The notes under the pieces were generated by a model. It saw only the letters and a program-made list of their open reading frames with translations, was not told the DNA's origin and searched no databases. From the NCBI GenBank assembly GCA_027486255.1, contig JAIXPL010000056.1:1-64000 (forward strand): DNA of 64,000 nt. The letters run 5' to 3'. Positions 1 to 64,000 of the stretch are shown here, piece by piece; position 1 is the stretch's first letter, and each line of letters starts with the position of its first letter. A program made the position numbers and the translations under genes. The DNA comes from Comamonadaceae bacterium. GTDB lineage: Bacteria; Pseudomonadota; Gammaproteobacteria; Burkholderiales; Burkholderiaceae_C.

Positions 1-77
1 ATGTCGATCAGCGACATGAATGCGTCCAGCGAAGAGGGGTCGACATCGAACTCGACCAGCAGCACGAATTTGTTCAT
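1..77 (-). CDS. Putative ABM-type (quinol) monooxygenase, truncated by window edge
   Basis: Only the first 25 codons are in the window. They begin at the ATG at 77 and read MNKFVLLVEFDVDPSSLDAF, which resembles the first beta strand and helix of the small dimeric antibiotic-biosynthesis/quinol monooxygenase (ABM) family. It lies downstream of the RidA-like gene on the same strand with a 35 bp gap, so it is probably the third gene of the Rieske oxygenase operon. The family call rests on a short N-terminus and is tentative. Confidence 0.5.
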   Translation of the reverse strand, partial: MNKFVLLVEFDVDPSSLDAFMSLID

Positions 78-112
78 GGGGTTCCAGCAGGGTGAGGGAA
101 AGGGGAGCGCGT

Positions 113-496
113 TCAGAGTCGGCGCGAGATCACGAAGTCCATGCTGACCAAGGCTTCGCGCACCAGTGCGGTGGCACCTGTCAGTTGCCGCGTTGGTGGA
201 CGTGCGGTGTCAAAGCATTGCTTCCACACTTTCTCGAACCGCGCTTCAAAGCGATGGAAGTCGCGCAGCCACACCGTGACGGCAAGCACATGCGCTCGGT
301 TCAAGGCCTGTGCGGCCAGCAAGGCGTCCAGGTTGCCCATGATCTGTCGCGTCTGGCCCTCCACCGACTCGGCCAGCGCAGCCTTCGGATGGGTCAGGTC
401 GACGCCGATCAAGCCGTGAATAAAGCCCAGGTCCCCGGTGAACACCAGGTCGCTGGCGGGTCTGAGTGCCGGTTCGCCAATGAATTGCAAGCCCAT
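113..496 (-). CDS. RidA/YjgF/UK114 family protein
   Basis: A 127-residue protein of normal length for the Rid family, whose members deaminate reactive enamines/imines or act on related intermediates in catabolic operons. The start is the ATG at 496 (MGLQFIGEPALRP), preceded at about 501-510 by a strong AAAAGGAGG ribosome binding site. A longer reading to 658 would run into the Rieske gene and is rejected. The C-terminal stretch ALVREALVSMDFVI matches the family's final strand. It follows the Rieske oxygenase stop by 13 bp, so the two are co-transcribed and it probably handles an unstable product of that pathway. Confidence 0.8.
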   Translation of the reverse strand: MGLQFIGEPALRPASDLVFTGDLGFIHGLIGVDLTHPKAALAESVEGQTRQIMGNLDALLAAQALNRAHVLAVTVWLRDFHRFEARFEKVWKQCFDTARPPTRQLTGATALVREALVSMDFVISRRL

Positions 497-509
497 GGTG
501 GCCTCCTTT

Positions 510-1889
510 TTATTTGGCGGTGGTGGCCAGGAATTCGGCGAGCAGGTCCTGCACCTTGCGGGTCGTGGCCTCTTCGCGTTCTGCACCGAGCAGGTGATCC
601 GTGGCCACGAAAGCCAGCGCAGCCTTCTGCCCGAAGGCGGCCAGGGCTTTGGGGTCATCGAAGGCGCCTGGGGGTACCTTCACCACGATCTCGCTGGCAT
701 AGGTGCGGGTCGGTCCGGCGGTCGTCAGCCTCGGTACCTCGGGGCGGCGGCCCTCCTGCACGTCATGAATGGCCTGGGACAGCATGCGTCGGAACTGCAC
801 CACGCCGCGGTCGGTGGAGCCCAGGTGCTCGGCCCGCCGATTGGCCACTTGGCCCTGGGTCACCACGGCGTCATAGTCACCGGGCTCGCGCTGGCGTTCG
901 GCATGGGGCCGGTCACCGGTTTGCCCGATGAAGGGGATCTGGTCCACGCCAAAGTCCTCGGGCGCCATGCCGCCGCTGGGGTTGTTGTAGCTGTTGAGGT
1001 GAGCCAGCCCGATGTAGAAGGAGTTGTGGTCGTCCACCGCCACCGCCCACCGCGACAGGTAGGGCCGCAGACCCAGGCTCTCGCTGTCGGCCAGGTTGGC
1101 GCCGTTGGGAAACTGCCCGAAGTTGGGCAGGGCGATATCGCTGGCACGGATGAAGACATGCTCACCCACCCGGCGCGTAGCCATGGACAGGAAGCCGATC
1201 GGCGTGCGTGGGAAGTCCAGTTGCGGCAAGACCTTGAAGGTGACCGAAAACTGCTGGCCTGCCACGATGGCGTGAAGGTAAGCGTTGTGGATGGGGTCGC
1301 AGCCGTTTTCTACGATCTGCACCCAGTTGCAAGGCAGGTTCATGCGGAACGGAACCGGCACATTGTCCGTCGGGTGGTCAACGGTGTCGTACTCGGGGAA
1401 GGGCGGCATCTCGTCCACCGGCCCCATGTAGGCAAAGAGCAGGCCCTTCCATTCATGCACCTTATAGGCGCCTTGGCAGAAGGTGCTTTTGATGCGGATG
1501 GTCGGCGGCTCTGCGGGGGTGTCGAGGATGGTGCCATCCACATCAAAGTGCCAGCCGTGGTAGCAGCAGCGGATGCCGCGTTCGGCAATGATGCCGTACT
1601 CCAGCGAGGCACCGCGGTGAATGCAGTGGCGGTGCAGCAGACCGATGCGCCCTGAGCCGTCGCGAAAGACCACCAGGTCCTCGCCCAGCAGGCGCACGGG
1701 CACAGGCAGGTCCCCGAGCTCCGAGCTCAGAAGGAAGGGATGCCAGTAGCGGCGCAGGTACTCCCCGCCTGGCGTGCCTCGCCCAACAGACGTGATGAAG
1801 GTGTCATCGTTGGGTGCGGGCTGGTTGTGGTAACCGCTGTAAGGCCGGATGTCCCGGCCCGGGCGAGACCCGGAAGTGGAATCGGTCAT
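510..1889 (-). CDS. Rieske non-haem iron oxygenase, alpha subunit
   Basis: A 459-residue aromatic ring-hydroxylating oxygenase alpha subunit of the phthalate-dioxygenase-like type. The Rieske [2Fe-2S] ligands are visible as C89-x-H91 and C108-x2-H111. The mononuclear iron motif follows as NGCDPIHNAYLH, with D198, H201 and H206. A GGAGG site precedes the ATG at 1889. No ferredoxin or reductase is encoded in the window, so electron transfer must come from a partner elsewhere or beyond the left edge. It is divergent from a TetR-type regulator and sits over a repeat-rich intergenic region. Family is certain; substrate is unknown. Confidence 0.9.
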   Translation of the reverse strand: MTDSTSGSRPGRDIRPYSGYHNQPAPNDDTFITSVGRGTPGGEYLRRYWHPFLLSSELGDLPVPVRLLGEDLVVFRDGSGRIGLLHRHCIHRGASLEYGIIAERGIRCCYHGWHFDVDGTILDTPAEPPTIRIKSTFCQGAYKVHEWKGLLFAYMGPVDEMPPFPEYDTVDHPTDNVPVPFRMNLPCNWVQIVENGCDPIHNAYLHAIVAGQQFSVTFKVLPQLDFPRTPIGFLSMATRRVGEHVFIRASDIALPNFGQFPNGANLADSESLGLRPYLSRWAVAVDDHNSFYIGLAHLNSYNNPSGGMAPEDFGVDQIPFIGQTGDRPHAERQREPGDYDAVVTQGQVANRRAEHLGSTDRGVVQFRRMLSQAIHDVQEGRRPEVPRLTTAGPTRTYASEIVVKVPPGAFDDPKALAAFGQKAALAFVATDHLLGAEREEATTRKVQDLLAEFLATTAK

Positions 1890-1983
1890 GGAATGCCTCC
1901 AGAACGTGCTGGCTCCAGGGCCAGGCGCTGACGTTCGCGGCGCCCGGACAGCCCTTGTTTCTTGTCAATGTGGCAGGCCATGC

Positions 1984-2018
1984 TAAGTCAATCACTTGCT
2001 TAAGTCAATCAAGTGATT
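1984..2018. promoter_or_regulatory. Candidate operator for the divergent TetR/CerR-type regulator
   Basis: Between the Rieske gene and the regulator, TAAGTCAATCA occurs twice in direct orientation (1984-1994 and 2001-2011). The arms AATCACTTG (1990-1998) and CAAGTGATT (2010-2018) form a perfect inverted repeat. A dense direct-plus-inverted repeat in a divergent promoter beside a TetR-family gene is typical of an operator controlling both directions. The role is inferred; no binding site is known for this regulator. Confidence 0.6.
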
Positions 2019-2060
2019 TAGATTTCGCCCATGCTTCATTCAGCGTCCGGGCGCAAGCCC

Positions 2061-2768
2061 ATGTCCAAAGGCAAGAGCCTGCCCATCGAGCGCTCTCGCG
2101 GAGAGCTGGCGCGGCAGGCGCTCATCGAAGCGGGCGTGCAGGTCTTTGGCAGCCAAAGCCTCAATACCGCATCGACACGGGAGATCGCCCGCTGCGCGGG
2201 CCAGAACGTTGCGGCCATTGCGTATTACTTCGGTAGCAAGCAAGGGCTGTACGAGGCGGTGGTGGCGCACATTGCCGGCATCATCGATGCGCGGGTCGGC
2301 CCATTGATGGACGAGATCGCCGCTTACCTGGCCGGCCGGCATGTGGCGCCCGAGCGCTGCCTGCAGTACATGGGTGAACTGCTGGCCAGCACACTGGCCA
2401 CGCACACCGACATGCTTCCTGTGACCAGCATCATCATCAAGGAGCAGATGGAGCCCACCGAGGCCTTTGACATCCTCTATGACGGTGCGCTGGGGCAGTT
2501 GCAGGCCACGGGCGCCGCCCTGCTAGAGGCCTACTGCGGCCTGCCGGCCCAGGCGCCCGAGACCATCGTGCGTTTTCACGCCTTGCTGGGCCAAAGCCTG
2601 GCCTTTCGCTTTGCCCGCCAGACCATCATCCGGCGCGCCGGATGGCGCGACATCGGGCCTGCGCAGGAGCAGCTCATCAGCCACGCTGTGATCGACCAGA
2701 CCCAAGCCGTCCTGCGCAGCCTGCGGCGCCAGCACCTTCGCAAGTCGCCCACGCGCACGCTGCGCTGA
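2061..2768 (+). CDS. TetR/AcrR family regulator with CerR-type C-terminal domain
   Basis: About 235 residues. An N-terminal TetR helix-turn-helix is visible (ARQALIEAGVQVFG, then TREIARCAGQNVAAIAYYFG), with the YYF signature at the end of the recognition helix. The C-terminal part (KEQMEPTEAFDILYDG) matches the CerR/DUF1956 ligand domain. ATG at 2061 is chosen; ATG at 2031 would add ten residues and has no clear ribosome binding site. It is divergent from the Rieske operon and upstream of the Bug/FAH operon, so it probably represses one or both in response to the pathway substrate. Confidence 0.85.
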   Translation: MSKGKSLPIERSRGELARQALIEAGVQVFGSQSLNTASTREIARCAGQNVAAIAYYFGSKQGLYEAVVAHIAGIIDARVGPLMDEIAAYLAGRHVAPERCLQYMGELLASTLATHTDMLPVTSIIIKEQMEPTEAFDILYDGALGQLQATGAALLEAYCGLPAQAPETIVRFHALLGQSLAFRFARQTIIRRAGWRDIGPAQEQLISHAVIDQTQAVLRSLRRQHLRKSPTRTLR

Positions 2769-2805
2769 CCGCATCCATGAATTACCCACCAACGAGGAGA
2801 CACGC

Positions 2806-3777
2806 ATGAAACTGAATCGACGCCTGTTGAGCATCCTGCTGGCCCTGCCTTTGCTGGCCAGTGCGCAGCAGGCCCAAAATTATCCGAACCGCACCATCCG
2901 CCTGGTGGTGCCCTATGCGGCGGGTGGGGCCGGGGACAGCGTGGCCAGACCGCTGGCCCAGCGCCTGAGCGAGATCCTTGGCCAGCCCGTGATCGTGGAC
3001 AACAAGCCTGGAGCCAATGCCACGCTGGGGGCCGACCAGGTGGCCAAGGCCGCCCCCGACGGCTACACCATCGTGCTCGCTGCCGTGGTGCACTACATCG
3101 TGCCGCTCTTTTCCAAGAACGTGCCCTACGACCCCATTCGGGACTTCACGCCCATTGCACCGGTGGTGGTGACGCCCAACATCCTGGCCGTGCATCCGTC
3201 GCTGCCGGTCAACAACACCCGCGAGCTCATCGACTACGCCAAGAAAAACCCGGGCAAGCTGTTCTACGGCACCACCGGCGTGGGCTCCACCCACCACCTG
3301 GGTGGCATTTTGTTTTCGCAGATGGCCGGAATCCAGATGGACCATGCGCCTTACAAAGGCGGGAGCCCGACGATCAACGACGCCCTGGGCGGCCAGATCC
3401 CGGTGGTGATCCTGACCTCGCCGACGGTTCTTCCGCATGCGCGGGCCGGCCGCCTGCGGCCCATCGGCATGATCGAGACCAAGCGGGCACGCGCCACACC
3501 CGACATCCCCGCGCTCGGGGAAGCATTGCCTGGTTACGGCCTGCCCGACACCTGGTTCGGCGTGCTGGGGCCAGCCAACATGCCCAAGGCCGTGGCCGAT
3601 CGCCTGAATGCGGCCATTCGCCAGGCCACGGCCGATCCCGACCTGCGTGCCCGCCTGGAAAAAGCGGGGTACGAAATGAGCGCCTCCATGAGCCCGGAGG
3701 AATTTGGCAGCTCCATCCGCAGCGATGCCGAGGTCTTCCGCCGCATCGTCACATCCGCTGGCATCAAGCCCGAGTGA
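2806..3777 (+). CDS. Bug family (tripartite tricarboxylate) solute-binding protein
   Basis: A 323-residue periplasmic receptor with a Sec signal peptide (basic MKLNRR, hydrophobic core, cleavage near ASA-QQ). Bug hallmarks are YPNRTIRLVVPYAAGG, NKPGANATLG, APDGYT and PYKGG. These proteins bind carboxylated ligands and normally deliver them to TctA/TctB, but no TctA or TctB gene occurs in this window. A GAGGAGACACGC ribosome binding region precedes the ATG. It leads the FAH/SBP-like/SDR operon and probably recognises a substrate of that pathway. Confidence 0.92.
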   Translation: MKLNRRLLSILLALPLLASAQQAQNYPNRTIRLVVPYAAGGAGDSVARPLAQRLSEILGQPVIVDNKPGANATLGADQVAKAAPDGYTIVLAAVVHYIVPLFSKNVPYDPIRDFTPIAPVVVTPNILAVHPSLPVNNTRELIDYAKKNPGKLFYGTTGVGSTHHLGGILFSQMAGIQMDHAPYKGGSPTINDALGGQIPVVILTSPTVLPHARAGRLRPIGMIETKRARATPDIPALGEALPGYGLPDTWFGVLGPANMPKAVADRLNAAIRQATADPDLRARLEKAGYEMSASMSPEEFGSSIRSDAEVFRRIVTSAGIKPE

Positions 3778-3809
3778 ACGCTTCTTTTTAAATCCTTCAT
3801 CCAAACACC

Positions 3810-4793
3810 ATGAAACTCGCCACTTATCTGGATCCACAGGGCCAGCAGCGCATCGGGGCCGTGGACACGGCCAGCCGCAGCGTTCTCGACCTGCAGGCGG
3901 CCCATGTGCAGCAGCACGGCCGCCCCAGCCCGCACCTGGGCAGCATGCTCGACCTCATTGATGGCGGTGAACCTGCCCTGGCCCTGGCGCGCGAGCTCGA
4001 ACGTCAGAGCGCCGGCGCAGGGCCCCATCGCCATGCACTGGAGGGCCTTCGCCTGCTGGCCCCTGTGCCGCAGCCGCGCCAGATCCGGGACTTCAACAAC
4101 GCCGAGGACCACTGGCGCGACGCCTTCGGGGGCATGACCATCCTCTCGGCCCGGCTGGCCGGGCAGACGCCACTGCCGCGCGACCAGATCAAGGTGGACA
4201 TTCCCGAGGTCAACTACACCCAGCCGATCTTCTACATCAGCAACCGCATGAATGTGGTCGGCACCGACACCGACATTCAGTGGCCGCGCTACTGCCAGTG
4301 GTTCGACTACGAGGCCGAGTTCGGCTTCTTCCTCGGGCGCACGGGCAAGGACATTTCAGAGAAGGATGCCGCCAGCTACATCTTCGGCTACACGGTGTTC
4401 AACGACTTTTCGGCGCGCGACAAGCAAATCCGCGAGATGCAGGGAAAGATGGGGCCGACCAAGGGCAAGAGCTTTGACACCGGCAACGCCATGGGCCCCT
4501 GGATCGTCACCTGCGACGAGATTCCCGACCCGCGCAAGCTGGCCGTGGAAATTCGCGTCAACGGCGAGGTCTGGAAGAACACCAGCAGCGCATCGATGGT
4601 CCACAGTTTCGAGAAGATGATCGCCTATGTGTCGGAGTGCGAGACGCTTTATGCCGGCGAGTTTTTCGGCTCGGGCACCATGGCCGGTGGCTGCTGTCTG
4701 GAGATCGATCGCTGGCTCAAGGACGGCGACGTGGTGGAGATCGAATTTGAAAAGATCGGCACCTTGCGCAACCGCGTCGTGCGCACCGCCTGA
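3810..4793 (+). CDS. Fumarylacetoacetate hydrolase (FAH) family protein
   Basis: A 327-residue FAH-fold protein. The conserved C-terminal domain contains DYEAEFGFFLGR, YTVFNDFSARDKQ, KGKSFDTGNAMGPW and GDVVEIEFEKIGTLRN, with the acidic divalent-metal ligands of the family. FAH-superfamily enzymes hydrolyse C-C bonds in acylpyruvates, or hydrate or decarboxylate 2-oxo intermediates from aromatic ring cleavage. It lies 32 bp after the Bug gene. With the divergent Rieske oxygenase and the downstream SDR it fits a ring-degradation route. The exact reaction is not determinable. Confidence 0.88.
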   Translation: MKLATYLDPQGQQRIGAVDTASRSVLDLQAAHVQQHGRPSPHLGSMLDLIDGGEPALALARELERQSAGAGPHRHALEGLRLLAPVPQPRQIRDFNNAEDHWRDAFGGMTILSARLAGQTPLPRDQIKVDIPEVNYTQPIFYISNRMNVVGTDTDIQWPRYCQWFDYEAEFGFFLGRTGKDISEKDAASYIFGYTVFNDFSARDKQIREMQGKMGPTKGKSFDTGNAMGPWIVTCDEIPDPRKLAVEIRVNGEVWKNTSSASMVHSFEKMIAYVSECETLYAGEFFGSGTMAGGCCLEIDRWLKDGDVVEIEFEKIGTLRNRVVRTA

Positions 4794-4826
4794 TCGGCCA
4801 CTGCGCCCAACCCAATAAAAATCGCT

Positions 4827-5564
4827 ATGCCCTACGACATCCATGCGGCCCGCCGCGAACTGACCCCCACCGGTACCCTGCGTGTCGGCCTGAACCTGGC
4901 CAACTTTTTGCTGATCAACCCGGGCACGGGCCAGACCAAGCCCGAAGGCATCGTGCCCGATCTTGCGCAGGAACTGGCGCAGGAGCTGGGCGTGTCCTTG
5001 CAGTTCGTGCCCTACGCAGCCCCCGGCCCACTGGGTGATGCCGTGGATCAGGGCGCCTGGGACGTGGCCTTTCTGGCCGACGAACCCGCGCGCGCTGCCA
5101 CCATCGCCTTTTCGCCGGCCTATCTGGAAATCCAGGCCAGCTACCTGGTGCCGGCCGGTTCGCCCTTCACTCATGTGGACGAGGTGGACAGGGCCGGCGT
5201 GCGCATTGCCTCCATGGATGGCGGCGCCTACACGCTGTACCTGCAGCGCAATCTGTCGCAGGCGCAACTGGTGCTCACGCGCACCATCGACGACTCTTGT
5301 ACCGCGTTCGTCGATCAGGGCCTGGAGGCCTTGGCCGGTCTGCGGCCGCGGCTGATCAGCGACCAGGCCAAGGTACCCGGCAGTGTGCTGCTGCCAGGCG
5401 GGTTCACGGCGGTGCAGCAGGCCATAGGTACCTCCCGTCGCCACCAGGCGGCGCCCGCCTACCTGGCAGATTTTTCAGAGCGCGCCAAGGCGCAGGGCCG
5501 CGTGCAGGCTGCCATCGACAGGCATCGCATCCTGGGTGTGAACGTGGCTCCGGCAAGGGCCTGA
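4827..5564 (+). CDS. SBP_bac_3-like solute-binding protein lacking a signal peptide
   Basis: A 245-residue protein with the fold-start and hinge patterns of amino-acid-type (family 3) binding proteins: GTLRVGLNLANFLL, GIVPDLAQELAQELG, AWDVAFLADEPARA and FSPAYLEIQASYLVP. There is no hydrophobic leader. The first strand begins at about residue 16, and the stop of the FAH gene is in the same frame 11 codons upstream, so the N-terminus cannot be extended. It is therefore predicted cytoplasmic. No ABC permease or ATPase of this class is nearby. It could be a ligand sensor, a ligand chaperone or an enzyme built on the fold, such as a cyclohexadienyl-dehydratase relative. Confidence 0.8.
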   Translation: MPYDIHAARRELTPTGTLRVGLNLANFLLINPGTGQTKPEGIVPDLAQELAQELGVSLQFVPYAAPGPLGDAVDQGAWDVAFLADEPARAATIAFSPAYLEIQASYLVPAGSPFTHVDEVDRAGVRIASMDGGAYTLYLQRNLSQAQLVLTRTIDDSCTAFVDQGLEALAGLRPRLISDQAKVPGSVLLPGGFTAVQQAIGTSRRHQAAPAYLADFSERAKAQGRVQAAIDRHRILGVNVAPARA

Positions 5565-5586
5565 GTTGCAGGAACGGAGCTCAGAC

Positions 5587-6333
5587 ATGAACAAAAATGT
5601 ACTCGTCACAGGTGGCAGCCGCGGCATTGGCGCGGCCACCGCCCGCTTGTTGGCCAGCCAAGGTTGGCGGGTGTGCATCAATTTCGTCAGCCAGGTCGAG
5701 GCCGCGCAGGCGGTGGTCGATGACATCTCCCGTGCCGGTGGGCAGGCCCTCATGGTGGCTGCCGATGTGGCCCAGCCCGATCAGGTGCAGCGCATGTTCG
5801 AATTCATCGACCACGAGATGGGCGTGCTGCATGGCCTGGTCAATAACGCGGGGGTGATCGCGCCCATGATTCGGTTCGAGGACATGGAGCCGGCGCGCTG
5901 GAACCGCATCCTGGGCACCAATTTGCTGGGGACCATGATGTGTGCGCATGCTGCGGTGCGCCGCATGTCGACCCGCCATGGCGGGGCCGGTGGGGCCATC
6001 GTCAACCTGTCGACTGCGCTCACCCGCTCGGGCGCGCCGGGCATGTACGTGGACTATGCCGCGGCCAAGTCGGCGATCGAGACCCTGACGGTGGGCCTGG
6101 CACGCGAGGTGGCGGGCGATGGCATCCGGGTCAACTGCGTGCGGCCGGGGCTTATCGACACCGAGATTCACGCCTCAGGCGGAGATCCGGGCCGGGCGGC
6201 CAAGGCCAAGGATTTTGTTCCCCTCAAGCGGGCCGGCCTGGCCACCGAGGTGGCGCAGGCCATCGCCTGGCTCCTGTCGGAGCAGGCTTCCTACACCACG
6301 GGCGGTTTCATCGACGTCTCCGGAGGCGTCTGA
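5587..6333 (+). CDS. SDR family NAD(P)-dependent oxidoreductase
   Basis: A 248-residue classical short-chain dehydrogenase. The Rossmann motif TGGSRGIG is at residues 8-15, NNAG follows in LVNNAGVIAPM, and the catalytic pair is Y157/K161 in YAAAK, preceded by NLSTA. The ATG at 5587 is chosen over an upstream TTG at 5566 because a GGAACGGAGC site precedes it. It is last in the operon begun by the Bug gene and probably oxidises or reduces a hydroxyl or keto group of a pathway intermediate. Confidence 0.88.
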   Translation: MNKNVLVTGGSRGIGAATARLLASQGWRVCINFVSQVEAAQAVVDDISRAGGQALMVAADVAQPDQVQRMFEFIDHEMGVLHGLVNNAGVIAPMIRFEDMEPARWNRILGTNLLGTMMCAHAAVRRMSTRHGGAGGAIVNLSTALTRSGAPGMYVDYAAAKSAIETLTVGLAREVAGDGIRVNCVRPGLIDTEIHASGGDPGRAAKAKDFVPLKRAGLATEVAQAIAWLLSEQASYTTGGFIDVSGGV

Positions 6334-6555
6334 GGCGCCTGAGGCGCCTGCGGATGGGTGTGCCTGCGGTGATCTGTCGCCGGGACCGCCCAGTTTCGCG
6401 CCAAATCGCAGGCGGGCTGCCTTGTACTCATCCACGGTGGTGCTTACAACCTTGCCGTGCATCACGCCCGTATGCCCTGCTAGCGCATCAATCGCATGGC
6501 TCAAACTTTTCAAAAGGTTGAGCCTCCTCAAACCCCTGGGCGGTTCATGAGTCAG
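6334..6555. other. Intergenic stretch with short tandem repeat and a weak minus-strand ORF
   Basis: This lies between two convergent genes. It begins with a 9-bp unit repeated (TGAGGCGCC at 6331-6348, with a degenerate third copy just before). A minus-strand reading from about 6531 gives a peptide containing HTGVMHGKVVSTTVDEYKAA, which looks coding-like but then runs into low-complexity sequence and the end of the SDR gene. I cannot assign it; it may be a gene remnant or chance. Confidence 0.3.
6500..6522. terminator. Hairpin between convergent genes
   Basis: CTCAAACTTTT and AAAAGGTTGAG form an almost perfect inverted repeat (10 of 11 pairs) with a one-base centre, between the convergent SDR and Bug genes. 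It may act as a bidirectional terminator or barrier. There is no separate long U-tract, so the call is weak. Confidence 0.3.
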
Positions 6556-7530
6556 TTAATCGAGCTGTATTCCCGCATTCTTGACCACGGCGCCCAGCCT
6601 GTCGATTTCTGAAACGATGAACCTGTCGAACTCGGCAGGCGTGCCCGGTGCGGTGGCGACACCTTGCTCCGCAAGGGATTTGATGACATCCGGGTGGCGC
6701 AGCACTCGGCCCACGTCGGCCGCAATTTTGTCGACCACCGCTTGGGGAGTCTTACCAGGTGCGGTCATGCCGTACCAGTGGTCATAGACGCACCCTGGAA
6801 CAAAGTCAGAGACCACCGGCACATCCGGCATGACAGCGGCACGGGTGGCCGTACTCACGGCCAGGGGGATCAGCTTGTTGTCGCGGATGAATGGCAGCGT
6901 CAGGCCCAGGGGAGACCAGTAGAGTGCGGAGCGTCCTGCTGCCGTGTCCACCAAGGCGTCGCCGGTGCCCTTGTAGGGCACATGCACGATGTCCAGGCGC
7001 GCCATGGCCTTGAACATTTCGCCATTGAAGTGGGTGCCACTGCCTACGCCTGCCGAGGCGAAGTTCAGCGCACCAGGTTTGCTGCGGATCAGCTTCAGCA
7101 GTTCAGGCACGCTCTTGACGCCCAAGGAAGGGGCTACCACCAGCACGTTGGGAACGCTGGTGGCAAATGTCACGCCACGGAAGTCCTTGAGCGTGTCATA
7201 GGGCAGTTTTTTGTACAGCGTCGGATTGATGGCGTGCGAGGCCGAAGTAAAGAGCAAGGTATGGCCATCAGGGTCTGCAGTGGCCACGGCGCGGCTGCCC
7301 ACCGTACCGCCTGCGCCCGGGCGGTTTTCAACGACCACCGCTTGCCCCCATATTTCTTGCATGCGGCGCTGGATCTCGCGCGCCACCAAGTCCACCTGGC
7401 TGCCTGCGACGAAGGGCACGATGATCTTGACGGTCTTGTTGGGAAAGCGCTCTTGCGCCCAACTGCGGCCTGACAGCGCAGCTGCCAATGGTGCACCGAG
7501 GATCAGGCTTCTGCGAAGCGTGGAAGTCAT
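6556..7530 (-). CDS. Bug family (tripartite tricarboxylate) solute-binding protein
   Basis: A 324-residue receptor. The leader LRRSLILGAPLAAALSGRSWAQ is Sec-like with a twin-arginine-like pair, and a GGAGACCAC site precedes the ATG at 7530. Family motifs are FPNKTVKIIVPFVAGSQVD, ENRPGAGGTVG, DPDGHT and VPYKGTGDALVD. The usual PxAAGG loop is changed to PFVAGSQ, which may alter ligand preference. It is followed on the same strand's 5' side by a GlcG-like gene 42 bp away, so the two may be co-transcribed. No TctAB partner is present. Confidence 0.9.
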   Translation of the reverse strand: MTSTLRRSLILGAPLAAALSGRSWAQERFPNKTVKIIVPFVAGSQVDLVAREIQRRMQEIWGQAVVVENRPGAGGTVGSRAVATADPDGHTLLFTSASHAINPTLYKKLPYDTLKDFRGVTFATSVPNVLVVAPSLGVKSVPELLKLIRSKPGALNFASAGVGSGTHFNGEMFKAMARLDIVHVPYKGTGDALVDTAAGRSALYWSPLGLTLPFIRDNKLIPLAVSTATRAAVMPDVPVVSDFVPGCVYDHWYGMTAPGKTPQAVVDKIAADVGRVLRHPDVIKSLAEQGVATAPGTPAEFDRFIVSEIDRLGAVVKNAGIQLD

Positions 7531-7572
7531 GTGGTCTCCTTATGGTTTAGTCGAAGAAAAGAGGGGGCGAAT

Positions 7573-8016
7573 TCAGGCCAGCGCGGCGATCCCAGCCTGC
7601 GCCACCTCAGAGTCCTGTGATGACAGCACGCCCGATACACCGATGCCGCCGACCACTTGGCCATGACGGATCACCGGAAATCCGCCTTCCAGGGGCGTGA
7701 TGCCTGGTACTGCGAGAAACCGCAGTCCTTCTCCGCCTGTCTTGATGCCGTCCTGGAACATGCGTGTGGGTCTGCGGAAGTTCACCGCCGTGCGGGCTTT
7801 GCCCATGGCGATATCCATGCTCGAATGCTGTGTGTTGTCGAGTTTCTGAGCCATGAGGATGCCTCCACTGGCATCCGTGATGACGATGGCGACGGGCCAG
7901 CGCTGCGCTTGGGCGAACTGCTCGCTGGCCTGCATCATCTGTTTGGCTTCAACAAGCGTCAGGGTGGGCCCGTAGGGAAGGGGTGCATCGAGCACCGGGT
8001 CGTCGTGCTTATTCAT
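7573..8016 (-). CDS. GlcG/HbpS family haem-binding-type protein
   Basis: A 147-residue protein of the GlcG/HbpS (DUF336) family. Characteristic segments are TLVEAKQMMQASEQFAQ, WPVAIVITDASGG, GKARTAVNFRRPT and GGFPVIRHGQVVGGIGVSG. Members are small alpha/beta proteins found beside catabolic dehydrogenases and in haem-linked sensing; a defined reaction is lacking for most. There is no signal peptide. It is upstream of, and probably co-transcribed with, the Bug gene on the same strand. The 175 bp on its 5' side are AT-rich compared with neighbours and hold its promoter. Confidence 0.85.
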   Translation of the reverse strand: MNKHDDPVLDAPLPYGPTLTLVEAKQMMQASEQFAQAQRWPVAIVITDASGGILMAQKLDNTQHSSMDIAMGKARTAVNFRRPTRMFQDGIKTGGEGLRFLAVPGITPLEGGFPVIRHGQVVGGIGVSGVLSSQDSEVAQAGIAALA

Positions 8017-8191
8017 CGGTAAAGGGATCGGATGGGTGTGTACATGCCCTGCGCTTATCTCTGAGTGAGCCCGCTATGGGTAAAAAATTCAGAATTCATC
8101 GTAGGGGCTGATGAAGGAATGCGGAACTATTGTTTTGCTTGAAGGGCTATAAGCTTGATGTATAGCTAGGCCAATTTGGCCTCTTGAAGCA

Positions 8192-9127
8192 TCAGAGCAG
8201 GCTGACGCCCTCCCACTCGCCGCTGCTGACGAGGTGCTTGATCGTCTCCCGCAGTTCTCCCCGGACGGCAGCCGCAGCAGGGGACAACTGCTCGGAGGCC
8301 ACCGAATAGAGAAAATTGGTGCGGTTCATGTTGGCGTCTGAGAAGGTGAGCGTTCGGAGCCTTGCGCGCATGCGTCCGTCAACCAGCGCAGCCGACATGG
8401 GCTTGATGGTGGCGCCCATCCCGTCGCGCACGCAGGTCATGAGCAGCGAGAGGGAGTCAATCTCGGCGACCACGTGCATGGCCAGGTTGCGCTGCTCAAA
8501 TTCAGTTTCGATGCGGCGGCGCAATCCGTGAATTCCCGTGGGTAGGATCAGGGGCAGGTTGGCTGTGTCGGCACAACTGAGCTTGACCCGCCTGGGCGGC
8601 ACCAAATCACTGTCTTCGGGAATGATCACGAAAAGCTCTTCCTGCACCAAGGGCTCGTAGGGCAGGTCCGATACGGCATCCCGGCTGAAGAGAATGGCCA
8701 AATCCAATTGGCCCATGCGCATCATCTGGGCGAGGTGACCGCTCATTCCCTCCACCACGTTGAGCACGATCCCAGGGTATTTTTCGCGGATGCGGCGCAT
8801 GAAAGGCACCCCCACGGCGCAGACCGTGGTGGCGGCCAAGCCGACCGAGACCATCCCGTGCACGGATCCGGGCTCCTGCTTGGCAATGGACAAGGCCTGA
8901 TCCAGCTGTCGCAGGATGAAGCGCGCATGGTGGTGCAGCGCTGCGCCGTTTTCTGTCGGCGTCACACCTTTGGCCGTTCTGATCAGCAGTGGTTTGCCGA
9001 CTTCGGCTTCCAGCTTGGCGATATGCTGGCTCAGGGCGGGTTGTGCAATGAAGAGTTGCCGCGACGCCTTTGCAAGGCTGCCACTTTCCACGATTTGGAC
9101 AAAGTACTTCAGTTGGCGCAGATCCAT
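8192..9127 (-). CDS. LysR family transcriptional regulator
   Basis: A 311-residue LTTR. The N-terminal winged helix is MDLRQLKYFVQIVESGSLAKASRQ followed by AQPALSQHIAKLE, then a linker and a periplasmic-binding-like effector domain (GMVSVGLAATTVCAVGVPFMRRI). An AGGA site precedes the ATG. It is divergent from the 16 kb transport and catabolic block starting at 9273 and is its likely activator. Confidence 0.92.
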   Translation of the reverse strand: MDLRQLKYFVQIVESGSLAKASRQLFIAQPALSQHIAKLEAEVGKPLLIRTAKGVTPTENGAALHHHARFILRQLDQALSIAKQEPGSVHGMVSVGLAATTVCAVGVPFMRRIREKYPGIVLNVVEGMSGHLAQMMRMGQLDLAILFSRDAVSDLPYEPLVQEELFVIIPEDSDLVPPRRVKLSCADTANLPLILPTGIHGLRRRIETEFEQRNLAMHVVAEIDSLSLLMTCVRDGMGATIKPMSAALVDGRMRARLRTLTFSDANMNRTNFLYSVASEQLSPAAAAVRGELRETIKHLVSSGEWEGVSLL

Positions 9128-9135
9128 TGCTAAAT

Positions 9136-9181
9136 CCTATAAGTTTTTGATGATGCCTACCTATAACCTTTTCATATACCA
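9136..9181. promoter_or_regulatory. Candidate LysR-type binding region
   Basis: In the 145 bp between the lysR gene and the divergent ABC receptor, CCTATAA occurs at 9136 and again at 9160. The second copy continues into TATA-N9-TATA. Spaced AT-rich repeats of this kind are usual for LTTR activation sites, but no perfect dyad is present, so this is a pointer only. Confidence 0.3.
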
Positions 9182-9272
9182 CGTCTCACAAAACTGTATT
9201 TTCCCAATGGGCAAGCCCTTCCTATGATCCAAAGCGTAAATCCACCACAACCTGAAGCAAGAGGAGACAACC

Positions 9273-10544
9273 ATGAACGCAAAGCAAAAGCAGATCAATG
9301 CGGGCATGCCCGATAACCAGCGCCGTCAGCTGCTCAAGACCGGAGCGGTGGTCGCAGGAAGTGCGGCCCTGGGCTATGCATCGCTGGCCCGCGCACAGTC
9401 GGGTCCTATCCGTATCGGCCACCTCACCCCCATGACGGGCTTTCTGGGTGCGCTGGGTGAATATGCGGTGCAGGGCATCAAGATGGCTGCCGAGGAAATC
9501 AACGCCTCCGGTGGCCTGCTTGGCCGACAGATCGACCTCATCACCGAGGACTCGGTCAACCCACAGACCGCGGCCACCAAGGCCCAGCGCATGATCGAGC
9601 GCGACAAAGTCGATTTCCTGCTGGGCGAGATCTCCTCGGCCTCGGCGCTGACCATCGCGCAGGTGGCCGCCCGCAACAAGGTGCTGTTCATGAGCATTGG
9701 CGCCCGTTCCGACACGCTGCGCGGCAAGGACTGCAATCGCTTTACCTTCCACGTGGACATTCCAGTGACGGTGATGGTCAATGCGGCCGGCGAGGCCTTG
9801 GCGCGCGAGGGTTTTGTCAGAGGCAAGCGGATTTACGCGCTGACCTCCGATTACGTCTTTGGCCATGACCTGTCCAGGGCGGCCAAGAGCTTTTTCGCGC
9901 GCAACGGCGGCACCGTCGTCGGCGAGGAGGTGGTGCCTACCGACCTCACGGACTTCAGCGCCCACCTGGTCAAAATCCGCCAGGCCCGTCCAGACCTGAT
10001 CGCCACCAACCTCGCTGGCAATCAGGTCACCAATTTCGTCAAGCAGTACTCCGAGTTCGGTCTGAAGTTCCCTGTGGCGGGCTTCAACCTCAACACCGCT
10101 GACGCCTGGGCGGCCGGTGAAGACAACCTTGGCGGCATTTGGCCCACCGTGTGGCACCACGAGCTCAAGACGCCCGGCTCACAAGCTTTCGTGCAGAAAT
10201 TCACCAAGAAGTACAACCGCATTCCAGAAAATCACGCCTGGATTGAATACGTTTCGCTGATGATGCTGGCGCAGGCCATCCGGGAGACCAAGTCGGTCGA
10301 TACCGAAAGGGTCATCAGGTACTTCGAGTCCGAGGCGCAGTTCGATGTCCTCAAGGCCCGCAAGGCCTACTTCCGCAGCTGGGACCACCAGCTCATGCAG
10401 GAGGCTTATCCCTTCACGGTCAAGCCCAAAGGGCAGTCCAAGCACAAGCAGGACTTCCTGTTGTTCGGCGAGGCCGTGCCCGGACCGAGCGAGTCGCTCG
10501 AAAAGCTCGCGCCAACCAAGGCTGACAACGTTTGCAAGATGTAA
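9273..10544 (+). CDS. Branched-chain amino acid-type ABC transporter substrate-binding protein (Tat leader)
   Basis: A 423-residue family-type-1 (LivJ/UrtA-like) receptor. A twin-arginine leader is visible at residues 17-42 (NQRRQLLKTGAVVAGSAALG, ending SLARAQ). The mature part starts PIRIGHLTPMTG, with GGLLGRQIDLITED and GKRIYALTSDYVFGHD typical of the fold. A strong AGAGGAGACAACC site precedes the ATG. It heads the operon with LivH and the fused LivMGF gene. Such systems in Burkholderiales often carry aromatic or dicarboxylic acids rather than amino acids. Confidence 0.92.
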   Translation: MNAKQKQINAGMPDNQRRQLLKTGAVVAGSAALGYASLARAQSGPIRIGHLTPMTGFLGALGEYAVQGIKMAAEEINASGGLLGRQIDLITEDSVNPQTAATKAQRMIERDKVDFLLGEISSASALTIAQVAARNKVLFMSIGARSDTLRGKDCNRFTFHVDIPVTVMVNAAGEALAREGFVRGKRIYALTSDYVFGHDLSRAAKSFFARNGGTVVGEEVVPTDLTDFSAHLVKIRQARPDLIATNLAGNQVTNFVKQYSEFGLKFPVAGFNLNTADAWAAGEDNLGGIWPTVWHHELKTPGSQAFVQKFTKKYNRIPENHAWIEYVSLMMLAQAIRETKSVDTERVIRYFESEAQFDVLKARKAYFRSWDHQLMQEAYPFTVKPKGQSKHKQDFLLFGEAVPGPSESLEKLAPTKADNVCKM

Positions 10545-10564
10545 TTCAGGCCTGGCCTGATTCT

Positions 10565-10591
10565 GCCGGCACCAAATGTTTTGGTGCCGGC
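10565..10591 (+). promoter_or_regulatory. Strong intercistronic hairpin between receptor and permease genes
   Basis: A perfect 12-bp stem (GCCGGCACCAAA against TTTGGTGCCGGC) with a three-base loop starts 20 bp after the receptor stop. There is no U-tract. Such hairpins after binding-protein genes typically protect the upstream message from 3' decay and lower downstream expression, giving excess receptor over membrane subunits. Confidence 0.65.
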
Positions 10592-10616
10592 GCTCACCCC
10601 TGGCCCACGGATCCAC

Positions 10617-11492
10617 ATGGAAATCGTTTACCTCCTTGAGCAGATCGTCAATGGTATTGTCCTTGGCGGCTATTACTTGCTGCTGGCACTGGGGCTGTCG
10701 CTGATTTTCAGCGTTGGCGGCATCGTTAACCTTTCCCATGGCGCGTTCTATGCGCTGGGTGCCTACCTGTCGCTGGAGGTGATCAAACTGGCGGGTTTTG
10801 GTGCGAGCATCTTCGTGACGCCCTTGCTGGTTGGCCTTCTTGGCATTCTTTTTGAGCGTTACCTTCTGCGCCGCTTCTACACGGCCGACCCTATCCTCAG
10901 TCTTCTCGTGACCTTTGGCCTGGCCATGGTGGCCGAGCAGACACTGCGCTTGATTTGGGGTTCGGCACCGTTGCCCTCCAGCATGCCAGCGGGCTTCAAG
11001 GGCAACGTCATGCTCGGTGAAGTCATGCTCTCCAAGTACCGACTGTTCATTCTTGGGGTGGTGATCGTGGTCATGAGTGGCATCTGGCTGCTGCTGCACA
11101 AGACGGCTTTTGGGCGTGTCGTGCGCGCGGGAGTGCAAAAGCCTGACATGGTGGCCGTGCTGGGCATTCGACTGCAGCCTTACATGACGGCCATCGTGAT
11201 GCTCGGCGTGGCCACCGCAGCGCTGGGCGGTGTCCTGTTCGGGCCGATCGCCATCGTGCATCCGGCCATGGGCACCGAGATCATGACCGTGGCATTCGTG
11301 GTGGTGGTGATCGGTGGCCTGGGCAGCTTTTGGGGCGTGGTGCTCGCCGCCCTCCTGGTGGGCGTGGTGCGCGGGATCACCACGCACTTTGTGCCCGCGG
11401 CCAGTGAAGCCTCCATGTACATCCTGATGTTTCTGGTGTTGATGCTGCGCCCCCGCGGTTTGTTGGGTGAGCGCATTGAGCGATTCGAGTGA
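10617..11492 (+). CDS. Branched-chain-type ABC transporter permease (LivH-like)
   Basis: A 291-residue integral membrane permease. The N-terminus MEIVYLLEQIVNGIVLGGYYLL and the motif LSHGAFYALGAYLSL are hallmarks of LivH proteins. About eight hydrophobic segments follow, with the EAA-like loop (GRVVRAGVQKPDMVAVLGI) near residue 175. The start at 10617 is chosen because an upstream in-frame start would lie inside the hairpin at 10565-10591. It pairs with the permease domain of the fused gene that follows 22 bp later. Confidence 0.92.
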   Translation: MEIVYLLEQIVNGIVLGGYYLLLALGLSLIFSVGGIVNLSHGAFYALGAYLSLEVIKLAGFGASIFVTPLLVGLLGILFERYLLRRFYTADPILSLLVTFGLAMVAEQTLRLIWGSAPLPSSMPAGFKGNVMLGEVMLSKYRLFILGVVIVVMSGIWLLLHKTAFGRVVRAGVQKPDMVAVLGIRLQPYMTAIVMLGVATAALGGVLFGPIAIVHPAMGTEIMTVAFVVVVIGGLGSFWGVVLAALLVGVVRGITTHFVPAASEASMYILMFLVLMLRPRGLLGERIERFE

Positions 11493-11514
11493 CAACCGGA
11501 AGAAGACAACAAAA

Positions 11515-14049
11515 ATGAATGCTCGTCTGAATCCTCACTACCGGCCCTTGTGGATCGGTGCGGCCAGTCTGGTGCTGCTGCCCCTGGTATTTCAGGCCAT
11601 CGGCCTGACGCTGGATGCCGCCACGGTGGTGGTCATCCTGGCCATGGCGGCCATGGGGCTGAACCTGCTGGTGGGCTACACCGGCTTGGTGTCATTCGGT
11701 CACAGCGCCTGGTTCGGCATTGGTGGCTATGCGGCCGCGCTCGCCCAGCTGCACTGGTTCAAGGACCAGATCGTCCTGCCATTTGCCTTTTCGCTGCTGT
11801 TCACCGCCGTGCTGTCGCTGGTGGTGGGGGTCTTGATTCTGCGGCGCCGCGGGGTGTACTTTTCCTTGCTGACACTGGCGCTGTGTGCGCTGACCTTTGC
11901 CATCTCCTTTCGCTGGACCAGCCTGACCGGCGGGGAGGGTGGGCTTGGCGGCATTGAGCGAGGCTCGATAGGCCCCATCGATCTGAACGGCCACCTGACT
12001 TATTACGTCTTCACCGCCCTGATCGGTTTTTCCGTCCTGTACATCCTGCTGCGCATCGTGCGTTCGCCCTTCGGCCATGTGCTGGTGGCCATCCGCGAGA
12101 ACCAGCAGCGCGCCACCTTCCAGGGTTACGACATCGACCGCTACAAGTTGCTGGCATTCGTGATCTCCGCCACCATCACGGGCTTGGCTGGGGCGCTGGT
12201 GGTGTTTCTGCACCGGTTGGCTGCTGCGGAGTCCACCACGGTGGCGTTTTCGGGCGAACTGCTCGCCATGGTGGTCATCGGCGGCATGCACAGCTTCCTG
12301 GGCCCGGCCCTGGGTGCGTTGTTTTTCCTGCTCTTTCGCGAGCTCTTTTCAATCTACACCGACAACTGGCTGCTTTACTTCGGCCTCATCTTTGTCGGCT
12401 TCATCATTTTCTCGCCGGCTGGTCTCTCCGGTATCTGGGCCAAGGTTCAGCGGCGTCTGCGTCCCCCGCCCGAGGACGACGCGGCCATGAGCAAGCGAAA
12501 GATCTACGAAGGACTGCCCCTGCCAGAATTCCTGCGGCCACAACGCATTGAAGGGGTGGTGCTGGAGGCGCAGGGCATCAGCAAGAGTTTCGGCGGCATC
12601 CAGGCTGTGCGCGAGAACACCGTGCGGGTGGAAGCCGGCCAGATTCATGCGCTGATCGGCCCCAACGGCGCGGGAAAGACCACGACCTTCAACCTGATCT
12701 CAGGCATGTTCACGCCCGACTCTGGAACCGTTCGCCTGCATGGGCGTGAGATCCAGAACCTGTCGCCAGACCGCATCTGCCAGCAGGGCTTGGCGCGCTC
12801 TTTCCAGATCACGAATCTGTTCAAGGGCCTGAGCATCAATGAAAACATCCGCTTGTCTCTGCAGGCGCGTCATCCCGCACGGTTTAATTTCTGGCGAGAC
12901 ATCGATTCATTCCCCGAGGTTCATACCGAGACCGCCGAGCTGATGAAGTTTCTGGGCCTGCAGGGCATGGAGCAAGTCGGCGGTGGCGATCTGTCTTACG
13001 GTGGCCAGCGCCTGGTGGATCTGGGCATCGCCCTGGGTTCCAAGCCGCAAGTGCTGCTGATGGACGAGCCTCTGGCTGGCCTGGCAGCGGCCGAGAGAGA
13101 ACGCGTCTCGCGCCTGGTGAGCACCATCGCCAGCAACATACCAGTGTTCATCGTTGAGCACGACATTGACCGTGTGCTCTCGCTCTCGCACTGCGTCACC
13201 GTGATGAATCAGGGTGAGGTTCTCATGAGTGGCTCACCCGAGCAGGTTCGCAATGACGCGCGCGTGCAGGAGGTCTACACCGGTACCGGCCGCCCACCCG
13301 TGACGGGCCGCTCGACGCAGGCGGCAGGCGAGCGCAGGCTGGTGCTGGACTTCGACCAAGTCAACGCGTACTACGGCAAAAGCCACATCCTCAACAGCGC
13401 CAGCCTGCAGGTGCGCGAAGGTGAGATCGTGGCCCTGCTGGGTCGCAACGGTGCCGGCAAATCCACGCTGCTCAAGAGCCTGATCGGCCTGGTGCCGCCT
13501 GCAAGCGGTCGGGTGGTCTTCAATGGCCGCGATGTGGCCGGACTTGGAGCGCCGGACATCGCGCGCGCCGGCATTGGCTACGTGCCACAGGGTAGGGGTC
13601 TTTTTGCCGGCATGTCGGTGCGTGAAAACCTGGCCCTCGGTCGGCTCGCGCGGCCGACCGATGGCAAGACGGGAGTCGTATGGAACGAGGCGATGATCCT
13701 GGAATTTTTCCCTCGCCTGAGGGAGCGCATGGACGTTGCTGCCGACTACCTCTCCGGCGGCGAGCAACAGATGGTTGCGGTGGCGCGTGCGCTGTCGGGA
13801 AACGTCAAGTTGCTGCTGCTCGACGAGCCTTTCGAGGGCCTGGCACCCACCGTGGTGCAGGAGTTGTTCACCGCCTTCGACAAGCTGCGTCAGCACATCT
13901 CCATCATCATCGTGGAGCACAACCTGGATCTGGTGCTGGCACTGGCTGATCGGGTTTATGCGCTCGAGCGTGGTGCAGTCTTCCATGAAGGTGCAGCCGA
14001 GCCGCTGCTCACCGATCTGGATTACCGCAAGAAAATCCTGTGGCTGTGA
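11515..14049 (+). CDS. Fused LivM-LivG-LivF: permease plus two ABC ATPases in one polypeptide
   Basis: About 844 residues. Residues 1-320 are a LivM permease (MGLNLLVGYTGLVSFGHSAW, multiple membrane spans). A charged linker (about 321-345) leads to a LivG ATPase with Walker A GPNGAGKT near 382, signature LSYGGQ and Walker B VLLMDEPLAGLA. A second ATPase of LivF type follows, with Walker A GRNGAGKS near 643, signature LSGGEQQ near 746 and Walker B LLLLDEPFEGLAP. Both ATPases look intact. ATG 11515 (GGAAGAAG upstream) is preferred over 11467, which overlaps LivH. With LivH it would form a complete transporter from two membrane chains. Confidence 0.93.
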   Translation: MNARLNPHYRPLWIGAASLVLLPLVFQAIGLTLDAATVVVILAMAAMGLNLLVGYTGLVSFGHSAWFGIGGYAAALAQLHWFKDQIVLPFAFSLLFTAVLSLVVGVLILRRRGVYFSLLTLALCALTFAISFRWTSLTGGEGGLGGIERGSIGPIDLNGHLTYYVFTALIGFSVLYILLRIVRSPFGHVLVAIRENQQRATFQGYDIDRYKLLAFVISATITGLAGALVVFLHRLAAAESTTVAFSGELLAMVVIGGMHSFLGPALGALFFLLFRELFSIYTDNWLLYFGLIFVGFIIFSPAGLSGIWAKVQRRLRPPPEDDAAMSKRKIYEGLPLPEFLRPQRIEGVVLEAQGISKSFGGIQAVRENTVRVEAGQIHALIGPNGAGKTTTFNLISGMFTPDSGTVRLHGREIQNLSPDRICQQGLARSFQITNLFKGLSINENIRLSLQARHPARFNFWRDIDSFPEVHTETAELMKFLGLQGMEQVGGGDLSYGGQRLVDLGIALGSKPQVLLMDEPLAGLAAAERERVSRLVSTIASNIPVFIVEHDIDRVLSLSHCVTVMNQGEVLMSGSPEQVRNDARVQEVYTGTGRPPVTGRSTQAAGERRLVLDFDQVNAYYGKSHILNSASLQVREGEIVALLGRNGAGKSTLLKSLIGLVPPASGRVVFNGRDVAGLGAPDIARAGIGYVPQGRGLFAGMSVRENLALGRLARPTDGKTGVVWNEAMILEFFPRLRERMDVAADYLSGGEQQMVAVARALSGNVKLLLLDEPFEGLAPTVVQELFTAFDKLRQHISIIIVEHNLDLVLALADRVYALERGAVFHEGAAEPLLTDLDYRKKILWL

Positions 14050-14092
14050 TGCTGCAACCTCTTTCCCCCATCCCTATTGAATCTGGACTGGA

Positions 14093-14485
14093 ATGATCAT
14101 GAAGAAACAGCAAGACCTGCGTTTGCTCGTGGAGAAAATGGCCCACCTTCCCTGGCAGCAGTACCCAGGCCATTTTGGCGGCGCCTTGTCCAAGGAGCTG
14201 GCGGGACCGGGCACCACGGGCAGTTCCAGGATGGACTTTCGCATTTCACGCTACGCACCGATGGCCTATGTGCAGGAGCATGTGCACCAGATTCAGGAGC
14301 AGGTGTATTACGTGCTGGAAGGCGAGGGCATGCTCACGCTGGACGATGACAAGCATCTGATGCGGCCGCACGACTACGTCTACGTGCCGCCCGGTGTGCG
14401 CCACAGCTTCACCAACACCGGCACCAATGGCCTGGTCTTTTTGGTCATCACCACGCCTGTCTCCGACGAAGAGGAGGCTCGCTGA
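14093..14485 (+). CDS. Cupin domain protein
   Basis: A 130-residue single-domain cupin. The metal motifs are recognisable: HVHQIQEQVYYVLEGEG gives the first motif (H-x-H with E), and PHDYVYVPPGVRHSFTNTG gives the second, with its histidine. An alternative ATG lies two codons downstream (14099) behind GGACTGGA. Small cupins in catabolic operons act as isomerases, dioxygenases or ligand-binding accessory proteins. Its stop overlaps the aldehyde dehydrogenase start by one base, so translation is coupled. Confidence 0.85.
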   Translation: MIMKKQQDLRLLVEKMAHLPWQQYPGHFGGALSKELAGPGTTGSSRMDFRISRYAPMAYVQEHVHQIQEQVYYVLEGEGMLTLDDDKHLMRPHDYVYVPPGVRHSFTNTGTNGLVFLVITTPVSDEEEAR

Positions 14486-15942
14486 TGCTGCCCTCAGTCG
14501 CTGCCATGCTCAATGCGGGGGATTCCCCCACGTGCGGCTTGCTCATCGATGGCGTCTGGACCGAAGGCGCTGGACCGCGCGTGGTGGTGCGCGACAAATT
14601 CAAGCTCCAGCCCTGCGCCAGCCTGACGACGCCTGACCAAGCGCAATTGCGTCAGGCGATCGACGTGGCGCACAGGGCGTTTCGGACGGGTGCGCCAGTG
14701 GCCTACGAGCGCGGTCTCATTCTGGACCGCGCCGCTCAATTGCTCGATACACGGGCTGCCGAATTCGTCTCGATCATGCAGATTGAGGCCGGCTTCACAC
14801 ACAACGATGCGCTGGGCGAAGTGCGTCGCTGCATGCAGACGCTCAGGCTCTCCGCGGAGGAAGCCCGCCGGCTGGCTGGCGAGGTGATTCCGCTGGCTGG
14901 CGCCCCAGGTGCTGCCGGCCGAATGGGCTTCACCATGCGCGTGCCGCTGGGCGTGGTGGCGGCCATCACCCCTTTCAATTCGCCGCTCAATACGGTGGCG
15001 CACAAGGTGGGTCCAGCCTTTGCCGCTGGCAACTCGGTGATCCTCAAGCCATCGACGCACACCCCCATGACCGCGTGCTTGCTGGCCGAGGTCTTGCTCG
15101 CAGCGGGCCTGCCCCCGGGGTTCCTCGCCGTCTTGCACGGCAGCGGCGAGGTGGTTCGCCAATTGCAGGCCGATGAGCGCGTGCGCTTTTTCGCCTTCAC
15201 GGGAAGCACCGAGGTGGGCCGCCAGATTCAGCAGACCGCGGGTCTGCGCCGCACCCAGATGGAGCTTGGCTCGATCGCCTGCACCCTGATCTGCGACGAT
15301 GCCAACCTGGAGCTGGCGCTGCCCAAGGTCATCAATGCGGGCTACCGCAAGGCTGGCCAGGTCTGCACGTCCGTGCAGCTGCTGCTGGTGCATGAATCCC
15401 GGCAGGCCGAGGTCGAAAGCCGTCTGAGCACCATGGTTCAGGCGCTGGTGTATGGTGACCCGCAGGGGTCAGACACCTTTGTCGGTCCGCTGATCAGCGA
15501 GGAAAGCGCCATCCGCATTGAGTCCTGGATCACGGAGGCGCTGGCACAAGGTGCCAGGCGTCTGGCGGGTGGGCCGCGCCAGGGCGCGGTGCTGCCGCCC
15601 ACGCTCCTGACCGACATCCGGGATGACATGCAGGTCAGCTGCCAGGAGATCTTCGGGCCCGTGGTGTGCATCCTGCCCTTCAAGACCTTGTCCGAAGCCA
15701 TTGCCAGGGTCAACGCCTCCCCCTTCGGACTGGCTGCTGGTGTGTTCACCAACCGCCTGGCCGACGCCCTGGCTGCTGCCCAGCAGCTCGAAGTCGGTGG
15801 GGTGCATATCAACGAGACTTCAAGCTCTCGCGTCGATCTCATGCCCTATGGCGGCTCGAAGGACAGTGGTTTCGGCCGGGAGGGCCCTCATTACGCCGTC
15901 CAGGAGATGACCGAAGAGCGCATCGTCACCATCACCACTTGA
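14485..15942 (+). CDS. NAD(P)-dependent aldehyde dehydrogenase family protein
   Basis: A 485-residue ALDH. The cofactor-binding region contains ITPFNSPLNTVAHKVGPAFAAGNSVILKPS and FTGSTEVGRQIQ. The general base is E260 (MELGS) and the catalytic nucleophile is C294 (GQVCTSVQ). A C-terminal EIFGPVVCI motif is present. Both catalytic residues are intact, so it should oxidise an aldehyde to the acid (or acyl-CoA). It is translationally coupled to the cupin and followed by a ThDP enzyme, which could generate the aldehyde by decarboxylating a 2-oxo acid. Confidence 0.92.
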   Translation: MLPSVAAMLNAGDSPTCGLLIDGVWTEGAGPRVVVRDKFKLQPCASLTTPDQAQLRQAIDVAHRAFRTGAPVAYERGLILDRAAQLLDTRAAEFVSIMQIEAGFTHNDALGEVRRCMQTLRLSAEEARRLAGEVIPLAGAPGAAGRMGFTMRVPLGVVAAITPFNSPLNTVAHKVGPAFAAGNSVILKPSTHTPMTACLLAEVLLAAGLPPGFLAVLHGSGEVVRQLQADERVRFFAFTGSTEVGRQIQQTAGLRRTQMELGSIACTLICDDANLELALPKVINAGYRKAGQVCTSVQLLLVHESRQAEVESRLSTMVQALVYGDPQGSDTFVGPLISEESAIRIESWITEALAQGARRLAGGPRQGAVLPPTLLTDIRDDMQVSCQEIFGPVVCILPFKTLSEAIARVNASPFGLAAGVFTNRLADALAAAQQLEVGGVHINETSSSRVDLMPYGGSKDSGFGREGPHYAVQEMTEERIVTITT

Positions 15943-15968
15943 TCGTCCCCTTACAAGAAGAGACACCC

Positions 15969-17747
15969 ATGCCCAAAATGAAAGGTGGCGAACTCATCGC
16001 CCAGTACCTGGTCCAGGAGAAGGTGCCTTATGTGTTTGGCATCTGCGGCCACGGCAACGTCGGTATTCTCGACGCGCTTTACGATGTGAAGGATCAGCTC
16101 AAGCTGATTTCCCCGCGCCATGAGCAATGCGCAGGCCACATGGCCGATGCCTACTTCCGCGTCAAGCACAAGCCGGTGGCCACCTTGACCTCCACCGGCC
16201 CAGGATCGGCCAACATGGTGATGTCGTGCGCCACTGCCTTGTCGGACTCGTCGGCCTTCCTGTGCATCACCTCCAATGTGCCCACCTCGCAGCACAATCG
16301 AGCGCCCTTCCAGGAGCTGTACAAGCACAACCAGGCCGACTTTGCGCAGGTGATGCGCCCGGTGGTCAAGCGTGCTTTCCAGCCCACCCGCGTGGACATG
16401 CTCCCCTTGGCCCTGCGCCAGGCCATGGACACCATGGTCACGGGCCGCCCCGGACCGGTGAACCTGGACATTCCCTACAACGTGTATCAGGAAGAAGACG
16501 ATGTCGAGCTGCCGCCGGCATCCCACCTGCAGCGCATGCACCGCCCCGGTGCCAACGACCTGGATGTGGCTGCGGCGCTCGACCTGCTGGCTGCAGCCCG
16601 ACAGCCCGTTCTTTTCATCGGCCACGGTGCCACGCTCTCCGAGGCGGGCCCCGAGATCACCGAGCTGGCTGAAAAGCTGGGCATTCCCGTCATCACCTCG
16701 CCCAATGGCATGGGTGCGATCCGCGGCGACCATCCGCTGGCGCTGGGCTTCATCGGCCGCAATGGCGCCTACCCGGCCAACGAGGCGGGACGTCGCTCAG
16801 ACCTCGTGATCACGCTGGGCACCCGCTTTGACGACCGCAGCTCTTCGAGCTGGCATGAGGGCTACTCCTGGAACTTTGCCAAGACACAGCTGATCCATGT
16901 GGACATCGATCCGCAGGAGCTCGGCCGCAACTACGCGCCCACGCTGGGCATCATTGCGGATGTCAAGGTCTTCACACGCCAGTTGCTCAACGCCTTGCAG
17001 ACGCGCCAGGACATCCGTACCTCCCAATATGCACCCTGGCTGAGCCAGGTGGTGTCCTGGCAGGCGCAGTGGGAGTCCTTTATCCGGCCGCATTTTGAGG
17101 ATTCCACGAGCCCGCTGCGGCCGGAGTTCGTGGTCGGAACGCTGCAGAAGGTCTTGCCTGACGATGTGATTCTTGCCCTGGACTCGGGCGTGCATCACAA
17201 CTGGTTCATGCAGTTCTGGCAGGCCAAGCGCCCGCAGAGCATGCTCAACAGCTGGGGCTACTCCAGCATGGGCTTTGGTGTGTGCGGCGTGATGGGCGCA
17301 CAGCTTGCAGAACCCAACCGGCCCTGCGTCGCTGTGGTGGGCGACGGTGGCTTCACCATGGCGCCCTATGTGCTGTGCACCGCCGTTGAATACAACCTGC
17401 CGGTGGTCTGGATCATCTGGAACAACTTTGCCTGGGGAGCCATCCGGGATCTTCAGTACGGACTTTTCAACGGCCGAGAAATCGGCACAGCCTTCTACAA
17501 AGGTGAAAGCGGTGAGCGCTACAACCCAGACTTCGCCGCCTGGGCGCGCGCCTGCGGTGCCGATGGCTATACCGTCACCCGGCCTCAGGACCTGGGCGTG
17601 GCCGTGCAGCAGGCCTTGAAGAACAAACGGCCCTGTGTGATCGATGTTCACGTGGATGCCGAGGTACGACCGCCTTCGACGGGCACATGGCAGTTGCCGC
17701 CCATCCCTTACAAGGAACCCATCTTCGGCAAGCCTTTCAAGGCTTGA
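15969..17747 (+). CDS. Thiamine diphosphate-dependent enzyme, acetolactate synthase-like
   Basis: 592 residues with the three-domain ThDP layout. The catalytic glutamate is E52 in RHEQCAGHMADAY. The middle domain is GHGATLSEAGPEI onward. The ThDP/Mg motif is GDGG at 458-461, continuing to NN in VVWIIWNN. The family includes acetolactate synthase, sulfoacetaldehyde acetyltransferase and 2-oxo acid decarboxylases, and I cannot pick one. An AAGAAGAGACACCC site precedes the ATG. It lies between the ALDH and an SDR, consistent with breakdown of an oxo or sulfo acid. Confidence 0.88.
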   Translation: MPKMKGGELIAQYLVQEKVPYVFGICGHGNVGILDALYDVKDQLKLISPRHEQCAGHMADAYFRVKHKPVATLTSTGPGSANMVMSCATALSDSSAFLCITSNVPTSQHNRAPFQELYKHNQADFAQVMRPVVKRAFQPTRVDMLPLALRQAMDTMVTGRPGPVNLDIPYNVYQEEDDVELPPASHLQRMHRPGANDLDVAAALDLLAAARQPVLFIGHGATLSEAGPEITELAEKLGIPVITSPNGMGAIRGDHPLALGFIGRNGAYPANEAGRRSDLVITLGTRFDDRSSSSWHEGYSWNFAKTQLIHVDIDPQELGRNYAPTLGIIADVKVFTRQLLNALQTRQDIRTSQYAPWLSQVVSWQAQWESFIRPHFEDSTSPLRPEFVVGTLQKVLPDDVILALDSGVHHNWFMQFWQAKRPQSMLNSWGYSSMGFGVCGVMGAQLAEPNRPCVAVVGDGGFTMAPYVLCTAVEYNLPVVWIIWNNFAWGAIRDLQYGLFNGREIGTAFYKGESGERYNPDFAAWARACGADGYTVTRPQDLGVAVQQALKNKRPCVIDVHVDAEVRPPSTGTWQLPPIPYKEPIFGKPFKA

Positions 17748-17777
17748 TTTGACTCGCTTCGATCACAAGGAAACCCC

Positions 17778-18500
17778 ATGACTTCAAAGATTGCATTGGT
17801 ATTCGGCGGCACGCGCGGCATCGGTGCGGCCTGCGTCCAAAAACTGGCAGAAGATGGCTACGACGTGGCCTACACCTATGTGAGTAGCGCCCCTGGCCTA
17901 CCCGCGAAAATCGGTGATTCACGCACCCGTGGCTACTCGGTCGACATCTGTGATGCCGCGCAGGTCGAGCAGGTGTTCGCTGATGTGGCACGTGACTTTG
18001 GCGCCAAGCCCTCTTGCGTGTTGGCCAACGCCGGCATCAATGTGCCGCCCGGACCCCTGGGCCAGTTTGATCCGGCCAACTTCCGCCGCTTGGTGGAGGT
18101 CAACATCGTTGGCGCTTTCAATGTGCTCAGCGCTGCAGCCCGCCATGTGGCCGACGGAGGCAGCATCATCGGCTTGACTACTTCCATGGTGCGCGTGGGC
18201 ATTCCCGGCGTCGGCCCCTACACGGCGACCAAGGCTGCGGTCGAGAGCCTGCTGCGATCGCTGGCCAAGGAAGTGGCCGGACGCAAGGTCCGGGTCAACG
18301 GTGTGGCCCCCGGTCCGGTGGATACCGACTTGTTCCGCGCTGGCAAAAATGAGGAGGCACTGGCCCGTTCGGCTGCACTGAGCCCCTTCAATCGCGTGGG
18401 ACAGCCTGCGGAGGTGGCCGAGGTGGTGGCCTTCCTGGCTTCCGAAAAAGCCTCCTGGGTGCATGGCCAGATCATCCAGCCCAACGGCGGCATGGTCTAA
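17778..18500 (+). CDS. SDR family oxidoreductase
   Basis: A 240-residue short-chain dehydrogenase. The nucleotide-binding motif is FGGTRGIGAA near residue 10, followed by LANAGINVPPGPLG, LTTSMVRVG and the active-site YTATKAA. The C-terminus AEVVAFLASEKASWVHGQI is typical of FabG-like members. A CAAGGAAACCCC site precedes the start. It is part of the operon with the ThDP enzyme upstream and the signal-less binding protein 12 bp downstream. Confidence 0.9.
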   Translation: MTSKIALVFGGTRGIGAACVQKLAEDGYDVAYTYVSSAPGLPAKIGDSRTRGYSVDICDAAQVEQVFADVARDFGAKPSCVLANAGINVPPGPLGQFDPANFRRLVEVNIVGAFNVLSAAARHVADGGSIIGLTTSMVRVGIPGVGPYTATKAAVESLLRSLAKEVAGRKVRVNGVAPGPVDTDLFRAGKNEEALARSAALSPFNRVGQPAEVAEVVAFLASEKASWVHGQIIQPNGGMV

Positions 18501-18512
18501 AGGCCGCCTGTC

Positions 18513-19409
18513 ATGCGCCTGGCGGTCTTCACCAAAAACTTCAGCAACCCAGCCTATGGTGCGGCCCGATTGGGCGCCGAACGCGCGGCTGCGGTGTTTG
18601 GGGACGAGGTACTTCACTTCGTGCCGCAAAAGGGGGACGATCCCGTCGAGCAAAGCGCACTGGTCATTCAGGCCCTGGCCCTGCGGCCACGGCCCGATGC
18701 CTTTGTGCTTTCACCGGTGCACCCGACACAGGTGGACGCAGCCATTGGCCAGGTGGTTTCTGCGGGCATTCCGATGATTGGCTTTGTCAATCCCATCGAT
18801 GCCGCGCCCATGGTGAGCTACGTCAGCTCCGACGATTTTCAGCTGGCCCAGGCGATTGCAGAGCACCTGTTCAGGCACCTGCAGGGGCAGGGCCGCGTGT
18901 GGGTGGTCACCGGGCCTGTGGATTCCTACACCAGCCTGGAGCGACTGCGTGGCTTCCAGTCGGTGGCGCGGCAGTGGCCTGGCATCACCTTGGAACGCCA
19001 GTTCGCGGGTGATTACCGACGTGATGTCGCGTGCCAGGGCATGGCGGCGCATTTGGCTGCCCATCCCACGCCGCACGCCGTGCTGGCAGCCAACGACATC
19101 ATGGCCATTGGCGTGCTCGACGCGCTCGATGCAGCCTCTCAAAGCGCCGTGGTGGTGGGGGTCAATGCCATTCCCCAAGCCGTGGAGGCCATCGCCGCTG
19201 GCCGTATGCTGGCCACAGCCGACTTCAATGCCATGCAGATGGCCTACCTGGCGGCTGAATGCGCGGCTCGTCACCTGCGTGGACAGGCTGTGCCGGCTCG
19301 CATCGAGCTGCCGGTGACGATCGTCGATCGCCGCAATTGCACGCACTGGAACCTACCCTATGAGCAACGCCCCGTGATCGGGCTGGATCAACTCAGGAGC
19401 ATCCAATGA
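18513..19409 (+). CDS. Type-1 (sugar-binding-like) periplasmic-fold protein lacking a signal peptide
   Basis: 298 residues of the RbsB/LacI-C-like binding fold: MRLAVFTKNFSNPAYGAARLGA, PDAFVLSPVHPTQVDAAIGQVVSAG, VWVVTGPVDSYTSLERLRGF and AVLAANDIMAIGVLDALDA. The first strand starts at residue 1, so there is no export signal and no DNA-binding domain. The preceding SDR stop is in frame only four codons upstream, excluding an extended leader. The gene overlaps the next Bug gene by ATGA, coupling their translation. Probably a cytoplasmic ligand-binding protein of unknown role. Confidence 0.82.
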   Translation: MRLAVFTKNFSNPAYGAARLGAERAAAVFGDEVLHFVPQKGDDPVEQSALVIQALALRPRPDAFVLSPVHPTQVDAAIGQVVSAGIPMIGFVNPIDAAPMVSYVSSDDFQLAQAIAEHLFRHLQGQGRVWVVTGPVDSYTSLERLRGFQSVARQWPGITLERQFAGDYRRDVACQGMAAHLAAHPTPHAVLAANDIMAIGVLDALDAASQSAVVVGVNAIPQAVEAIAAGRMLATADFNAMQMAYLAAECAARHLRGQAVPARIELPVTIVDRRNCTHWNLPYEQRPVIGLDQLRSIQ

Positions 19410-20377
19410 AACGCACTCTGATCAAGGGCCTGGCGCTTTGTGCTGCCTTGGCCTTGGGCCTGCCGGCGGCGCACGCCCAGGACTACCCCAATCGCCCCCT
19501 CCGTATCGTGGCCCCGTTTGCGCCTGGTGGCGCCGTCGATATCCTGGCACGCCTGATTTCCGAGGGACTGACCCAAGCCTATGGGCAAAGCGTGGTGGTG
19601 GACAACAAGCCCGGCGCCAGCGGTCACCTGGGGGCGCAACTGGTGGCCAAGGCGCCGCCAGACGGCTATACCCTGCTGCTTGGCACCATTGGCATACACG
19701 CCGCCCATGCGAGCTACAGCAAGTTAATCTACAAACCCGCCACCGAACTGCAGCCCATTATGGTGGTCGGTGAAAGTCCCAATGTGGTCGTGGTGCCCGC
19801 CAATTCCAAGTACAAGACCTTTGCCGATTTTCTGGCCGATGCGCGTGCCAACCCCGCCAAGATCAACTACGCCAGCGCCGGTGCCGGCTCTTCAGTGCAC
19901 ATGGTGACGGAGCTGTTCCAGCTGGCGATTGGTCAGCGCATGAACCACGTGCCCTACAAGGGCAGCAGCCCGGCCTTGGTGGACCTCATCAGTGGCCAGG
20001 TCGACGTGATGTTCGACAACTTGTCCTCCAGCATGCCCCTGGTGCAGGCCGGCAAATTGCGTGCCCTGGCTGTCACGGGCACGCAGCGCGATCCACGCAT
20101 GCCGCAGGTGCCGACCGTCGCCGAAGCGGGCGTGCCAGGCTACAGCGGCACCTCTTGGTTCACCCTGGCAGCGCCTGCGGGCATGCCCGCGGCCTTGGTG
20201 GACAAGCTCAATCGGGATGTGAACAAGCTGCTCTCCAGCCCCGAGGTGGCCAGCCGTTACCAGCAGCTGGGCATGGGCTATGTGCCCAATTCAGCGGCTC
20301 AGGCCCAGGCTTTCTTTCGCAGCGAGACCATCAAGTGGAATCGTGTGATCGAGGCCGCCAAGATCCAGCTCGATTGA
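19406..20377 (+). CDS. Bug family (tripartite tricarboxylate) solute-binding protein
   Basis: A 323-residue receptor with a clear Sec signal (MKRTLIKGLALCAALALGLPAAHAQ). Motifs are YPNRPLRIVAPFAPGGAVD, VDNKPGASGHLG, PPDGYT and VPYKGSSPALVD. The start codon lies inside the stop of the signal-less binding-protein gene (ATGA). It is immediately followed by a second Bug gene of similar length, making a tandem receptor pair. No TctA/TctB gene accompanies it. Confidence 0.93.
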   Translation: MKRTLIKGLALCAALALGLPAAHAQDYPNRPLRIVAPFAPGGAVDILARLISEGLTQAYGQSVVVDNKPGASGHLGAQLVAKAPPDGYTLLLGTIGIHAAHASYSKLIYKPATELQPIMVVGESPNVVVVPANSKYKTFADFLADARANPAKINYASAGAGSSVHMVTELFQLAIGQRMNHVPYKGSSPALVDLISGQVDVMFDNLSSSMPLVQAGKLRALAVTGTQRDPRMPQVPTVAEAGVPGYSGTSWFTLAAPAGMPAALVDKLNRDVNKLLSSPEVASRYQQLGMGYVPNSAAQAQAFFRSETIKWNRVIEAAKIQLD

Positions 20378-20395
20378 ACTGACCGGGACTTCACC

Positions 20396-21364
20396 ATGCT
20401 CAAGATTTTTCAATACCCCCTCATGGCGCTGGCTGGCTTGCTGAGTCTGAACGCAGCGGCCCAGGACGCTTTTCCTTCTCGGCCACTAAAGATTGTGGTG
20501 CCTTATGCAGCAGGCGGCCCGGCCGATTTGTTGGCCCGCGGCGTGGCCGAAAAATTAGGCCCTCGCCTGGGCCAGGCTGTACTTGTTGAAAACAGGCCGG
20601 GCGTAGGCGGGCACACCGGTGCCGAGCAGGTGGCCAGGGGCGCGGCAGACGGTTACACGCTGGTGCTGGCCACCATCGCGCACAACGGCGCGGTCAAGCT
20701 CTACCCCAATCTGCGCTATGACCCGGCCAAGGAGCTCAAGCCCGTGGTGCTGCTGGCCGAGGCGCCCAGTATCTTGGTGGTCAAGCAGGACCTGCCAGCG
20801 CGTTCGGTACAAGAGCTGCTGGCTTTGGCTCGGGCTCAGCCGGGCAGGCTGACGTATGGCTCGGCCGGCAACGGCTCGGCCATGCACATGGCCGCGGAGC
20901 TGTTCCGTCACATGACCAAGGTGGATTACGTGCATGTGCCCTACAAGGGTGGTGCGCCCGCCATGGCCGACCTGCTGGGCGGACAGATCGACATGCTTTT
21001 CGAAAGTCTTGGCACTGCCCACGCACAGCTCAAGGGCGGCAAGATCCGCGCCTTGGCCGTCACCGGGACCAGCCGCAACCCCAGCGTGCCCGATGTACCC
21101 ACGGTGGCCGAAGCGGGTGTGCCGGGTTATGCCTCCGTGCCTTGGTACACCCTGTCTGTGCCCAGCGCCACGCCGGCGAGCGTCATCAACAAACTCAATG
21201 CCGAGATCAATGCGGTGCTGAAAGACAAAGACTTGGTGCAGCGCTGGGAGGCACTGGGCATCATTGCCCTGGGTGGCAGCCCGGCCGATGCGCTCAAGCG
21301 CAACGAATTGGAAACAAGCAAGTGGACTGCCGTCATCACGGCGGCCAATATGAAGCTGGACTGA
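20396..21364 (+). CDS. Bug family (tripartite tricarboxylate) solute-binding protein
   Basis: A 322-residue receptor with signal peptide (ALAGLLSLNAAAQ). Motifs are FPSRPLKIVVPYAAGGPAD, VENRPGVGGHTG, AADGYT and VPYKGGAPAMADLLGGQ. It lies 18 bp after the preceding Bug gene; the two are clearly paralogous but well diverged, which argues against a recent duplication. The position ahead of two FAD dehydrogenases and TcuB suggests it recognises a di- or tricarboxylate. Confidence 0.93.
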   Translation: MLKIFQYPLMALAGLLSLNAAAQDAFPSRPLKIVVPYAAGGPADLLARGVAEKLGPRLGQAVLVENRPGVGGHTGAEQVARGAADGYTLVLATIAHNGAVKLYPNLRYDPAKELKPVVLLAEAPSILVVKQDLPARSVQELLALARAQPGRLTYGSAGNGSAMHMAAELFRHMTKVDYVHVPYKGGAPAMADLLGGQIDMLFESLGTAHAQLKGGKIRALAVTGTSRNPSVPDVPTVAEAGVPGYASVPWYTLSVPSATPASVINKLNAEINAVLKDKDLVQRWEALGIIALGGSPADALKRNELETSKWTAVITAANMKLD

Positions 21365-21371
21365 GCGGACC

Positions 21372-22838
21372 ATGAACACCCAGGATCTGGTTTTTGACGT
21401 GGTGGTCGTGGGTGCCGGTGGCGCCGGGCTGGCTGCGGCCATTGAGGCGCAGGAAAGCGGGCGGCAAGTGCTGCTGCTGGAGAAAAATGCGCAGCCTGGT
21501 GGCTCCACCGCTTGGTCGATTGGTTCGGTGTCGTCCACCGGGACGCCTTACCAGAAGCGGCGCGGCATCGTGGACAGTCCCGAAGACCACTGGGCGGACA
21601 TGCCAGGTTTTGCGGGAGAGCTGCAGGGGCGTGACAACGACGCACTCAGGCGCATTCTGTGCGAACACATCCCAGCCACTTTTCAGTGGCTGCTCGACTC
21701 CGGCGTGCGCTTCATGGGGCCCATGCCCGAGCCTCCGCACCGTCAGCCCCGCATGCACAACGTGCTGCCCAACTCTCGATCCTTCATCTATCACCTCAGC
21801 CGGCGTGCGAAACGGGCCGGGGTGGAGCTGCGCACCGGCCAGCGCGTGACCGAGCTGCTGCAGGAGGACGGACGCATCACGGGCGTGCTGGCCGAGAGTT
21901 CGTCGGGCCGCCTGCGCATCCGTGCCCGCGGCGGCGTGGTGTTGGCCGCTGGAGACTTCACCAACGATCCGACCTTGAAGGCCCGGTTCATGGGACAGCA
22001 AGAGGCCAAGGTGGAGGGTGTGAACCAGACCGCCACCGGTGATGGTCAGCGCATGGCCGAGGCCATGGGCGCACGCATCTTGAACGGAGATTTGGCGCTG
22101 GGCCCCGAGATTCGTTTCATCGCGCCGGCCAAGGAGAATTTTGTGCGCCGCCTGCCGCCCTGGCGTTGGCTGGCCGTGTCCATGGAGTGGTCGCTCGAGC
22201 ACCTGCCCCAGGCTATTCTGCGGCCCTTCATGATGAAGTTCCTGACCACGGCACTGGCGCCTTCGACCACTTTGTTCGAGCAGGGCGCCATCTTGGTCAA
22301 TGCGCGCGGGGAGCGCTTTGGCAACGAGCTTGATCGCCCGGCATGGCGCCTGCCAGACCAGTCGGACAAGGTGGGCTACATCGTCATTGATGGGGCTCTG
22401 GCCCAGCAGTTTTCATCTTGGCCGAACTACATTTCCACCGCGCCCGGCATTGCCTATGCCTACATTCCGGACTACCGCCAGAACCGGCCCGACGTCTACG
22501 TGGAGGCCCACACACTGAAGGATCTGGCCGCGCGCCTGGGCATGGATGGGGCCGCCCTGGAGACCAGTGCGGCGCAGGGTCCGGTCAGGGCGCTGGGCGC
22601 CGGGCCGTACGTGGCCCTGGGTCCGGTGCGTTCGGTGTTTGTGCACAACGAAGGAGGTCTGATGGTGGACCTCGAGCACCGGGTGTTGGGCGCTGACGGT
22701 CAGCCGATTGCAGGCTTGTACGCGGCCGGCTCTACCGGCCAGGGTGGACTGCTGCTCAAGGGCCATGGCCACCATCTGGCTTGGGCTTTCGTTTCCGGCA
22801 GGCGTGCCGGTCGCCGGGCCGCCGATGCCATCGCATGA
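21372..22838 (+). CDS. FAD-dependent oxidoreductase (fumarate reductase/KstD-like flavoprotein)
   Basis: A 488-residue FAD_binding_2 protein. The N-terminal FAD motif is DVVVVGAGGAGLAAAIEA with E near residue 37 in LLLEKN. GGSTAWSIGSVSSTG is the substrate-domain entry, and the C-terminal flavin motif is GLYAAGSTGQGGLLLKGHGH. Relatives dehydrogenate C-C bonds next to a carbonyl or carboxyl group. No signal peptide or haem motif is present, so it is a soluble or membrane-associated cytoplasmic enzyme. It precedes TcuA and may use the same electron acceptor, TcuB. Confidence 0.88.
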   Translation: MNTQDLVFDVVVVGAGGAGLAAAIEAQESGRQVLLLEKNAQPGGSTAWSIGSVSSTGTPYQKRRGIVDSPEDHWADMPGFAGELQGRDNDALRRILCEHIPATFQWLLDSGVRFMGPMPEPPHRQPRMHNVLPNSRSFIYHLSRRAKRAGVELRTGQRVTELLQEDGRITGVLAESSSGRLRIRARGGVVLAAGDFTNDPTLKARFMGQQEAKVEGVNQTATGDGQRMAEAMGARILNGDLALGPEIRFIAPAKENFVRRLPPWRWLAVSMEWSLEHLPQAILRPFMMKFLTTALAPSTTLFEQGAILVNARGERFGNELDRPAWRLPDQSDKVGYIVIDGALAQQFSSWPNYISTAPGIAYAYIPDYRQNRPDVYVEAHTLKDLAARLGMDGAALETSAAQGPVRALGAGPYVALGPVRSVFVHNEGGLMVDLEHRVLGADGQPIAGLYAAGSTGQGGLLLKGHGHHLAWAFVSGRRAGRRAADAIA

Positions 22839-22898
22839 GTGCGGCCATGAATGTCGTGTGCGGCACGCAAAGATCTTTTTCCAATTAACGGAGTTGAA

Positions 22899-24317
22899 AT
22901 GAGTCTGGACGTATTGGTCATCGGGGGTGGCAATGCAGCCCTCTGCGCGGCCCTCATGGCGCGTGAAGCCGGTGCCAGTGTGATGTTGCTGGAGGCCGCC
23001 CCGAAGGCTTGGCGTGGTGGCAATTCCATGCACACCCGCAATCTGCGGTGCATGCACGATGCCCCGCAAGACGTGCTGGAAGATGCCTACCCCGAAGAGG
23101 AGTTTTGGCAGGACCTGCTCAAGGTGACGGGCGGCCTGACGGACGAGCACCTGGCGCGCCTGGTCATCCGTGCCTCATCGAGCTGTCGGCCCTGGATGGC
23201 CAAGCACGGCGTGCGCTTTCAGCCCTCGCTGTCGGGCACGCTGAGCCTGTCGCGCACCAACGCCTTCTTCATGGGCGGCGGCAAGGCCCTGGTCAATGCC
23301 TACTACCGCAGCGCCGAGCGCCTGGGCGTGCAGATCCGTTACGAGGCCCCGGTGGACCGACTCGACATCGAGGACGGTCGCTTCAAGGCGGCCTACGTCA
23401 ACGGTGAGCGTATCCAGGCGCGGGTGTGTGTGTTGGCTGCCGGTGGCTTCGAGTCCAACCGGGAATGGCTGCGCGAGGCTTGGGGTCAAAACGAGCGTGG
23501 CGAATGGCCGGCCGACAACTTCCTCATTCGCGGGACGCGCTACAACCAGGGCGTCTTGCTTCGGCACATGATGGAGCAGGGGGCCGACATGATTGGCGAC
23601 CCGTCGCAGTCCCACTGTGTTGCCATCGATGCACGCGCCCCAGAATACGACGGTGGCATCTGCACCCGCATTGACTGTGTGTCGCTGGGCGTGGTGGTGA
23701 ACCAGGAGGCCAGGCGTTTTTATGACGAAGGCGAAGATTTCTGGCCCAAGCGCTACGCCATCTGGGGCCGCCTGGTGGCGCAGCAGCCCGGCCAAATTGG
23801 TTACTCCATCATCGACAGCAAGGCCACTGGGCGCTTCATGCCGCCCGTGTTTGAGGGCGTGCGCGCCGACAGCCTGCCTGAACTTGCAGGCAAGCTTGGG
23901 CTCGACGAGGCCACCTTCATGCAGACCATGAACACCTACAACGCCGCCTGCCGCGTGGGCAGCTTTGACCACACCGTGCTGGACGATTGCCACACCGAGG
24001 GCGTCTCCCCCGCGAAAACCCACTGGGCTTTGCCTCTGGATACGCCGCCTTTCACGGCCTATGCCGTACGCCCAGGGGTCACCTTCACCTACCTGGGCCT
24101 GAAGGTCAATGACCAGGCAGCCGTGCACTTTGGTGGCCGGCCCAGCGACAACCTGTTCGTGGCCGGCGAGATGATGGCGGGCAACGTGCTGGGCAAGGGC
24201 TACACCGCGGGTGTGGGCATGTCCATCGGTACCGCATTCGGCCGCATCGCTGGGGCTCAAGCCGCCAGGGCTGCGCTCACCCCCCAGCAAATGGAGACAC
24301 AACGTGCAGCAGCTTGA
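22899..24317 (+). CDS. tcuA: FAD-dependent tricarballylate dehydrogenase-like protein
   Basis: 472 residues from the ATG at 22899 ([20 protein letters not shown]), which has ACGGAGTTGAA before it; the longer frame from 22851 is rejected. The FAD motif is at residues 5-12. The [14 protein letters not shown] and [16 protein letters not shown] segments and the final [17 protein letters not shown] match TcuA. In Salmonella, TcuA oxidises tricarballylate to cis-aconitate and passes electrons to TcuB; here the substrate may differ. It overlaps tcuB by 14 bp. Confidence 0.88.
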
Positions 24318-25488
24318 GACCTTGACCCGCCAGGCGCGGGCCCTTGCCAATGGTGAGCCGGTGCCGGGCACCCCGGAGGCGGAGGTGTCACGTCAGCTCA
24401 CGATTTGTAACGGCTGCCGCTACTGCGAGGGCTTTTGCGCCGTCTTTCCAGCCATGACGCGCCGGCTTCAGTTCAACACGGCCGACGTGCATTACCTGGC
24501 CAATCTGTGCCACAACTGCGGCGCCTGCCTGCATGCCTGCCAGTACGCGCCACCGCATGAATTCGCCATCAACGTGCCGCAGGCCATGGCCAAGGTGCGG
24601 CTGCGCACCTATACCGACTATGCCTGGCCTGCCAGTCTGGGCCGCTTGTACGAACGCAATGGCTTGACGCTGAGCCTGGCGACGGCCCTGGGTCTGGGTC
24701 TGTTCCTGATGCTCACCATCGCCCTCAAGGGCAGTTTGTGGCAAGTGGCTGCTTCTGACTTCTACGCCATCTTTCCGCACAACCTGCTGGTGAGCCTGTT
24801 TGCGCCTGTGTTCCTGTTTGCCGTGCTCGCGCTGGGCCTGGGCGTGCGGCGCTTCTGGTCTGAGGTGAGCCCCGGGCACGACTATGCGCCGCTGCAAGTC
24901 GACTCCGTGCGCGGTGCCGCTGCGGCAGAAGCCACCCACGATGTACTGCGCCTGAAGTACCTGGACGGAGGGCATGGCGAAGGCTGTCACAACGAGGACG
25001 ATGCCTGGACTCAGAAGCGGCGCGCATTCCATCACGCCACCTTCTATGGCTTCATGCTGTGCTTTGCAGCCACCAGCGTGGCCACCCTCTACCACTACAT
25101 CTTCGGTTGGGTGGCACCTTACGACCTGCCCAGTGTGCCCAAGGTGCTCGGCGCCATCGGTGGCATCCTTTTGGTGCTCGGGACCGCAGGCCTGTGGCGC
25201 TTGAACCTGCGCCGCCATCCACTGCATGGCGATGCCGCACAAAAGCCCATGGACCGAGGATTCATCGCCCTGCTGTTCTTCACCAGCCTCACCGGTTTAG
25301 GCCTGTGGTGGGTGCGTGGCACGCCAGCCATGCCCACCCTGCTGGCCCTGCACCTCGGCTTCGTGATGGCGCTGTTCTTGACCCTGCCTTACGGCAAATT
25401 CGCGCACGGTATTTTCCGAAGCGCCGCCTTGCTCAAGTGGGCCATCGAAAAGCGATTGCCCAGCAAACTGAAGCTGGGTGCGGATTGA
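24304..25488 (+). CDS. tcuB: TcuB-like 4Fe-4S / cytochrome b membrane protein, electron acceptor of TcuA
   Basis: 394 residues from a GTG at 24304 inside the end of tcuA; ATGGAGACACAAC gives the ribosome binding site. The N-terminal iron-sulfur motifs are [11 protein letters not shown] and [12 protein letters not shown]. The C-terminal two thirds carry about six membrane spans with histidines suited to b-type haem ([31 protein letters not shown]). TcuB re-oxidises reduced FAD in TcuA and passes electrons to the quinone pool. The size is close to characterised TcuB. Confidence 0.9.
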
Positions 25489-25515
25489 GTGAACAGCGCC
25501 CTGAGGGCGCTGCGC

Positions 25516-26001
25516 TCAGTCAAACCTCGCGCGGCAGCCGGCCTGCATGTCCGAGTCGCGGATAAAGCCGCATTGCCCCCGGCCCCCGCCGGTGGAGGCC
25601 CGGCACAGGGCCTGAAGATCGGAATTGCGGATGAAGCCGCATTGGCCCGAGCCACCGCCGGTGATGGCGCGGCAGTAGGCCTGGCTGTCGTTGTCGCGAA
25701 TGAAGCCGCATTGCCCCGAGTTGTTGGTGGTGACGGCGCGGCACAGGGCTTGGTCATCGTTGTCGCGGATGAAGCCACACTGGCCCGATCCGCCGCCCGT
25801 GGTGGCCCGGCAGAAGGCTTGCTTATCGGAGTCGCGGATGAAGCCGCACTGTCCCGAGCCCCCGCCGGAGCTGGCCCTGCACTGCGCCTGCTTGGCAGGG
25901 TCCTGAATGAAGCCGCACTGCCCGCTTTGGGCTTGTGCGGGGCCGGCCCAGGCCAGCAGGGCCAGGCTCAAGAAAAAAGAGCTCAGAAAAGAAGGGATCA
26001 T
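25516..26001 (-). CDS. Secreted Cys-rich protein with six 23-residue repeats
   Basis: 161 residues. The start at 26001 (MIPSFLSSFFLSLALLAWAG) gives a clean Sec signal peptide cleaved after AQA at residue 24. The remainder is six tandem repeats with consensus SGQCGFIRDSDxQAxCRA and a TGGG linker, each with two cysteines spaced C-x11-C, so 12 cysteines in all. Repeat 1 is the most diverged (IQDPAK) and repeat 6 ends the protein. I do not recognise a named family. Paired cysteines in an exported repeat suggest disulfide-stabilised units. It is convergent with tcuB. Confidence 0.75.
   Translation of the reverse strand: MIPSFLSSFFLSLALLAWAGPAQAQSGQCGFIQDPAKQAQCRASSGGGSGQCGFIRDSDKQAFCRATTGGGSGQCGFIRDNDDQALCRAVTTNNSGQCGFIRDNDSQAYCRAITGGGSGQCGFIRNSDLQALCRASTGGGRGQCGFIRDSDMQAGCRARFD
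25519..25926 (-). repeat. Coding tandem repeat, 69-bp unit, about 5.9 copies
   Basis: The DNA underlying the Cys-repeat protein repeats every 69 bp with conserved blocks (for example GCCGCACTG / ATTGCCCCGA on the plus strand). Units differ at many synonymous and some nonsynonymous sites, so the array is old rather than freshly expanded. The 3n period keeps all frames open, producing a long spurious plus-strand frame. Confidence 0.8.
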
Positions 26002-26041
26002 CAGCGGCACCTGGGTGGTCAGGGGAACAAGGGCGGGACGG

Positions 26042-26968
26042 TCAGTTCCGGCGCACGCCAAAGAGGATGCCACAGGTCACCAGGGCCAGCCCGACCAACA
26101 GGTTCCAGCCCATGGGCTCGCCCAGCAGCACCACGGCGCCCAGGGCCGAGAGGCCGGGCACCAGGGCGGTCATCATGGTCGAGCGCACGGGCCCGTAGTG
26201 GCGCACCATGATGTTGAAGGTGATGCCGGAAATCACCACCGAGCCGATGCCCTGATACACCGCCTGGAACGCCATCTCGCCCCAGGGGGCCTGGCCCAGG
26301 TGCGAGGGCACCCAGCCTTGCCAGGCGGCCAGGGCGTACAGCGGCACGTAGCTCACGCAGGAAAAAGCCGTGATCGCCACGGTGGCCTGCACCGCATCCA
26401 GGCCGTGGCGGCGCACCATCACGGTGTACACCGCCCAGCAGGCCGCCGCCGACATGAACAAGAGGTCGCCCTTCCAGACATCGCCGCCCTCAAAGGCCTT
26501 GAGCAGGCTCAGGCCACCCACCAAGGCATCTCCGCAGACGATGCAGGCCAGCCCCAGCACGCGCAGCCGTGTGAGAGGCTCTTTGAGCCACCACCAGGCC
26601 AGCAGGGTGGTCCACAGCGGCAGACTGCCGGGCATCAGCACGGAGGCATGCGCGGCAGGCGCAAAAAAGAAGCCGGAATAGGCCAGCGTCGCGTAGAGCA
26701 GGCTGCCAAACAGGCCGGCCATCGCGGTCAGAGACCAGGGCAGGGGCGACAGGCCGGCCAGTGAGCTGTGGGCCGGGGCGCGTTGGCGCTGAAGCCACCA
26801 GCCCCAGGGAATCAGCACGCAGCCGGCGCCCACCATGCGCAGAAAGCCGATGTCCAGCGGCAGCAGGCTGTGTGCGGCAGAGGCGCGGGCCACGATGATG
26901 AAGAAGGTCCAGATCAGCACCGTCAACACGGCGGCCATCCAGGCTTGGGTTCGGGAGCTCAGGGCCAT
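26042..26968 (-). CDS. EamA/DMT family transporter
   Basis: 308 residues with about ten predicted membrane helices in two EamA repeats (AVLTVLIWTFFIIVARAS for the first, MSAAACWAVYTVMVRRHGL opening the second, and a final VGLALVTCGILFGV). DMT proteins export amino acids or other metabolites; the substrate is unknown. It follows the ModE-like regulator by 9 bp on the same strand and may be co-transcribed with it. It ends 40 bp before the Cys-repeat gene. Confidence 0.88.
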   Translation of the reverse strand: MALSSRTQAWMAAVLTVLIWTFFIIVARASAAHSLLPLDIGFLRMVGAGCVLIPWGWWLQRQRAPAHSSLAGLSPLPWSLTAMAGLFGSLLYATLAYSGFFFAPAAHASVLMPGSLPLWTTLLAWWWLKEPLTRLRVLGLACIVCGDALVGGLSLLKAFEGGDVWKGDLLFMSAAACWAVYTVMVRRHGLDAVQATVAITAFSCVSYVPLYALAAWQGWVPSHLGQAPWGEMAFQAVYQGIGSVVISGITFNIMVRHYGPVRSTMMTALVPGLSALGAVVLLGEPMGWNLLVGLALVTCGILFGVRRN

Positions 26969-26977
26969 GTGCCGTCT

Positions 26978-28117
26978 TCAGCGCGGGGGTGCGAAGCGCC
27001 ACCAGGGCAGCTCACGGTGCAGGCTCAGCACCTCACCGCTGCGGCGCGCCACATAACCGGGCAGGGACTCCAGCTTGTCTTTCCAGGCCGCTTGCTGCAG
27101 CAGCTCGCGCAGGGCCGCCAGGGGTGGCTCCTCCAGGGCGGCCTTCAAGCACACCAGGTAGTAGTCTTCCTCCAAGAGCGGCACGAAGCCCAGGCCGCGC
27201 CGCCGTGCCGCCGCTTCAATCACCAAGCCCGTGTCGGCCTGCCCCGAGAGCACCGCCTGCACCACGGCTGCATGCGAGGGCTCCAGGCGGTGCCAGCCCT
27301 CAATGGCTTCTTCACCCAGGCCAGCCTCGGCGCGCAACTGCTCGGCCAAGAGGCGCGTGCCCGCGCCCAGGGCCCGGTTCACGTAGCGGGCGCCCGTGCG
27401 CGCCACATCGGCAAAGGTCTGCAGGCCCAGCGGGTTGCCCGGTGCCACCGCCAGGCCTTGCCTGCGCCGTGCAAAGCCCAGGATCTTGTGCCGCCCCGGC
27501 TGCAGCAGCGGCTGGTAGGTGCGCTGGGCCAGTGTGCCGGGGGCGGGCGAGGGCGGCACATGAAAGCCCGCCAGGGTGCAGCGCCCTTCGTTGAGCGCGG
27601 CGATGGCGTCCACACTGCCGCAAAAGCGCACGTCCAGGTGCAGCTGGGCCTGAGCGGCTGCATGTTCGCGCAGCAGAGGCAGGGCGTCGTCGTGGCTGGC
27701 GAACAGGGTCAGCAGGTGGGCGCGGTCGTCGAAGGCCACCGCGAAGACCTGCTCCAGGCCAGCCTGCAGCGCTTCAATCTGCGGCGCCAGCCGGGCTTGG
27801 GCCTGCCGCTCGGCCCACAGCAGCTTGTCGCCAAACTCGCTCAGGTGCGCCGCCTGGCCGCGCTCCCACACCACCAGGCTGCGGTCGAGCTCGGCTTCCC
27901 AGCGCTTGAGCTGGCCCCAGGTGTGCCGGTAAGACTGCCCGAGCCGACGGGCTGCGCCAGAGATGGAACCTTCGTCTTTGAGCGCCTGCAACAGGTCCAG
28001 CAGCGGGTGGGAAATCGCCCCGGCCGCGTCGCGGCGGCCGAAGGCGTAGGAGAGTTCGATCTGGCGCACGGCTGGAGTATCGGCCAAGCGGTGCCAGGCC
28101 CCGCCATCGGCGGTCAC
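26978..28117 (-). CDS. ModE-like HTH regulator with periplasmic-binding-like effector domain
   Basis: 379 residues. The N-terminal winged helix of ModE/LysR type is LLDLLQALKDEGSISGAARRLGQSYRHTWGQLKRWE. A C-terminal PBP-like domain starts near residue 150 (LTLFASHDDALPLL) and contains LAVAPGNPLGLQTFADVAR and YVNRALGAGTR. This architecture usually accompanies molybdate or tungstate transporters, and the gene is divergent from tupBCA here. It probably represses tup when tungstate (or molybdate) is bound. The start is not firmly fixed. Confidence 0.85.
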   Translation of the reverse strand: MTADGGAWHRLADTPAVRQIELSYAFGRRDAAGAISHPLLDLLQALKDEGSISGAARRLGQSYRHTWGQLKRWEAELDRSLVVWERGQAAHLSEFGDKLLWAERQAQARLAPQIEALQAGLEQVFAVAFDDRAHLLTLFASHDDALPLLREHAAAQAQLHLDVRFCGSVDAIAALNEGRCTLAGFHVPPSPAPGTLAQRTYQPLLQPGRHKILGFARRRQGLAVAPGNPLGLQTFADVARTGARYVNRALGAGTRLLAEQLRAEAGLGEEAIEGWHRLEPSHAAVVQAVLSGQADTGLVIEAAARRRGLGFVPLLEEDYYLVCLKAALEEPPLAALRELLQQAAWKDKLESLPGYVARRSGEVLSLHRELPWWRFAPPR

Positions 28118-28210
28118 GGTCTATGCCCCACGCGCTGCTGGGTCATTGGCCCGTCTTCGCTGCACGCAAAGGGGGGCTCCCTCGTGCAAGGCGGCGCCTG
28201 TGCTGCCACC

Positions 28211-28228
28211 TATGCAGCGTGATGCATA
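28211..28228. promoter_or_regulatory. Candidate operator of the tungstate regulator
   Basis: A perfect inverted repeat TATGCA-N6-TGCATA sits in the divergent region between the ModE-like gene and tupB, about 55 bp before tupB. Its position suits an operator for the regulator. It does not match the enterobacterial ModE box closely, so the binding protein is inferred from location. Confidence 0.5.
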
Positions 28229-28282
28229 AGCGCCGCACGGCCCTGCGCGGTGCGGGGGGCGCGTCTTAAGATGCGCGCCGCT

Positions 28283-29017
28283 ATGAATCCCTTCCTCGAG
28301 AGCGTGGCCACAGCGCTGCGCCTCATCATTGAACTCGACCCCGTTCTGCTGGCCATCGTCGGCCGCTCGTTGGCCGTCAGTGCCACGGCCTGTGCCCTGG
28401 CCTGCGTGGCCGGCCTGTTGCTCGGCGCCTGGCTGGCGGTGGCGCGCTTTCCGGGGCGAGGCGCGTGCCTCACGAGCTTGAACACACTGCTGGCCGTGCC
28501 TTCGGTGCTGGTGGGCCTCTTGGTGTACTTGCTGCTGTCGCGTTCAGGCCCGCTGGGTTTTCTGGGCTGGCTGTTTTCCTTCAAGGCCATGGTGCTGGCG
28601 CAGGCCCTGCTGGTGCTGCCGGTGGCCGCCGCGCTGGCGCGCCAAGCCATTGAAGACGCCGACCAGGCCCATGGCGAGCAACTGCAGTCGCTCGGGGCCG
28701 GCCCCACCCTGCGCGGCCTGCTGCTGGCCTGGGATGAGCGTTATGCGCTGTTCACCGTGGTGATCGCCTGCTTTGGCCGCGCCATCTCCGAAGTGGGCGC
28801 CGTGATGATCGTGGGTGGCAACATCGACGGCTTCACGCGCGTGATGACCACCGCCATTGCCCTGGAAACCAGCAAGGGCGACCTGCCGCTGGCCGTGGCC
28901 CTGGGCGTGGTGCTGCTCTTGGTGGTGCTCTTACTCAACATGGCGATCTCCCTGCTGCGCCGCTGGCGCATGGGCCGGGCCGATGCACCGCTGCAGACCC
29001 TGCAGGCCACGCCATGA
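28283..29017 (+). CDS. tupB: Tungstate ABC transporter permease TupB
   Basis: 244 residues, about five or six membrane spans. The cytoplasmic coupling (EAA) loop is EDADQAHGEQLQSLGAGPTL, and downstream GRAISEVGAVMIVGGNIDGFTR is highly characteristic of TupB/WtpB-type permeases. ATG 28283 (MNPFLESVATALRLI) is chosen; ATG 28271 would add four residues, and neither has a clear ribosome binding site. The stop overlaps tupC by four bases. Confidence 0.9.
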   Translation: MNPFLESVATALRLIIELDPVLLAIVGRSLAVSATACALACVAGLLLGAWLAVARFPGRGACLTSLNTLLAVPSVLVGLLVYLLLSRSGPLGFLGWLFSFKAMVLAQALLVLPVAAALARQAIEDADQAHGEQLQSLGAGPTLRGLLLAWDERYALFTVVIACFGRAISEVGAVMIVGGNIDGFTRVMTTAIALETSKGDLPLAVALGVVLLLVVLLLNMAISLLRRWRMGRADAPLQTLQATP

Positions 29018-29712
29018 CGAATCTGCTGGAACTCCACGCCGTGGACGTGCGCTATCGCGCAGCGCTGGCCTTGTCTGGGGTGAATCTGTGCATCGCCCGC
29101 GGTGAACGCGTGGCCTTCATCGGTGCCAACGGCAGCGGCAAGAGCACCTTGCTGCGCGTGCTGCACGGCCTGCAGCGGCCCACGGCGGGCACGCTGCACC
29201 GCGATACCCAGGTCTTGCAGGCCATGCTGTTTCAGAGGCCCTACATGCTGCGCACCAGTGCGCTGAACAACGTGGCGCTGGGCCTGTGGCTGCGTGGTGT
29301 GCCCTGGCGCCAGGCCTGCACGCAGGCACGTCCGGCCCTGGCTCGCGTGGGCCTGGCCGACCTGGCCGGGCGCCATGCGCCAGCGCTGTCGGGCGGTCAG
29401 CAGCAACGCCTGGCTCTCGCGCGTGCCTGGGGCCTGCAGCCCGGGCTGCTGCTGCTCGATGAGCCCACCTCCAGCCTGGACCCGCATGCCAAGCGCGAGG
29501 TTGAACGCCTGATGGCTGAGTTCGCAGCGGCCGACGTGACGCTGGCTTTTTCAAGCCACAACCTCGGCCAGGTCAAGCGCCTGGCCACCCGCGTGGTCTA
29601 CCTGGAGCGAGGCCGCATCCTGGCCGACCTGCCCGTGCGTGATTTCTTCGAGGGGCCGCTGCACCAGACCTCCCCCGAAGCCGACTTGTTTGTTAAAGGA
29701 GAACTTGGATGA
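29014..29712 (+). CDS. tupC: Tungstate ABC transporter ATP-binding protein TupC
   Basis: 232 residues, a single compact ABC ATPase. Walker A is GANGSGKST near residue 39, the Q-loop is LFQRPYML, the signature LSGGQQQRLALARAW, Walker B LLLLDEPTSSLD, and the H-loop SSHN. It overlaps tupB (ATGA) and tupA (ATGA). The length is at the short end, with no regulatory C-terminal TOBE domain of the ModC kind, as expected for TupC. Confidence 0.92.
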   Translation: MTNLLELHAVDVRYRAALALSGVNLCIARGERVAFIGANGSGKSTLLRVLHGLQRPTAGTLHRDTQVLQAMLFQRPYMLRTSALNNVALGLWLRGVPWRQACTQARPALARVGLADLAGRHAPALSGGQQQRLALARAWGLQPGLLLLDEPTSSLDPHAKREVERLMAEFAAADVTLAFSSHNLGQVKRLATRVVYLERGRILADLPVRDFFEGPLHQTSPEADLFVKGELG

Positions 29713-30527
29713 CCCTCTTTCGCTGCATGCGCGCCACATTGGCCGCCGCCCTGCTGGCCGCTTCGGCTGGCGTGTCTTGGGCCCAGACCATCACCATGGC
29801 CTCGACCACCTCGACCGAGCAGTCGGGCCTGTTCGGCCACCTGCTGCCCGCCTTCAAGAAAGCCACGGGCCTCGACGTGAAGGTGGTCGCGGTCGGCTCG
29901 GGCCAGGCCATTGACATGGCCCGCCGGGGCGATGCCGACGTGCTGTTCGCGCACGACCAACCGGCCGAAGAGAAGTTTGTGGCCGACGGCTTTGCCGCCC
30001 GCCGTTACCCCGTGATGTACAACGACTTCATCCTCATCGGCCCCAAGGCCGACCCGGCCGGCACGCGCGGCAAGGACATCGTGGAAGCGCTGCGCAAGCT
30101 GGCCTCGGCCAACGCGGCCTTCGTCTCACGCGGTGACAAAAGTGGCACCCATGCGGCCGAGAACCGCTATTGGACGCAGGCGGGCATCACTGCGGCACGC
30201 GGCACCGGCTACCGGGAGTGTGGCTGCGGCATGGGCCCGGCGCTCAATATCGCAGGCTCTGTGGGCGGCTATGTGCTGGCCGACCGCGGCACCTGGCTGA
30301 ATTTCAAGAACCGGGGCGATCTGGCCATTCTGGTGGAGGGTGACCAGCGCCTGTTCAACCAGTACGGCGTGATGGCCGTCAGCGCCCAGAAGCATCCGCA
30401 CGTGAAGACGGCCGATGCCCAGAAGTTCGTCGATTGGATCATCTCGCCGGCCGGCCAGCAGGTGATTGCCGGCTACAAGATCGGCGGCGAGCAGCTGTTC
30501 TTCCCCAACGCCAACAGCGCCCGCTGA
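29709..30527 (+). CDS. tupA: Tungstate-binding periplasmic protein TupA
   Basis: 272 residues with signal peptide (LAAALLAASAGVSWAQ). The anion-binding TupA signature follows directly as ITMASTTSTEQSGL, with a second contact segment FVSRGDKSGTHAAE and GYRECGCGMGPALNIA. TupA binds tungstate far more tightly than molybdate. Gene order tupB-tupC-tupA is unusual compared with the common tupA-first order. No tungsten enzyme is in the window. Confidence 0.92.
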   Translation: MTLFRCMRATLAAALLAASAGVSWAQTITMASTTSTEQSGLFGHLLPAFKKATGLDVKVVAVGSGQAIDMARRGDADVLFAHDQPAEEKFVADGFAARRYPVMYNDFILIGPKADPAGTRGKDIVEALRKLASANAAFVSRGDKSGTHAAENRYWTQAGITAARGTGYRECGCGMGPALNIAGSVGGYVLADRGTWLNFKNRGDLAILVEGDQRLFNQYGVMAVSAQKHPHVKTADAQKFVDWIISPAGQQVIAGYKIGGEQLFFPNANSAR

Positions 30528-30533
30528 GGCTAA

Positions 30534-30554
30534 GCCCGGGCGCTCAGCCCGGGC
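30534..30554. terminator. GC hairpin between convergent tupA and lipoprotein gene
   Basis: GCCCGGGC occurs twice separated by five bases and can form an eight-bp stem in either transcript. It lies between two convergent stop codons, a normal position for a shared terminator, but lacks a U-tract. Confidence 0.4.
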
Positions 30555-30566
30555 CGCAGCTCACGT

Positions 30567-31559
30567 TCAGGGCTTGGCGTGGGCCCGGGCGCGCTGGTAG
30601 AGGCTCAGGTCAATGAACTTGTCGGCCGCCGGCGGCTTGCCGCCCCACTGGCCTTCCATCTCGGCGCGCAGCGCCAGCACGTTCTGGAAGCCCGCCATGT
30701 CGAAGGCGCAGTCCTTGCTCAGGCCGTGGCCGGGGGAGTTGAGCTCCTTGTAGGTCAGCTCGGCATTGCGGGCATCGAGCTTGAGCTCGCGCATCAGCAC
30801 CTTCAGCGCCAGCTCACGCTCAGCCGGATTTTGCGCGGCCCGGCAGCCTTCAATGTAGGCGGCGAGGTAGCGCTCCAGCGCCGAGGCGTTGGTCTTGGCC
30901 CAGGGGCGCATCACGAACACGCCTTGCGCCTGGTAGGGGCCGAAGAGCTCCCGGGTGGTGCCCAGGCTCTTGGCACCGCGCTCCTTGGCCAGGAAGTTCC
31001 AGGGCGGGTTCAGGACGGTGGCCGCGCCTGCCGGCGTGTCCATCGACTTGGTGCGTGCCTCCGAGCCACCCAGGGGGTTGAGCTGGTAGTCCTGGCCTTC
31101 CTTGAGGCCGGCATCCTTGAGGATCTTGCGGCCGATCAGGGCATAGGCGGTGTTGGGCGCATCCACCACATAGGTGCGGCCGCGCAGGTCGGCCACCTTC
31201 TGGATCTCCGGGCGCACCAGCAATTCGTTCATGCCGCCGTCGCCGCCGGCCACGATGACTGCATCGGCCTTGGCCACCTCGATCATGGCCACCGCGTTGT
31301 CAACTGCCGCGTGCGCGATGTCGAAGCGGCCGGCCGCCAGGCCTGCGCGCTGCTCGGTGGAGTTCGGTGTGAACTGCATCTGCGTCGTGATGCCGCGCCG
31401 CGCGAAGTAGCCCTTCTCTTGGGCCATGTAGATGGGCAGGTTGCTGGCGCCGCGGAACACGTTCACGCGCAGCGTGACCGGGTCATTGGGGGGGGCCACC
31501 GGGGCGCTGGCGCAGCCGGCCAGGACCAGGGGAGCAAGGACAGCAAGAACTTTGAACAT
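30567..31559 (-). CDS. NMT1/SsuA-like ABC substrate-binding lipoprotein, orphan
   Basis: 330 residues. The lipobox LAGC at residues 12-15 predicts a lipid-anchored envelope protein. The body has the nitrate/taurine/thiamine-precursor receptor pattern: VNVFRGASNLPIYMAQEKGYFARRGI, AGLAAGRFDIAHAAVDN and LRGRTYVVDAPNTAYALIGRK. The usual ATPase and permease genes are absent nearby. It precedes the Bug gene's 3' end on the same strand by 94 bp, so it may belong to the same GntR-controlled set. Confidence 0.85.
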   Translation of the reverse strand: MFKVLAVLAPLVLAGCASAPVAPPNDPVTLRVNVFRGASNLPIYMAQEKGYFARRGITTQMQFTPNSTEQRAGLAAGRFDIAHAAVDNAVAMIEVAKADAVIVAGGDGGMNELLVRPEIQKVADLRGRTYVVDAPNTAYALIGRKILKDAGLKEGQDYQLNPLGGSEARTKSMDTPAGAATVLNPPWNFLAKERGAKSLGTTRELFGPYQAQGVFVMRPWAKTNASALERYLAAYIEGCRAAQNPAERELALKVLMRELKLDARNAELTYKELNSPGHGLSKDCAFDMAGFQNVLALRAEMEGQWGGKPPAADKFIDLSLYQRARAHAKP

Positions 31560-31653
31560 CGGCGGACTTTCAGCAAAAGTAAAAGAATCCTTGCATTCTG
31601 CGGGCCCGCCCCGGCTCAGCGAGTCGGTTCAAGCCCGTCTTGACAAGATGGTT

Positions 31654-32622
31654 TTACTCCACCTTAGCGCCGGTTTCTTTGACCACCTTGGCCCATTTGC
31701 GCAGTTCCTTTTGCACCAGGGCATTGAACGAGTCGGTGCTGCCCACGGACGCCTCAAAGCCCACGTTGCGCAGCCTCTCGCGGGTGTCGGGCTGGGCGGC
31801 GATCTTGGCCATCTCCTCGCGCAGCCGCGCCACTACGGCTGGCGGCGTGGAGGCGGGCACCCACAGGCCCACCCAGGAATCGTCTTCAAAGCCGGTAAAG
31901 CCGGCTTCGGCGATGGTGGGCACATCGGGGATGGCGCTGTTGCGGGTGGCGCTGGTCACGGCCAGGCCGATCAGTCGCCCGGCCTTGATTTGCGGCACGG
32001 TCGGCGGCAGCGCAGCGGCGGCCACCTCCACCTCACCCGCGATGGCGGCCTGCATCAGCGGCGGAATGCCCTTGTAGGGCACGTGCGTGACATCGGCCTT
32101 GCCCAGCACCTTGAACAGGTACTCGGCCGACAGCTGCGGCGTGGTGCCATACCCGGGCGAGCCGTACTTCACGGCCTTGCCCTGGCGGGCGCGATCGACC
32201 ACGTCCTTGAGCGAGCGGATGCCGCTGGCCGGGTTGGCCACGATGATGTTGGGCGTGGTGGCCAAGAGCACCACAGGCACCAGGTCTTTCTCGGCGTCGT
32301 AGCCCAGGTTCTGGTACAGGTAGGGCGTGACGGCATAGGCCGTGGAGCTCACCAGCACGGTGTAGCCGTCGGCCGGGGCCTTGGCCACCGCCTGGATGGA
32401 CAGCAGCGAGCCGGCGCCGGCCCGGTTGTCCACCACCACGGCCTGGCCCCAGCTGTCGGCCAGCTTCTGTGCGAACAGCCGCCCCACCACGTCTTGCGGG
32501 CTGCCCACGGAGGCGGTGACAAAGCGCACGGGTTTGTTCGGGTAGGCCTGGGCCGTGGCCAGCGTGCTGGCCGCGGCGAGCAAGGTGGCGGCCAGGCTGC
32601 GCAAGAGGGGGGTCAGGGTCAT
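31654..32622 (-). CDS. Bug family (tripartite tricarboxylate) solute-binding protein
   Basis: 322 residues from the ATG at 32622, which has GAGGAGACACGAGC before it; a frame extending to 33087 merely overlaps the GntR gene. The signal peptide is SLAATLLAAASTLATAQ. Motifs are YPNKPVRFVTASVGSPQDVVGR, VDNRAGAGSLL, PADGYT and VPYKGIPPLMQ. The normal PYAAGG loop is replaced by TASVGSPQD, as in the Bug protein at 6556-7530 (SQVD). It lies 35 bp after the GntR gene and is probably in one operon with it. Confidence 0.92.
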   Translation of the reverse strand: MTLTPLLRSLAATLLAAASTLATAQAYPNKPVRFVTASVGSPQDVVGRLFAQKLADSWGQAVVVDNRAGAGSLLSIQAVAKAPADGYTVLVSSTAYAVTPYLYQNLGYDAEKDLVPVVLLATTPNIIVANPASGIRSLKDVVDRARQGKAVKYGSPGYGTTPQLSAEYLFKVLGKADVTHVPYKGIPPLMQAAIAGEVEVAAAALPPTVPQIKAGRLIGLAVTSATRNSAIPDVPTIAEAGFTGFEDDSWVGLWVPASTPPAVVARLREEMAKIAAQPDTRERLRNVGFEASVGSTDSFNALVQKELRKWAKVVKETGAKVE

Positions 32623-32657
32623 GCTCGTGTCTCCTCGAAGGTTGGTGGGAAAAGGGC

Positions 32658-33389
32658 TCAGCGCTTGCGTGTGGACTGGGCGGGTGAGGGGGGCGCTTGG
32701 CGCCTGGCGTTCCAGACCGCGGCCAGGTCGCGCACCTGCTCGGCGCGCAGGGTGACGTGGGCCATCATCAGGCGCTCGGCCTGGGCGTCGTCGCCGGCCA
32801 TCACCGCCTGCAGCAGGGCAGCGTGCTCGCCGTGGGCCGTGGCCATGTCGGTGACCGAGTGCATGCTGCCCAGGCGCACCGGCGCGATCTTGTGCAGGCA
32901 CAGCTGAATGTGCTCTTCCAGGCTGGGGTTGTGCGCGCCGGCCACCAGGGTGTGGTGGAAGGCGGCGTCGAGCTCGATGTACTGGCTGCGCTGCGCCGCG
33001 TCCAGGCAGTGGCCCATGCGCTCGTGCAGCTGCTGGAGCTCGCTCTTTTGCGCAGCGCTCATGCGCCGGGTGGCCAGACGGGCGCACAGGCCTTCGAGTT
33101 CAGCCAGCACCTCGTAGGAGCCGAACACGTCTTCCAGGCGCATGTCGGCCACGAAGGTGCCGCGGTGCGCCTGCTGTACCGCCAGACCCCGGGCCGCCAG
33201 CTCTGTCAGTGCCTCGCGCACCGGCGTGCGCGACACCGTGAAGCGCTCGGCCAGCGCCTGCTCGTCCAGCCGTTGGCCAGGGCGCAGGCTGCCCTCCAGA
33301 ATGTCCTGCTCCAGCGCCGCCACGATGCGCGTGGCCGAGCGGGTGGGCGAAGGTGATTTCGTCGACGAAATTTGAGTTTTTGTGTACAC
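32658..33389 (-). CDS. GntR family regulator (FadR-like, FCD domain)
   Basis: About 243 residues if the GTG at 33389 is the start; other GTG/TTG codons further upstream are possible and no ribosome binding site decides. The GntR winged helix is ILEGSLRPGQRLDEQALAERFTVSRTPVREAL. The C-terminal FCD ligand domain carries histidine-rich metal-site positions (DAAFHHTLV, HGEHAALLQAV). It is divergent from the hydrolase/LigAB/monooxygenase operon and upstream of a Bug gene, and probably represses both until an acid ligand is bound. Confidence 0.88.
   Translation of the reverse strand: MYTKTQISSTKSPSPTRSATRIVAALEQDILEGSLRPGQRLDEQALAERFTVSRTPVREALTELAARGLAVQQAHRGTFVADMRLEDVFGSYEVLAELEGLCARLATRRMSAAQKSELQQLHERMGHCLDAAQRSQYIELDAAFHHTLVAGAHNPSLEEHIQLCLHKIAPVRLGSMHSVTDMATAHGEHAALLQAVMAGDDAQAERLMMAHVTLRAEQVRDLAAVWNARRQAPPSPAQSTRKR
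33356..33389. promoter_or_regulatory. Two palindromes at the GntR gene start, candidate operators
   Basis: A perfect 16-bp palindrome ATTTCGTCGACGAAAT is at 33356-33371. A GTGTACAC palindrome flanked by TT and GA lies at 33382-33389, overlapping the proposed start codon. GntR/FadR-type regulators commonly bind such TGTACA-centred sites, so autoregulation and control of the divergent catabolic operon is likely. Confidence 0.5.
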
Positions 33390-33466
33390 GAAAGAAAGTT
33401 TTGCATAAGATTTACCGCAGATCAACCAGATAAACACCGGCACCGCCCGAACCCAGGAGACCGACC

Positions 33467-34630
33467 ATGTCCGACCCCACGCTCGAACGCTCGGGCCCCC
33501 GCAGCTTGGAGGAGGCCAAGCGCTGGATGCACGACAAGCTGGCCAAGCGCGTGCACCCGCTGGGCCTGAGTTCGCCCGAGCGCACCGCCCGGCTTATCGA
33601 CGCGCTGCAGGGCCTGGACGGCGAGCGCTGGGCCGCCACCTGGGTGCCGGCCGGCCAGGAGCGCATGGCCGCTGGCGAGGCCGCGCTGGCGCGGGGCGAC
33701 CGCGCCCAGGCCCGTGAGGCCTTCTACGAGGCCTATGGCCTCTTTTTTCTGGGCCGCTTTCCCTGCCCCAACCACCCGGCCAAGCTGGAGTCCTACCGCC
33801 TGGAGCGCCAGGCCTATGTCGCCGCAGGCGCGCTGTTCGATCCGCCGCTCGAACGCGTGGCCGTGCCCTTTGAAGGCCGGGCCGGCGAGGGCCGCGAGGT
33901 GGTCTTTTACGTGCGCCGCCCGCAGGGTGTGCTGCGCCCGCAGGTGGTGGTGATGTGGGGTGGCGTCGATGCCTGGAAGGAGGAGATGACCGAGCTCTCC
34001 GAGCAGCTGCTGCGCCAGGGGCTGGCCACTGTGGCCCTGGACAACGTGGGCACGGGTGAGTCGCCCGTGGTGGCCGTGCCCGATGCCGAGCGCCAGTTCA
34101 TGCCCGTGCTCGACTGGGTGGCCCGCCAGGCCGATCTGGACGGCGCGCGCCCGGCCATCCTGGGCCGCTCCTTCGGCGGCTACTGGGCCACCAAGCTGGC
34201 GCACCTGCAGCCCGAGCGTTTTGCCGCCAGCGTGAACTGGGGGGGCGGGGCGCACCATATGTTCCAGCGCGAATGGGTGGAGGCCTCGCGCCACCCCGAG
34301 AGTTACCTCATGGAATTGGTCGAGACGCGCAGCCGCATGCTGGGCGCGCGCAACGACCAGGAATACATCGATGGCTTTGCGCGCCTCTCGCTCAAAGACC
34401 AGGGCCTGCTCGAGCAGCCCTGCGCGCCCATGCTGCTGGTCAACGGCAAGGACGACCGGCAATGCCCGATTGCCGACATCCACCTGCTCTATGAATCGGG
34501 CTTGCCCAAGGCCGTGCGCCTGTTCCCGGGCGGGCACATGGGCTTTGGCCCGCACACGGTGCCCACCATCGTGCAGTGGCTCAAGGAGCGGCTGCGCATC
34601 GCGCGCGCTCTGGCGGAGGAGGCCGCATGA
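33467..34630 (+). CDS. Alpha/beta hydrolase, FrsA / C-C bond hydrolase-like
   Basis: 387 residues. A helical N-terminal cap (about 1-130) precedes an alpha/beta hydrolase core. The nucleophile elbow is GRSFGGYW, the acid is in VNGKDDRQCP and the base is in FPGGHMGFG, a complete Ser-Asp-His triad. The two-domain layout resembles 2,6-dihydroxypseudooxynicotine hydrolase, which cleaves C-C bonds in heteroaromatic side chains. It overlaps ligA by ATGA. In this operon it could hydrolyse a ring-cleavage product or release the ring substrate. Confidence 0.85.
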   Translation: MSDPTLERSGPRSLEEAKRWMHDKLAKRVHPLGLSSPERTARLIDALQGLDGERWAATWVPAGQERMAAGEAALARGDRAQAREAFYEAYGLFFLGRFPCPNHPAKLESYRLERQAYVAAGALFDPPLERVAVPFEGRAGEGREVVFYVRRPQGVLRPQVVVMWGGVDAWKEEMTELSEQLLRQGLATVALDNVGTGESPVVAVPDAERQFMPVLDWVARQADLDGARPAILGRSFGGYWATKLAHLQPERFAASVNWGGGAHHMFQREWVEASRHPESYLMELVETRSRMLGARNDQEYIDGFARLSLKDQGLLEQPCAPMLLVNGKDDRQCPIADIHLLYESGLPKAVRLFPGGHMGFGPHTVPTIVQWLKERLRIARALAEEAA

Positions 34631-34917
34631 GCAACTGGGTGCAGACCATGCCCTCGGCCGAGGCCTATGGGCTCAACAAGGTGCTGTTCCAGCTGCACCA
34701 CAACGCGGGCGACCTCGCCCGCTACCAGCAGGATGCCCAGGCCTACCTGGCCGGCTACGAACTCACGCCGCGCGCCCATCAGGCCATCTTGGGCAACGAC
34801 GTCGAGCAGCTCTACCTGCTGGGCTGCAACCCCTACCTGCTGCGCGCGCACTGTATTGGCATGCGCATTCCTGAAGCCGACTCACTGGCCGCCCTCAGGC
34901 GCGCCGCACGGAGCTGA
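34627..34917 (+). CDS. Extradiol dioxygenase small subunit, LigA-like
   Basis: A 96-residue all-helical protein matching the LigAB alpha subunit: GLNKVLFQLHHNAGDLARYQQD, LTPRAHQAILGNDVEQLYLLG and HCIGMRIPEADS. The small subunit caps the active site of the LigB catalytic subunit encoded next. It is translationally coupled to the hydrolase (ATGA). Presence as a separate chain is the protocatechuate 4,5-dioxygenase arrangement. Confidence 0.88.
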   Translation: MSNWVQTMPSAEAYGLNKVLFQLHHNAGDLARYQQDAQAYLAGYELTPRAHQAILGNDVEQLYLLGCNPYLLRAHCIGMRIPEADSLAALRRAARS

Positions 34918-34921
34918 ACCC

Positions 34922-35743
34922 ATGGCACGCATCACCGGCATCTATGCCGCCAGCCACACGCCCGTCATGCTGAACTTTCCGCAGGCCATCGGCGATGCGC
35001 TGCGCAGCGACATCTTCAGCGCCTTCCGCAGCCTGGGTCAGGCCCTGGCCGAGTCGCAGCCCCAGGCCCTGGTGGTGCTCTCGGACGACCACGTACACAA
35101 CTTCTTTCTCAACAACCTGCCGTCGCTGTGCATAGGCGCCGCGCCGTCCTACCCCACGCCGGTGGAGCACTGGCTGAAGGCTGAAAAACGCGTGCTGCCT
35201 GGCGATGCTGCGCTGGGCGCCTACCTGCTGCAGCACGCCATGGCGCACGACTTCGACCCCTCGCTCTCCATGGAGCTGACCCTGGACCACGGCATCCTCA
35301 CGCCGCTGGAGCTCGGCGGTGTGCCGCGCGAGCTGCCGGTGGTGCCCATCCTTATCAACTGTGTGCAGCCGCCCCTGCCGTCCATGGTGCGCTGTCACGC
35401 CTTTGGCCACTGGCTGGGCCAGGCCCTGCGCGAGTACAGCGGCTTGGAGCGCGTGGCCATTCTGGCCACGGGCGGTTTGAGCCATGACCTGGCCACGCCG
35501 CGCATGGGCATGGTCAACGAGGACTTTGACCACGCCTTCCTGGCCCTGCTGGAAGCCGGTGACGAGGCCGGCGCCGTGGCCTATGCGCGCGACCATGTGC
35601 ACCTGGCTGGCAATGGCGGCGAAGAAGTGCGCATGTGGCTGGTGGCCATGGGCGCCGCTGCCGGCGCGCCTTTCACGCGCCGCTTCTACAGCCCCGTCAA
35701 AGATTGGTACACCGGCATCGGCCTGGGGCACTGGGCATGCTGA
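34922..35743 (+). CDS. Class III extradiol ring-cleavage dioxygenase catalytic subunit, LigB-like
   Basis: 273 residues. Iron-ligand histidines of the family are seen in ASHTPVM (near residue 12) and SDDHVHNF (near 60); a later acidic ligand and LDHGILTPL complete the site. ILATGGLSHDLATPR is a strongly conserved LigB motif. With the LigA subunit it should open a vicinal diol ring by meta-cleavage using Fe(II) and O2. The gene overlaps the FAD monooxygenase start by seven bases. Confidence 0.9.
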   Translation: MARITGIYAASHTPVMLNFPQAIGDALRSDIFSAFRSLGQALAESQPQALVVLSDDHVHNFFLNNLPSLCIGAAPSYPTPVEHWLKAEKRVLPGDAALGAYLLQHAMAHDFDPSLSMELTLDHGILTPLELGGVPRELPVVPILINCVQPPLPSMVRCHAFGHWLGQALREYSGLERVAILATGGLSHDLATPRMGMVNEDFDHAFLALLEAGDEAGAVAYARDHVHLAGNGGEEVRMWLVAMGAAAGAPFTRRFYSPVKDWYTGIGLGHWAC

Positions 35744-36870
35744 AGCCGGCGGCCGTCGCGCGTGTGTTGATTGTGGGCAGCGGGGTGGCGGGCTTGTCGG
35801 CGGCCATCGCCCTGGCGCGGCGCGGCGTGCATGTGGAAGTCATTGACCATGTGCGCCAGTGGCAGGCCACGGGCGCGGGCCTCACTCTGGGAGCCGCCAC
35901 CCTGCGCGCACTGCAGCAGCTGGGTGTGCTGGAGGAGCTCATGCGCTTGGGCCACACGCATGCGGGCATTCAAGTGTGCGATGTGCAGGGCCAGCCCCTG
36001 CGTTTTATTGCCAGCCCGCCCTTGCCCGATGCCCAGGTACCTGGCGCCGGAGGCATCTTGCGATCGGTGCTGCACGACATTTTGTTCGCCGAGGCCCAGC
36101 GATTGGGCGTGGCGGTTCATCTGGGCCTGAGTGTGGACCATCTGGAGCAGCGCGAAGACGCCGTGCAGGTGCGGCTCACCAATGGCCGTAACCAGGACTG
36201 GGACCTGCTGGTAGGCGCCGATGGCCTGGCTTCTGCATTGCGCGCCCGCCTGTTTCCGCAGGCCGCTCCTGTGCGTTTTACAGGCCAGGGCTGCTGGCGC
36301 GTGGTGCTGCCCCGCCCGGCGGCTATGGCCCACCGGCATTTTTTCCTGGGCGGGCCCTGCAAGGTTGGGCTGACGCCGGTGTCGAACGAGGAGATGTACC
36401 TCTTCCTGCTCGAGCATGTGCCGCACAACCCGTGGCGCGATCCGGCCACGCAGCACGCCGAGCTGGCGCAATTGCTGGCCCCTTATGGCGGGCCGCTGGC
36501 CGAGGTTCGCGCACAGCTGGGGCCGCAGTCGGCCATCGTGTACCGGCCGCTGGAGTCGCACTTTCTGGGTGAGCGCTGGCACGCAGGCCGCGTGGTGCTG
36601 ATCGGTGATGCCGCCCACGCCACCACGCCGCAACTGGCTGCCGGCGCCGGCATGGGCATTGAAGACGGTCTGGTGCTGGGCGAGGAACTGGCCCGCTCGC
36701 AGCCCTTGCCCGACGCGCTGGATGCGTTCATGAGCCGCAGGCACGAGCGCTGCCGCCTTGTGGTGGAGAACTCGCTGCGCATCGGCGAGCTTGAAGTGCA
36801 AGGCGCCAGCCCCCAGGCCCAGACGGATGTGGTGGACGCCTCCCTGCGGGTGCTGGCCCAACCGATCTGA
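35737..36870 (+). CDS. FAD-dependent aromatic monooxygenase (PHBH-type)
   Basis: 377 residues from the ATG at 35737 inside the end of ligB. Class A flavin hydroxylase motifs are VLIVGSGVAGLSAAIALARR (GxGxxG), LVGADGLASALRARL (DG motif) and RVVLIGDAAHATTPQLAAGAGMGIEDG (GD motif). Length and motifs resemble 6-hydroxynicotinate 3-monooxygenase and salicylate hydroxylase. It probably hydroxylates the ring to make the diol for LigAB. The frame extending back to 35635 is a shadow. Confidence 0.9.
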   Translation: MLKPAAVARVLIVGSGVAGLSAAIALARRGVHVEVIDHVRQWQATGAGLTLGAATLRALQQLGVLEELMRLGHTHAGIQVCDVQGQPLRFIASPPLPDAQVPGAGGILRSVLHDILFAEAQRLGVAVHLGLSVDHLEQREDAVQVRLTNGRNQDWDLLVGADGLASALRARLFPQAAPVRFTGQGCWRVVLPRPAAMAHRHFFLGGPCKVGLTPVSNEEMYLFLLEHVPHNPWRDPATQHAELAQLLAPYGGPLAEVRAQLGPQSAIVYRPLESHFLGERWHAGRVVLIGDAAHATTPQLAAGAGMGIEDGLVLGEELARSQPLPDALDAFMSRRHERCRLVVENSLRIGELEVQGASPQAQTDVVDASLRVLAQPI

Positions 36871-36929
36871 GGAGAAAGATCCCCGGCGCTCAGGCCGAGC
36901 CCCAAACTTCGGCTATACTTTTGGCTTCA

Positions 36930-37007
36930 GCGGCTGTAGCTCAGTTGGATTAGAGTACTTGGCTACGAACCAAGGGGTCGTGGGTTCGAATCCTGCCAGC
37001 CGCACCA
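36930..37007 (+). tRNA. tRNA-Arg (anticodon ACG)
   Basis: The acceptor stem pairs GCGGCTG with CAGCCGC, followed by encoded ACCA. The anticodon arm CTTGG-CTACGAA-CCAAG exposes ACG, read as ICG after editing, and the T arm is GTGGG-TTCGAAT-CCTGC. The D loop has one extra base compared with the usual sequence. A TATACT box at 36914 fits the promoter. The 3' end is intact, with no sign of an attachment site or integrase. Confidence 0.97.
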
Positions 37008-37016
37008 ACTTGCACA

Positions 37017-37055
37017 CGGGTCAGCTTCCATAAGAAGCTGGCCCGTTTTGCTTTT
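37017..37055 (+). terminator. Rho-independent terminator of tRNA-Arg
   Basis: A 12-bp stem (CGGGTCAGCTTC with GAAGCTGGCCCG, one G-U pair), a five-base loop and the tail TTTTGCTTTT follow the tRNA by nine bases. Confidence 0.9.
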
Positions 37056-37151
37056 CAGGCCCTCATTGGGCCTGTGTGTGCCCTGGCCTCATCTGTAGTC
37101 TATTGCGCGGCTGAGCTGCAGAAATAAGGGCATTTAGGTGTCGAATGGGGC

Positions 37152-39701
37152 ATGCTCCCCGCCCACCCGGATGCCAGTGCACCCCCGCCCCTTGCTGATG
37201 AGACGCCGGCCACGGGCCTGAGCAGCGCGCAGGCCGCCCAGCGCCTGGCCGAGGAGGGTCCCAACGACTTGCCGCGCCAGCCCCCGCGCACGGCCTGGCG
37301 CATCTTGCGCGAGGTGGCCCGCGAACCGCTGTTTCAGTTGCTGGCTGCGGCCCTGGGCATCTACATGGTCTTGGGCGAGACGTCCGAGGCGGCGGTGCTG
37401 CTGGGCTTTCTGAGCGTGATCGTGGCCATCACGGTGGTGCAGGAGCGGCGCACCGAGCGGGTGCTGGAAGCCCTGCAAGAGATGACCAGCCCGCGCGCCC
37501 TGGTGTGGCGCGACGGCCGCTCTCAGCGCGTGGCCGGCCGCGAGTTGGTGCGCAGCGACCGCATCGCCTTGGCCGAGGGCGACCGGGTGCCGGCCGATGC
37601 CCGCTTGTTGGAGGCCGGTGACCTGGCCGTGGACGAATCCCTGCTCAGTGGCGAATCCCTGCCAGTGGCCAAGTCGGCCGGGGGCCAGGCACCGTCGTGC
37701 ATGGTCTGGGCCGGCACCCTGGTGGTGGCTGGGCAAGGCATTGCTCAGGTCACGGCCACGGGGCGCCACAGCGCCATTGGCCGCATTGGCTTGGCCTTGG
37801 AGGCCGTGCCAGTCCAGGTCACGCCCCTGCATGCGCAGACCCGCCATCTCGTGCGCTGGGCCTCCGTCATCGGCCTGATGCTCAGCCTGGTGGTGGGCGG
37901 GCTCTTTGTCTGGCGCAGCGGCGACTGGCTGGGCGCGGCGCTGGCCGCCATCACCCTGGCCATGGCCTTGCTGCCGCAGGAGTTCTTGCTGATCCTCACC
38001 GTGTTCATGGCCATGGGGGCCTGGCGTTTGTCGCAGCAGCGCGTCCTCACCCGCCGGGCCGCCACTATTGAAGCCCTGGGGTCGGCCACCGTGCTGTGCA
38101 CCGACAAGACCGGCACCCTCACCCACAACCGCATGGAGGTGGCAGCCCTGGTGCGTTGGGACGCCCGTGGCCCCAGCACCTGGCACGCCGGCACCGAGCT
38201 GCCGCCTTCGGCCTTCTCGCCCTTGCTGTGCCATGCGCTGCTGGCCTCGGAGCCTGCGCCGGTCGACCCCATGGAGCGGGCCTTGCATGAAGGGGCCCGG
38301 GCGCAGGGCATGCGCGTGCCCGAGGGCTGGCGCCTGGTGCATGAATACGGCCTGAGCCCGGGCGCGCCCATGATGACGCATGTCTGGCGTGCACCGGATG
38401 TGGCGCAGCACACCGTGGCGGTCAAGGGCGCGCCCGAGACGGTGGTGGCCCTGTGCGGCTTGCTAGAAGCGCAGCGTGCGCAGGCGCTGGCCCAGACGGC
38501 AGCGCTGGCTGAGTCGGGCATGCGTGTGCTCGCGGTGGCGCGTGCCCGCTGGGAGGGCGACACCTGGCCCGCCCGCCCGCAGGACTTCGAGTTCGAGTGG
38601 CTGGGCCTGGTGGCCCTGGCCGATCCGCTGCGCAGCCAGGTGCCGCAAGCCGTGCAGGAACTGCGCCGTGCCGGCATCCGGGTGCGCATGATCACAGGCG
38701 ACCATCCGGGCACCGCGCTGGCGATCGCGCAGCAGGCGGGCCTGGACACCGCAGGTGGTGTGCTGTTGGGCAATGAGATCGCCGCCCTGTCTGACGAGGC
38801 CTTGCACCAGCGGGTGGCCACGGTGGCCGTTTACGCGCGGGTGGCGCCGCAGCAAAAGCTGCGCATCATTCAGGCACTCAAGGGGCGTGGCGAGGTGGTG
38901 GCCATGACCGGCGATGGCGTGAACGACGCGCCTTCACTGAAGGCCGCGCACATCGGCGTGGCCATGGGCGGGCGCGGCACCGATGTGGCCCGTGAGGCCT
39001 CGTCCCTGGTGCTGCTGGACGATGACTTTGTGTCGCTCGTGCAGGCGGTGCGGTTGGGGCGGCGCATCTACGACAACCTGCGCAAGGCCATGCGCTTTGT
39101 CTTTGCTGTCCACGTGCCGATTGCAGGCCTGAGCCTCTTGCCGCTGCTCATGGGCTGGCCGCTGGTGTTCTCGCCCATGCACATCGCTTTTCTGGAGATC
39201 GTGATCGATCCCGTCTGTTCCATCGCCTATGAGGCCGAGGACGAGGAGCCCGACGTGATGGACCGCCCGCCGCGCGACCCCTTGGCGCCGCTGTTCTCGG
39301 CGGCCATGATCGGACAGAGCCTGCTGCAAGGCCTCATCGTGCTGGCCTTGGTGGCCGGTTTTTATGCCGCTCTGCTGCACGGCGGCCAACCGGCTGAGTC
39401 GGCGCGCACCGCCGCCTTCATGGCGCTGCTGGCCTCCAACATCGCCCTCGTCCTGGCCAACCGGTCTCTGGCGGGTGGCTGGCGCCAGGCCCTGCGTCCG
39501 GGCAACCGCGCGATGTGGAGCATGCTGCTGCTCAGCCTGGGGCTGCTGGCGCTCGTGATCAGCGTGCCTGTCCTGCGGGAGTTCTTCGGCTTCGTCTGGC
39601 CGCAGATGGTCTGGGTGGGCGCAGCCCTGGCTCTGGGCCTGCTGGCCTTCTTGCTGCTGCTGGTGCTCCAGCGCTGGAGCAGCAGCCGGGTCAACTCATA
39701 A
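37152..39701 (+). CDS. Cation-transporting P-type ATPase (Ca/Mn-type P2 family)
   Basis: 849 residues. The actuator motif is LLSGESLPVAKS, the phosphorylated aspartate D318 is in CTDKTGTLTHNRM, the nucleotide domain has VKGAPETVV, and the hinge is TGDGVNDAPSLKAAHIGVAMG near 587. About eight to ten membrane spans are predicted. The membrane-4 motif is LLPQEF (P275-Q-E-F) instead of the common PEGL, so ion specificity is uncertain. The start MLPAHPD at 37152 follows GGGGC. Its neighbours, GDT1 and TerC proteins, point to Mn2+ or Ca2+ export. Confidence 0.9.
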   Translation: MLPAHPDASAPPPLADETPATGLSSAQAAQRLAEEGPNDLPRQPPRTAWRILREVAREPLFQLLAAALGIYMVLGETSEAAVLLGFLSVIVAITVVQERRTERVLEALQEMTSPRALVWRDGRSQRVAGRELVRSDRIALAEGDRVPADARLLEAGDLAVDESLLSGESLPVAKSAGGQAPSCMVWAGTLVVAGQGIAQVTATGRHSAIGRIGLALEAVPVQVTPLHAQTRHLVRWASVIGLMLSLVVGGLFVWRSGDWLGAALAAITLAMALLPQEFLLILTVFMAMGAWRLSQQRVLTRRAATIEALGSATVLCTDKTGTLTHNRMEVAALVRWDARGPSTWHAGTELPPSAFSPLLCHALLASEPAPVDPMERALHEGARAQGMRVPEGWRLVHEYGLSPGAPMMTHVWRAPDVAQHTVAVKGAPETVVALCGLLEAQRAQALAQTAALAESGMRVLAVARARWEGDTWPARPQDFEFEWLGLVALADPLRSQVPQAVQELRRAGIRVRMITGDHPGTALAIAQQAGLDTAGGVLLGNEIAALSDEALHQRVATVAVYARVAPQQKLRIIQALKGRGEVVAMTGDGVNDAPSLKAAHIGVAMGGRGTDVAREASSLVLLDDDFVSLVQAVRLGRRIYDNLRKAMRFVFAVHVPIAGLSLLPLLMGWPLVFSPMHIAFLEIVIDPVCSIAYEAEDEEPDVMDRPPRDPLAPLFSAAMIGQSLLQGLIVLALVAGFYAALLHGGQPAESARTAAFMALLASNIALVLANRSLAGGWRQALRPGNRAMWSMLLLSLGLLALVISVPVLREFFGFVWPQMVWVGAALALGLLAFLLLLVLQRWSSSRVNS

Positions 39702-39704
39702 GTT

Positions 39705-40283
39705 TCAGAGCCCCCAGCGCGAGCCCGCACCCAGCAAGGTGGCCACGCCCAGCAGCGCGAAGATGCCTGCAGCGATGCCATGCACCAGCTTCATGGGGAT
39801 GCGGCTGGCCAGCTTGTCGCCTGCGAAGACGGCCGGCACATCTGCAATGAGCATGCCCAGCGTGGTGCCCACCACCACCAGCAGCGGCGTGTTGTAGTGG
39901 GCGGCCATGGCCACGGTGGCAATCTGAGTTTTGTCACCCATCTCGGCCAGGAAGAAGGTGATCAGCGTGGCGCCAAACACGCCAAAGCGCTGGGCCACCT
40001 GCGTCTCTTCCTCTTCAATTTTGTCGGGGATCAGTGTCCACACGGCCATGCCCAGGAAGGACAGGCCCAGGCCCCAGCGCAGCATGGCCGGGCTCACCGA
40101 GGCGGTGATCCAGGCGCCCAGTGCACCGGCCAGCCCATGGTTGAGCACGGTGGCCACCAGGATGCCCAGCACGATGGGCCAGGGTTTCTTGAAGCGGGCT
40201 GCCAGCAGGAAGGCCAGCAGTTGGGTCTTGTCGCCGATTTCAGCCAGCGCCACGACCCCGGTGGAGACGAGGAGTGATTCCAT
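39705..40283 (-). CDS. TMEM165/GDT1 (UPF0016) family cation exporter
   Basis: 192 residues from the ATG at 40283 (MESLLVSTGVVALAEIG). Two inverted copies of the family's E-x-G-D-K-T motif are present: AEIGDKTQ near residue 16 and AEMGDKTQ near 110. About six membrane helices are predicted. Bacterial members (MneA) export Mn2+, and eukaryotic ones move Ca2+/Mn2+ for H+. It is convergent with the P-type ATPase gene, with only three bases between the stops. No manganese riboswitch was seen in its leader. Confidence 0.9.
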   Translation of the reverse strand: MESLLVSTGVVALAEIGDKTQLLAFLLAARFKKPWPIVLGILVATVLNHGLAGALGAWITASVSPAMLRWGLGLSFLGMAVWTLIPDKIEEEETQVAQRFGVFGATLITFFLAEMGDKTQIATVAMAAHYNTPLLVVVGTTLGMLIADVPAVFAGDKLASRIPMKLVHGIAAGIFALLGVATLLGAGSRWGL

Positions 40284-40529
40284 GAAAAGAGGAGTGCAGC
40301 AGGGCTGCCCTGCCTGTGGATGGGCGCCCTGCAAGCAAGAGGCGGCCCGAAGCGGGTCAGTCTACCCAAGGTCGGCTTACGCCTGGACCGCCTGGCCCAG
40401 GCTCTGCGGACATCGTCTGACACGCAATGTAGCGATCCGGGGTCGTGCGCCCCTGGCCTGGGCACAGAAACTGCGGCTTCAAGCAGGCCTGTGTTCCCCG
40501 GGGATGCGCTGCCTGCAAGGATGCCCGCC

Positions 40530-41069
40530 ATGCCCGACCGACAGCGTTCCCCCCTCCCGGCTTCTGGCTGCGGCCCTTTAGATGATTTTGTACCGGCCAG
40601 CTTTTTCGGACCGCCGGGGACGCCCTGGCGCGAAGCCGCCTGCGCCTGGTGGGGTGCGCTGCAGATGGGCCAGCGTGTGCAGCAGCAGTGGTGGGAGCGC
40701 ACGGTCTTGCGCTGGCAGGAGATACCCCGCCACTGGCAGTCTTCTGCCAGCCCTGCGGATTTGGGCGACCTGTCCCTGGCCAGCATGCGATGGGGCTTGC
40801 AGGAATGGGACCAAAGTCTGATGGACCAGATGACCGCCGCCCTTACCCTGTATGGACACTGGCGCATGGACCAGGCGCCCACGGCGGACTCTCCGCCTTG
40901 GAGCCAGCCCGCCATGAGCTGGGAGCCCTTCGTCGATTGGTGCACCCAGCAGCCGAGCCGGCAGATGCAGACATGGGGGCAGGTCTGGGCACAGGCTTGG
41001 GCGGATGCCGGCCAGCGCAGGCACCGCTCCGGTGAGGCCAGTGCGCCCGGCCCCTCCCAAGACCTCTGA
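40530..41069 (+). CDS. Hypothetical Trp/Gln-rich helical protein
   Basis: A 179-residue open frame filling an otherwise empty 0.8 kb. ATG 40530 has AAGG nine bases upstream; ATG 40521 is also possible. The central region is amphipathic and helical (ACAWWGALQMGQRVQQQWWE, LTLYGHWRMD) with eleven or more tryptophans, loosely reminiscent of phasin-like granule proteins, but I do not recognise a family. No signal peptide or membrane segment. An opposing minus-strand frame is less protein-like. Confidence 0.45.
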   Translation: MPDRQRSPLPASGCGPLDDFVPASFFGPPGTPWREAACAWWGALQMGQRVQQQWWERTVLRWQEIPRHWQSSASPADLGDLSLASMRWGLQEWDQSLMDQMTAALTLYGHWRMDQAPTADSPPWSQPAMSWEPFVDWCTQQPSRQMQTWGQVWAQAWADAGQRRHRSGEASAPGPSQDL

Positions 41070-41100
41070 TGAGCTGGGGATTTGCCCCGCCCCGTTAAGA

Positions 41101-41282
41101 TATCTGCTCCTTCCCCAGGGGGAGTAGCGAGCCGGATCCATGCATGTGGAGTGCATTGCCGGCGGTGATGTCCGTCAATACACAGGAGGCCGCAGCCTCG
41201 TGTCGGAGTCGCCAGGCCCGGCCACGTCGGTGCCACGCAAGACCTTGAGGGTGTGTGCAACACCGTCTCCTCGAGGTTTTTT
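41101..41282 (+). promoter_or_regulatory. yybP-ykoY manganese riboswitch upstream of TerC/Alx gene
   Basis: The leader contains the conserved GGGGAGTAGC block (about 41119-41128) and the CGCAAGACC block (about 41237-41245) of the yybP-ykoY (Mn2+) riboswitch, with pairing regions such as GGCGGTGATG / GAGTCGCC between. Immediately after, CCTTGAGG (41243-41250) pairs with CCTCGAGG (41269-41276) and is followed by six Ts. This hairpin also buries the GAGG ribosome binding site two codons before the ATG at 41284, so Mn2+ probably controls termination or translation of the TerC gene. Confidence 0.85.
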
Positions 41283-41283
41283 C

Positions 41284-42258
41284 ATGCAGACAATTGCCCC
41301 TTTGTGGCTCTGGATCGTGTTCGTGGCCTTCGTGCTGGCCGCTTTGTTCGTGGACTTCGTGGTCTTGCGCAAGCAGGGTGCCCACGAAGTGGGCGTCAAG
41401 GAAGCGCTGAACTGGTCACTCATCTGGATCGCCCTGAGCTTTCTCTTCAATGGCCTCTTCTGGTGGGCTATCAAGGACAGCACGGGCGACGCGGACCTGG
41501 CCGCCACCAAGTCCCTGGAGTTCCTCACCGGCTACCTCATCGAGAAGAGCCTGGCGGTGGACAACATCTTCGTGTTCCTGATGATCTTCACCTACTTCTC
41601 GGTGCCGCCGGCCTACCAGAAGCGGGTGCTGATGATCGGCATCATCGGCGCCATCGTGCTGCGCACCATCATGATTCTGGTGGGCGGCTGGCTGCTGGCC
41701 CAGTTCCACTGGGTGCTCTACGTGTTCGGCGCTTTCCTCATCCTCACTGGCGTGAAGATGTGGTGGGCCGCCGGCCAGGAGCCCGACCTGAACAACAACC
41801 CGGCGCTCAAGCTGCTGCGCCGCGTGCTGCCCGTCAGCCAGTCCTACGACGGCGAGAAGTTCTTCACCCTGGAAAACGGCCGCCGCATTGCCACGCCGCT
41901 GTTCATGGTGATCTGTCTGGTGGGCCTGACAGATCTGATCTTCGCGGTCGACTCCATCCCCGCCATCTTTGCCATCACGAGCGACCCCTTCATCGTGCTG
42001 ACCAGCAATGTGTTTGCCATCCTGGGCCTGCGCGCCATGTTCTTCCTGCTGCAGGCCGTAGCCGCCAAGTTCCACCTGCTCAACTACGGTCTGGCCGTGA
42101 TCCTGGTCTTCATCGGCACCAAGATGATGCTGATTGACATCTACAAGATCCCCGTGGCTTTGGCCCTGGGCGTGGTGGTGGCCATCCTGGCCGTGACCAT
42201 GCTGCTCAGCGTCAAGACTGCCAAGCCTGAGGCTGAGGACCCGCACCTGCCCCGGTGA
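41284..42258 (+). CDS. TerC/Alx family membrane protein (Mn2+ exporter type)
   Basis: 324 residues, close to E. coli Alx. About nine membrane helices carry the family's acidic intramembrane residues: AALFVDFVVL near residue 20, LIEKSLAVDNIFVFLMIF near 85 and VGLTDLIFAVDSIPAIFAIT near 215. The protein starts MQTIAPLWLW at 41284, directly behind the riboswitch hairpin; a longer frame from 41140 would translate the riboswitch and is rejected. Alx lowers cytoplasmic Mn2+ at alkaline pH or high Mn. Confidence 0.92.
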   Translation: MQTIAPLWLWIVFVAFVLAALFVDFVVLRKQGAHEVGVKEALNWSLIWIALSFLFNGLFWWAIKDSTGDADLAATKSLEFLTGYLIEKSLAVDNIFVFLMIFTYFSVPPAYQKRVLMIGIIGAIVLRTIMILVGGWLLAQFHWVLYVFGAFLILTGVKMWWAAGQEPDLNNNPALKLLRRVLPVSQSYDGEKFFTLENGRRIATPLFMVICLVGLTDLIFAVDSIPAIFAITSDPFIVLTSNVFAILGLRAMFFLLQAVAAKFHLLNYGLAVILVFIGTKMMLIDIYKIPVALALGVVVAILAVTMLLSVKTAKPEAEDPHLPR

Positions 42259-42280
42259 GGCCAGTGCTATTCTTTTTTGA

Positions 42281-42832
42281 ATGAGCAAGGCGTTCACCAA
42301 GGACAGCGAAGGCGAGGACGATGAGCCTGGCCTGCCGCCCCTGCCGGCCGGCGGGAAGAACTACATCACGCCGGCCGGATTCGAGCGCCTCAAGACCGAG
42401 CTGCTGGAGCTGATCGACAACGAGCGCCCGCGCATCGTGGAGATCGTGCACTGGGCTGCCAGCAATGGCGACCGCTCAGAAAACGGCGACTACCTCTACG
42501 GCAAGAAGCGGCTGCGCGAGATCGACCGGCGCATCCGCTTCCTGGCCAAGCGTCTGGAGATCGCTGAAGTCACCGACCCCTCGCTGCACCACGGTGGCGA
42601 GCAGGTGTTCTTTGGCGCCACCGTGCGTTATGTCAACGAAGAGGGCCAGGCGCAGGTGGTCACCATCACCGGCATCGACGAGGCCGACAGCCTGGCAGGC
42701 CAGGTAAGCTGGGTCTCTCCGGTGGCGCGGGCCCTGCTCAAGGCCCGCGTGGGTGACGAGGTGCCCCTGGTCACACCCCGGGGCGTGCAGATGCTCGAAG
42801 TGCTATCGGTGGACTACCCGGCCCCCGGTTAG
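42281..42832 (+). CDS. greB: Transcription elongation factor GreB
   Basis: 183 residues. The N-terminal coiled coil (NYITPAGFERLKTELLEL to RIRFLAKRLEIAEV) carries the acidic tip SENGDYLYGKKRLREIDRR that reaches the polymerase active site, and the C-terminal FKBP-like domain begins VFFGATVRYVNEEGQ. An extra acidic N-terminus (SEGEDDEPG) is present. It rescues backtracked RNA polymerase. The YGKKRLREID sequence marks it as GreB, not GreA. Confidence 0.93.
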   Translation: MSKAFTKDSEGEDDEPGLPPLPAGGKNYITPAGFERLKTELLELIDNERPRIVEIVHWAASNGDRSENGDYLYGKKRLREIDRRIRFLAKRLEIAEVTDPSLHHGGEQVFFGATVRYVNEEGQAQVVTITGIDEADSLAGQVSWVSPVARALLKARVGDEVPLVTPRGVQMLEVLSVDYPAPG

Positions 42833-42867
42833 GGCTCTATCGACCAGGATCGCCCAAGCTCGCCCAA

Positions 42868-42941
42868 GATCGCCCAGGGGACTGGGCTCCTACAGGGGAA
42901 ACAGGGTCTGCATCCGTAGGAGCCCAGTCCTCTGGGCGATC
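42868..42941. repeat. REPIN-like long inverted repeat between greB and spoT
   Basis: Two 26-bp arms (42868-42893 and 42916-42941) are inverted copies with one mismatch, separated by 22 bp. Each arm contains GTAGGAGCCCAGTCC next to CTGGGCGATC. The first arm is preceded by three short tandem CGCCCA(A/G)G units from 42851. The layout is that of paired REP elements mobilised by RAYT transposases. It lies between convergent genes and could also stop transcription from both sides. Confidence 0.7.
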
Positions 42942-42958
42942 CCAGCGTCAGGCGCCGT

Positions 42959-45193
42959 TCAGCCGCCCGGTTTCGCGCGCTGCACGCGCAGCACCGAGGG
43001 TGTGCGCTTGACGCTGCGCATCACGGCCGCCAGGTGCACGCGGTCTGCCACGGCTACGGTAAAGCGCAGGTCCACGGTGTCCTGCACCGATTCCTGCAGC
43101 ATCTCCACATGGGTGATGTCGGCTTCGGCAGCGGTCAGCGCGGCCGCCACCCGGGCCAGCACGCCCTTGCCATTGGCCACCGTCACCAGCAGGTAGGTTT
43201 CAAAGGCACGGCTGGGTTCATCCGACCACTCCACGGCAATGAAGCGCTCGCTGTCCCGGTGCTGCAGCCGCTTGGCCACGGCGCAGTCCTCGGTGTGGAT
43301 CACCACGCCTTCGCCGCGGCCCAGGTAGCCCACGATCTCGTCGCCTGGGATGGGGTGGCAGCAGGGCGCAAATTGCAGCGACGAGCCTTCGCTGCCGTCG
43401 ATCAGCAGTGCCCCCTGAGAGACCGACTCGTGCGCCGTGAAGCGCTCGCGGCTCATGAGCAGCACGTCGGGTTTCTGGCCGGCCTCCATCAGCAGCGAGA
43501 CCATGCGCTTGGCCACGATGCTGGCAATGCGCTTGCCCAGGCCAATGTCCGTGAGCAGGTCGGCACGGTGGCGGTTGCCGGAAAAACGCAGCACCCGCTC
43601 CCAGATGCCTCGGTTGGCCTCGTCATCGGTTGGCAGACGTTCAATGCCTTCGGCCCGCAGCGCCTGGGCCAGCATCTTTTCGCCCAGGTCCTGCGACTCG
43701 GTCAGGGCCATGGTCTTGAGGTGGTGGCGGATCTTTGAGCGAGCGCGGCCGGTGCGCACAAAGCCCAGCCAGCCCGGGTTGGGGTTGGAGACCGGGGCGG
43801 TGATCACTTCAATGACGTCGCCATTGCGCAGCTCGGTGCGCAGCGGCACCTGCTCGCCATTGATCTTGCCGGCCACCGTGCGGTGACCGATGTCGCTGTG
43901 GATGGCGTAGGCAAAGTCCACCACGGTGGCGCCACGCGGCAGGGCCATGATCTGGCTCTTGGGCGTGAACACGTAGACCGCGTCCGGGAAGAGGTCGATC
44001 TTGACGTGGTCCCAGAACTCGGCGGCGTCGCGCGTCTCATGCTGGATGTCCAGCAGCGACTGCAGCCACTGCGCGCCCAGGCGCTGCGAGGCCTCGCCCT
44101 GCGGTTGGCTGGCCTTGTAGAGCCAGTGCGCCGCCACGCCCGACTCGGCCACCACATGCATGGCCTCGGTGCGCATCTGGAACTCGATGTTGGTGCCAAA
44201 GGGCCCGATCAGCGTGGTGTGCAGTGACTGGTAGCCATTGATCTTCGGGATGGCGATGTAGTCCTTGAACTTGCCCGGCATCGGCTTGTAGAGCTGGTGC
44301 AGCACCCCCAGGGCGGTGTAGCAGGTGATCAGGTCGCTCACGATGATGCGAAAACCGTAGATGTCGGTGACCTGTGCAAACGAGAGGTGCTTTTCATCCA
44401 TCTTGCGGTAGATGGAGTAGAGCGTCTTCTCCCGCCCGTCGAGCGACACCTCGATGCCGGCGGCGGCAAAGGCGGCCTCCACTTCACTCTGCACGCGCTT
44501 GATCACATCGCGGCGGCGGCCGCGGGCCCGCGACAGAGCCTTGTTCAGCGTACCGTGGCGCCAGGGGTACAGGTGCCGGAAGGAGAGGTCCTGCAGCTCG
44601 CGGTAGGTGCTGTTCAGGCCCAGGCGGTGGGCGATGGGCACATAAATGTCGAGGGTCTCGCTGGAGATGCGCCCCCACTTGCTGCGCGGCACGTCGCCCA
44701 GGGTGCGCATGTTGTGCGTGCGGTCGGCCAGTTTGATCAGGATCACGCGCACGTCGCGTGCCATGGCCAGCAGCATTTTGCGGAAGGACTCGGCCTGGTT
44801 CTCCTCGCGGGTGTTGAAGGCGAGCTTTTCCAGCTTGGTCAGTCCGTCCACCAGCTCGGCCACCGGTGCGCCAAAGCGCTCGATCAGCTCGGGTTTGCTG
44901 ACGCCGCAGTCCTCCAGCGCGTCGTGCAGGAGCGCGGCCATGAGCGCCTGCGCGTCGAGCTTCCACTCGGCGCACTGCGCGGCCACGGCAATCGGGTGGG
45001 TGATGTAGGGCTCGCCGCTGTTGCGCAGCTGGCCGAGGTGGGCCTCGTCGGCAAAGCGGTAGGCCCGGCGCACCTGGTCGATATCGGGTGCGCTCAGGTA
45101 GTCCAGCTTGGCCGTCAGGGCCGCGAAGCTCGCCGCTGCCGCATTGACCGCGGCCGGCGTGGGCCTTCCTGGGGTGGTCGACAAGCCGCTCAT
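42959..45193 (-). CDS. spoT: Bifunctional (p)ppGpp synthetase/hydrolase, RelA/SpoT family
   Basis: 744 residues. The hydrolase HD domain is intact (LLHDALEDCG near residue 88), so the protein can degrade (p)ppGpp. The synthetase domain contains LDGREKTLYSIYRKM, VTDIYGFRIIV and INGYQSLHTTLIGPFG. TGS (VFTPKSQIMALPRGATVVDFAYAIH) and C-terminal ACT (YLLVTVANGKGVLARVAAAL) domains follow. It sits downstream of rpoZ on the same strand, as is usual in proteobacteria, but a terminator lies between. Confidence 0.95.
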   Translation of the reverse strand: MSGLSTTPGRPTPAAVNAAAASFAALTAKLDYLSAPDIDQVRRAYRFADEAHLGQLRNSGEPYITHPIAVAAQCAEWKLDAQALMAALLHDALEDCGVSKPELIERFGAPVAELVDGLTKLEKLAFNTREENQAESFRKMLLAMARDVRVILIKLADRTHNMRTLGDVPRSKWGRISSETLDIYVPIAHRLGLNSTYRELQDLSFRHLYPWRHGTLNKALSRARGRRRDVIKRVQSEVEAAFAAAGIEVSLDGREKTLYSIYRKMDEKHLSFAQVTDIYGFRIIVSDLITCYTALGVLHQLYKPMPGKFKDYIAIPKINGYQSLHTTLIGPFGTNIEFQMRTEAMHVVAESGVAAHWLYKASQPQGEASQRLGAQWLQSLLDIQHETRDAAEFWDHVKIDLFPDAVYVFTPKSQIMALPRGATVVDFAYAIHSDIGHRTVAGKINGEQVPLRTELRNGDVIEVITAPVSNPNPGWLGFVRTGRARSKIRHHLKTMALTESQDLGEKMLAQALRAEGIERLPTDDEANRGIWERVLRFSGNRHRADLLTDIGLGKRIASIVAKRMVSLLMEAGQKPDVLLMSRERFTAHESVSQGALLIDGSEGSSLQFAPCCHPIPGDEIVGYLGRGEGVVIHTEDCAVAKRLQHRDSERFIAVEWSDEPSRAFETYLLVTVANGKGVLARVAAALTAAEADITHVEMLQESVQDTVDLRFTVAVADRVHLAAVMRSVKRTPSVLRVQRAKPGG

Positions 45194-45264
45194 GGCCTCA
45201 AATGTAGCGTGGGCCCGCAGGCCCCTTCAAACGCAAGGGTGGCGCACAGGGCAGCGCAACAAGG

Positions 45265-45292
45265 AAAAAAGCACCGCGCAGGCGGTGCTTTT
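45265..45292 (-). terminator. Rho-independent terminator after rpoZ
   Basis: Read on the minus strand: AAAAGCACCGC, a four-base CTGC loop, GCGGTGCTTTTTT. The 7-bp GC core, extended by A-T pairs and ending in six Ts, begins 25 bp past the rpoZ stop. It would separate rpoZ from spoT unless readthrough occurs. Confidence 0.85.
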
Positions 45293-45317
45293 GGGTGTGT
45301 TCGGGGGCAGGCCCGGT

Positions 45318-45521
45318 TCAGATGGGAACCTTCTTGAGCATCTCCACGCCCACCTTGCCCTCGGCGATCTCGCGCAGGGCGGTCACGCCCGGCTTGTTCT
45401 TGCTCTCGATCTTGGGCGTGTGGCCCTGGCTGAGCATGCGGGCGCGGTAGGTGGCGGCCAGCACGAGCTGGAAGCGGTTGGGGATTTTCTCCAGGCAGTC
45501 TTCGACGGTGATGCGGGCCAT
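45318..45521 (-). CDS. rpoZ: RNA polymerase omega subunit
   Basis: 67 residues: [30 protein letters not shown] is the canonical RpoZ N-terminus with the conserved NRFxLV and ATYRAR blocks, ending near [10 protein letters not shown]. It assists assembly of the beta' subunit and mediates ppGpp binding. CCGGAGATTCCAC provides the ribosome binding site. It lies 32 bp downstream of gmk in the yicC-gmk-rpoZ operon. Confidence 0.96.
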
Positions 45522-45553
45522 GTGGAATCTCCGGTAGGGGTGCGAGGGGCGAA

Positions 45554-46174
45554 TCAGGGAATGTTCAGGGCTTCGAAGGTGGCGGCCCGACTGCGTCGTT
45601 GGGCTGCGTACTTCAGGCGCTGGGCATGAACAATGGTTTTCAGGTCGAAAACCGCGCGTTCAAAGAGTTCGTTGATTATAACGAAGTCGAATTCCTTGGC
45701 CTGGGCCATCTCCAGGGCGGCGTTCTTCAGGCGCAGGGCGATCACCTCGGCACTGTCCTCGCCACGCCGCTGCAGGCGGGCCCGCAGCTCTTCCCAGCTG
45801 GGCGGCAGGATGAAGATCAGCACGGCATTGGCAAAGATCTTCTTGATGTTGATGGCGCCCTGGAAGTCGATCTCCAGCATCACGTCCGAGCCGTTCTTGA
45901 TGCGCTCCTCGATGGCCTGCCGGGAGGTGCCGTAGCGGTGGCCATGCACCTGGGCCCATTCCACGAAGGCATCGCGCTCGACCATGCGGTCGAATTCCTC
46001 GTTGGAGAGAAAAAAGTACTCGCGGCCATGCTTTTCTTGGCCACGGGGTGGGCGTGTGGTGTGCGAGACCGAGGGCGCCACGCCCGAGTCGATCTCCAGC
46101 AGCGCCTTGACCAGGCTGGACTTGCCAGCACCACTGGGCGCTGCCACAACAAAGAGGTTTCCGGGGTAGTCCAT
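45554..46174 (-). CDS. gmk: Guanylate kinase
   Basis: 206 residues. The P-loop is [10 protein letters not shown] at about 11-20, followed by the GMP-binding [19 protein letters not shown] and the lid segment RLQRRGEDS. It phosphorylates GMP to GDP. It lies between yicC (27 bp) and rpoZ (32 bp), the conserved order in proteobacteria. All key residues seem present. Confidence 0.96.
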
Positions 46175-46201
46175 GCGGGGCCTGAAAAAGTGCGGGGGTT
46201 C

Positions 46202-47113
46202 TTATTCGATGTTCTGGACCTGCTCGCGCATCTGCTCGATCAGCACCTTCATGTCCACCGAGATGCGGGTCAGCTCCAGGGCCGCCGACTTCGAGCCCAT
46301 GGTGTTGGCTTCGCGGTGCAGTTCCTGAATCAGGAAGTCCAGGCGCTTGCCCACTTCGCCGCCGGCTGCCAGCAGGCGGTCAATCTCGTCCAAATGCGAG
46401 GCCAGGCGGGTGAGTTCTTCGGCCACATCAATGCGGATGGCAAAAGCGGTGGCCTCGGTCAGGGCCCTGTCCTGCGCCGCTTCGGGCAGCACGCTGCCCT
46501 CGGCCAGGGCCATGGCCTCGCGCCAGCGCTCCAGAAAGCGGCTTTTCTGCTGCTCCACCAGTTGGGGCACCAGGGGGCGCGCCTGCTCGCTCAGCGCCCG
46601 CAGCTCAGCGGTGCGCCCCTGCAGCATCTGCACCAGGCGCGCGCCTTCGCGTTCGCGGGCGGCGCGCAAGTCCTTGAGGGCCTGCTTGGCCAGCTTCAGC
46701 AGGGCCGGCTGGTGGTCTTGGGGGGTGCGCTCTTCCTGGCTGGCCATGCGCAGCACGTCGGCCACCGACAGGGGCTGCGCCTGCGGCAGCCAGGCGCGGA
46801 TGCTGTCCTGCAAGCCGTTGAGCCGCTGCAAGGTGAGGGAGGAGGGGGCTTTGAGGGCGCTGCTGCCCTGGCCTTCGAGCCCGGCGCGCAACTCCACTTT
46901 GCCGCGCTTGAGCTGCTGCGTGATCAATTCGCGCAGGGCCGGTTCAGCCTGCCGCAGTTCGTCGGGCAGGCGAAAGGCCACATCGAGGAAGCGGCTGTTG
47001 ACCGATCGGATTTCCAGACCCAGCCGAATGGGTGTGCCGGAGGAATCGCCCGAGGCGTCGCTGCCGGTGCTGGACTGCACCGCGGCGTAGCCGGTCATGC
47101 TGAAGACTGTCAT
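46202..47113 (-). CDS. yicC: YicC family endoribonuclease
   Basis: 303 residues. The N-terminus MTVFSMTGYAA and the segment EIRSVNSRFLDVAFRLP, together with the C-terminal GKRLDFLIQELHREANTMGSKS, are diagnostic of YicC/YloC. An insertion SSTGSDASGDSSGT follows the first strand. E. coli YicC is an RNase implicated in small-RNA turnover. It is divergent from rph across 56 bp. Confidence 0.94.
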   Translation of the reverse strand: MTVFSMTGYAAVQSSTGSDASGDSSGTPIRLGLEIRSVNSRFLDVAFRLPDELRQAEPALRELITQQLKRGKVELRAGLEGQGSSALKAPSSLTLQRLNGLQDSIRAWLPQAQPLSVADVLRMASQEERTPQDHQPALLKLAKQALKDLRAAREREGARLVQMLQGRTAELRALSEQARPLVPQLVEQQKSRFLERWREAMALAEGSVLPEAAQDRALTEATAFAIRIDVAEELTRLASHLDEIDRLLAAGGEVGKRLDFLIQELHREANTMGSKSAALELTRISVDMKVLIEQMREQVQNIE

Positions 47114-47169
47114 GGAAGTAGTTTACTTGCCGCTACCATTGCCGCCTTTGGCCTTCCAGGAACAACGAC

Positions 47170-47907
47170 ATGAGCTTTGTCCGCAGCGCCCAGCGCCAGC
47201 CCGACCAACTTCGCCCCGTGCGCATCACGCGCGGCTACACCATGCATGCCGAAGGCTCGGTGCTCATCGAGTTCGGTCACACCAAGGTGCTGTGCACGGC
47301 CTCGGTCGAAGAAAAGGTCCCGCCGCACAAGCGCGGCAGTGGTGAAGGCTGGGTCACGGCCGAATACGGCATGCTGCCGCGCGCCACCCACACCCGCAGC
47401 GACCGCGAGGCCGCGCGCGGCAAGCAAAGCGGCCGCACGCAAGAAATTCAGCGCCTCATCGGCCGCTCGCTGCGCGCCGTGTTCGACCTCACCCAACTGG
47501 GCGAGCGCACCATCCACCTGGACTGCGACGTGCTGCAGGCCGACGGCGGCACCCGCACCGCGGCCATCACCGGCGCCTTCGTGGCGGCCCAGGACGCAGT
47601 GGGCAAGCTGCTGGCCGAAGGCAAGCTGTCGGCCTCGCCCATCCTCGGCCATGTGGCCGCCATCTCGGTGGGCCTGGTCGACGGCACGCCCCTCCTGGAC
47701 CTGGAGTACGTGGAAGACGTGGACTGCGACACCGACATGAACGTGGTCATGACCGAGGCCGGCCACTACGTGGAGGTGCAGGGCACCGCCGAAGGCGCGG
47801 CTTTCACCCGCAAAGAAATGGACCAGCTGCTGGGCCTGGCCGAGCAGGGCATCCGCGACCTGGTCGCTGCGCAAAAGGCTGCATTGGCGCAGCCCCGAGC
47901 GGCCTGA
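47170..47907 (+). CDS. rph: Ribonuclease PH
   Basis: 245 residues, full length. [21 protein letters not shown]-type opening (seen here as [16 protein letters not shown]), the phosphate-binding [16 protein letters not shown], the [18 protein letters not shown] block and a [17 protein letters not shown] motif identify it. It trims tRNA 3' ends phosphorolytically. It is first in the rph-rdgB-hemW operon, 13 bp before rdgB. Confidence 0.96.
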
Positions 47908-47920
47908 GGACTGGACCCGC

Positions 47921-48520
47921 ATGAAAGTCGTCCTCGCCTCGCACAACCCTGGCAAGCTCGCCGAGCTGCAGGCCATGTTCCAGCCGCTGGGGCTGGCCTT
48001 GGTGCGCCAGTCCGAGCTGGGCATTGGCGAGGCCGAGGAGCCCTTCCGCACCTTCGTGGAAAACGCGCTGGCCAAGGCGCGCCATGCCGCCCGCGAAAGC
48101 GGCTTGCCGGCCATTGCCGACGACGCCGGCCTGTGCGTGCAGGCCTTCGGCGGTCTGCCGGGCGTGGACACGGCCTACTACGCCACCTTGTATGGCTTGC
48201 CCAAGGGCGACGACCACAACGTCACGGCCCTGCTGGAGCAAATGGCCGGGGTGGATGACCGGCGCGCCGCGATGGTGAGCACCCTGGTGGCCGTGCGCAG
48301 TCCGGACGATCCGGAGCCGCTCATTGCCGTGGGCCGCGTCAGCGGCGAGATCACCCGCGAGCGGCGCGGCCTCAACGGCTTCGGTTTCGATCCCGTGATG
48401 TTCCTCCCCAGCTTCGGAAAGACCTTCGCCGAACTGCCCGTGGAGGTGAAGAACGCCCACAGCCACCGGGGCCTGGCGGCCCGGCAGATGGTGGAGCTGA
48501 TCCGTGAGCGCTGGGCCTGA
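47921..48520 (+). CDS. rdgB: XTP/dITP diphosphatase (Ham1/RdgB family)
   Basis: 199 residues. SHNPGKLAELQAMF at the N-terminus, ENALAKARHAARESGLPAIADDAGL and NGFGFDPVMFLP are hallmark motifs; the catalytic and metal residues lie in ADDAG. It hydrolyses non-canonical purine triphosphates. The stop overlaps the proposed hemW start by 17 bp. Confidence 0.95.
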   Translation: MKVVLASHNPGKLAELQAMFQPLGLALVRQSELGIGEAEEPFRTFVENALAKARHAARESGLPAIADDAGLCVQAFGGLPGVDTAYYATLYGLPKGDDHNVTALLEQMAGVDDRRAAMVSTLVAVRSPDDPEPLIAVGRVSGEITRERRGLNGFGFDPVMFLPSFGKTFAELPVEVKNAHSHRGLAARQMVELIRERWA

Positions 48521-49718
48521 GCGCACCGCCATGCAAGACCTGCAGCACTACATGCGGCCCGGCACGCTCAGCCTGGGGAGCTTGCCGCCCTTGTCGCTCT
48601 ACGTGCACTTGCCCTGGTGCCTGAAGAAGTGCCCCTACTGTGATTTCAATTCGCACGAGATGGCCACCGGCGAGCCCCCCGAGCAGGCCTACCTCGATGC
48701 GCTGATGGCCGACCTCGATGCCGCGTTGCCGCTCATCTGGGGCCGCTCGGTGCACAGCATCTTCATCGGCGGTGGCACGCCCAGCCTGTTCTCACCTCAG
48801 GCCATCGACCGGCTGCTGGCCGACCTGCGGGCCCGGCTCAAGCTCTCGCCTGACTGCGAGGTCTCGCTCGAGGCCAACCCCGGCACCTTCGAGAAAGACC
48901 GCTTTCGCGCCTTCCGCCGGGCCGGCGTGACCCGGCTGTCACTGGGCGTGCAGAGCTTTGACGACAGCCAGCTGCGCACCCTGGGCCGCGTGCATGACCG
49001 CGCGCAGGCCCTGGCCGCCGCGCGCGAGGCCGCCGAGTGCTTTGACACCTTCAACCTCGACCTCATGTACGCCCTGCCGGGCCAGGACCTGGCGGGCCTG
49101 GAGGCTGATCTTGGCGAGGCCCTGAGCCTCAAGCCGCCGCACCTGTCGATCTACCACCTGACCATCGAGCCCAACACCTACTTCGCCAAGTTCCCGCCGG
49201 CCATCCCGGAAGACGACCAGGCCTATGACATGCTCGACCACCTGGTGGCCCGCACCGCCGAGGTGGGGCTCGAGCGTTACGAGGTCTCGGCCTTTGCCCG
49301 GCCGGGCCACCGCTGCTGGCACAACCTGAACTACTGGCGCTTCGGCGACTACCTGGGCATCGGTGCCGGTGCGCATTCCAAGCTCAGCTTTGCCCACCGT
49401 GTGCTGCGCCAGGTGCGCGTGCGTGAGCCTCGGCTTTACATGGAGCGGGCCCAGGCAGGGCAGGCCCTGGCGCAGGAGCAGGAGATCGGCCGCGCCGATC
49501 TGCCCTTTGAATTTGTGCTCAACGCCCTGCGCCTGCCCGAGGGCTTTGCCCTGCAGGACTTCAGCGAGCGCACGGGCCTGCCTCTGTCGGCCCTGCAGCC
49601 GGGCCTGGAGCAAGCTGAGGCGCAAGGCCTGATTGAGCGCGACCTCGTGCGGGTGCGGCCCTCGGCACGCGGCTTCGATTTCCTGAACGACCTGCAGGCC
49701 CTGTTCCTGCAGAGCTAA
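48504..49718 (+). CDS. hemW: Radical SAM protein HemW (haem chaperone)
   Basis: 404 residues from the GTG at 48504, with GGAG upstream inside rdgB; an ATG at 48531 is the alternative. The radical SAM cluster motif is CLKKCPYCDF near residue 39, with GGGTPSLF, SLEANPGTF and LGVQSFDDSQL. The C-terminal HemW domain contains NYWRFGDYLGIGAGAHS. The extra-cysteine C-x3-C-x2-C spacing followed by F is that of HemW rather than HemN. It inserts or carries haem. Confidence 0.93.
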   Translation: MSAGPERTAMQDLQHYMRPGTLSLGSLPPLSLYVHLPWCLKKCPYCDFNSHEMATGEPPEQAYLDALMADLDAALPLIWGRSVHSIFIGGGTPSLFSPQAIDRLLADLRARLKLSPDCEVSLEANPGTFEKDRFRAFRRAGVTRLSLGVQSFDDSQLRTLGRVHDRAQALAAAREAAECFDTFNLDLMYALPGQDLAGLEADLGEALSLKPPHLSIYHLTIEPNTYFAKFPPAIPEDDQAYDMLDHLVARTAEVGLERYEVSAFARPGHRCWHNLNYWRFGDYLGIGAGAHSKLSFAHRVLRQVRVREPRLYMERAQAGQALAQEQEIGRADLPFEFVLNALRLPEGFALQDFSERTGLPLSALQPGLEQAEAQGLIERDLVRVRPSARGFDFLNDLQALFLQS

Positions 49719-49728
49719 GAGACACACC

Positions 49729-49953
49729 ATGGACAACACCGGATGGGCCATCCTGCTGGGCACGGGCCTGGCCAGCTTCCTGATTGGTCAGTTTTTCAGG
49801 CGCTTGTGGCTGCGCCGGCGCAATCAAAAGGCCCAGGCCCTGCTGCACGAGATGCAGGTGCTGGCCCGGCAGCGCCAGCAAAATGAGCCTCCCGCGCTCA
49901 ACAAGGCCAAGCGCCGCCGCCAGCAGCGCGATCAGGGCCGCCGCGACACCTGA
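49729..49953 (+). CDS. Small single-span membrane protein, unknown function
   Basis: 74 residues beginning 10 bp after hemW. A hydrophobic segment (WAILLGTGLASFLIGQFF, about 6-23) is followed by a very basic, helical tail (RRLWLRRRNQKAQALLHEM, then KAKRRRQQRDQGRR). The N-out/C-in orientation is expected from the positive-inside rule. I do not recognise a family. Its position suggests co-transcription with hemW. Confidence 0.6.
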   Translation: MDNTGWAILLGTGLASFLIGQFFRRLWLRRRNQKAQALLHEMQVLARQRQQNEPPALNKAKRRRQQRDQGRRDT

Positions 49954-50248
49954 TCCGCGCAGACCCTGTACCGCGATGAGCAGCACCTCAGTGCGCAAGG
50001 GGCGCTGTGGGCCGCGCCTCGTCTGGCCAGTGCCATGACCAGCGTCATGGGCAGCGTCGCCCGGCCATGGCCGCCCTGAGCCTGCGCGTGGTGCTTTCGG
50101 TCTGGGCCTACGCCCGCGCTTGCCGGTGGCCCACAGCGAGGTCGGGCCTGAGGCCTTAAGTTCCACCAAAGGCCGGCGAGAAGTGCTTCCGTTCGGGTAG
50201 CTCCTTGGCGCCAGATCAACAAGATCAACACTAAAGGACCAGGCGCAC
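49954..50248. other. Intergenic region before the GMC oxidoreductase gene
   Basis: There are 295 bp without a convincing gene. It contains CCATGAC-N4-GTCATGG at 50033-50050, a 7-bp inverted repeat that could be an operator, a repeated AAGATCAACA-like stretch at about 50213-50231, and the AAAGGACC ribosome binding site of the downstream gene. Confidence 0.5.
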
Positions 50249-51952
50249 ATGCACGTCGATACACGGCAGATGGAGGGGACAGTACGACAGGCCGATGTTT
50301 GCATCATGGGTGCGGGCCCCGCCGGCATCAGCCTGGCCCGTGAGATGGCCGCAAGCTCTGTGCGTGTGGCTCTGCTCGAAAGCGGCGGGCTGGACTTCGA
50401 TCCGCAGATGCAGCAGCTCTCCAGCGGACCCACCCACGGTCCTGTGCTGCCCTCGGTCAAGGTCAACCACCGGCAGTTTGGCGGGAATGCCAATGTCTGG
50501 GGCATCAAGCTCGGCGGGCCCGACAAGGGGCTGCGCCACGCGCTGTTTGACGAGATGGATTTTGAAGCCCGCGAATGGGTGCCGCACAGCGGCTGGCCGC
50601 TCACGCGCGAGGACCTCATGCCCTACTACCGCCGCGCTCAGCAGGTTTGCGGTGCAGGCCCCTTTGCCTATTCACCCGAGCACTGGGCGCGCGACGGTGT
50701 GCAGCCTCTGCCGCTGGAGGGATCGCAGCTGGAGACCGGCATCTTTCAGTTCAGTCCCTACGATGTTTTTTGCAACACCTATCGCGAGCAGCTCCTTCGC
50801 AGTGAGCAGGTCACGGTGTACACCCACGCCACGGCCGTGGAGCTGCAATGCGCCGAGGGCGGCGAGGCGGTGCGCACCGTGCGCGTGGCCCGGCCCGGCC
50901 GACCCGACTGGCTGCTGCAGGCCAAGGTGTTCGTACTGGCTTGCGGGGGCTTCGAGAACCCGCGCCTGCTGCTCATGTCCCGAGGCCGCCACCCCTTTGG
51001 CCTGGGCAATGCACATGATGTGGTGGGCCGTTACTACCACGACCACCTGCAGGGCCGCAGCGGCTACCTCATTCCCCACGACAGGCAACTGTTCAAGCAG
51101 GCGGCACTCTATGACCTGCGCATGGCCAGTGGCAGCTACGTCATGGGCTACCTCAAGCTCTCGCGCCAGCTGCAGGAAAAAGAGCGCATCCTCAACCTCA
51201 ATACCCTGATGTTCCCGCGCGCCCGCGAACGGCAGGACCGCGCCATCCAGGCCTTCAATACCTTGCGCGAGCGCCGTTTGCTGCGCGCCCGCCCGCATGA
51301 AACGGTGCCGCCGCTGGGGCTCAGGCAGGTGGCGCGCCAAGCTTGGCTGGCTGCGTGCGGCCTCGACTATGTGTCCGTGGTGGCCCTGCGGGCCAAGCTG
51401 GGGCGCCAGTCCACTGCCTACGGCACGGGGCACGGAGGTTGGTCCTCGCTGGAGAACGTGCAGAACCTGTTTGACCGCCTGGAGCTGTGGCACAGCATCG
51501 AGCAGTCGCCCCGGCCAGAGAACCGCGTGGCCCTCAGCGGCGAGCGCGACCTGTTCGGCTGCCCCCGCATGGCTCTGCACTGGCACTGGCCGCAGGATGA
51601 CATCGAGCAGACCCAGCGCGCCATGGACCTGGTGGCGCGCGAGATCGAACGCGCCGGCCTTGGGCGTGTGGAGCGCGTGTATGACGCGCAGGGCCTGCCC
51701 GCCATCGACTGGCCTGGTGGATCGCACCACCTCATGGGCACCACCCGCATGCACACCGATCCCCGCTATGGTGTGGTCGATGCCCAGTGCCGCGTGCACG
51801 GTGTGCCCAATCTGTACGTGGCTGGCAGCTCTGTGTTCCCGACAGGCGGCTATGCCAACCCCACGCTCACTTTGCTGGCGCTGGCCCTGCGCCTGGCCGA
51901 CCATTTGGCGCCGCAGCTGCAGGTCCACGCAACAGAGCTCGCCACGGGCTGA
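50249..51952 (+). CDS. GMC family FAD-dependent oxidoreductase
   Basis: 567 residues. The FAD motif is ADVCIMGAGPAGISLAREMA near residue 15. The flavin-attachment and positioning segment is FGGNANVWGIKLGGPD. The C-terminal GMC signature holds the active-site histidine in GGSHHLMGTTRMHTDP and ends PNLYVAGSSVFPTGGYANPT. Members oxidise sugars, cyclitols or alcohols, and often need a cytochrome subunit not seen here. No signal peptide is visible. It is convergent with the LysR gene. Confidence 0.88.
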   Translation: MHVDTRQMEGTVRQADVCIMGAGPAGISLAREMAASSVRVALLESGGLDFDPQMQQLSSGPTHGPVLPSVKVNHRQFGGNANVWGIKLGGPDKGLRHALFDEMDFEAREWVPHSGWPLTREDLMPYYRRAQQVCGAGPFAYSPEHWARDGVQPLPLEGSQLETGIFQFSPYDVFCNTYREQLLRSEQVTVYTHATAVELQCAEGGEAVRTVRVARPGRPDWLLQAKVFVLACGGFENPRLLLMSRGRHPFGLGNAHDVVGRYYHDHLQGRSGYLIPHDRQLFKQAALYDLRMASGSYVMGYLKLSRQLQEKERILNLNTLMFPRARERQDRAIQAFNTLRERRLLRARPHETVPPLGLRQVARQAWLAACGLDYVSVVALRAKLGRQSTAYGTGHGGWSSLENVQNLFDRLELWHSIEQSPRPENRVALSGERDLFGCPRMALHWHWPQDDIEQTQRAMDLVAREIERAGLGRVERVYDAQGLPAIDWPGGSHHLMGTTRMHTDPRYGVVDAQCRVHGVPNLYVAGSSVFPTGGYANPTLTLLALALRLADHLAPQLQVHATELATG

Positions 51953-52018
51953 GCTTGGCCATCCCGGCTCAGGGGGCGCTGCTTTTGCTGCACTGCAGCT
52001 CGGCGAGGCTCGGTTGGT

Positions 52019-52927
52019 TCAGACCACGGGGCTTGCTGACGCCGGGTCCATGGTCTGCTGCACCGCCTGCCGCACGATGCGCGCCAGGTGACGGATGGCT
52101 GGCAGATCCACGTTGTCGGTGCGGCTGGCCAGCACCAGCATGCGCTGGGGCGCAGAGCCCTGCAGGGCCAGGGCCTGCAGCCGGCCGGCCTGCACATCCT
52201 CGGCAAAAGCACTGGCCGGCACGATGGTCAGGGCCGTCTCAGCCAGCAGCAGGCAGCGGATGGTCTCGATGGACTCCACCTCCGCCACCACCGACAGCCG
52301 CCTCTGCGCCCGCGGATCGCCGCCCGTCACCAGCGCCCGCATGCCGGGGGTAATCACCAGGGGCATGCCGGCCAGATCGGCCAGCGTGAGCTTTTTCAGA
52401 CGCGGCATGTGCTCGGGTCGGCCGACCAGGCACAGCGGTTCCGACACCAGGGGTTGCATGCTCAGCTGGTAAGAGCCCACCGGGTTGGTCAGGATCGCCA
52501 TGTCCAGCGCCCCCGTGAGCAGCTGCTCGTGCAGCCGCACGCTGCGTGCCTCCAGCACCTTCAGTGACACCTCGGGCAACTCGCGCAGGCACTCGCCCAC
52601 GACCATGGGCATCAGCACCCGGCCCAGCGTGGTGGTGGAGCCCAGCGCGATCACGCCCCGGGGCTGGCTGCCTTGCGCCGTGATTTCGTGGCGCGCACGC
52701 TCGATATCGTCAATGATGCGCCTGCAGTGCTCCAGGAACTCGCGGCCGGCGGCGGTGAGCTGCACACCCCGCGGCAGGCGGTTGAACAGCCGCACACCGA
52801 ACTCTTCTTCCAGCTGGTTGATCTGCCGCGTGAGCGCCGGCTGCACGATGCCCAGCTGCTCGGCAGCCCGCGTGATGTTGCCGCTCTCGGCCACTGCAAT
52901 AAAGAACTTGACGCTTTTAAATTCCAT
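52019..52927 (-). CDS. LysR family transcriptional regulator
   Basis: 302 residues from the ATG at 52927 (MEFKSVKFFIAVAESGNITRAA); a TTG four codons upstream is less likely. The winged helix is AEQLGIVQPALTRQINQLEEEFG, and the effector domain begins GVIALGSTTTLGRVLMP. It is divergent from the Bug-led catabolic operon at 53062, with a perfect dyad in between, so it is its probable regulator. Confidence 0.93.
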   Translation of the reverse strand: MEFKSVKFFIAVAESGNITRAAEQLGIVQPALTRQINQLEEEFGVRLFNRLPRGVQLTAAGREFLEHCRRIIDDIERARHEITAQGSQPRGVIALGSTTTLGRVLMPMVVGECLRELPEVSLKVLEARSVRLHEQLLTGALDMAILTNPVGSYQLSMQPLVSEPLCLVGRPEHMPRLKKLTLADLAGMPLVITPGMRALVTGGDPRAQRRLSVVAEVESIETIRCLLLAETALTIVPASAFAEDVQAGRLQALALQGSAPQRMLVLASRTDNVDLPAIRHLARIVRQAVQQTMDPASASPVV

Positions 52928-52946
52928 GGGGCCTGCCAATCAAAGA

Positions 52947-52963
52947 CATCAAAAATTTTGATG
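52947..52963. promoter_or_regulatory. Probable LysR-type operator
   Basis: CATCAAAA-A-TTTTGATG is a 17-base dyad with perfect 8-bp arms containing the T-N11-A LTTR consensus (ATC-N9-GAT form). It starts 20 bp upstream of the lysR start and 99 bp before the Bug gene, the classical place for a recognition-binding site that controls both. Confidence 0.75.
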
Positions 52964-53061
52964 GATGAGCACGGCCGAAAGTATTGGTGCATCTACCAAG
53001 CTCTGCCTAGCATGGCATGCAACACACACAGGCTTGGCCTGGGCAATAAGAGGAGACATCC

Positions 53062-54042
53062 ATGCAACGCTTGCGCCGCATCTGCACACTCACCGCCCTG
53101 TCTGCTCTGGGTCTGGCCGCCACGGGCTGGCAGCCTGTCCAGGCCCAGGCCTATCCCGTCAGGCCCGTGACCCTCGTCTTGCCCTTCTCAGCCGGGGGCA
53201 CCGCCGACATCCTGACCCGGGCCATGGCTCCGGCCCTGTCCACCGCCTTTGGCCAGAACGTGGTGATTGAGAACAGGGTGGGCGCCAATGGGGCCATCGG
53301 TGAGGAGTTTGTTGCCCGTTCCAAGCCCGATGGCTACACGGTGATGATCACTTCCACCTCGATCGCCACCAACCCCTGGATGACGACCCTGAGCTACGAC
53401 CCGCGCAAGGCCTTCATTCCCGTCATGCTCATCACCTCGGTGCCCCTGGTGCTGGCGGTGAACCCGCAGGTCAAGGCGCAGACGGCGCGCGACTTTGTGG
53501 AGCTGGCCCGTCGCCAGAGCGGTGGCCTGAACTACTCCTCCTGGGGCAATGGCAGCATCGGCCACTTCGCCGGCGAGAACCTGCAGCTCACCTCCCAGGT
53601 CAAGCTCAACCACGTGCCCTACAAGTCCACCGCGCAGGCGCTCAATGACACGCTGGCCGGCCAGGTCGATGCCATGTTCCCCACGCTGCCGCTGGCGCTG
53701 CAGCACATCAAGGCGGGCAAGCTGCGGGCGCTGGGCCTGACTTCGCCGAACCGCTCGCCGCTGGCGCCCGAGATTCCGACCATGGCCGAAGCAGGTCTGC
53801 CGGGTAACGAGATTGAAACCTGGTTCGGCGTGTTCCTGCCCACCGGCACCGACCCGGCCATCGTGCAGCGGGTCTACCGTACCTTCCAGTCGGTGCTGCA
53901 GCAGCCCGAGATGAAGACCCGGCTCGAGGGCCAGGGCTTTCGCGTGATCGCCAGTTCCTCCGACGAATTCGCCAAGTTCCTGGCCTCCCAGACCGAGTGG
54001 TACGGCCGCGTGGTCAAGCAGGCCAATATCAAGGGCGACTGA
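53062..54042 (+). CDS. Bug family (tripartite tricarboxylate) solute-binding protein
   Basis: 326 residues with signal peptide (LSALGLAATGWQPVQAQA). Motifs are YPVRPVTLVLPFSAGGTAD, ENRVGANGAIG, KPDGYT and VPYKSTAQALND (PYKS in place of PYKG). AAGAGGAGACATCC gives a strong ribosome binding site. It leads the operon of catabolic enzymes up to 61783 and is followed 16 bp later by a signal-less DctP-like gene. Confidence 0.92.
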   Translation: MQRLRRICTLTALSALGLAATGWQPVQAQAYPVRPVTLVLPFSAGGTADILTRAMAPALSTAFGQNVVIENRVGANGAIGEEFVARSKPDGYTVMITSTSIATNPWMTTLSYDPRKAFIPVMLITSVPLVLAVNPQVKAQTARDFVELARRQSGGLNYSSWGNGSIGHFAGENLQLTSQVKLNHVPYKSTAQALNDTLAGQVDAMFPTLPLALQHIKAGKLRALGLTSPNRSPLAPEIPTMAEAGLPGNEIETWFGVFLPTGTDPAIVQRVYRTFQSVLQQPEMKTRLEGQGFRVIASSSDEFAKFLASQTEWYGRVVKQANIKGD

Positions 54043-54058
54043 GCGCCTTTCTCCCCCC

Positions 54059-55204
54059 ATGAATCCACTTCAGATCGGCGGCAACGACACGCCGGGGCAG
54101 GTTGTTGCCAAAACCAGCCTGGCTCGTCAGTGGCTGCAGGCGCCAGAGCCTGCGGCGCGCACACCCGAGACCGTGCTGCGCGTGAGTGCGCACATCCCTC
54201 AAGCCTCGCCGGCGGTGCAAGACGTCTTCGTGCCCGCCTTCCGGCGCCTGGCCCAGATGTCGGACGGTGCCATCGGCGTGCAAGCCACCTGGGGCGGCGC
54301 GCTGCACGCTGAGCGCGAGGGCATCCAGGCCTTGCGCCAGGACCTCACCGACCTCTGCCCGGTGTACTCCGCCTGGGACCCGCGCATGTTCCCGGCCGCC
54401 CAGGCCCTGAGCCTGCCTTTCCTGTTTGGCAGTGCCGAGGCCGCCACCCATGTCTCGGAGTCGCTGTACCGGCGGCATTTTTCCCGAGACTTCGAGGCCC
54501 AGGGCGTCCTGATGGGGCGCATGGTGGCCACCAGCGAATACAACCTTTTCAGCCGCCAGCCGATTGCCAGCCTGGCTGACCTGCAGGGCCTGCGCGTGGC
54601 CTGCAGCGACGGCCTGGAGGCCCAGCTCTTTGCCGCTTTGGGCGCCGAGCCCGTGGGCTGCAGCACCCCCGAGGCCAAGCAGCGCTTTGCCCAGAAGGAC
54701 GTGGCCGCCGTTTCCATCTCCGACAGCGCCGCCTTCACCGTGGGCCTGTTTCGCGATGCGGCTTACCGCACCCAGGCCAACCTGGCGCGGGTCAACCTCG
54801 AATACGGCCTCTCGCCGCATTTCTTTGGCCGCTTGCCCTTGCACCTGCGGCCCGTGCTCAACCGCTGGCTGCGTGGTCTGGCCCAGGCTGGGGCGCAGCT
54901 GTTTTATGGCCTGGCCGGTGCGCAAGCGCGGCAGGCCTTTACCGAGGCGGGCCTGCAGTCGATCGAGCTTGATGCGGCCGAGACCGAGCGCTGGCGTGCG
55001 CGCCTGGCACCGGTGCAGGCAAGGCTTCGCGATGAACTGATTGGCGCGGGCCTGCCGGCTGATGCGCTTCTGGCCGACCTGCAGCGCGAGGCCGAGGCCT
55101 GCGCCGGCTGGCGCAGCGACCAGTTCATGGCCCATGCTCTGGAGCATCCCTTCGAGGACCTGCTCCCCATGAATGCCCCTGCCGGTGCAGGAGGAGCCGC
55201 ATGA
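54059..55204 (+). CDS. TRAP DctP-like solute-binding protein lacking a signal peptide
   Basis: 381 residues. The DctP-fold pattern is clear: LRVSAHIPQASPAVQDVFVPAFRRLA, GALHAEREGIQALRQDLTDLCPVY, ALSLPFLFGSAEAATHVSESLY and LADLQGLRVACSDG. The N-terminal 40 residues are polar, and the 29 in-frame codons upstream contain no ATG, GTG or TTG, so no leader exists. No TRAP membrane subunits are nearby. A cytoplasmic ligand-binding role in the operon is inferred. It overlaps the next gene by ATGA. Confidence 0.82.
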   Translation: MNPLQIGGNDTPGQVVAKTSLARQWLQAPEPAARTPETVLRVSAHIPQASPAVQDVFVPAFRRLAQMSDGAIGVQATWGGALHAEREGIQALRQDLTDLCPVYSAWDPRMFPAAQALSLPFLFGSAEAATHVSESLYRRHFSRDFEAQGVLMGRMVATSEYNLFSRQPIASLADLQGLRVACSDGLEAQLFAALGAEPVGCSTPEAKQRFAQKDVAAVSISDSAAFTVGLFRDAAYRTQANLARVNLEYGLSPHFFGRLPLHLRPVLNRWLRGLAQAGAQLFYGLAGAQARQAFTEAGLQSIELDAAETERWRARLAPVQARLRDELIGAGLPADALLADLQREAEACAGWRSDQFMAHALEHPFEDLLPMNAPAGAGGAA

Positions 55205-56088
55205 GCGCGCCGCAACTGCCCCGTGTGGGCATCGCCGGCCTGGGCCTCATGGGCCGGGCCCTGGCCAGCCGCCTGCTGCAGGCCGGCTTTGAGGTGCGCG
55301 GCCTGGACGTGCGCGTGCCGCCTGAGCTGCCAAGCGGTCTCGTCTGGGTCGACACGCTGGCCGACTTGGCCGCCCACAGCGAGGTGCTGCTGCTGGCCGT
55401 GTTCGACACCACCCAGGTAGAAGACCTGCTAACGGGTCCGCAGGGGCTGCTGACCGTGAGCACCGCTCGCCCGCCGGTCATCTGCACCAGCACCTGCGAC
55501 CCCGAGCGCATCGCCGCCCTGGGCCAGCGCTGCGAGGCGGCGGGCCTGCCCTTTCTAGAGTTGCCGTTTTCGGGCACCAGCTTGCAGGTGGCACGCGGCG
55601 AAGGCGTGGGTCTGATCGGCGGCGACCCAGCGCTGGCCGAGCGCCTGGCAGGCGTGCTGGGCGCGGTGTGCCCCAAGCGTGAGCATGTGGGCCGCTGCGG
55701 CGATGCCAACCGCACCAAGCTGGCTGTCAACCTGGTCTTGGGCCTGCACCGCGCCGCGCTGGCCGAGGGCTTGGTGTTCGGCCGCAGCCTGGGCCTGGAT
55801 CCGGCCCGCTTGCTGCACACCCTGCAAAACTCTGCCGCTGCATCGAGTGTGATGAAGGTCAAGGGCAGTCTCATGGTTGAGCGCCGCTACGAGCCGCCGC
55901 AAAGCCGGGTGGACCAGAGCCTCAAGGACTTCACGCTCATCCAAGAACTGGGCCTGAGGCAAGGCCAGGCCCTGCCGCTGGCCAGCCTTTATATCGAGCT
56001 GCTGGCTTCTTGCGCGGCCCGCGGCGAAGCCCACCTCGACAACGCCATCATCCAGGAGGCCATCGCCCGCTGCGAGGCCCGCCCCTAG
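55201..56088 (+). CDS. 3-hydroxyisobutyrate dehydrogenase family oxidoreductase
   Basis: 295 residues. The dinucleotide motif is VGIAGLGLMGRALASRLLQAG at 9-29. The substrate motif is less standard (ELPFSGTSLQVARGEGVGLIGG), and the catalytic lysine lies in CGDANRTKLAVNLVLG. The family reduces or oxidises beta-hydroxyacids. A four-base overlap with the DctP-like gene couples translation, and an MR/MLE enzyme follows 10 bp later. Confidence 0.87.
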   Translation: MSAPQLPRVGIAGLGLMGRALASRLLQAGFEVRGLDVRVPPELPSGLVWVDTLADLAAHSEVLLLAVFDTTQVEDLLTGPQGLLTVSTARPPVICTSTCDPERIAALGQRCEAAGLPFLELPFSGTSLQVARGEGVGLIGGDPALAERLAGVLGAVCPKREHVGRCGDANRTKLAVNLVLGLHRAALAEGLVFGRSLGLDPARLLHTLQNSAAASSVMKVKGSLMVERRYEPPQSRVDQSLKDFTLIQELGLRQGQALPLASLYIELLASCAARGEAHLDNAIIQEAIARCEARP

Positions 56089-56098
56089 GAGAGCTGCC

Positions 56099-57220
56099 AT
56101 GACCGCTGCATCCCAGCCCCTGCCAATCCGCCGCGCCGACGCTTTTGCGCTGCGCCTGCCCCTGCGCAAGCCCGTGCTCATGGCCGGTGTGCGCCTGGAG
56201 CATTCCGACAACCTGGTGGTGCGCCTGGAATCCGAATCTGGCGCCGTAGGCTGGGGCGAGGTCAGCGCGGCGCCCAGCCATGGTGGCGACACCTTGCCCG
56301 CCTTGCGCCAGGCCTTCGAGCTGACTTTGCGCCCTGGCTTGCTGGGCCAGGATGCCCGCCAACTCGGCGGCCTGTCCGCCGCGCTGTCGGCCCAGCTGTC
56401 AGCCGGCAAAAGCGCCGCCACGGCGGTGGACATGGCACTCTATGACTTGGTGGGTCAGCACCTGGGGGTGCCCGCGCATGTGCTGCTGGGGGGACTCAGG
56501 CGCGAGACCGTGGAGCCGCTCTGGCTGATCGGCACTGGCAGCCAGGACAGCGACCTGGCCGATGGGCGCCGCCGCTTCGACGAGGGCTACCGCTTCTTCA
56601 AGCTCAAGGTGGGAGTGCGCCCTGTCGACGAAGAGATCGAGATGGCCCTGCAGCTGCGCAAAAGCCTGGGCCCGCAGGTGCGTCTGTGTGCCGACGCCAA
56701 CATGGGCATGAACGCCGAGCAGGCCATCCGCTACGCCGAAGGCGTACACGAGGCTGGCCTGCAATTCTTCGAGCAGCCGCTGCACAAGGACGACATCGCG
56801 GGCTTGCAGCGCCTCATAGCCACCCAGCTCATTGCAGTGGGCCTGGACGAATCCATCACCTCGGTGGAGGTGCTGATCCGCCACGCCGCCCTGGGCGTGC
56901 AGGGCGGCTCGCTCAAGACGCTCAAGCTCGGTGGGGTAAGCGGCGTGGTGGCGGCGGCGCAGGTGTGCGCCGCCCATGCGCAGCGCATCAACCTGGCCGG
57001 CAAGATCGCCGAGACCGGTATCGCCTCGGCCGCGCTCATTCACCTGGCCGGCGTGGTGCCCAACGTGGACTGGGGCGTGAGCCCCAGCCACGCCTACCTG
57101 GCCGAAGACATCGTGCGCCAGCCCGTCTCGCCCGTGCAGGGCCTCTACACCCTCTCGCAGGCCCCGGGCCTGGGCGTGGAGGTGGACGAAGCCCTGCTGT
57201 CTCGCCACCGCGTTTCCTAA
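56099..57220 (+). CDS. Mandelate racemase/muconate lactonizing enzyme family protein
   Basis: 373 residues, enolase superfamily. The MLE-type base KxK is in FFKLKVGVRP near residue 165. Metal ligands are in CADANMG, FEQPLH and GLDESIT, and the opposing lysine is in LKTLKLGGVSG. Two lysines on opposite sides define the MLE subgroup (cycloisomerases, epimerases, OSBS) rather than the His-Asp mandelate racemase group. The substrate is probably a cyclic or branched acid from this operon. Confidence 0.88.
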   Translation: MTAASQPLPIRRADAFALRLPLRKPVLMAGVRLEHSDNLVVRLESESGAVGWGEVSAAPSHGGDTLPALRQAFELTLRPGLLGQDARQLGGLSAALSAQLSAGKSAATAVDMALYDLVGQHLGVPAHVLLGGLRRETVEPLWLIGTGSQDSDLADGRRRFDEGYRFFKLKVGVRPVDEEIEMALQLRKSLGPQVRLCADANMGMNAEQAIRYAEGVHEAGLQFFEQPLHKDDIAGLQRLIATQLIAVGLDESITSVEVLIRHAALGVQGGSLKTLKLGGVSGVVAAAQVCAAHAQRINLAGKIAETGIASAALIHLAGVVPNVDWGVSPSHAYLAEDIVRQPVSPVQGLYTLSQAPGLGVEVDEALLSRHRVS

Positions 57221-57231
57221 AAGGACAGTCC

Positions 57232-58218
57232 ATGATTCGAGCGGCATTGATCGGCTTTGGTTGGTGGGGGCAGAACATCGCCCGCGCCATACAGGGCAAA
57301 AGTGAACACCTGCAGTTTCCGCTGGTGGTGAGCAAGGAGGCCGCGCAGGCCGGCCCCGCGGCCCAGGCCCTGGGCATGCGCGTGGCCGACGACATGGCCG
57401 CGGCCCTGCAGGACCCGGACATTCAGGCCGTGGTGCTGGCCACTCCACATTCGCTGCACGCGCAGCAGATCGTGGAGGCCGCCCGTGCCGGCAAGCATGT
57501 GTTTTGCGAAAAGCCCCTGGCGCTCAAGCACGCCGATGCGGTGCGCGCCATCCAGGCCTGCCAGGCCGCGGGCGTGACGCTGGCAGTCGGCCAGAACAAG
57601 CGCTTTTGGCCCAGCATGGTCAAGCTGCGCGAGGTGGTGGCCAGCGGCGTGCTGGGGGAGGTGCTGCACCTCGAAGGCCATTACAGCAACGAGCATTCCA
57701 CCAAGTTTTTCTCCGACTGGCGTTCCTCGCCGGCCGAGTCACCTGCCGGTGGCCTGACGGGCACGGGCATTCATATCGTTGATGCCTTCGTGGGCCTGGC
57801 TGGTCCGGCAGCCCATGTCACGGCGCGGGTGCACAGCACCCGGCAGGGACACGATCCGCGCGATGCCACCTCGGTGCTCATCGAGTTCAAGAACGGATTG
57901 CAGGGCTTTTTTGCCATGGTGCGCGCCACACCGCTGTACTGGCGCGTGCATGTGTTTGGTGACCAGGCCTCGGCCGAGGCCCTGGGCGAGAACGAACTCG
58001 TCATCCGCCACCGGGGCGGGCGCGTGGAGCGCCATGTCTTCCCGGCGGTCGATTCCATCCGCGCTGAGATCGACGCCTTCGCCTGCGGCATTCCCGCTGC
58101 GGGGCGCCAGACCGTGCCCTATCCCATCAGCCCTGCCGAGATGAGTGATGCGATCGCACTCTTCGAGGCCATCGTCCAGTCGATCGAATCGCAACAACCC
58201 GTTGGAGTACCTTCATGA
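57232..58218 (+). CDS. Gfo/Idh/MocA family oxidoreductase
   Basis: 328 residues from the ATG at 57232 behind AAAGGACAG. The Rossmann motif is RAALIGFGWWGQNIARAI, and the signature EKPLALKHADAV contains the conserved catalytic Lys of the family. The C-terminal substrate domain includes GTGIHIVDAFVGL. It oxidises sugar-like or cyclitol hydroxyls with NAD(P). With the GMC enzyme upstream it suggests a polyhydroxylated cyclic substrate. The longer frame from 56686 is a shadow. Confidence 0.9.
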   Translation: MIRAALIGFGWWGQNIARAIQGKSEHLQFPLVVSKEAAQAGPAAQALGMRVADDMAAALQDPDIQAVVLATPHSLHAQQIVEAARAGKHVFCEKPLALKHADAVRAIQACQAAGVTLAVGQNKRFWPSMVKLREVVASGVLGEVLHLEGHYSNEHSTKFFSDWRSSPAESPAGGLTGTGIHIVDAFVGLAGPAAHVTARVHSTRQGHDPRDATSVLIEFKNGLQGFFAMVRATPLYWRVHVFGDQASAEALGENELVIRHRGGRVERHVFPAVDSIRAEIDAFACGIPAAGRQTVPYPISPAEMSDAIALFEAIVQSIESQQPVGVPS

Positions 58219-59222
58219 AGCGCATTGCATCTGCTCGATCTGCCTGGCCCAGGCGCCTGTTCCTCTCCACCCTGGCGGGCCTCGGCCTGACGGCGGGTCT
58301 GCCCGCCCTGGCGCAGGATGCGGCCTTTCCCGTCGGCCCCATCACCTTGCTGGTGCCCAACCCGCCGGGCGGGGCCTCCGACATCAATGCCCGCATCCTG
58401 GTGGAGCCCTGGTCGGCCGTACTCAAGCAGCCGGTGGTGGTGATCAACCGTCCCGGCATGGGTGGGGCCATTGGCGCGGCCCAGGTGGCCAAGGCCAAGC
58501 CCGATGGTTACACCGTGCTGATGGCGCTGTCCTCCGTGGTGGTGGCGCCCGAGGCAGAGAAGGTATCAGGGCGCAAGCCCCTCTATGAGCTGGAGCAGCT
58601 CGAGCCGCTGGCGCTCATCTCCAGCGACCCCATGGTGGTGCTGGTGCGAGCCGATTCGCCCTGGCGCACCCTGGCCGACCTGGTCAAGGCCGCGCGCGAC
58701 AAGCCGGGTGCCATCAACTACTCCTCGTCTGGCAACTTCGGGCCCATCCACCTCTCGGTGGAGATGCTGGCGCACCAGGCGGGCATCAAGCTCACGCAGG
58801 TGCCCTTCAATGGTGGCGGCCCCTCGCTGCTGGCGCTGCTGGGCGGCCAGGTGGAGATGACCACCGCCGCGCCGGCGGTGGCGTTGGCGCAAATCCAGTC
58901 GGGCAAGGTGCGGCCCCTGGCCACCTCGGGCGTCAAACGCTTGCCCATGCTGCCCGACGTGCCCACCTACCGCGAGGCCGGGTTCGACGCCGAGTTCCAC
59001 ATCTGGGCGGGCCTGTATGTGCCCGCTGGCACGCCCCGTCCGGTGGTGATGGCACTGCGCGAGTCGCTGCAAAAAGCCGTGCGCGCGCCCGCTTTTACGG
59101 GCGGCATGCAGAAGCAATCGATCATCTTCGACTACCGCGACGCGCCTGATTTCACCCGCTTTGCCGAGGAAGACCGCGTGCGCATGACGCGCGTGGTGCG
59201 CGCCATCGGCAAGATCGATTAA
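58215..59222 (+). CDS. Bug family (tripartite tricarboxylate) solute-binding protein
   Basis: 335 residues. The leader has a twin-arginine-like PRRLFLSTLAGLGL and ends PALAQ, so Tat export is possible. Motifs are FPVGPITLLVPNPPGGASD, INRPGMGGAIG, KPDGYT and VPFNGGGPSLLALLGGQ (PFNG replaces PYKG). It overlaps the dehydrogenase by ATGA and precedes the CoA-pathway genes, the second Bug in this operon. Confidence 0.92.
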   Translation: MKRIASARSAWPRRLFLSTLAGLGLTAGLPALAQDAAFPVGPITLLVPNPPGGASDINARILVEPWSAVLKQPVVVINRPGMGGAIGAAQVAKAKPDGYTVLMALSSVVVAPEAEKVSGRKPLYELEQLEPLALISSDPMVVLVRADSPWRTLADLVKAARDKPGAINYSSSGNFGPIHLSVEMLAHQAGIKLTQVPFNGGGPSLLALLGGQVEMTTAAPAVALAQIQSGKVRPLATSGVKRLPMLPDVPTYREAGFDAEFHIWAGLYVPAGTPRPVVMALRESLQKAVRAPAFTGGMQKQSIIFDYRDAPDFTRFAEEDRVRMTRVVRAIGKID

Positions 59223-59256
59223 CCCCCATTCACCCAACCCACAAGGAAGCGAAAGC

Positions 59257-60144
59257 ATGGCAAGCAAGAAGAAGTACAAGGACATCCTGTTCGAGGTCAA
59301 GGACCAGGTGGCTTGGATCACCATCAACCGGCCCCGCGTGATGAACGCCTTTCGCGAGCAGTCGCTCGACGAGATGATCGAGGCCGTCAAGTCCACCCGC
59401 GAAGACCCCTCGATTGCCTGCATCGTGTTCCAGGGCGCGGGCACCGAGGCCTTTTCTGCCGGCGGCGACTTCTACGCCATGAAGCGGCTGAATTTCACCA
59501 ACGGTGCCATGTGGAACGACCGCATGCTGGGCCTGGCCATGGCTATTCGGGGCGTGCCGATTCCGGTGATTGCCAAGGTCAACGGCTGGTGCATGGGCGG
59601 CGGCCATGAGCTGGCGCTGTGGTGCGATCTGGTGATTGCGTCCGAAAAATCCATGCTGGGCCAGACCGGCGCCAAGGTGGGCGCCTGCCCCACGGTGGGC
59701 GCCACGCAGTACCTGCCGCGCATCATTGGCGAGCGCCTGGCGCGCGAGATGATCTTCCTGGCCCGCCGCTTCACGGCCGCCGAGGCCGAGGAAATTGGCC
59801 TCATCAACAAGTGCGTGCCCGAGGACAAGCTCGACGAGGAAACGCTGGCCTGGTGCGAAACCATCAAGGGCCACAGCAGCCAGACCCTGCGCATGACGAA
59901 GAAGAGCCTGAACATGGAGTCCGACCAGCTGTATGGCTCTTGGCAGCACGGCATGGAGCTGCTGGCCCATGTGTGGGGCTCGGAGGAAAGCCTGGAGGGC
60001 ATGAACGCCTTCCTGGAAGGCCGCAAGCCCAACTTCCAGAAGTTTCGCCTGCAGAACAAGGCGGTGCTCGACGATTACCTCGACGGCTTTCACCGCCACC
60101 TTAACGCGCCGCCCCATATGCGTGACTTCCCGGCCGAGGGATGA
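59257..60144 (+). CDS. Enoyl-CoA hydratase family protein, BadI/MenB-like
   Basis: 295 residues. Crotonase motifs are AWITINRPRVMNAF, FSAGGDF (first oxyanion strand), VNGWCMGGGHELALWCD (second oxyanion) and GQTGAKVGACPTVGATQYLPRIIGE. KYKDILFEV and the RPRVMNAF start resemble 2-ketocyclohexanecarboxyl-CoA hydrolase (BadI) and MenB, which open or close rings on CoA thioesters. Ring opening of an alicyclic acyl-CoA would suit the operon. It overlaps the CoA-transferase by four bases. Confidence 0.85.
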   Translation: MASKKKYKDILFEVKDQVAWITINRPRVMNAFREQSLDEMIEAVKSTREDPSIACIVFQGAGTEAFSAGGDFYAMKRLNFTNGAMWNDRMLGLAMAIRGVPIPVIAKVNGWCMGGGHELALWCDLVIASEKSMLGQTGAKVGACPTVGATQYLPRIIGERLAREMIFLARRFTAAEAEEIGLINKCVPEDKLDEETLAWCETIKGHSSQTLRMTKKSLNMESDQLYGSWQHGMELLAHVWGSEESLEGMNAFLEGRKPNFQKFRLQNKAVLDDYLDGFHRHLNAPPHMRDFPAEG

Positions 60145-61376
60145 GCGCCACCTCCACGCCTGCCGAAGGGGCCCTGGCCGGCCTGCGCGTGCTCGACCTC
60201 ACGCGCGTGCTGGCCGGCCCCTGGTGCGGCATGCTGCTGGGCGACCTGGGGGCCGACGTCATCAAGGTCGAAGCGCCCCAGGCTGGTGACGACACGCGTG
60301 GCTGGGGCCCGCCCTTCGTGGAGGGCGAATCGGCCTACTTCCTCGGCTGCAACCGCAGCAAGCGCGGCATCTGCATCGACTTTTCCTCCGCCGAAGGCAA
60401 GCAGCTGCTTGGGCGGCTCATGCAGAACGCCGATGTGGTGCTGGACAACTTCAAGCGCGGCACGCTCGCGCGCTGGGGCTTTGACGACGCCTGGTTCGAG
60501 GCGCATGCGCCGCGAGCCGTGCGCTGCGCCATCACCGGCTATGGCGAAGACGGCCCCTCTGCGGGCCTGCCCGGTTACGACTTCATCTTGCAGGCCGAAT
60601 CAGGCCTCATGAGCATCTGTGGCCCGGTGGACGGCGAGCCCACCAAGTACGGCGTGGCCGTGGTGGACCTGGCCACCGGCATGATGGCGGCCAACGCTGT
60701 GCAGGCCGCGCTGATTGCGCGCTTTCGCACGGGCCGGGGCCAGAAGGTGGAGGTGTGCCTCTTTGACACCGCGCTGGCCCTGTTGGCCAACGTGGGCAAC
60801 AGCCACCTGGCCACCGGCAAGGACGCCCGGCGCTTTGGCAATGGCCACCCCACCATCGTGCCCTACACCACCTTCGCTTGCCGCGACGGCGTGATCGCTA
60901 TTGCCGTGGGCAACGACGGGCAGTTCGCCAAGCTGGCCCAGGTGCTGGGCCAGCCCCAGTGGGCGCAAGACGCGCGCTTTATCCGCAACGCCGACCGCGT
61001 GGTGCACCGCCAGGCCATCGAGGCCGAGGTGGCTGCCTGCACGGCCGTCTGGGCGGGCGAGGCGCTCATTGAGGTCTTGCGCGAGGCCGGCATTCCCTGC
61101 GGCCGCGTGAACACCGTGGCCCAGGCCCTGGCTGATCCGCACACCTTGGCCCGCGGCATGGTGCATTCGCTCCAGCGCCCAGGCGCCGAGCCCTTCCGCA
61201 GCTTGGGCGCCCCACTCAAGCTGCAGGGCACGCCGGTGCGCGCCGGCCGCGTGCCGCCGCGCCTGGGCGAGCACACCGCCGAGGTGCTGGCCCAAGAATT
61301 GGGCCTATCACCTGCCGAGCTGGCCGGCTTGCAGGCCCGGGGCGTGATTGCGGGCGTGGTGGGGGCTGGCGCATGA
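60141..61376 (+). CDS. CaiB/BaiF class III CoA-transferase
   Basis: 411 residues. VLDLTRVLAGPWCGMLLGDLGADVIKVE, with the family's GP-W/Y pattern, begins at about residue 14. The catalytic aspartate lies in LPGYDFILQAESGLMSI (GYD), and RTGRGQKVEVCLFDTAL follows. It transfers CoA between acids without an ATP cost, activating the pathway acid for the adjacent hydratase. It overlaps the next VOC gene by ATGA. Confidence 0.92.
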   Translation: MSATSTPAEGALAGLRVLDLTRVLAGPWCGMLLGDLGADVIKVEAPQAGDDTRGWGPPFVEGESAYFLGCNRSKRGICIDFSSAEGKQLLGRLMQNADVVLDNFKRGTLARWGFDDAWFEAHAPRAVRCAITGYGEDGPSAGLPGYDFILQAESGLMSICGPVDGEPTKYGVAVVDLATGMMAANAVQAALIARFRTGRGQKVEVCLFDTALALLANVGNSHLATGKDARRFGNGHPTIVPYTTFACRDGVIAIAVGNDGQFAKLAQVLGQPQWAQDARFIRNADRVVHRQAIEAEVAACTAVWAGEALIEVLREAGIPCGRVNTVAQALADPHTLARGMVHSLQRPGAEPFRSLGAPLKLQGTPVRAGRVPPRLGEHTAEVLAQELGLSPAELAGLQARGVIAGVVGAGA

Positions 61377-61783
61377 TCACGGGCCTGAGCCATGTGAGCC
61401 TCATCGTGCCGGATCTTGCGGCCGCGGCCGAACGCCTGGCCCGCGTGTACGGCCTGGCCGTGGGGGAGGTGCAGGTGAACGCCCAACAAGGCGTGCGCCT
61501 GGCGTATGTGGAGCTGGGCAACGCCCGCCTTGAGCTGATGCAGCCCATGCCTGGCAACGCACCGCTTGAGCGCTTTCTGGAGCGCCACCCCCAGGGCGGC
61601 CTGCACCATGTGGCGCTGACGGTCGATTCGGTGGCCGCCACCTGCGAGGCCCTGGCTGCCTCGGGCGTGCAGCCCGTGAGCGCTCCGCAGGCCCGCAACG
61701 TGCACGGCGAACCCATCGCCTTTATTCACCCGCGCGATTTCTTGGGCGCCCTGCTCGAACTCGAAGAGCCGCACACGCCCTAA
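61373..61783 (+). CDS. VOC family protein, methylmalonyl-CoA epimerase-like
   Basis: 136 residues with two beta-alpha-beta-beta-beta modules. SHVSLIVPDLAAAAERLARVYGL gives the first metal histidine, YVELGNARLELMQP the acidic ligand, and GGLHHVALTVDSV with FIHPRDFLGALLELEE the remaining His and Glu. The pattern resembles methylmalonyl-CoA epimerase. Last gene of the operon; it probably epimerises a 2-substituted acyl-CoA. Confidence 0.88.
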   Translation: MITGLSHVSLIVPDLAAAAERLARVYGLAVGEVQVNAQQGVRLAYVELGNARLELMQPMPGNAPLERFLERHPQGGLHHVALTVDSVAATCEALAASGVQPVSAPQARNVHGEPIAFIHPRDFLGALLELEEPHTP

Positions 61784-61798
61784 AGAGGCGCGGGCCGT

Positions 61799-62464
61799 TC
61801 AGCGCCAGAGCAGTTCCCAATTCCAGGGGGCCGACAGCGCCGTCTCGGCCCAGTGCACCATGCCCGGCCAGCCCGCGCGGGCCGAGGCCAGGGCCAGGCC
61901 CAGGCTGCACACATTGGCCGTGGGCAGGAGCAGGGTGCAGAACAGCAGACCCGCCTTTTGAAGGTCGGTCTGGCCCAGGTGCGTCTGCGCCCAGTTCGAG
62001 CACAGGTGGTAGCCCAGGGTGAGCCCCAGCAGCGCCTGCCCGGGGGTGCCCTGCAGCTCCGGAATGAAGGGCAGGGCGGCCATCAGCAGCACCGCCGCGA
62101 GCGGAAAGAAGTAGGGCGACACATCCACCAGCCAGTTGCCCGTGCCCAGGTACTGCATGTGCCCGCCCTGTGTGAAGGTGACTTTCAGGCCCGTCACCCG
62201 GTTGCCCGTGAGCAGTGCAAACAGGCTGTGGGTGAGCTCATGCTCCAGCGTGCTCAGCAGCGTCACCGACGAATGCCGCAGCAGGAAGAGCCACACCAGC
62301 AGGTAGAGCAGGGCGCCCAGGAACACCACGCCCAGGGCGTCCAGGCCCAGCCGCAGCTCCTGGCCGAGCGCCCACAACACCGCAGGCAGACACCAGGCCG
62401 CCCCCAGGGCCAGGGGCCATTTGACGGTTTGCAGGATCAGACCGCTCCAGCGATGCCAAGGCAT
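61799..62464 (-). CDS. M50-like integral membrane zinc peptidase
   Basis: 221 residues with about five or six membrane spans. The zinc site HELTH lies in STLEHELTHSLFALLTGNRV near residue 79, at the edge of a hydrophobic segment as in site-2 proteases, and a GTGNWLVDVSPYFFPL segment follows. No PDZ domain. The substrate is unknown. It is convergent with the VOC gene and divergent from the nuclease. Confidence 0.75.
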   Translation of the reverse strand: MPWHRWSGLILQTVKWPLALGAAWCLPAVLWALGQELRLGLDALGVVFLGALLYLLVWLFLLRHSSVTLLSTLEHELTHSLFALLTGNRVTGLKVTFTQGGHMQYLGTGNWLVDVSPYFFPLAAVLLMAALPFIPELQGTPGQALLGLTLGYHLCSNWAQTHLGQTDLQKAGLLFCTLLLPTANVCSLGLALASARAGWPGMVHWAETALSAPWNWELLWR

Positions 62465-62587
62465 GCCCCGCGCACCCTGCTCAGCGCTCGGGCCGGCAGG
62501 CGCCGGGCCGAGGAATATTCACATTCGGATACATTGCTTTTTAATGAGCTTTTATTGCAAATTCTTGTGTTTATAGCCGCTCGCCTC

Positions 62588-63331
62588 TTGACTCGCCGCG
62601 CATGGCGCGCCGTCGCGGCTGTGGCCCTGGTGTGGCTGTCGGCGCTGCCTGTGCGCGCCGAAGGCTTTGAGGCTTGCCGTGAACAGTTCTTTACTGGCTA
62701 CGTGCCGCGCCTGTTGCAGCCCCGCAGCGACAGCCTGCAGGCCCTGTGCTTCGAGGGTTTTGCGCTGCTGCACTCGGGCCAAGCCAAAGGCCCTGTGTAC
62801 GTGGCCGAGTACCTGCACCCCGCCCGCCTCAAAGACGCCCGGGGCATCCCACGCAGCAACCTCTTTTATGAAGAGGCCCGCCTCCCGCGCGCCGACCGCG
62901 CCACCTTAGAGGACTACCAGGGCGCAGGCTACGACCGCGGCCACCTGGCACCGGCCGCCGACATGCCCACCCCCAGCGCCAACGCCCAGAGCTTTTCGCT
63001 GGCCAACATGGTGCCCCAGGCCCACGAGCACAACCGCGGGCCCTGGGCCAAGTCGGTGGAGCGGGCCACGCGCCACTATGTGGAGCGCGGCCACGAGGTG
63101 TATGTGATCACCGGGCCCATCTACAGCGCCCCCGTGCGCACCATCGGCGCTGGCCAGGTGTGGGTGCCCGAGGCCCTGTTCAAGCTGGTGTACGACCCAG
63201 CGCGGCGCCGGGCCTGGGCCTATATCGTGCCCAACGACAACCAGGCCCGCGTGGAGGGCACCTACAGCTATGCCGAGTTGGTGCGCCGCACGGGGATTGA
63301 GTTTTTGCCGGCTGGGGCGGTAGAGGAGTGA
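62588..63331 (+). CDS. Secreted DNA/RNA non-specific endonuclease (NucA type)
   Basis: About 247 residues if the TTG at 62588 is used; a GTG at 62567 and a TTG at 62555 are alternatives, and no ATG fits. A signal peptide (RRAWRAVAAVALVWLSALPVRA) precedes mature EGFEACREQFF. The catalytic motif is YDRGHLAPAADM, with the metal asparagine in SLANMVPQAHEHNRGPW. It should degrade nucleic acid outside the cytoplasm. The long frame from 61853 is spurious in its first two thirds. Confidence 0.88.
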   Translation: MTRRAWRAVAAVALVWLSALPVRAEGFEACREQFFTGYVPRLLQPRSDSLQALCFEGFALLHSGQAKGPVYVAEYLHPARLKDARGIPRSNLFYEEARLPRADRATLEDYQGAGYDRGHLAPAADMPTPSANAQSFSLANMVPQAHEHNRGPWAKSVERATRHYVERGHEVYVITGPIYSAPVRTIGAGQVWVPEALFKLVYDPARRRAWAYIVPNDNQARVEGTYSYAELVRRTGIEFLPAGAVEE

Positions 63332-63346
63332 GCCGCCTGATGCTGT

Positions 63347-63829
63347 TCAGGAGCCGCGATCCGTCAAGGGAAGCCCTTCTCGGATCAGCGTGGCCAAGCG
63401 CTGCCGCTCTTCATCGCCAGCCGAAGCGATCTCCTCCAGCAAGGCGTCTACCCCCCTGACGCTGAGCGCCACTGAACCCATGGCCCAGTGTGGAAAGAGT
63501 CGCCCTGTGTCTTCGAGTCGTTCGACCCACTCAAACTCAGTGTGCCGATGGTCAACTTGAATCCGATCCAGGAGGGCTTCGAGCGCGGCCTTGGGCCCTT
63601 CCAGGATTTGCACAATGTGCTCTTTCTGAATCACCAGAAGACCCGTCAGCCCAAGACGCCGATTTTTTCTGTGGCACTCGAGTAGCAATTGCGCATGCTC
63701 TGACTCGCTCATCAGTGAGCGGCTGCGATATATCGCACGGGCCACCCGCTCTTCATGCCCTACAGCCGTCTGCCCCAGACCGGCAGACAGGGCCTGCAGA
63801 GGCTGGGTCCAAGATGAATTCGTGCTCAT
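63347..63829 (-). CDS. Stand-alone BLUF blue-light sensor protein
   Basis: 160 residues from the ATG at 63829. After a 30-residue N-terminal extension the BLUF fold is clear: Y34 in RAIYRSRS, N56 in RKNRRLGLTGLLVI and Q74 in HIVQILEGP, with a tryptophan in FPHWAMGS. These are the flavin-switch residues, so it should be photoactive with FAD. No output domain is attached, so it must signal through a partner. It is convergent with the nuclease gene. Confidence 0.88.
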   Translation of the reverse strand: MSTNSSWTQPLQALSAGLGQTAVGHEERVARAIYRSRSLMSESEHAQLLLECHRKNRRLGLTGLLVIQKEHIVQILEGPKAALEALLDRIQVDHRHTEFEWVERLEDTGRLFPHWAMGSVALSVRGVDALLEEIASAGDEERQRLATLIREGLPLTDRGS

Positions 63830-64000
63830 GGGCCGGATTATTAATGGTTTTGGTGCTGACGAGGGTGGGGGTTCATGTGACCTGCCCCCCACCAGCTGTA
63901 CCCGCATAAAGTTCATGAAGTCCGTCACCCAGGCGAATGACGGACATGAAGGAAAGCAGATTTACCGAGGTGCTGACCGCAGTCCGGGTAAGGCCGGCCT
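63830..64000. other. Right-edge intergenic sequence
   Basis: There are 171 bp with no assigned gene. CCGTCA-N10-TGACGG (63921-63942) could form a hairpin. A plus-strand ATG at 63946 begins MKESRFTEVLTAV and runs off the window, but 18 codons are too few to call. Confidence 0.4.

Follow-up and report, generated by a model that had tools for sequence, protein, structure and literature searches.

A mostly leaderless family of SBP_bac_3-fold proteins in Burkholderiales, with a possible cytosolic role in carboxylate metabolism

Background

By profile, the nearest solved relatives of the protein described here are the ancestral and modern cyclohexadienyl dehydratases (AncCDT and PheC/CDT; best PDB matches, 7.4e-28), which, like the family considered below, have the receptor fold without a transporter. 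The available part of PMC7683729 describes ancestral work on this same fold, in which binding proteins turn into enzymes, and cites MqnD among the SBP-fold enzymes that exist; as a receptor fold turned enzyme, MqnD resembles what is proposed for the present family. A class of cytosolic single-domain proteins that are caught by SBP Pfam profiles is noted in PMC9602780, and our protein looks like one of these; in the part of that paper available to us, the account of such proteins includes neither the present family nor a change of compartment.

The window analysed here is a stretch of 64,000 nucleotides from a Comamonadaceae bacterium (contig JAIXPL010000056.1), and the gene under study occupies positions 4827 to 5564. 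An initial annotation had proposed that its product is a cytoplasmic ligand-binding partner of a neighbouring Bug (TctC-type) receptor, and the first of three independent recruitments of this kind in the window. The reading that we prefer, at a probability of about one half, is that of a cytosolic, mostly leaderless SBP_bac_3-fold family, which would handle carboxylates, may be enzymatic and would have Bug genes as neighbours only by virtue of a shared pathway.

The focal gene and its operon

The focal gene and its surroundings contain the following features:

510..1889, minus strand: Rieske oxygenase with a LigXa-type C-terminus, upstream of the operon on the opposite strand (PF00355, 6.2e-16; PF19301, 2e-13)
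2031..2768, plus strand: TetR/CecR-type regulator, upstream of the operon (PF09209, 2.1e-17; PF00440, 1.2e-10)
2806..3777, plus strand: Bug/TctC receptor with a Sec-like leader, two genes upstream of the focal gene (PF03401, 2e-67; leader core hydrophobicity 2.67)
3810..4793, plus strand: FAA_hydrolase, an enzyme of the fumarylacetoacetate-hydrolase superfamily (FAH), directly upstream of the focal gene (PF01557, 2.3e-57)
4827..5564, plus strand: focal gene, leaderless SBP_bac_3-fold protein of 245 aa with an in-frame stop upstream (PF00497, 1.2e-11)
5566..6333, plus strand: short-chain dehydrogenase (SDR), starting at the TTG at 5566 or later at 5587 (PF13561, 6.3e-54)

As initially described, the genes for Bug, FAH, the focal protein and SDR follow one another on one strand with short gaps (32, 33 and then 1 or 22 bp), and Pfam detects no ABC permease or ATPase among these four operon genes. 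The FAH protein gives HpaG-like domain matches in NCBIfam that lie below the curated cut-offs. The source genome is a metagenome-assembled genome (MAG) of 2.66 Mb, 89.9% complete, in which the focal gene is present in one copy.

The assignment of the focal protein to SBP_bac_3 holds as well, with a score of 44.9 bits against PF00497 where the curated cut-off is 26.4, and the same is true of its lack of a signal peptide. The FAH stop codon (4791-4793) is in frame with the ATG at 4827, 11 codons upstream, and no start codon lies between the two, so that a leader cannot be added in frame. A leader-like hydrophobic core was not found in the first 50 residues, and the best uncharged 10-mer (1.69, at residue 21) falls inside the domain. 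The Bug/TctC receptors differ from the focal family both in belonging to another Pfam family and in being leadered, the six that were measured in the window having hydrophobic cores of 1.75-2.67. The export leader of an ABC-transporter solute receptor is thus absent from the focal protein.

Elsewhere in the window, a single ORF of 860 aa (11467-14049) unites a branched-chain permease domain (BPD_transp_2) with two stretches of ABC ATPase; a Peripla_BP_6 receptor (9273) and a second permease (10617) are encoded beside it.

Distribution and leader classes of the family

Homologues were sought in 399 Burkholderiales genomes (E<=1e-10), and 96 of these, the window's own included, contain a match. 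All matched places except the 8 weakest were taken with their flanks, together with two named MAG contigs and the window. Two short second matches (L097, L111) were left out and 3 of the 125 homologues are unclassified, which gives 122 classified sequences (119 from Burkholderiales genomes, the two MAG contigs and the window). Genes were called with a simple script of our own, and the leader classes were likewise assigned by our own rules, which consider possible starts, hydrophobic cores and lipoboxes; six calls were set by hand (five from Sec-like to leaderless and one to lipoprotein). According to these hydrophobicity and lipobox rules, 91 of the 122 sequences are leaderless, 24 are lipoproteins and 7 are Sec-like, and in 58 of the leaderless sequences a stop codon is located at most 40 codons upstream of the conserved block. 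Leaderlessness is a trait of the family and not a peculiarity of the window copy.

These counts also bear on whether the focal protein is simply an exported SBP, the leader of which was missed or was lost through a sequence error. Leadered homologues, which the initial annotation had named as a sign of a wrong start, do indeed exist (31/122), but the stop codon 11 codons upstream led us to reject a start error for the focal gene. The stops close to the conserved block in the 58 leaderless relatives argue in the same direction, as does an identical protein encoded in a Comamonadaceae MAG record, which may derive from the same organism, and we consider a start-site artefact to be the least credible of all the explanations discussed here.

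The family is also found beyond the Burkholderiales. A profile search spread over the phylum gave matches in 30 of 349 genomes, of which 17 belong to other orders. Among the seven loci from other orders with an examined N-terminus, six lack a leader and the seventh (L238) has a stretch resembling one. Plasmids contribute 110 matching records; from these, 18 regions were picked by hand and not at random, two of them from one species. None of the 18 homologues has a leader, and one is in frame with a dehydrogenase. Among the plasmid matches listed with a feature, the product is named as a transporter or an ABC substrate-binding protein, with a single exception, a dehydrogenase. Annotated members are for the most part called "transporter substrate-binding domain-containing protein", a label which is probably wrong for most of them and which misleads pathway reconstruction in Pseudomonadota. 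No description of this family was noticed in the open-access literature searched; the family is widespread and appears to be without a name.

The window copy departs from the family at some conserved residues (Arg187 to Val and Arg206 to His), and its branch in the tree is long (0.69). The branch length, together with the lack of a permease in the window operon, would suit a decaying and functionless remnant of an ABC transporter. On the other hand, dN/dS across 14 close pairs, 11 of them leaderless and 3 of lipoproteins, is about 0.04-0.26, which speaks against decay, and intact members occur beyond the Burkholderiales; we therefore regard a remnant as improbable.

In four homologues from genomes of about 2 Mb (L094, L100, L105 and L106), a conserved internal Met stands where the leaderless forms start, downstream of a hydrophobic leader, and the two starts could yield two locations. 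A gene near the focal-gene homologue of L053 (L053:3002-3691) codes for an SBP_bac_11 (ModA-type) protein of 229 aa with its domain beginning at residue 4; the protein is apparently leaderless and may represent another receptor fold without a leader. In Paracoccus marcusii KGP (L251:4054-5208), the family domain shares a reading frame with the end of an isopropylmalate-type dehydrogenase. This arrangement was set aside as evidence, since the dehydrogenase gene of KGP is split and the two genes are separate in the sister strain.

Pocket residues and relation to known SBP-fold proteins

The available part of PMC10520331 lists nine active-site residues of cyclohexadienyl dehydratase, and none of the nine is kept in the window protein (profile alignment, with the numbering carried over by us from the 5jos alignment). 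The dehydratase fusions that this part of the paper describes are exported, whereas most members of the present family are without a leader. At the position of the catalytic Glu (175), Glu occurs in only 4 of the 122 sequences. A cytoplasmic cyclohexadienyl or arogenate dehydratase, to which the best PDB relatives would otherwise point, was thus rejected on its active-site residues and is very improbable. Arogenate dehydratase activity had been named at the outset as an outcome that would overturn the binding-partner reading, and the pocket gives no indication of it.

The amino-acid receptors of ABC transporters, which belong to the same Pfam family, provide a second comparison. Arg89, which we take to be the carboxylate-binding Arg of SBP_bac_3, is kept in the focal protein and in 120 of the 122 rows, including 31 of 31 leadered rows. 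Position 172, which aligns with the amine-binding Asp of these receptors, is occupied by Leu or Val in 106 of the 122 sequences. The retention of Arg89 and the altered residue at position 172 together suggest a carboxylate as the ligand. Unlike the ABC receptors, the focal protein lacks a leader and an operon permease and is changed at the position of the amine-binding Asp. A structure prediction made from three sequences reached a pLDDT of 39.9 and was discarded.

Changes of compartment

In a quick, unrooted tree of the mature region (122 rows, with long-branch warnings), the leader label needs 14 changes, compared to an average of 28 for shuffled labels, and at least 8 of the 14 are forced by branches of high SH-aLRT. 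A strict subset, composed of the 58 leaderless sequences with a stop at most 40 codons upstream and the 24 lipoproteins, needs 10 changes versus 20.8 when shuffled. The leaders are polyphyletic across the family, and a single clade of the 31 leadered rows is rejected by an AU test that was run after seeing the tree (p 1.9e-46). The 14 changes and the rejection of a single clade indicate that the fold has switched compartment repeatedly. The leaderless and leadered groups nevertheless have conserved positions in common, with Gly41 and Asp121 present in all 122 sequences.

All 24 lipoprotein forms have Ala, Ser, Gly or Thr, and never Asp, directly after the lipobox Cys. Under the usual sorting rule for lipoproteins, a residue other than Asp in this position directs the protein to the outer membrane. 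The lipoprotein forms are accordingly predicted to be outer-membrane proteins, and they too would thereby be unlike ABC receptors.

At two loci, L055 and L059, a DUF1330 gene is followed by a tandem of one leaderless and one lipoprotein copy. The tandem copies (L055:4126-5682 and L059:4989-6563) precede a lactonase-type propeller gene, and in L055 there is a Bug gene in between.

A more far-reaching and only tentative proposal is that the family constitutes a new class of SBP-fold enzymes, which would act on unsaturated or 2-oxo di- or tricarboxylates and would be shuttled between cytoplasm and envelope by gain and loss of the leader, both forms being adjacent in some genomes (L055, L059). The family amounts to many natural gains or losses of a leader on one conserved protein, and is well suited to the question of what role a binding protein takes on once it is moved to another compartment.

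Association with Bug genes

The number of TctC candidates varies from 0 to 693 per genome in the first-look counts, which served as our baseline since no more than 39 candidates per genome were scored, and nearness to a Bug gene must therefore be weighed against this density. A Bug gene is found on the same strand within three genes in 18 of 68 loci, versus 7.0 expected (about 2.5-fold), and in 17 of 67 versus 7.2 when the window is left out; loci from one genus are not independent, and counted per genus the values are 5.9 versus 2.2 expected of 30. In the entire set, 28 of the 125 loci have such a neighbour. The frequency is equal for leaderless and leadered forms (21/91 and 7/31, respectively; Fisher p = 1.0), whereas a directly adjacent Bug gene on the same strand is more common beside leadered forms (6/31) than beside leaderless ones (5/91). 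Beside the latter, direct adjacency is not above expectation (3/49 versus 2.3). Eight of 50 genomes, all of them chosen as homologue-bearing, have no TctC match (one of the eight is only 68% complete), and 7 of the 8 homologues in these genomes are leaderless.

The enrichment beside Bug genes that the initial annotation anticipated is thus present within three genes, but it is modest and is not specific to the leaderless forms. The suggested role, that of a cytoplasmic, non-catalytic partner that receives, buffers or senses the substrate imported by Bug, fares less well. In addition to the enrichment, it could draw on a homologue in Paracoccus alcaliphilus that has catabolic genes on one side and, on the other, a TctC gene and then a permease gene, and on the second and third cases in the window, which directly adjoin Bug genes. 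Yet exported homologues are found near Bug genes just as often and next to them more often, some homologue-bearing genomes have no TctC match, and the enrichment of MmgE/PrpD (see below) exceeds that of Bug. On these grounds, a dedicated partnership of the focal protein with the neighbouring Bug receptor appears unlikely.

Other neighbours and proposed role

MmgE/PrpD genes are found on the same strand within three genes in 7 of 67 loci versus 0.67 expected, a baseline for which the MmgE/PrpD number in seven genomes was set by hand between matches and candidates; per genus, the values are 1.9 versus 0.17 expected of 30. Considering all loci, MmgE/PrpD accompanies 11 of the 91 leaderless forms and none of the 31 leadered ones, in three genera only (6, 3 and 2). 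The FMN-dependent dehydrogenases show a similar distribution within three genes (leaderless 10/91, leadered 0/31), for two genera (8 and 2) and without a baseline. An ABC ATPase lies on the same strand within three genes in 7 of the 125 loci, all of them leaderless and of different origins, again without a baseline. Among the operonic neighbours (92 of 122 analysed), TctC is the most common (9), followed by MmgE/PrpD, SDR, enoyl-CoA hydratase and ABC ATPase with 3 each; the 25 of 106 families listed for these neighbours include ABC_tran with 3 matches and BPD_transp_2 with 2.

In 11 of the 18 plasmid regions (counted by eye; two of the 18 already showed a dehydrogenase or aldolase label when they were picked), an IPMDH-type dehydrogenase, Ldh, PrpF, AcnA or HpaH/HpaI is encoded on the same strand within three genes; in the other 7 no such carboxylate enzyme is close by on that strand. 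Examples of the gene order are Ldh-IPMDH-SBP-TctC-permease-oxalomesaconate tautomerase in Paracoccus alcaliphilus, TctC-PrpF-SBP in Cupriavidus taiwanensis and MFS-SBP-AcnA in Pantoea. A similarity search beside the 125 loci revealed no AcnA, IPMDH, TcuA, HpaH or HpaI on the same strand within three genes, with PrpF in one locus and Ldh in two. Beyond MmgE/PrpD and the FMN-dependent dehydrogenase, the carboxylate theme therefore derives from the plasmid records.

This pattern of neighbours fits an intracellular role with carboxylates. The predominance of leaderless forms (91/122), the absence of leaders from the 18 plasmid homologues and the occurrence of MmgE/PrpD and FMN-dependent dehydrogenase genes beside leaderless forms only all argue for a cytosolic protein acting on di- or tricarboxylates, perhaps an enzyme. 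Judging from their sequences, the leaderless members should be located in the cytoplasm, where they would remain, and the SBP_bac_3 receptor fold would in them have left transport. The protein would often be co-produced with enzymes for the degradation of ring-cleavage products or of di- and tricarboxylates, and its most likely ligand is a carboxylate of this kind that has been taken up. Like other SBP-fold enzymes, it might catalyse a lyase, decarboxylase or isomerase reaction; our guess is that catalysis is somewhat likelier than mere binding. MqnD, too, is a cytosolic protein. The nearby Bug gene would feed the same pathway and not work with the SBP protein. In those lineages that have lipoprotein or Sec-like forms, the protein would act in the envelope, a switch that has happened many times. 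If catalytic, the family might account for steps still missing from pathways of ring cleavage and tricarboxylate metabolism.

The diversity of the neighbours speaks against this cytosolic carboxylate role, as does the fact that 57 of the 125 loci (contig ends included) have no same-strand neighbour within 120 bp. The ABC ATPase genes near 7 leaderless loci, the 7 plasmid regions that lack such an enzyme, the few genera behind the MmgE/PrpD and FMN-dependent dehydrogenase counts and the altered Arg187 and Arg206 of the window copy weigh on the same side. The figure of 57 loci counts equally against another account, in which the pathway has a cytosolic binding protein, independent of Bug, that buffers a metabolite or, as a sensor, acts on one of the operon's regulators or enzymes. 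Such a protein would retain the function of what is, after all, a binding-protein fold, and a GntR or LysR gene directly adjoins the SBP gene in three plasmid regions; we view it as possible, albeit doubtful.

Further leaderless receptor folds in the window

Two other pairs of a leaderless receptor-fold protein and a Bug receptor are encoded in the window:

18513..19409, plus strand: second case, leaderless Peripla_BP_4 protein, overlapping the Bug gene by 4 bp (PF13407, 4.6e-44)
19406..20377, plus strand: Bug/TctC receptor adjoining the second case (PF03401, 2.1e-75)
53062..54042, plus strand: Bug/TctC receptor directly upstream of the third case (PF03401, 4.8e-65)
54059..55204, plus strand: third case, leaderless DctP-like protein, 16 bp after the Bug gene (PF03480, 1.8e-21)

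Both proteins are leaderless as the initial annotation had them, with in-frame stops 4 codons upstream of the 18513 protein and 37 codons upstream of the 54059 protein, the latter with nothing hydrophobic in between. For the second case this appears in a wider group, since all seven of the full-length close homologues examined (L185-L191, 44-50% identity) are leaderless, and more distant ones are mostly leadered; of the homologues with wider context, 2 of 8 are beside a Bug gene. A further homologue, L192, is missing a central segment of about 50 residues, with its frame unchanged. The third protein is an orphan, with no relative above 27% identity among 250 genomes.

The proposal of three independent recruitments beside Bug genes can be kept only in a weaker form. 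The second case does represent a leaderless family, but the third stands isolated, and the source genome contains 73 TctC matches, 7 of them inside the window, which makes the coincidence weaker than it sounds. What recurs is not recruitment to Bug but that receptor folds encoded in catabolic operons have lost their leaders, as shown for two families. The L222 region (8.1-18.6 kb of G241:C12) resembles positions 14485-24317 of the window in its content of a TPP enzyme, two FAD proteins, a Bug receptor, a second TPP enzyme and an ALDH, and its copy of the 18513-type protein is shorter by about 50 internal residues.
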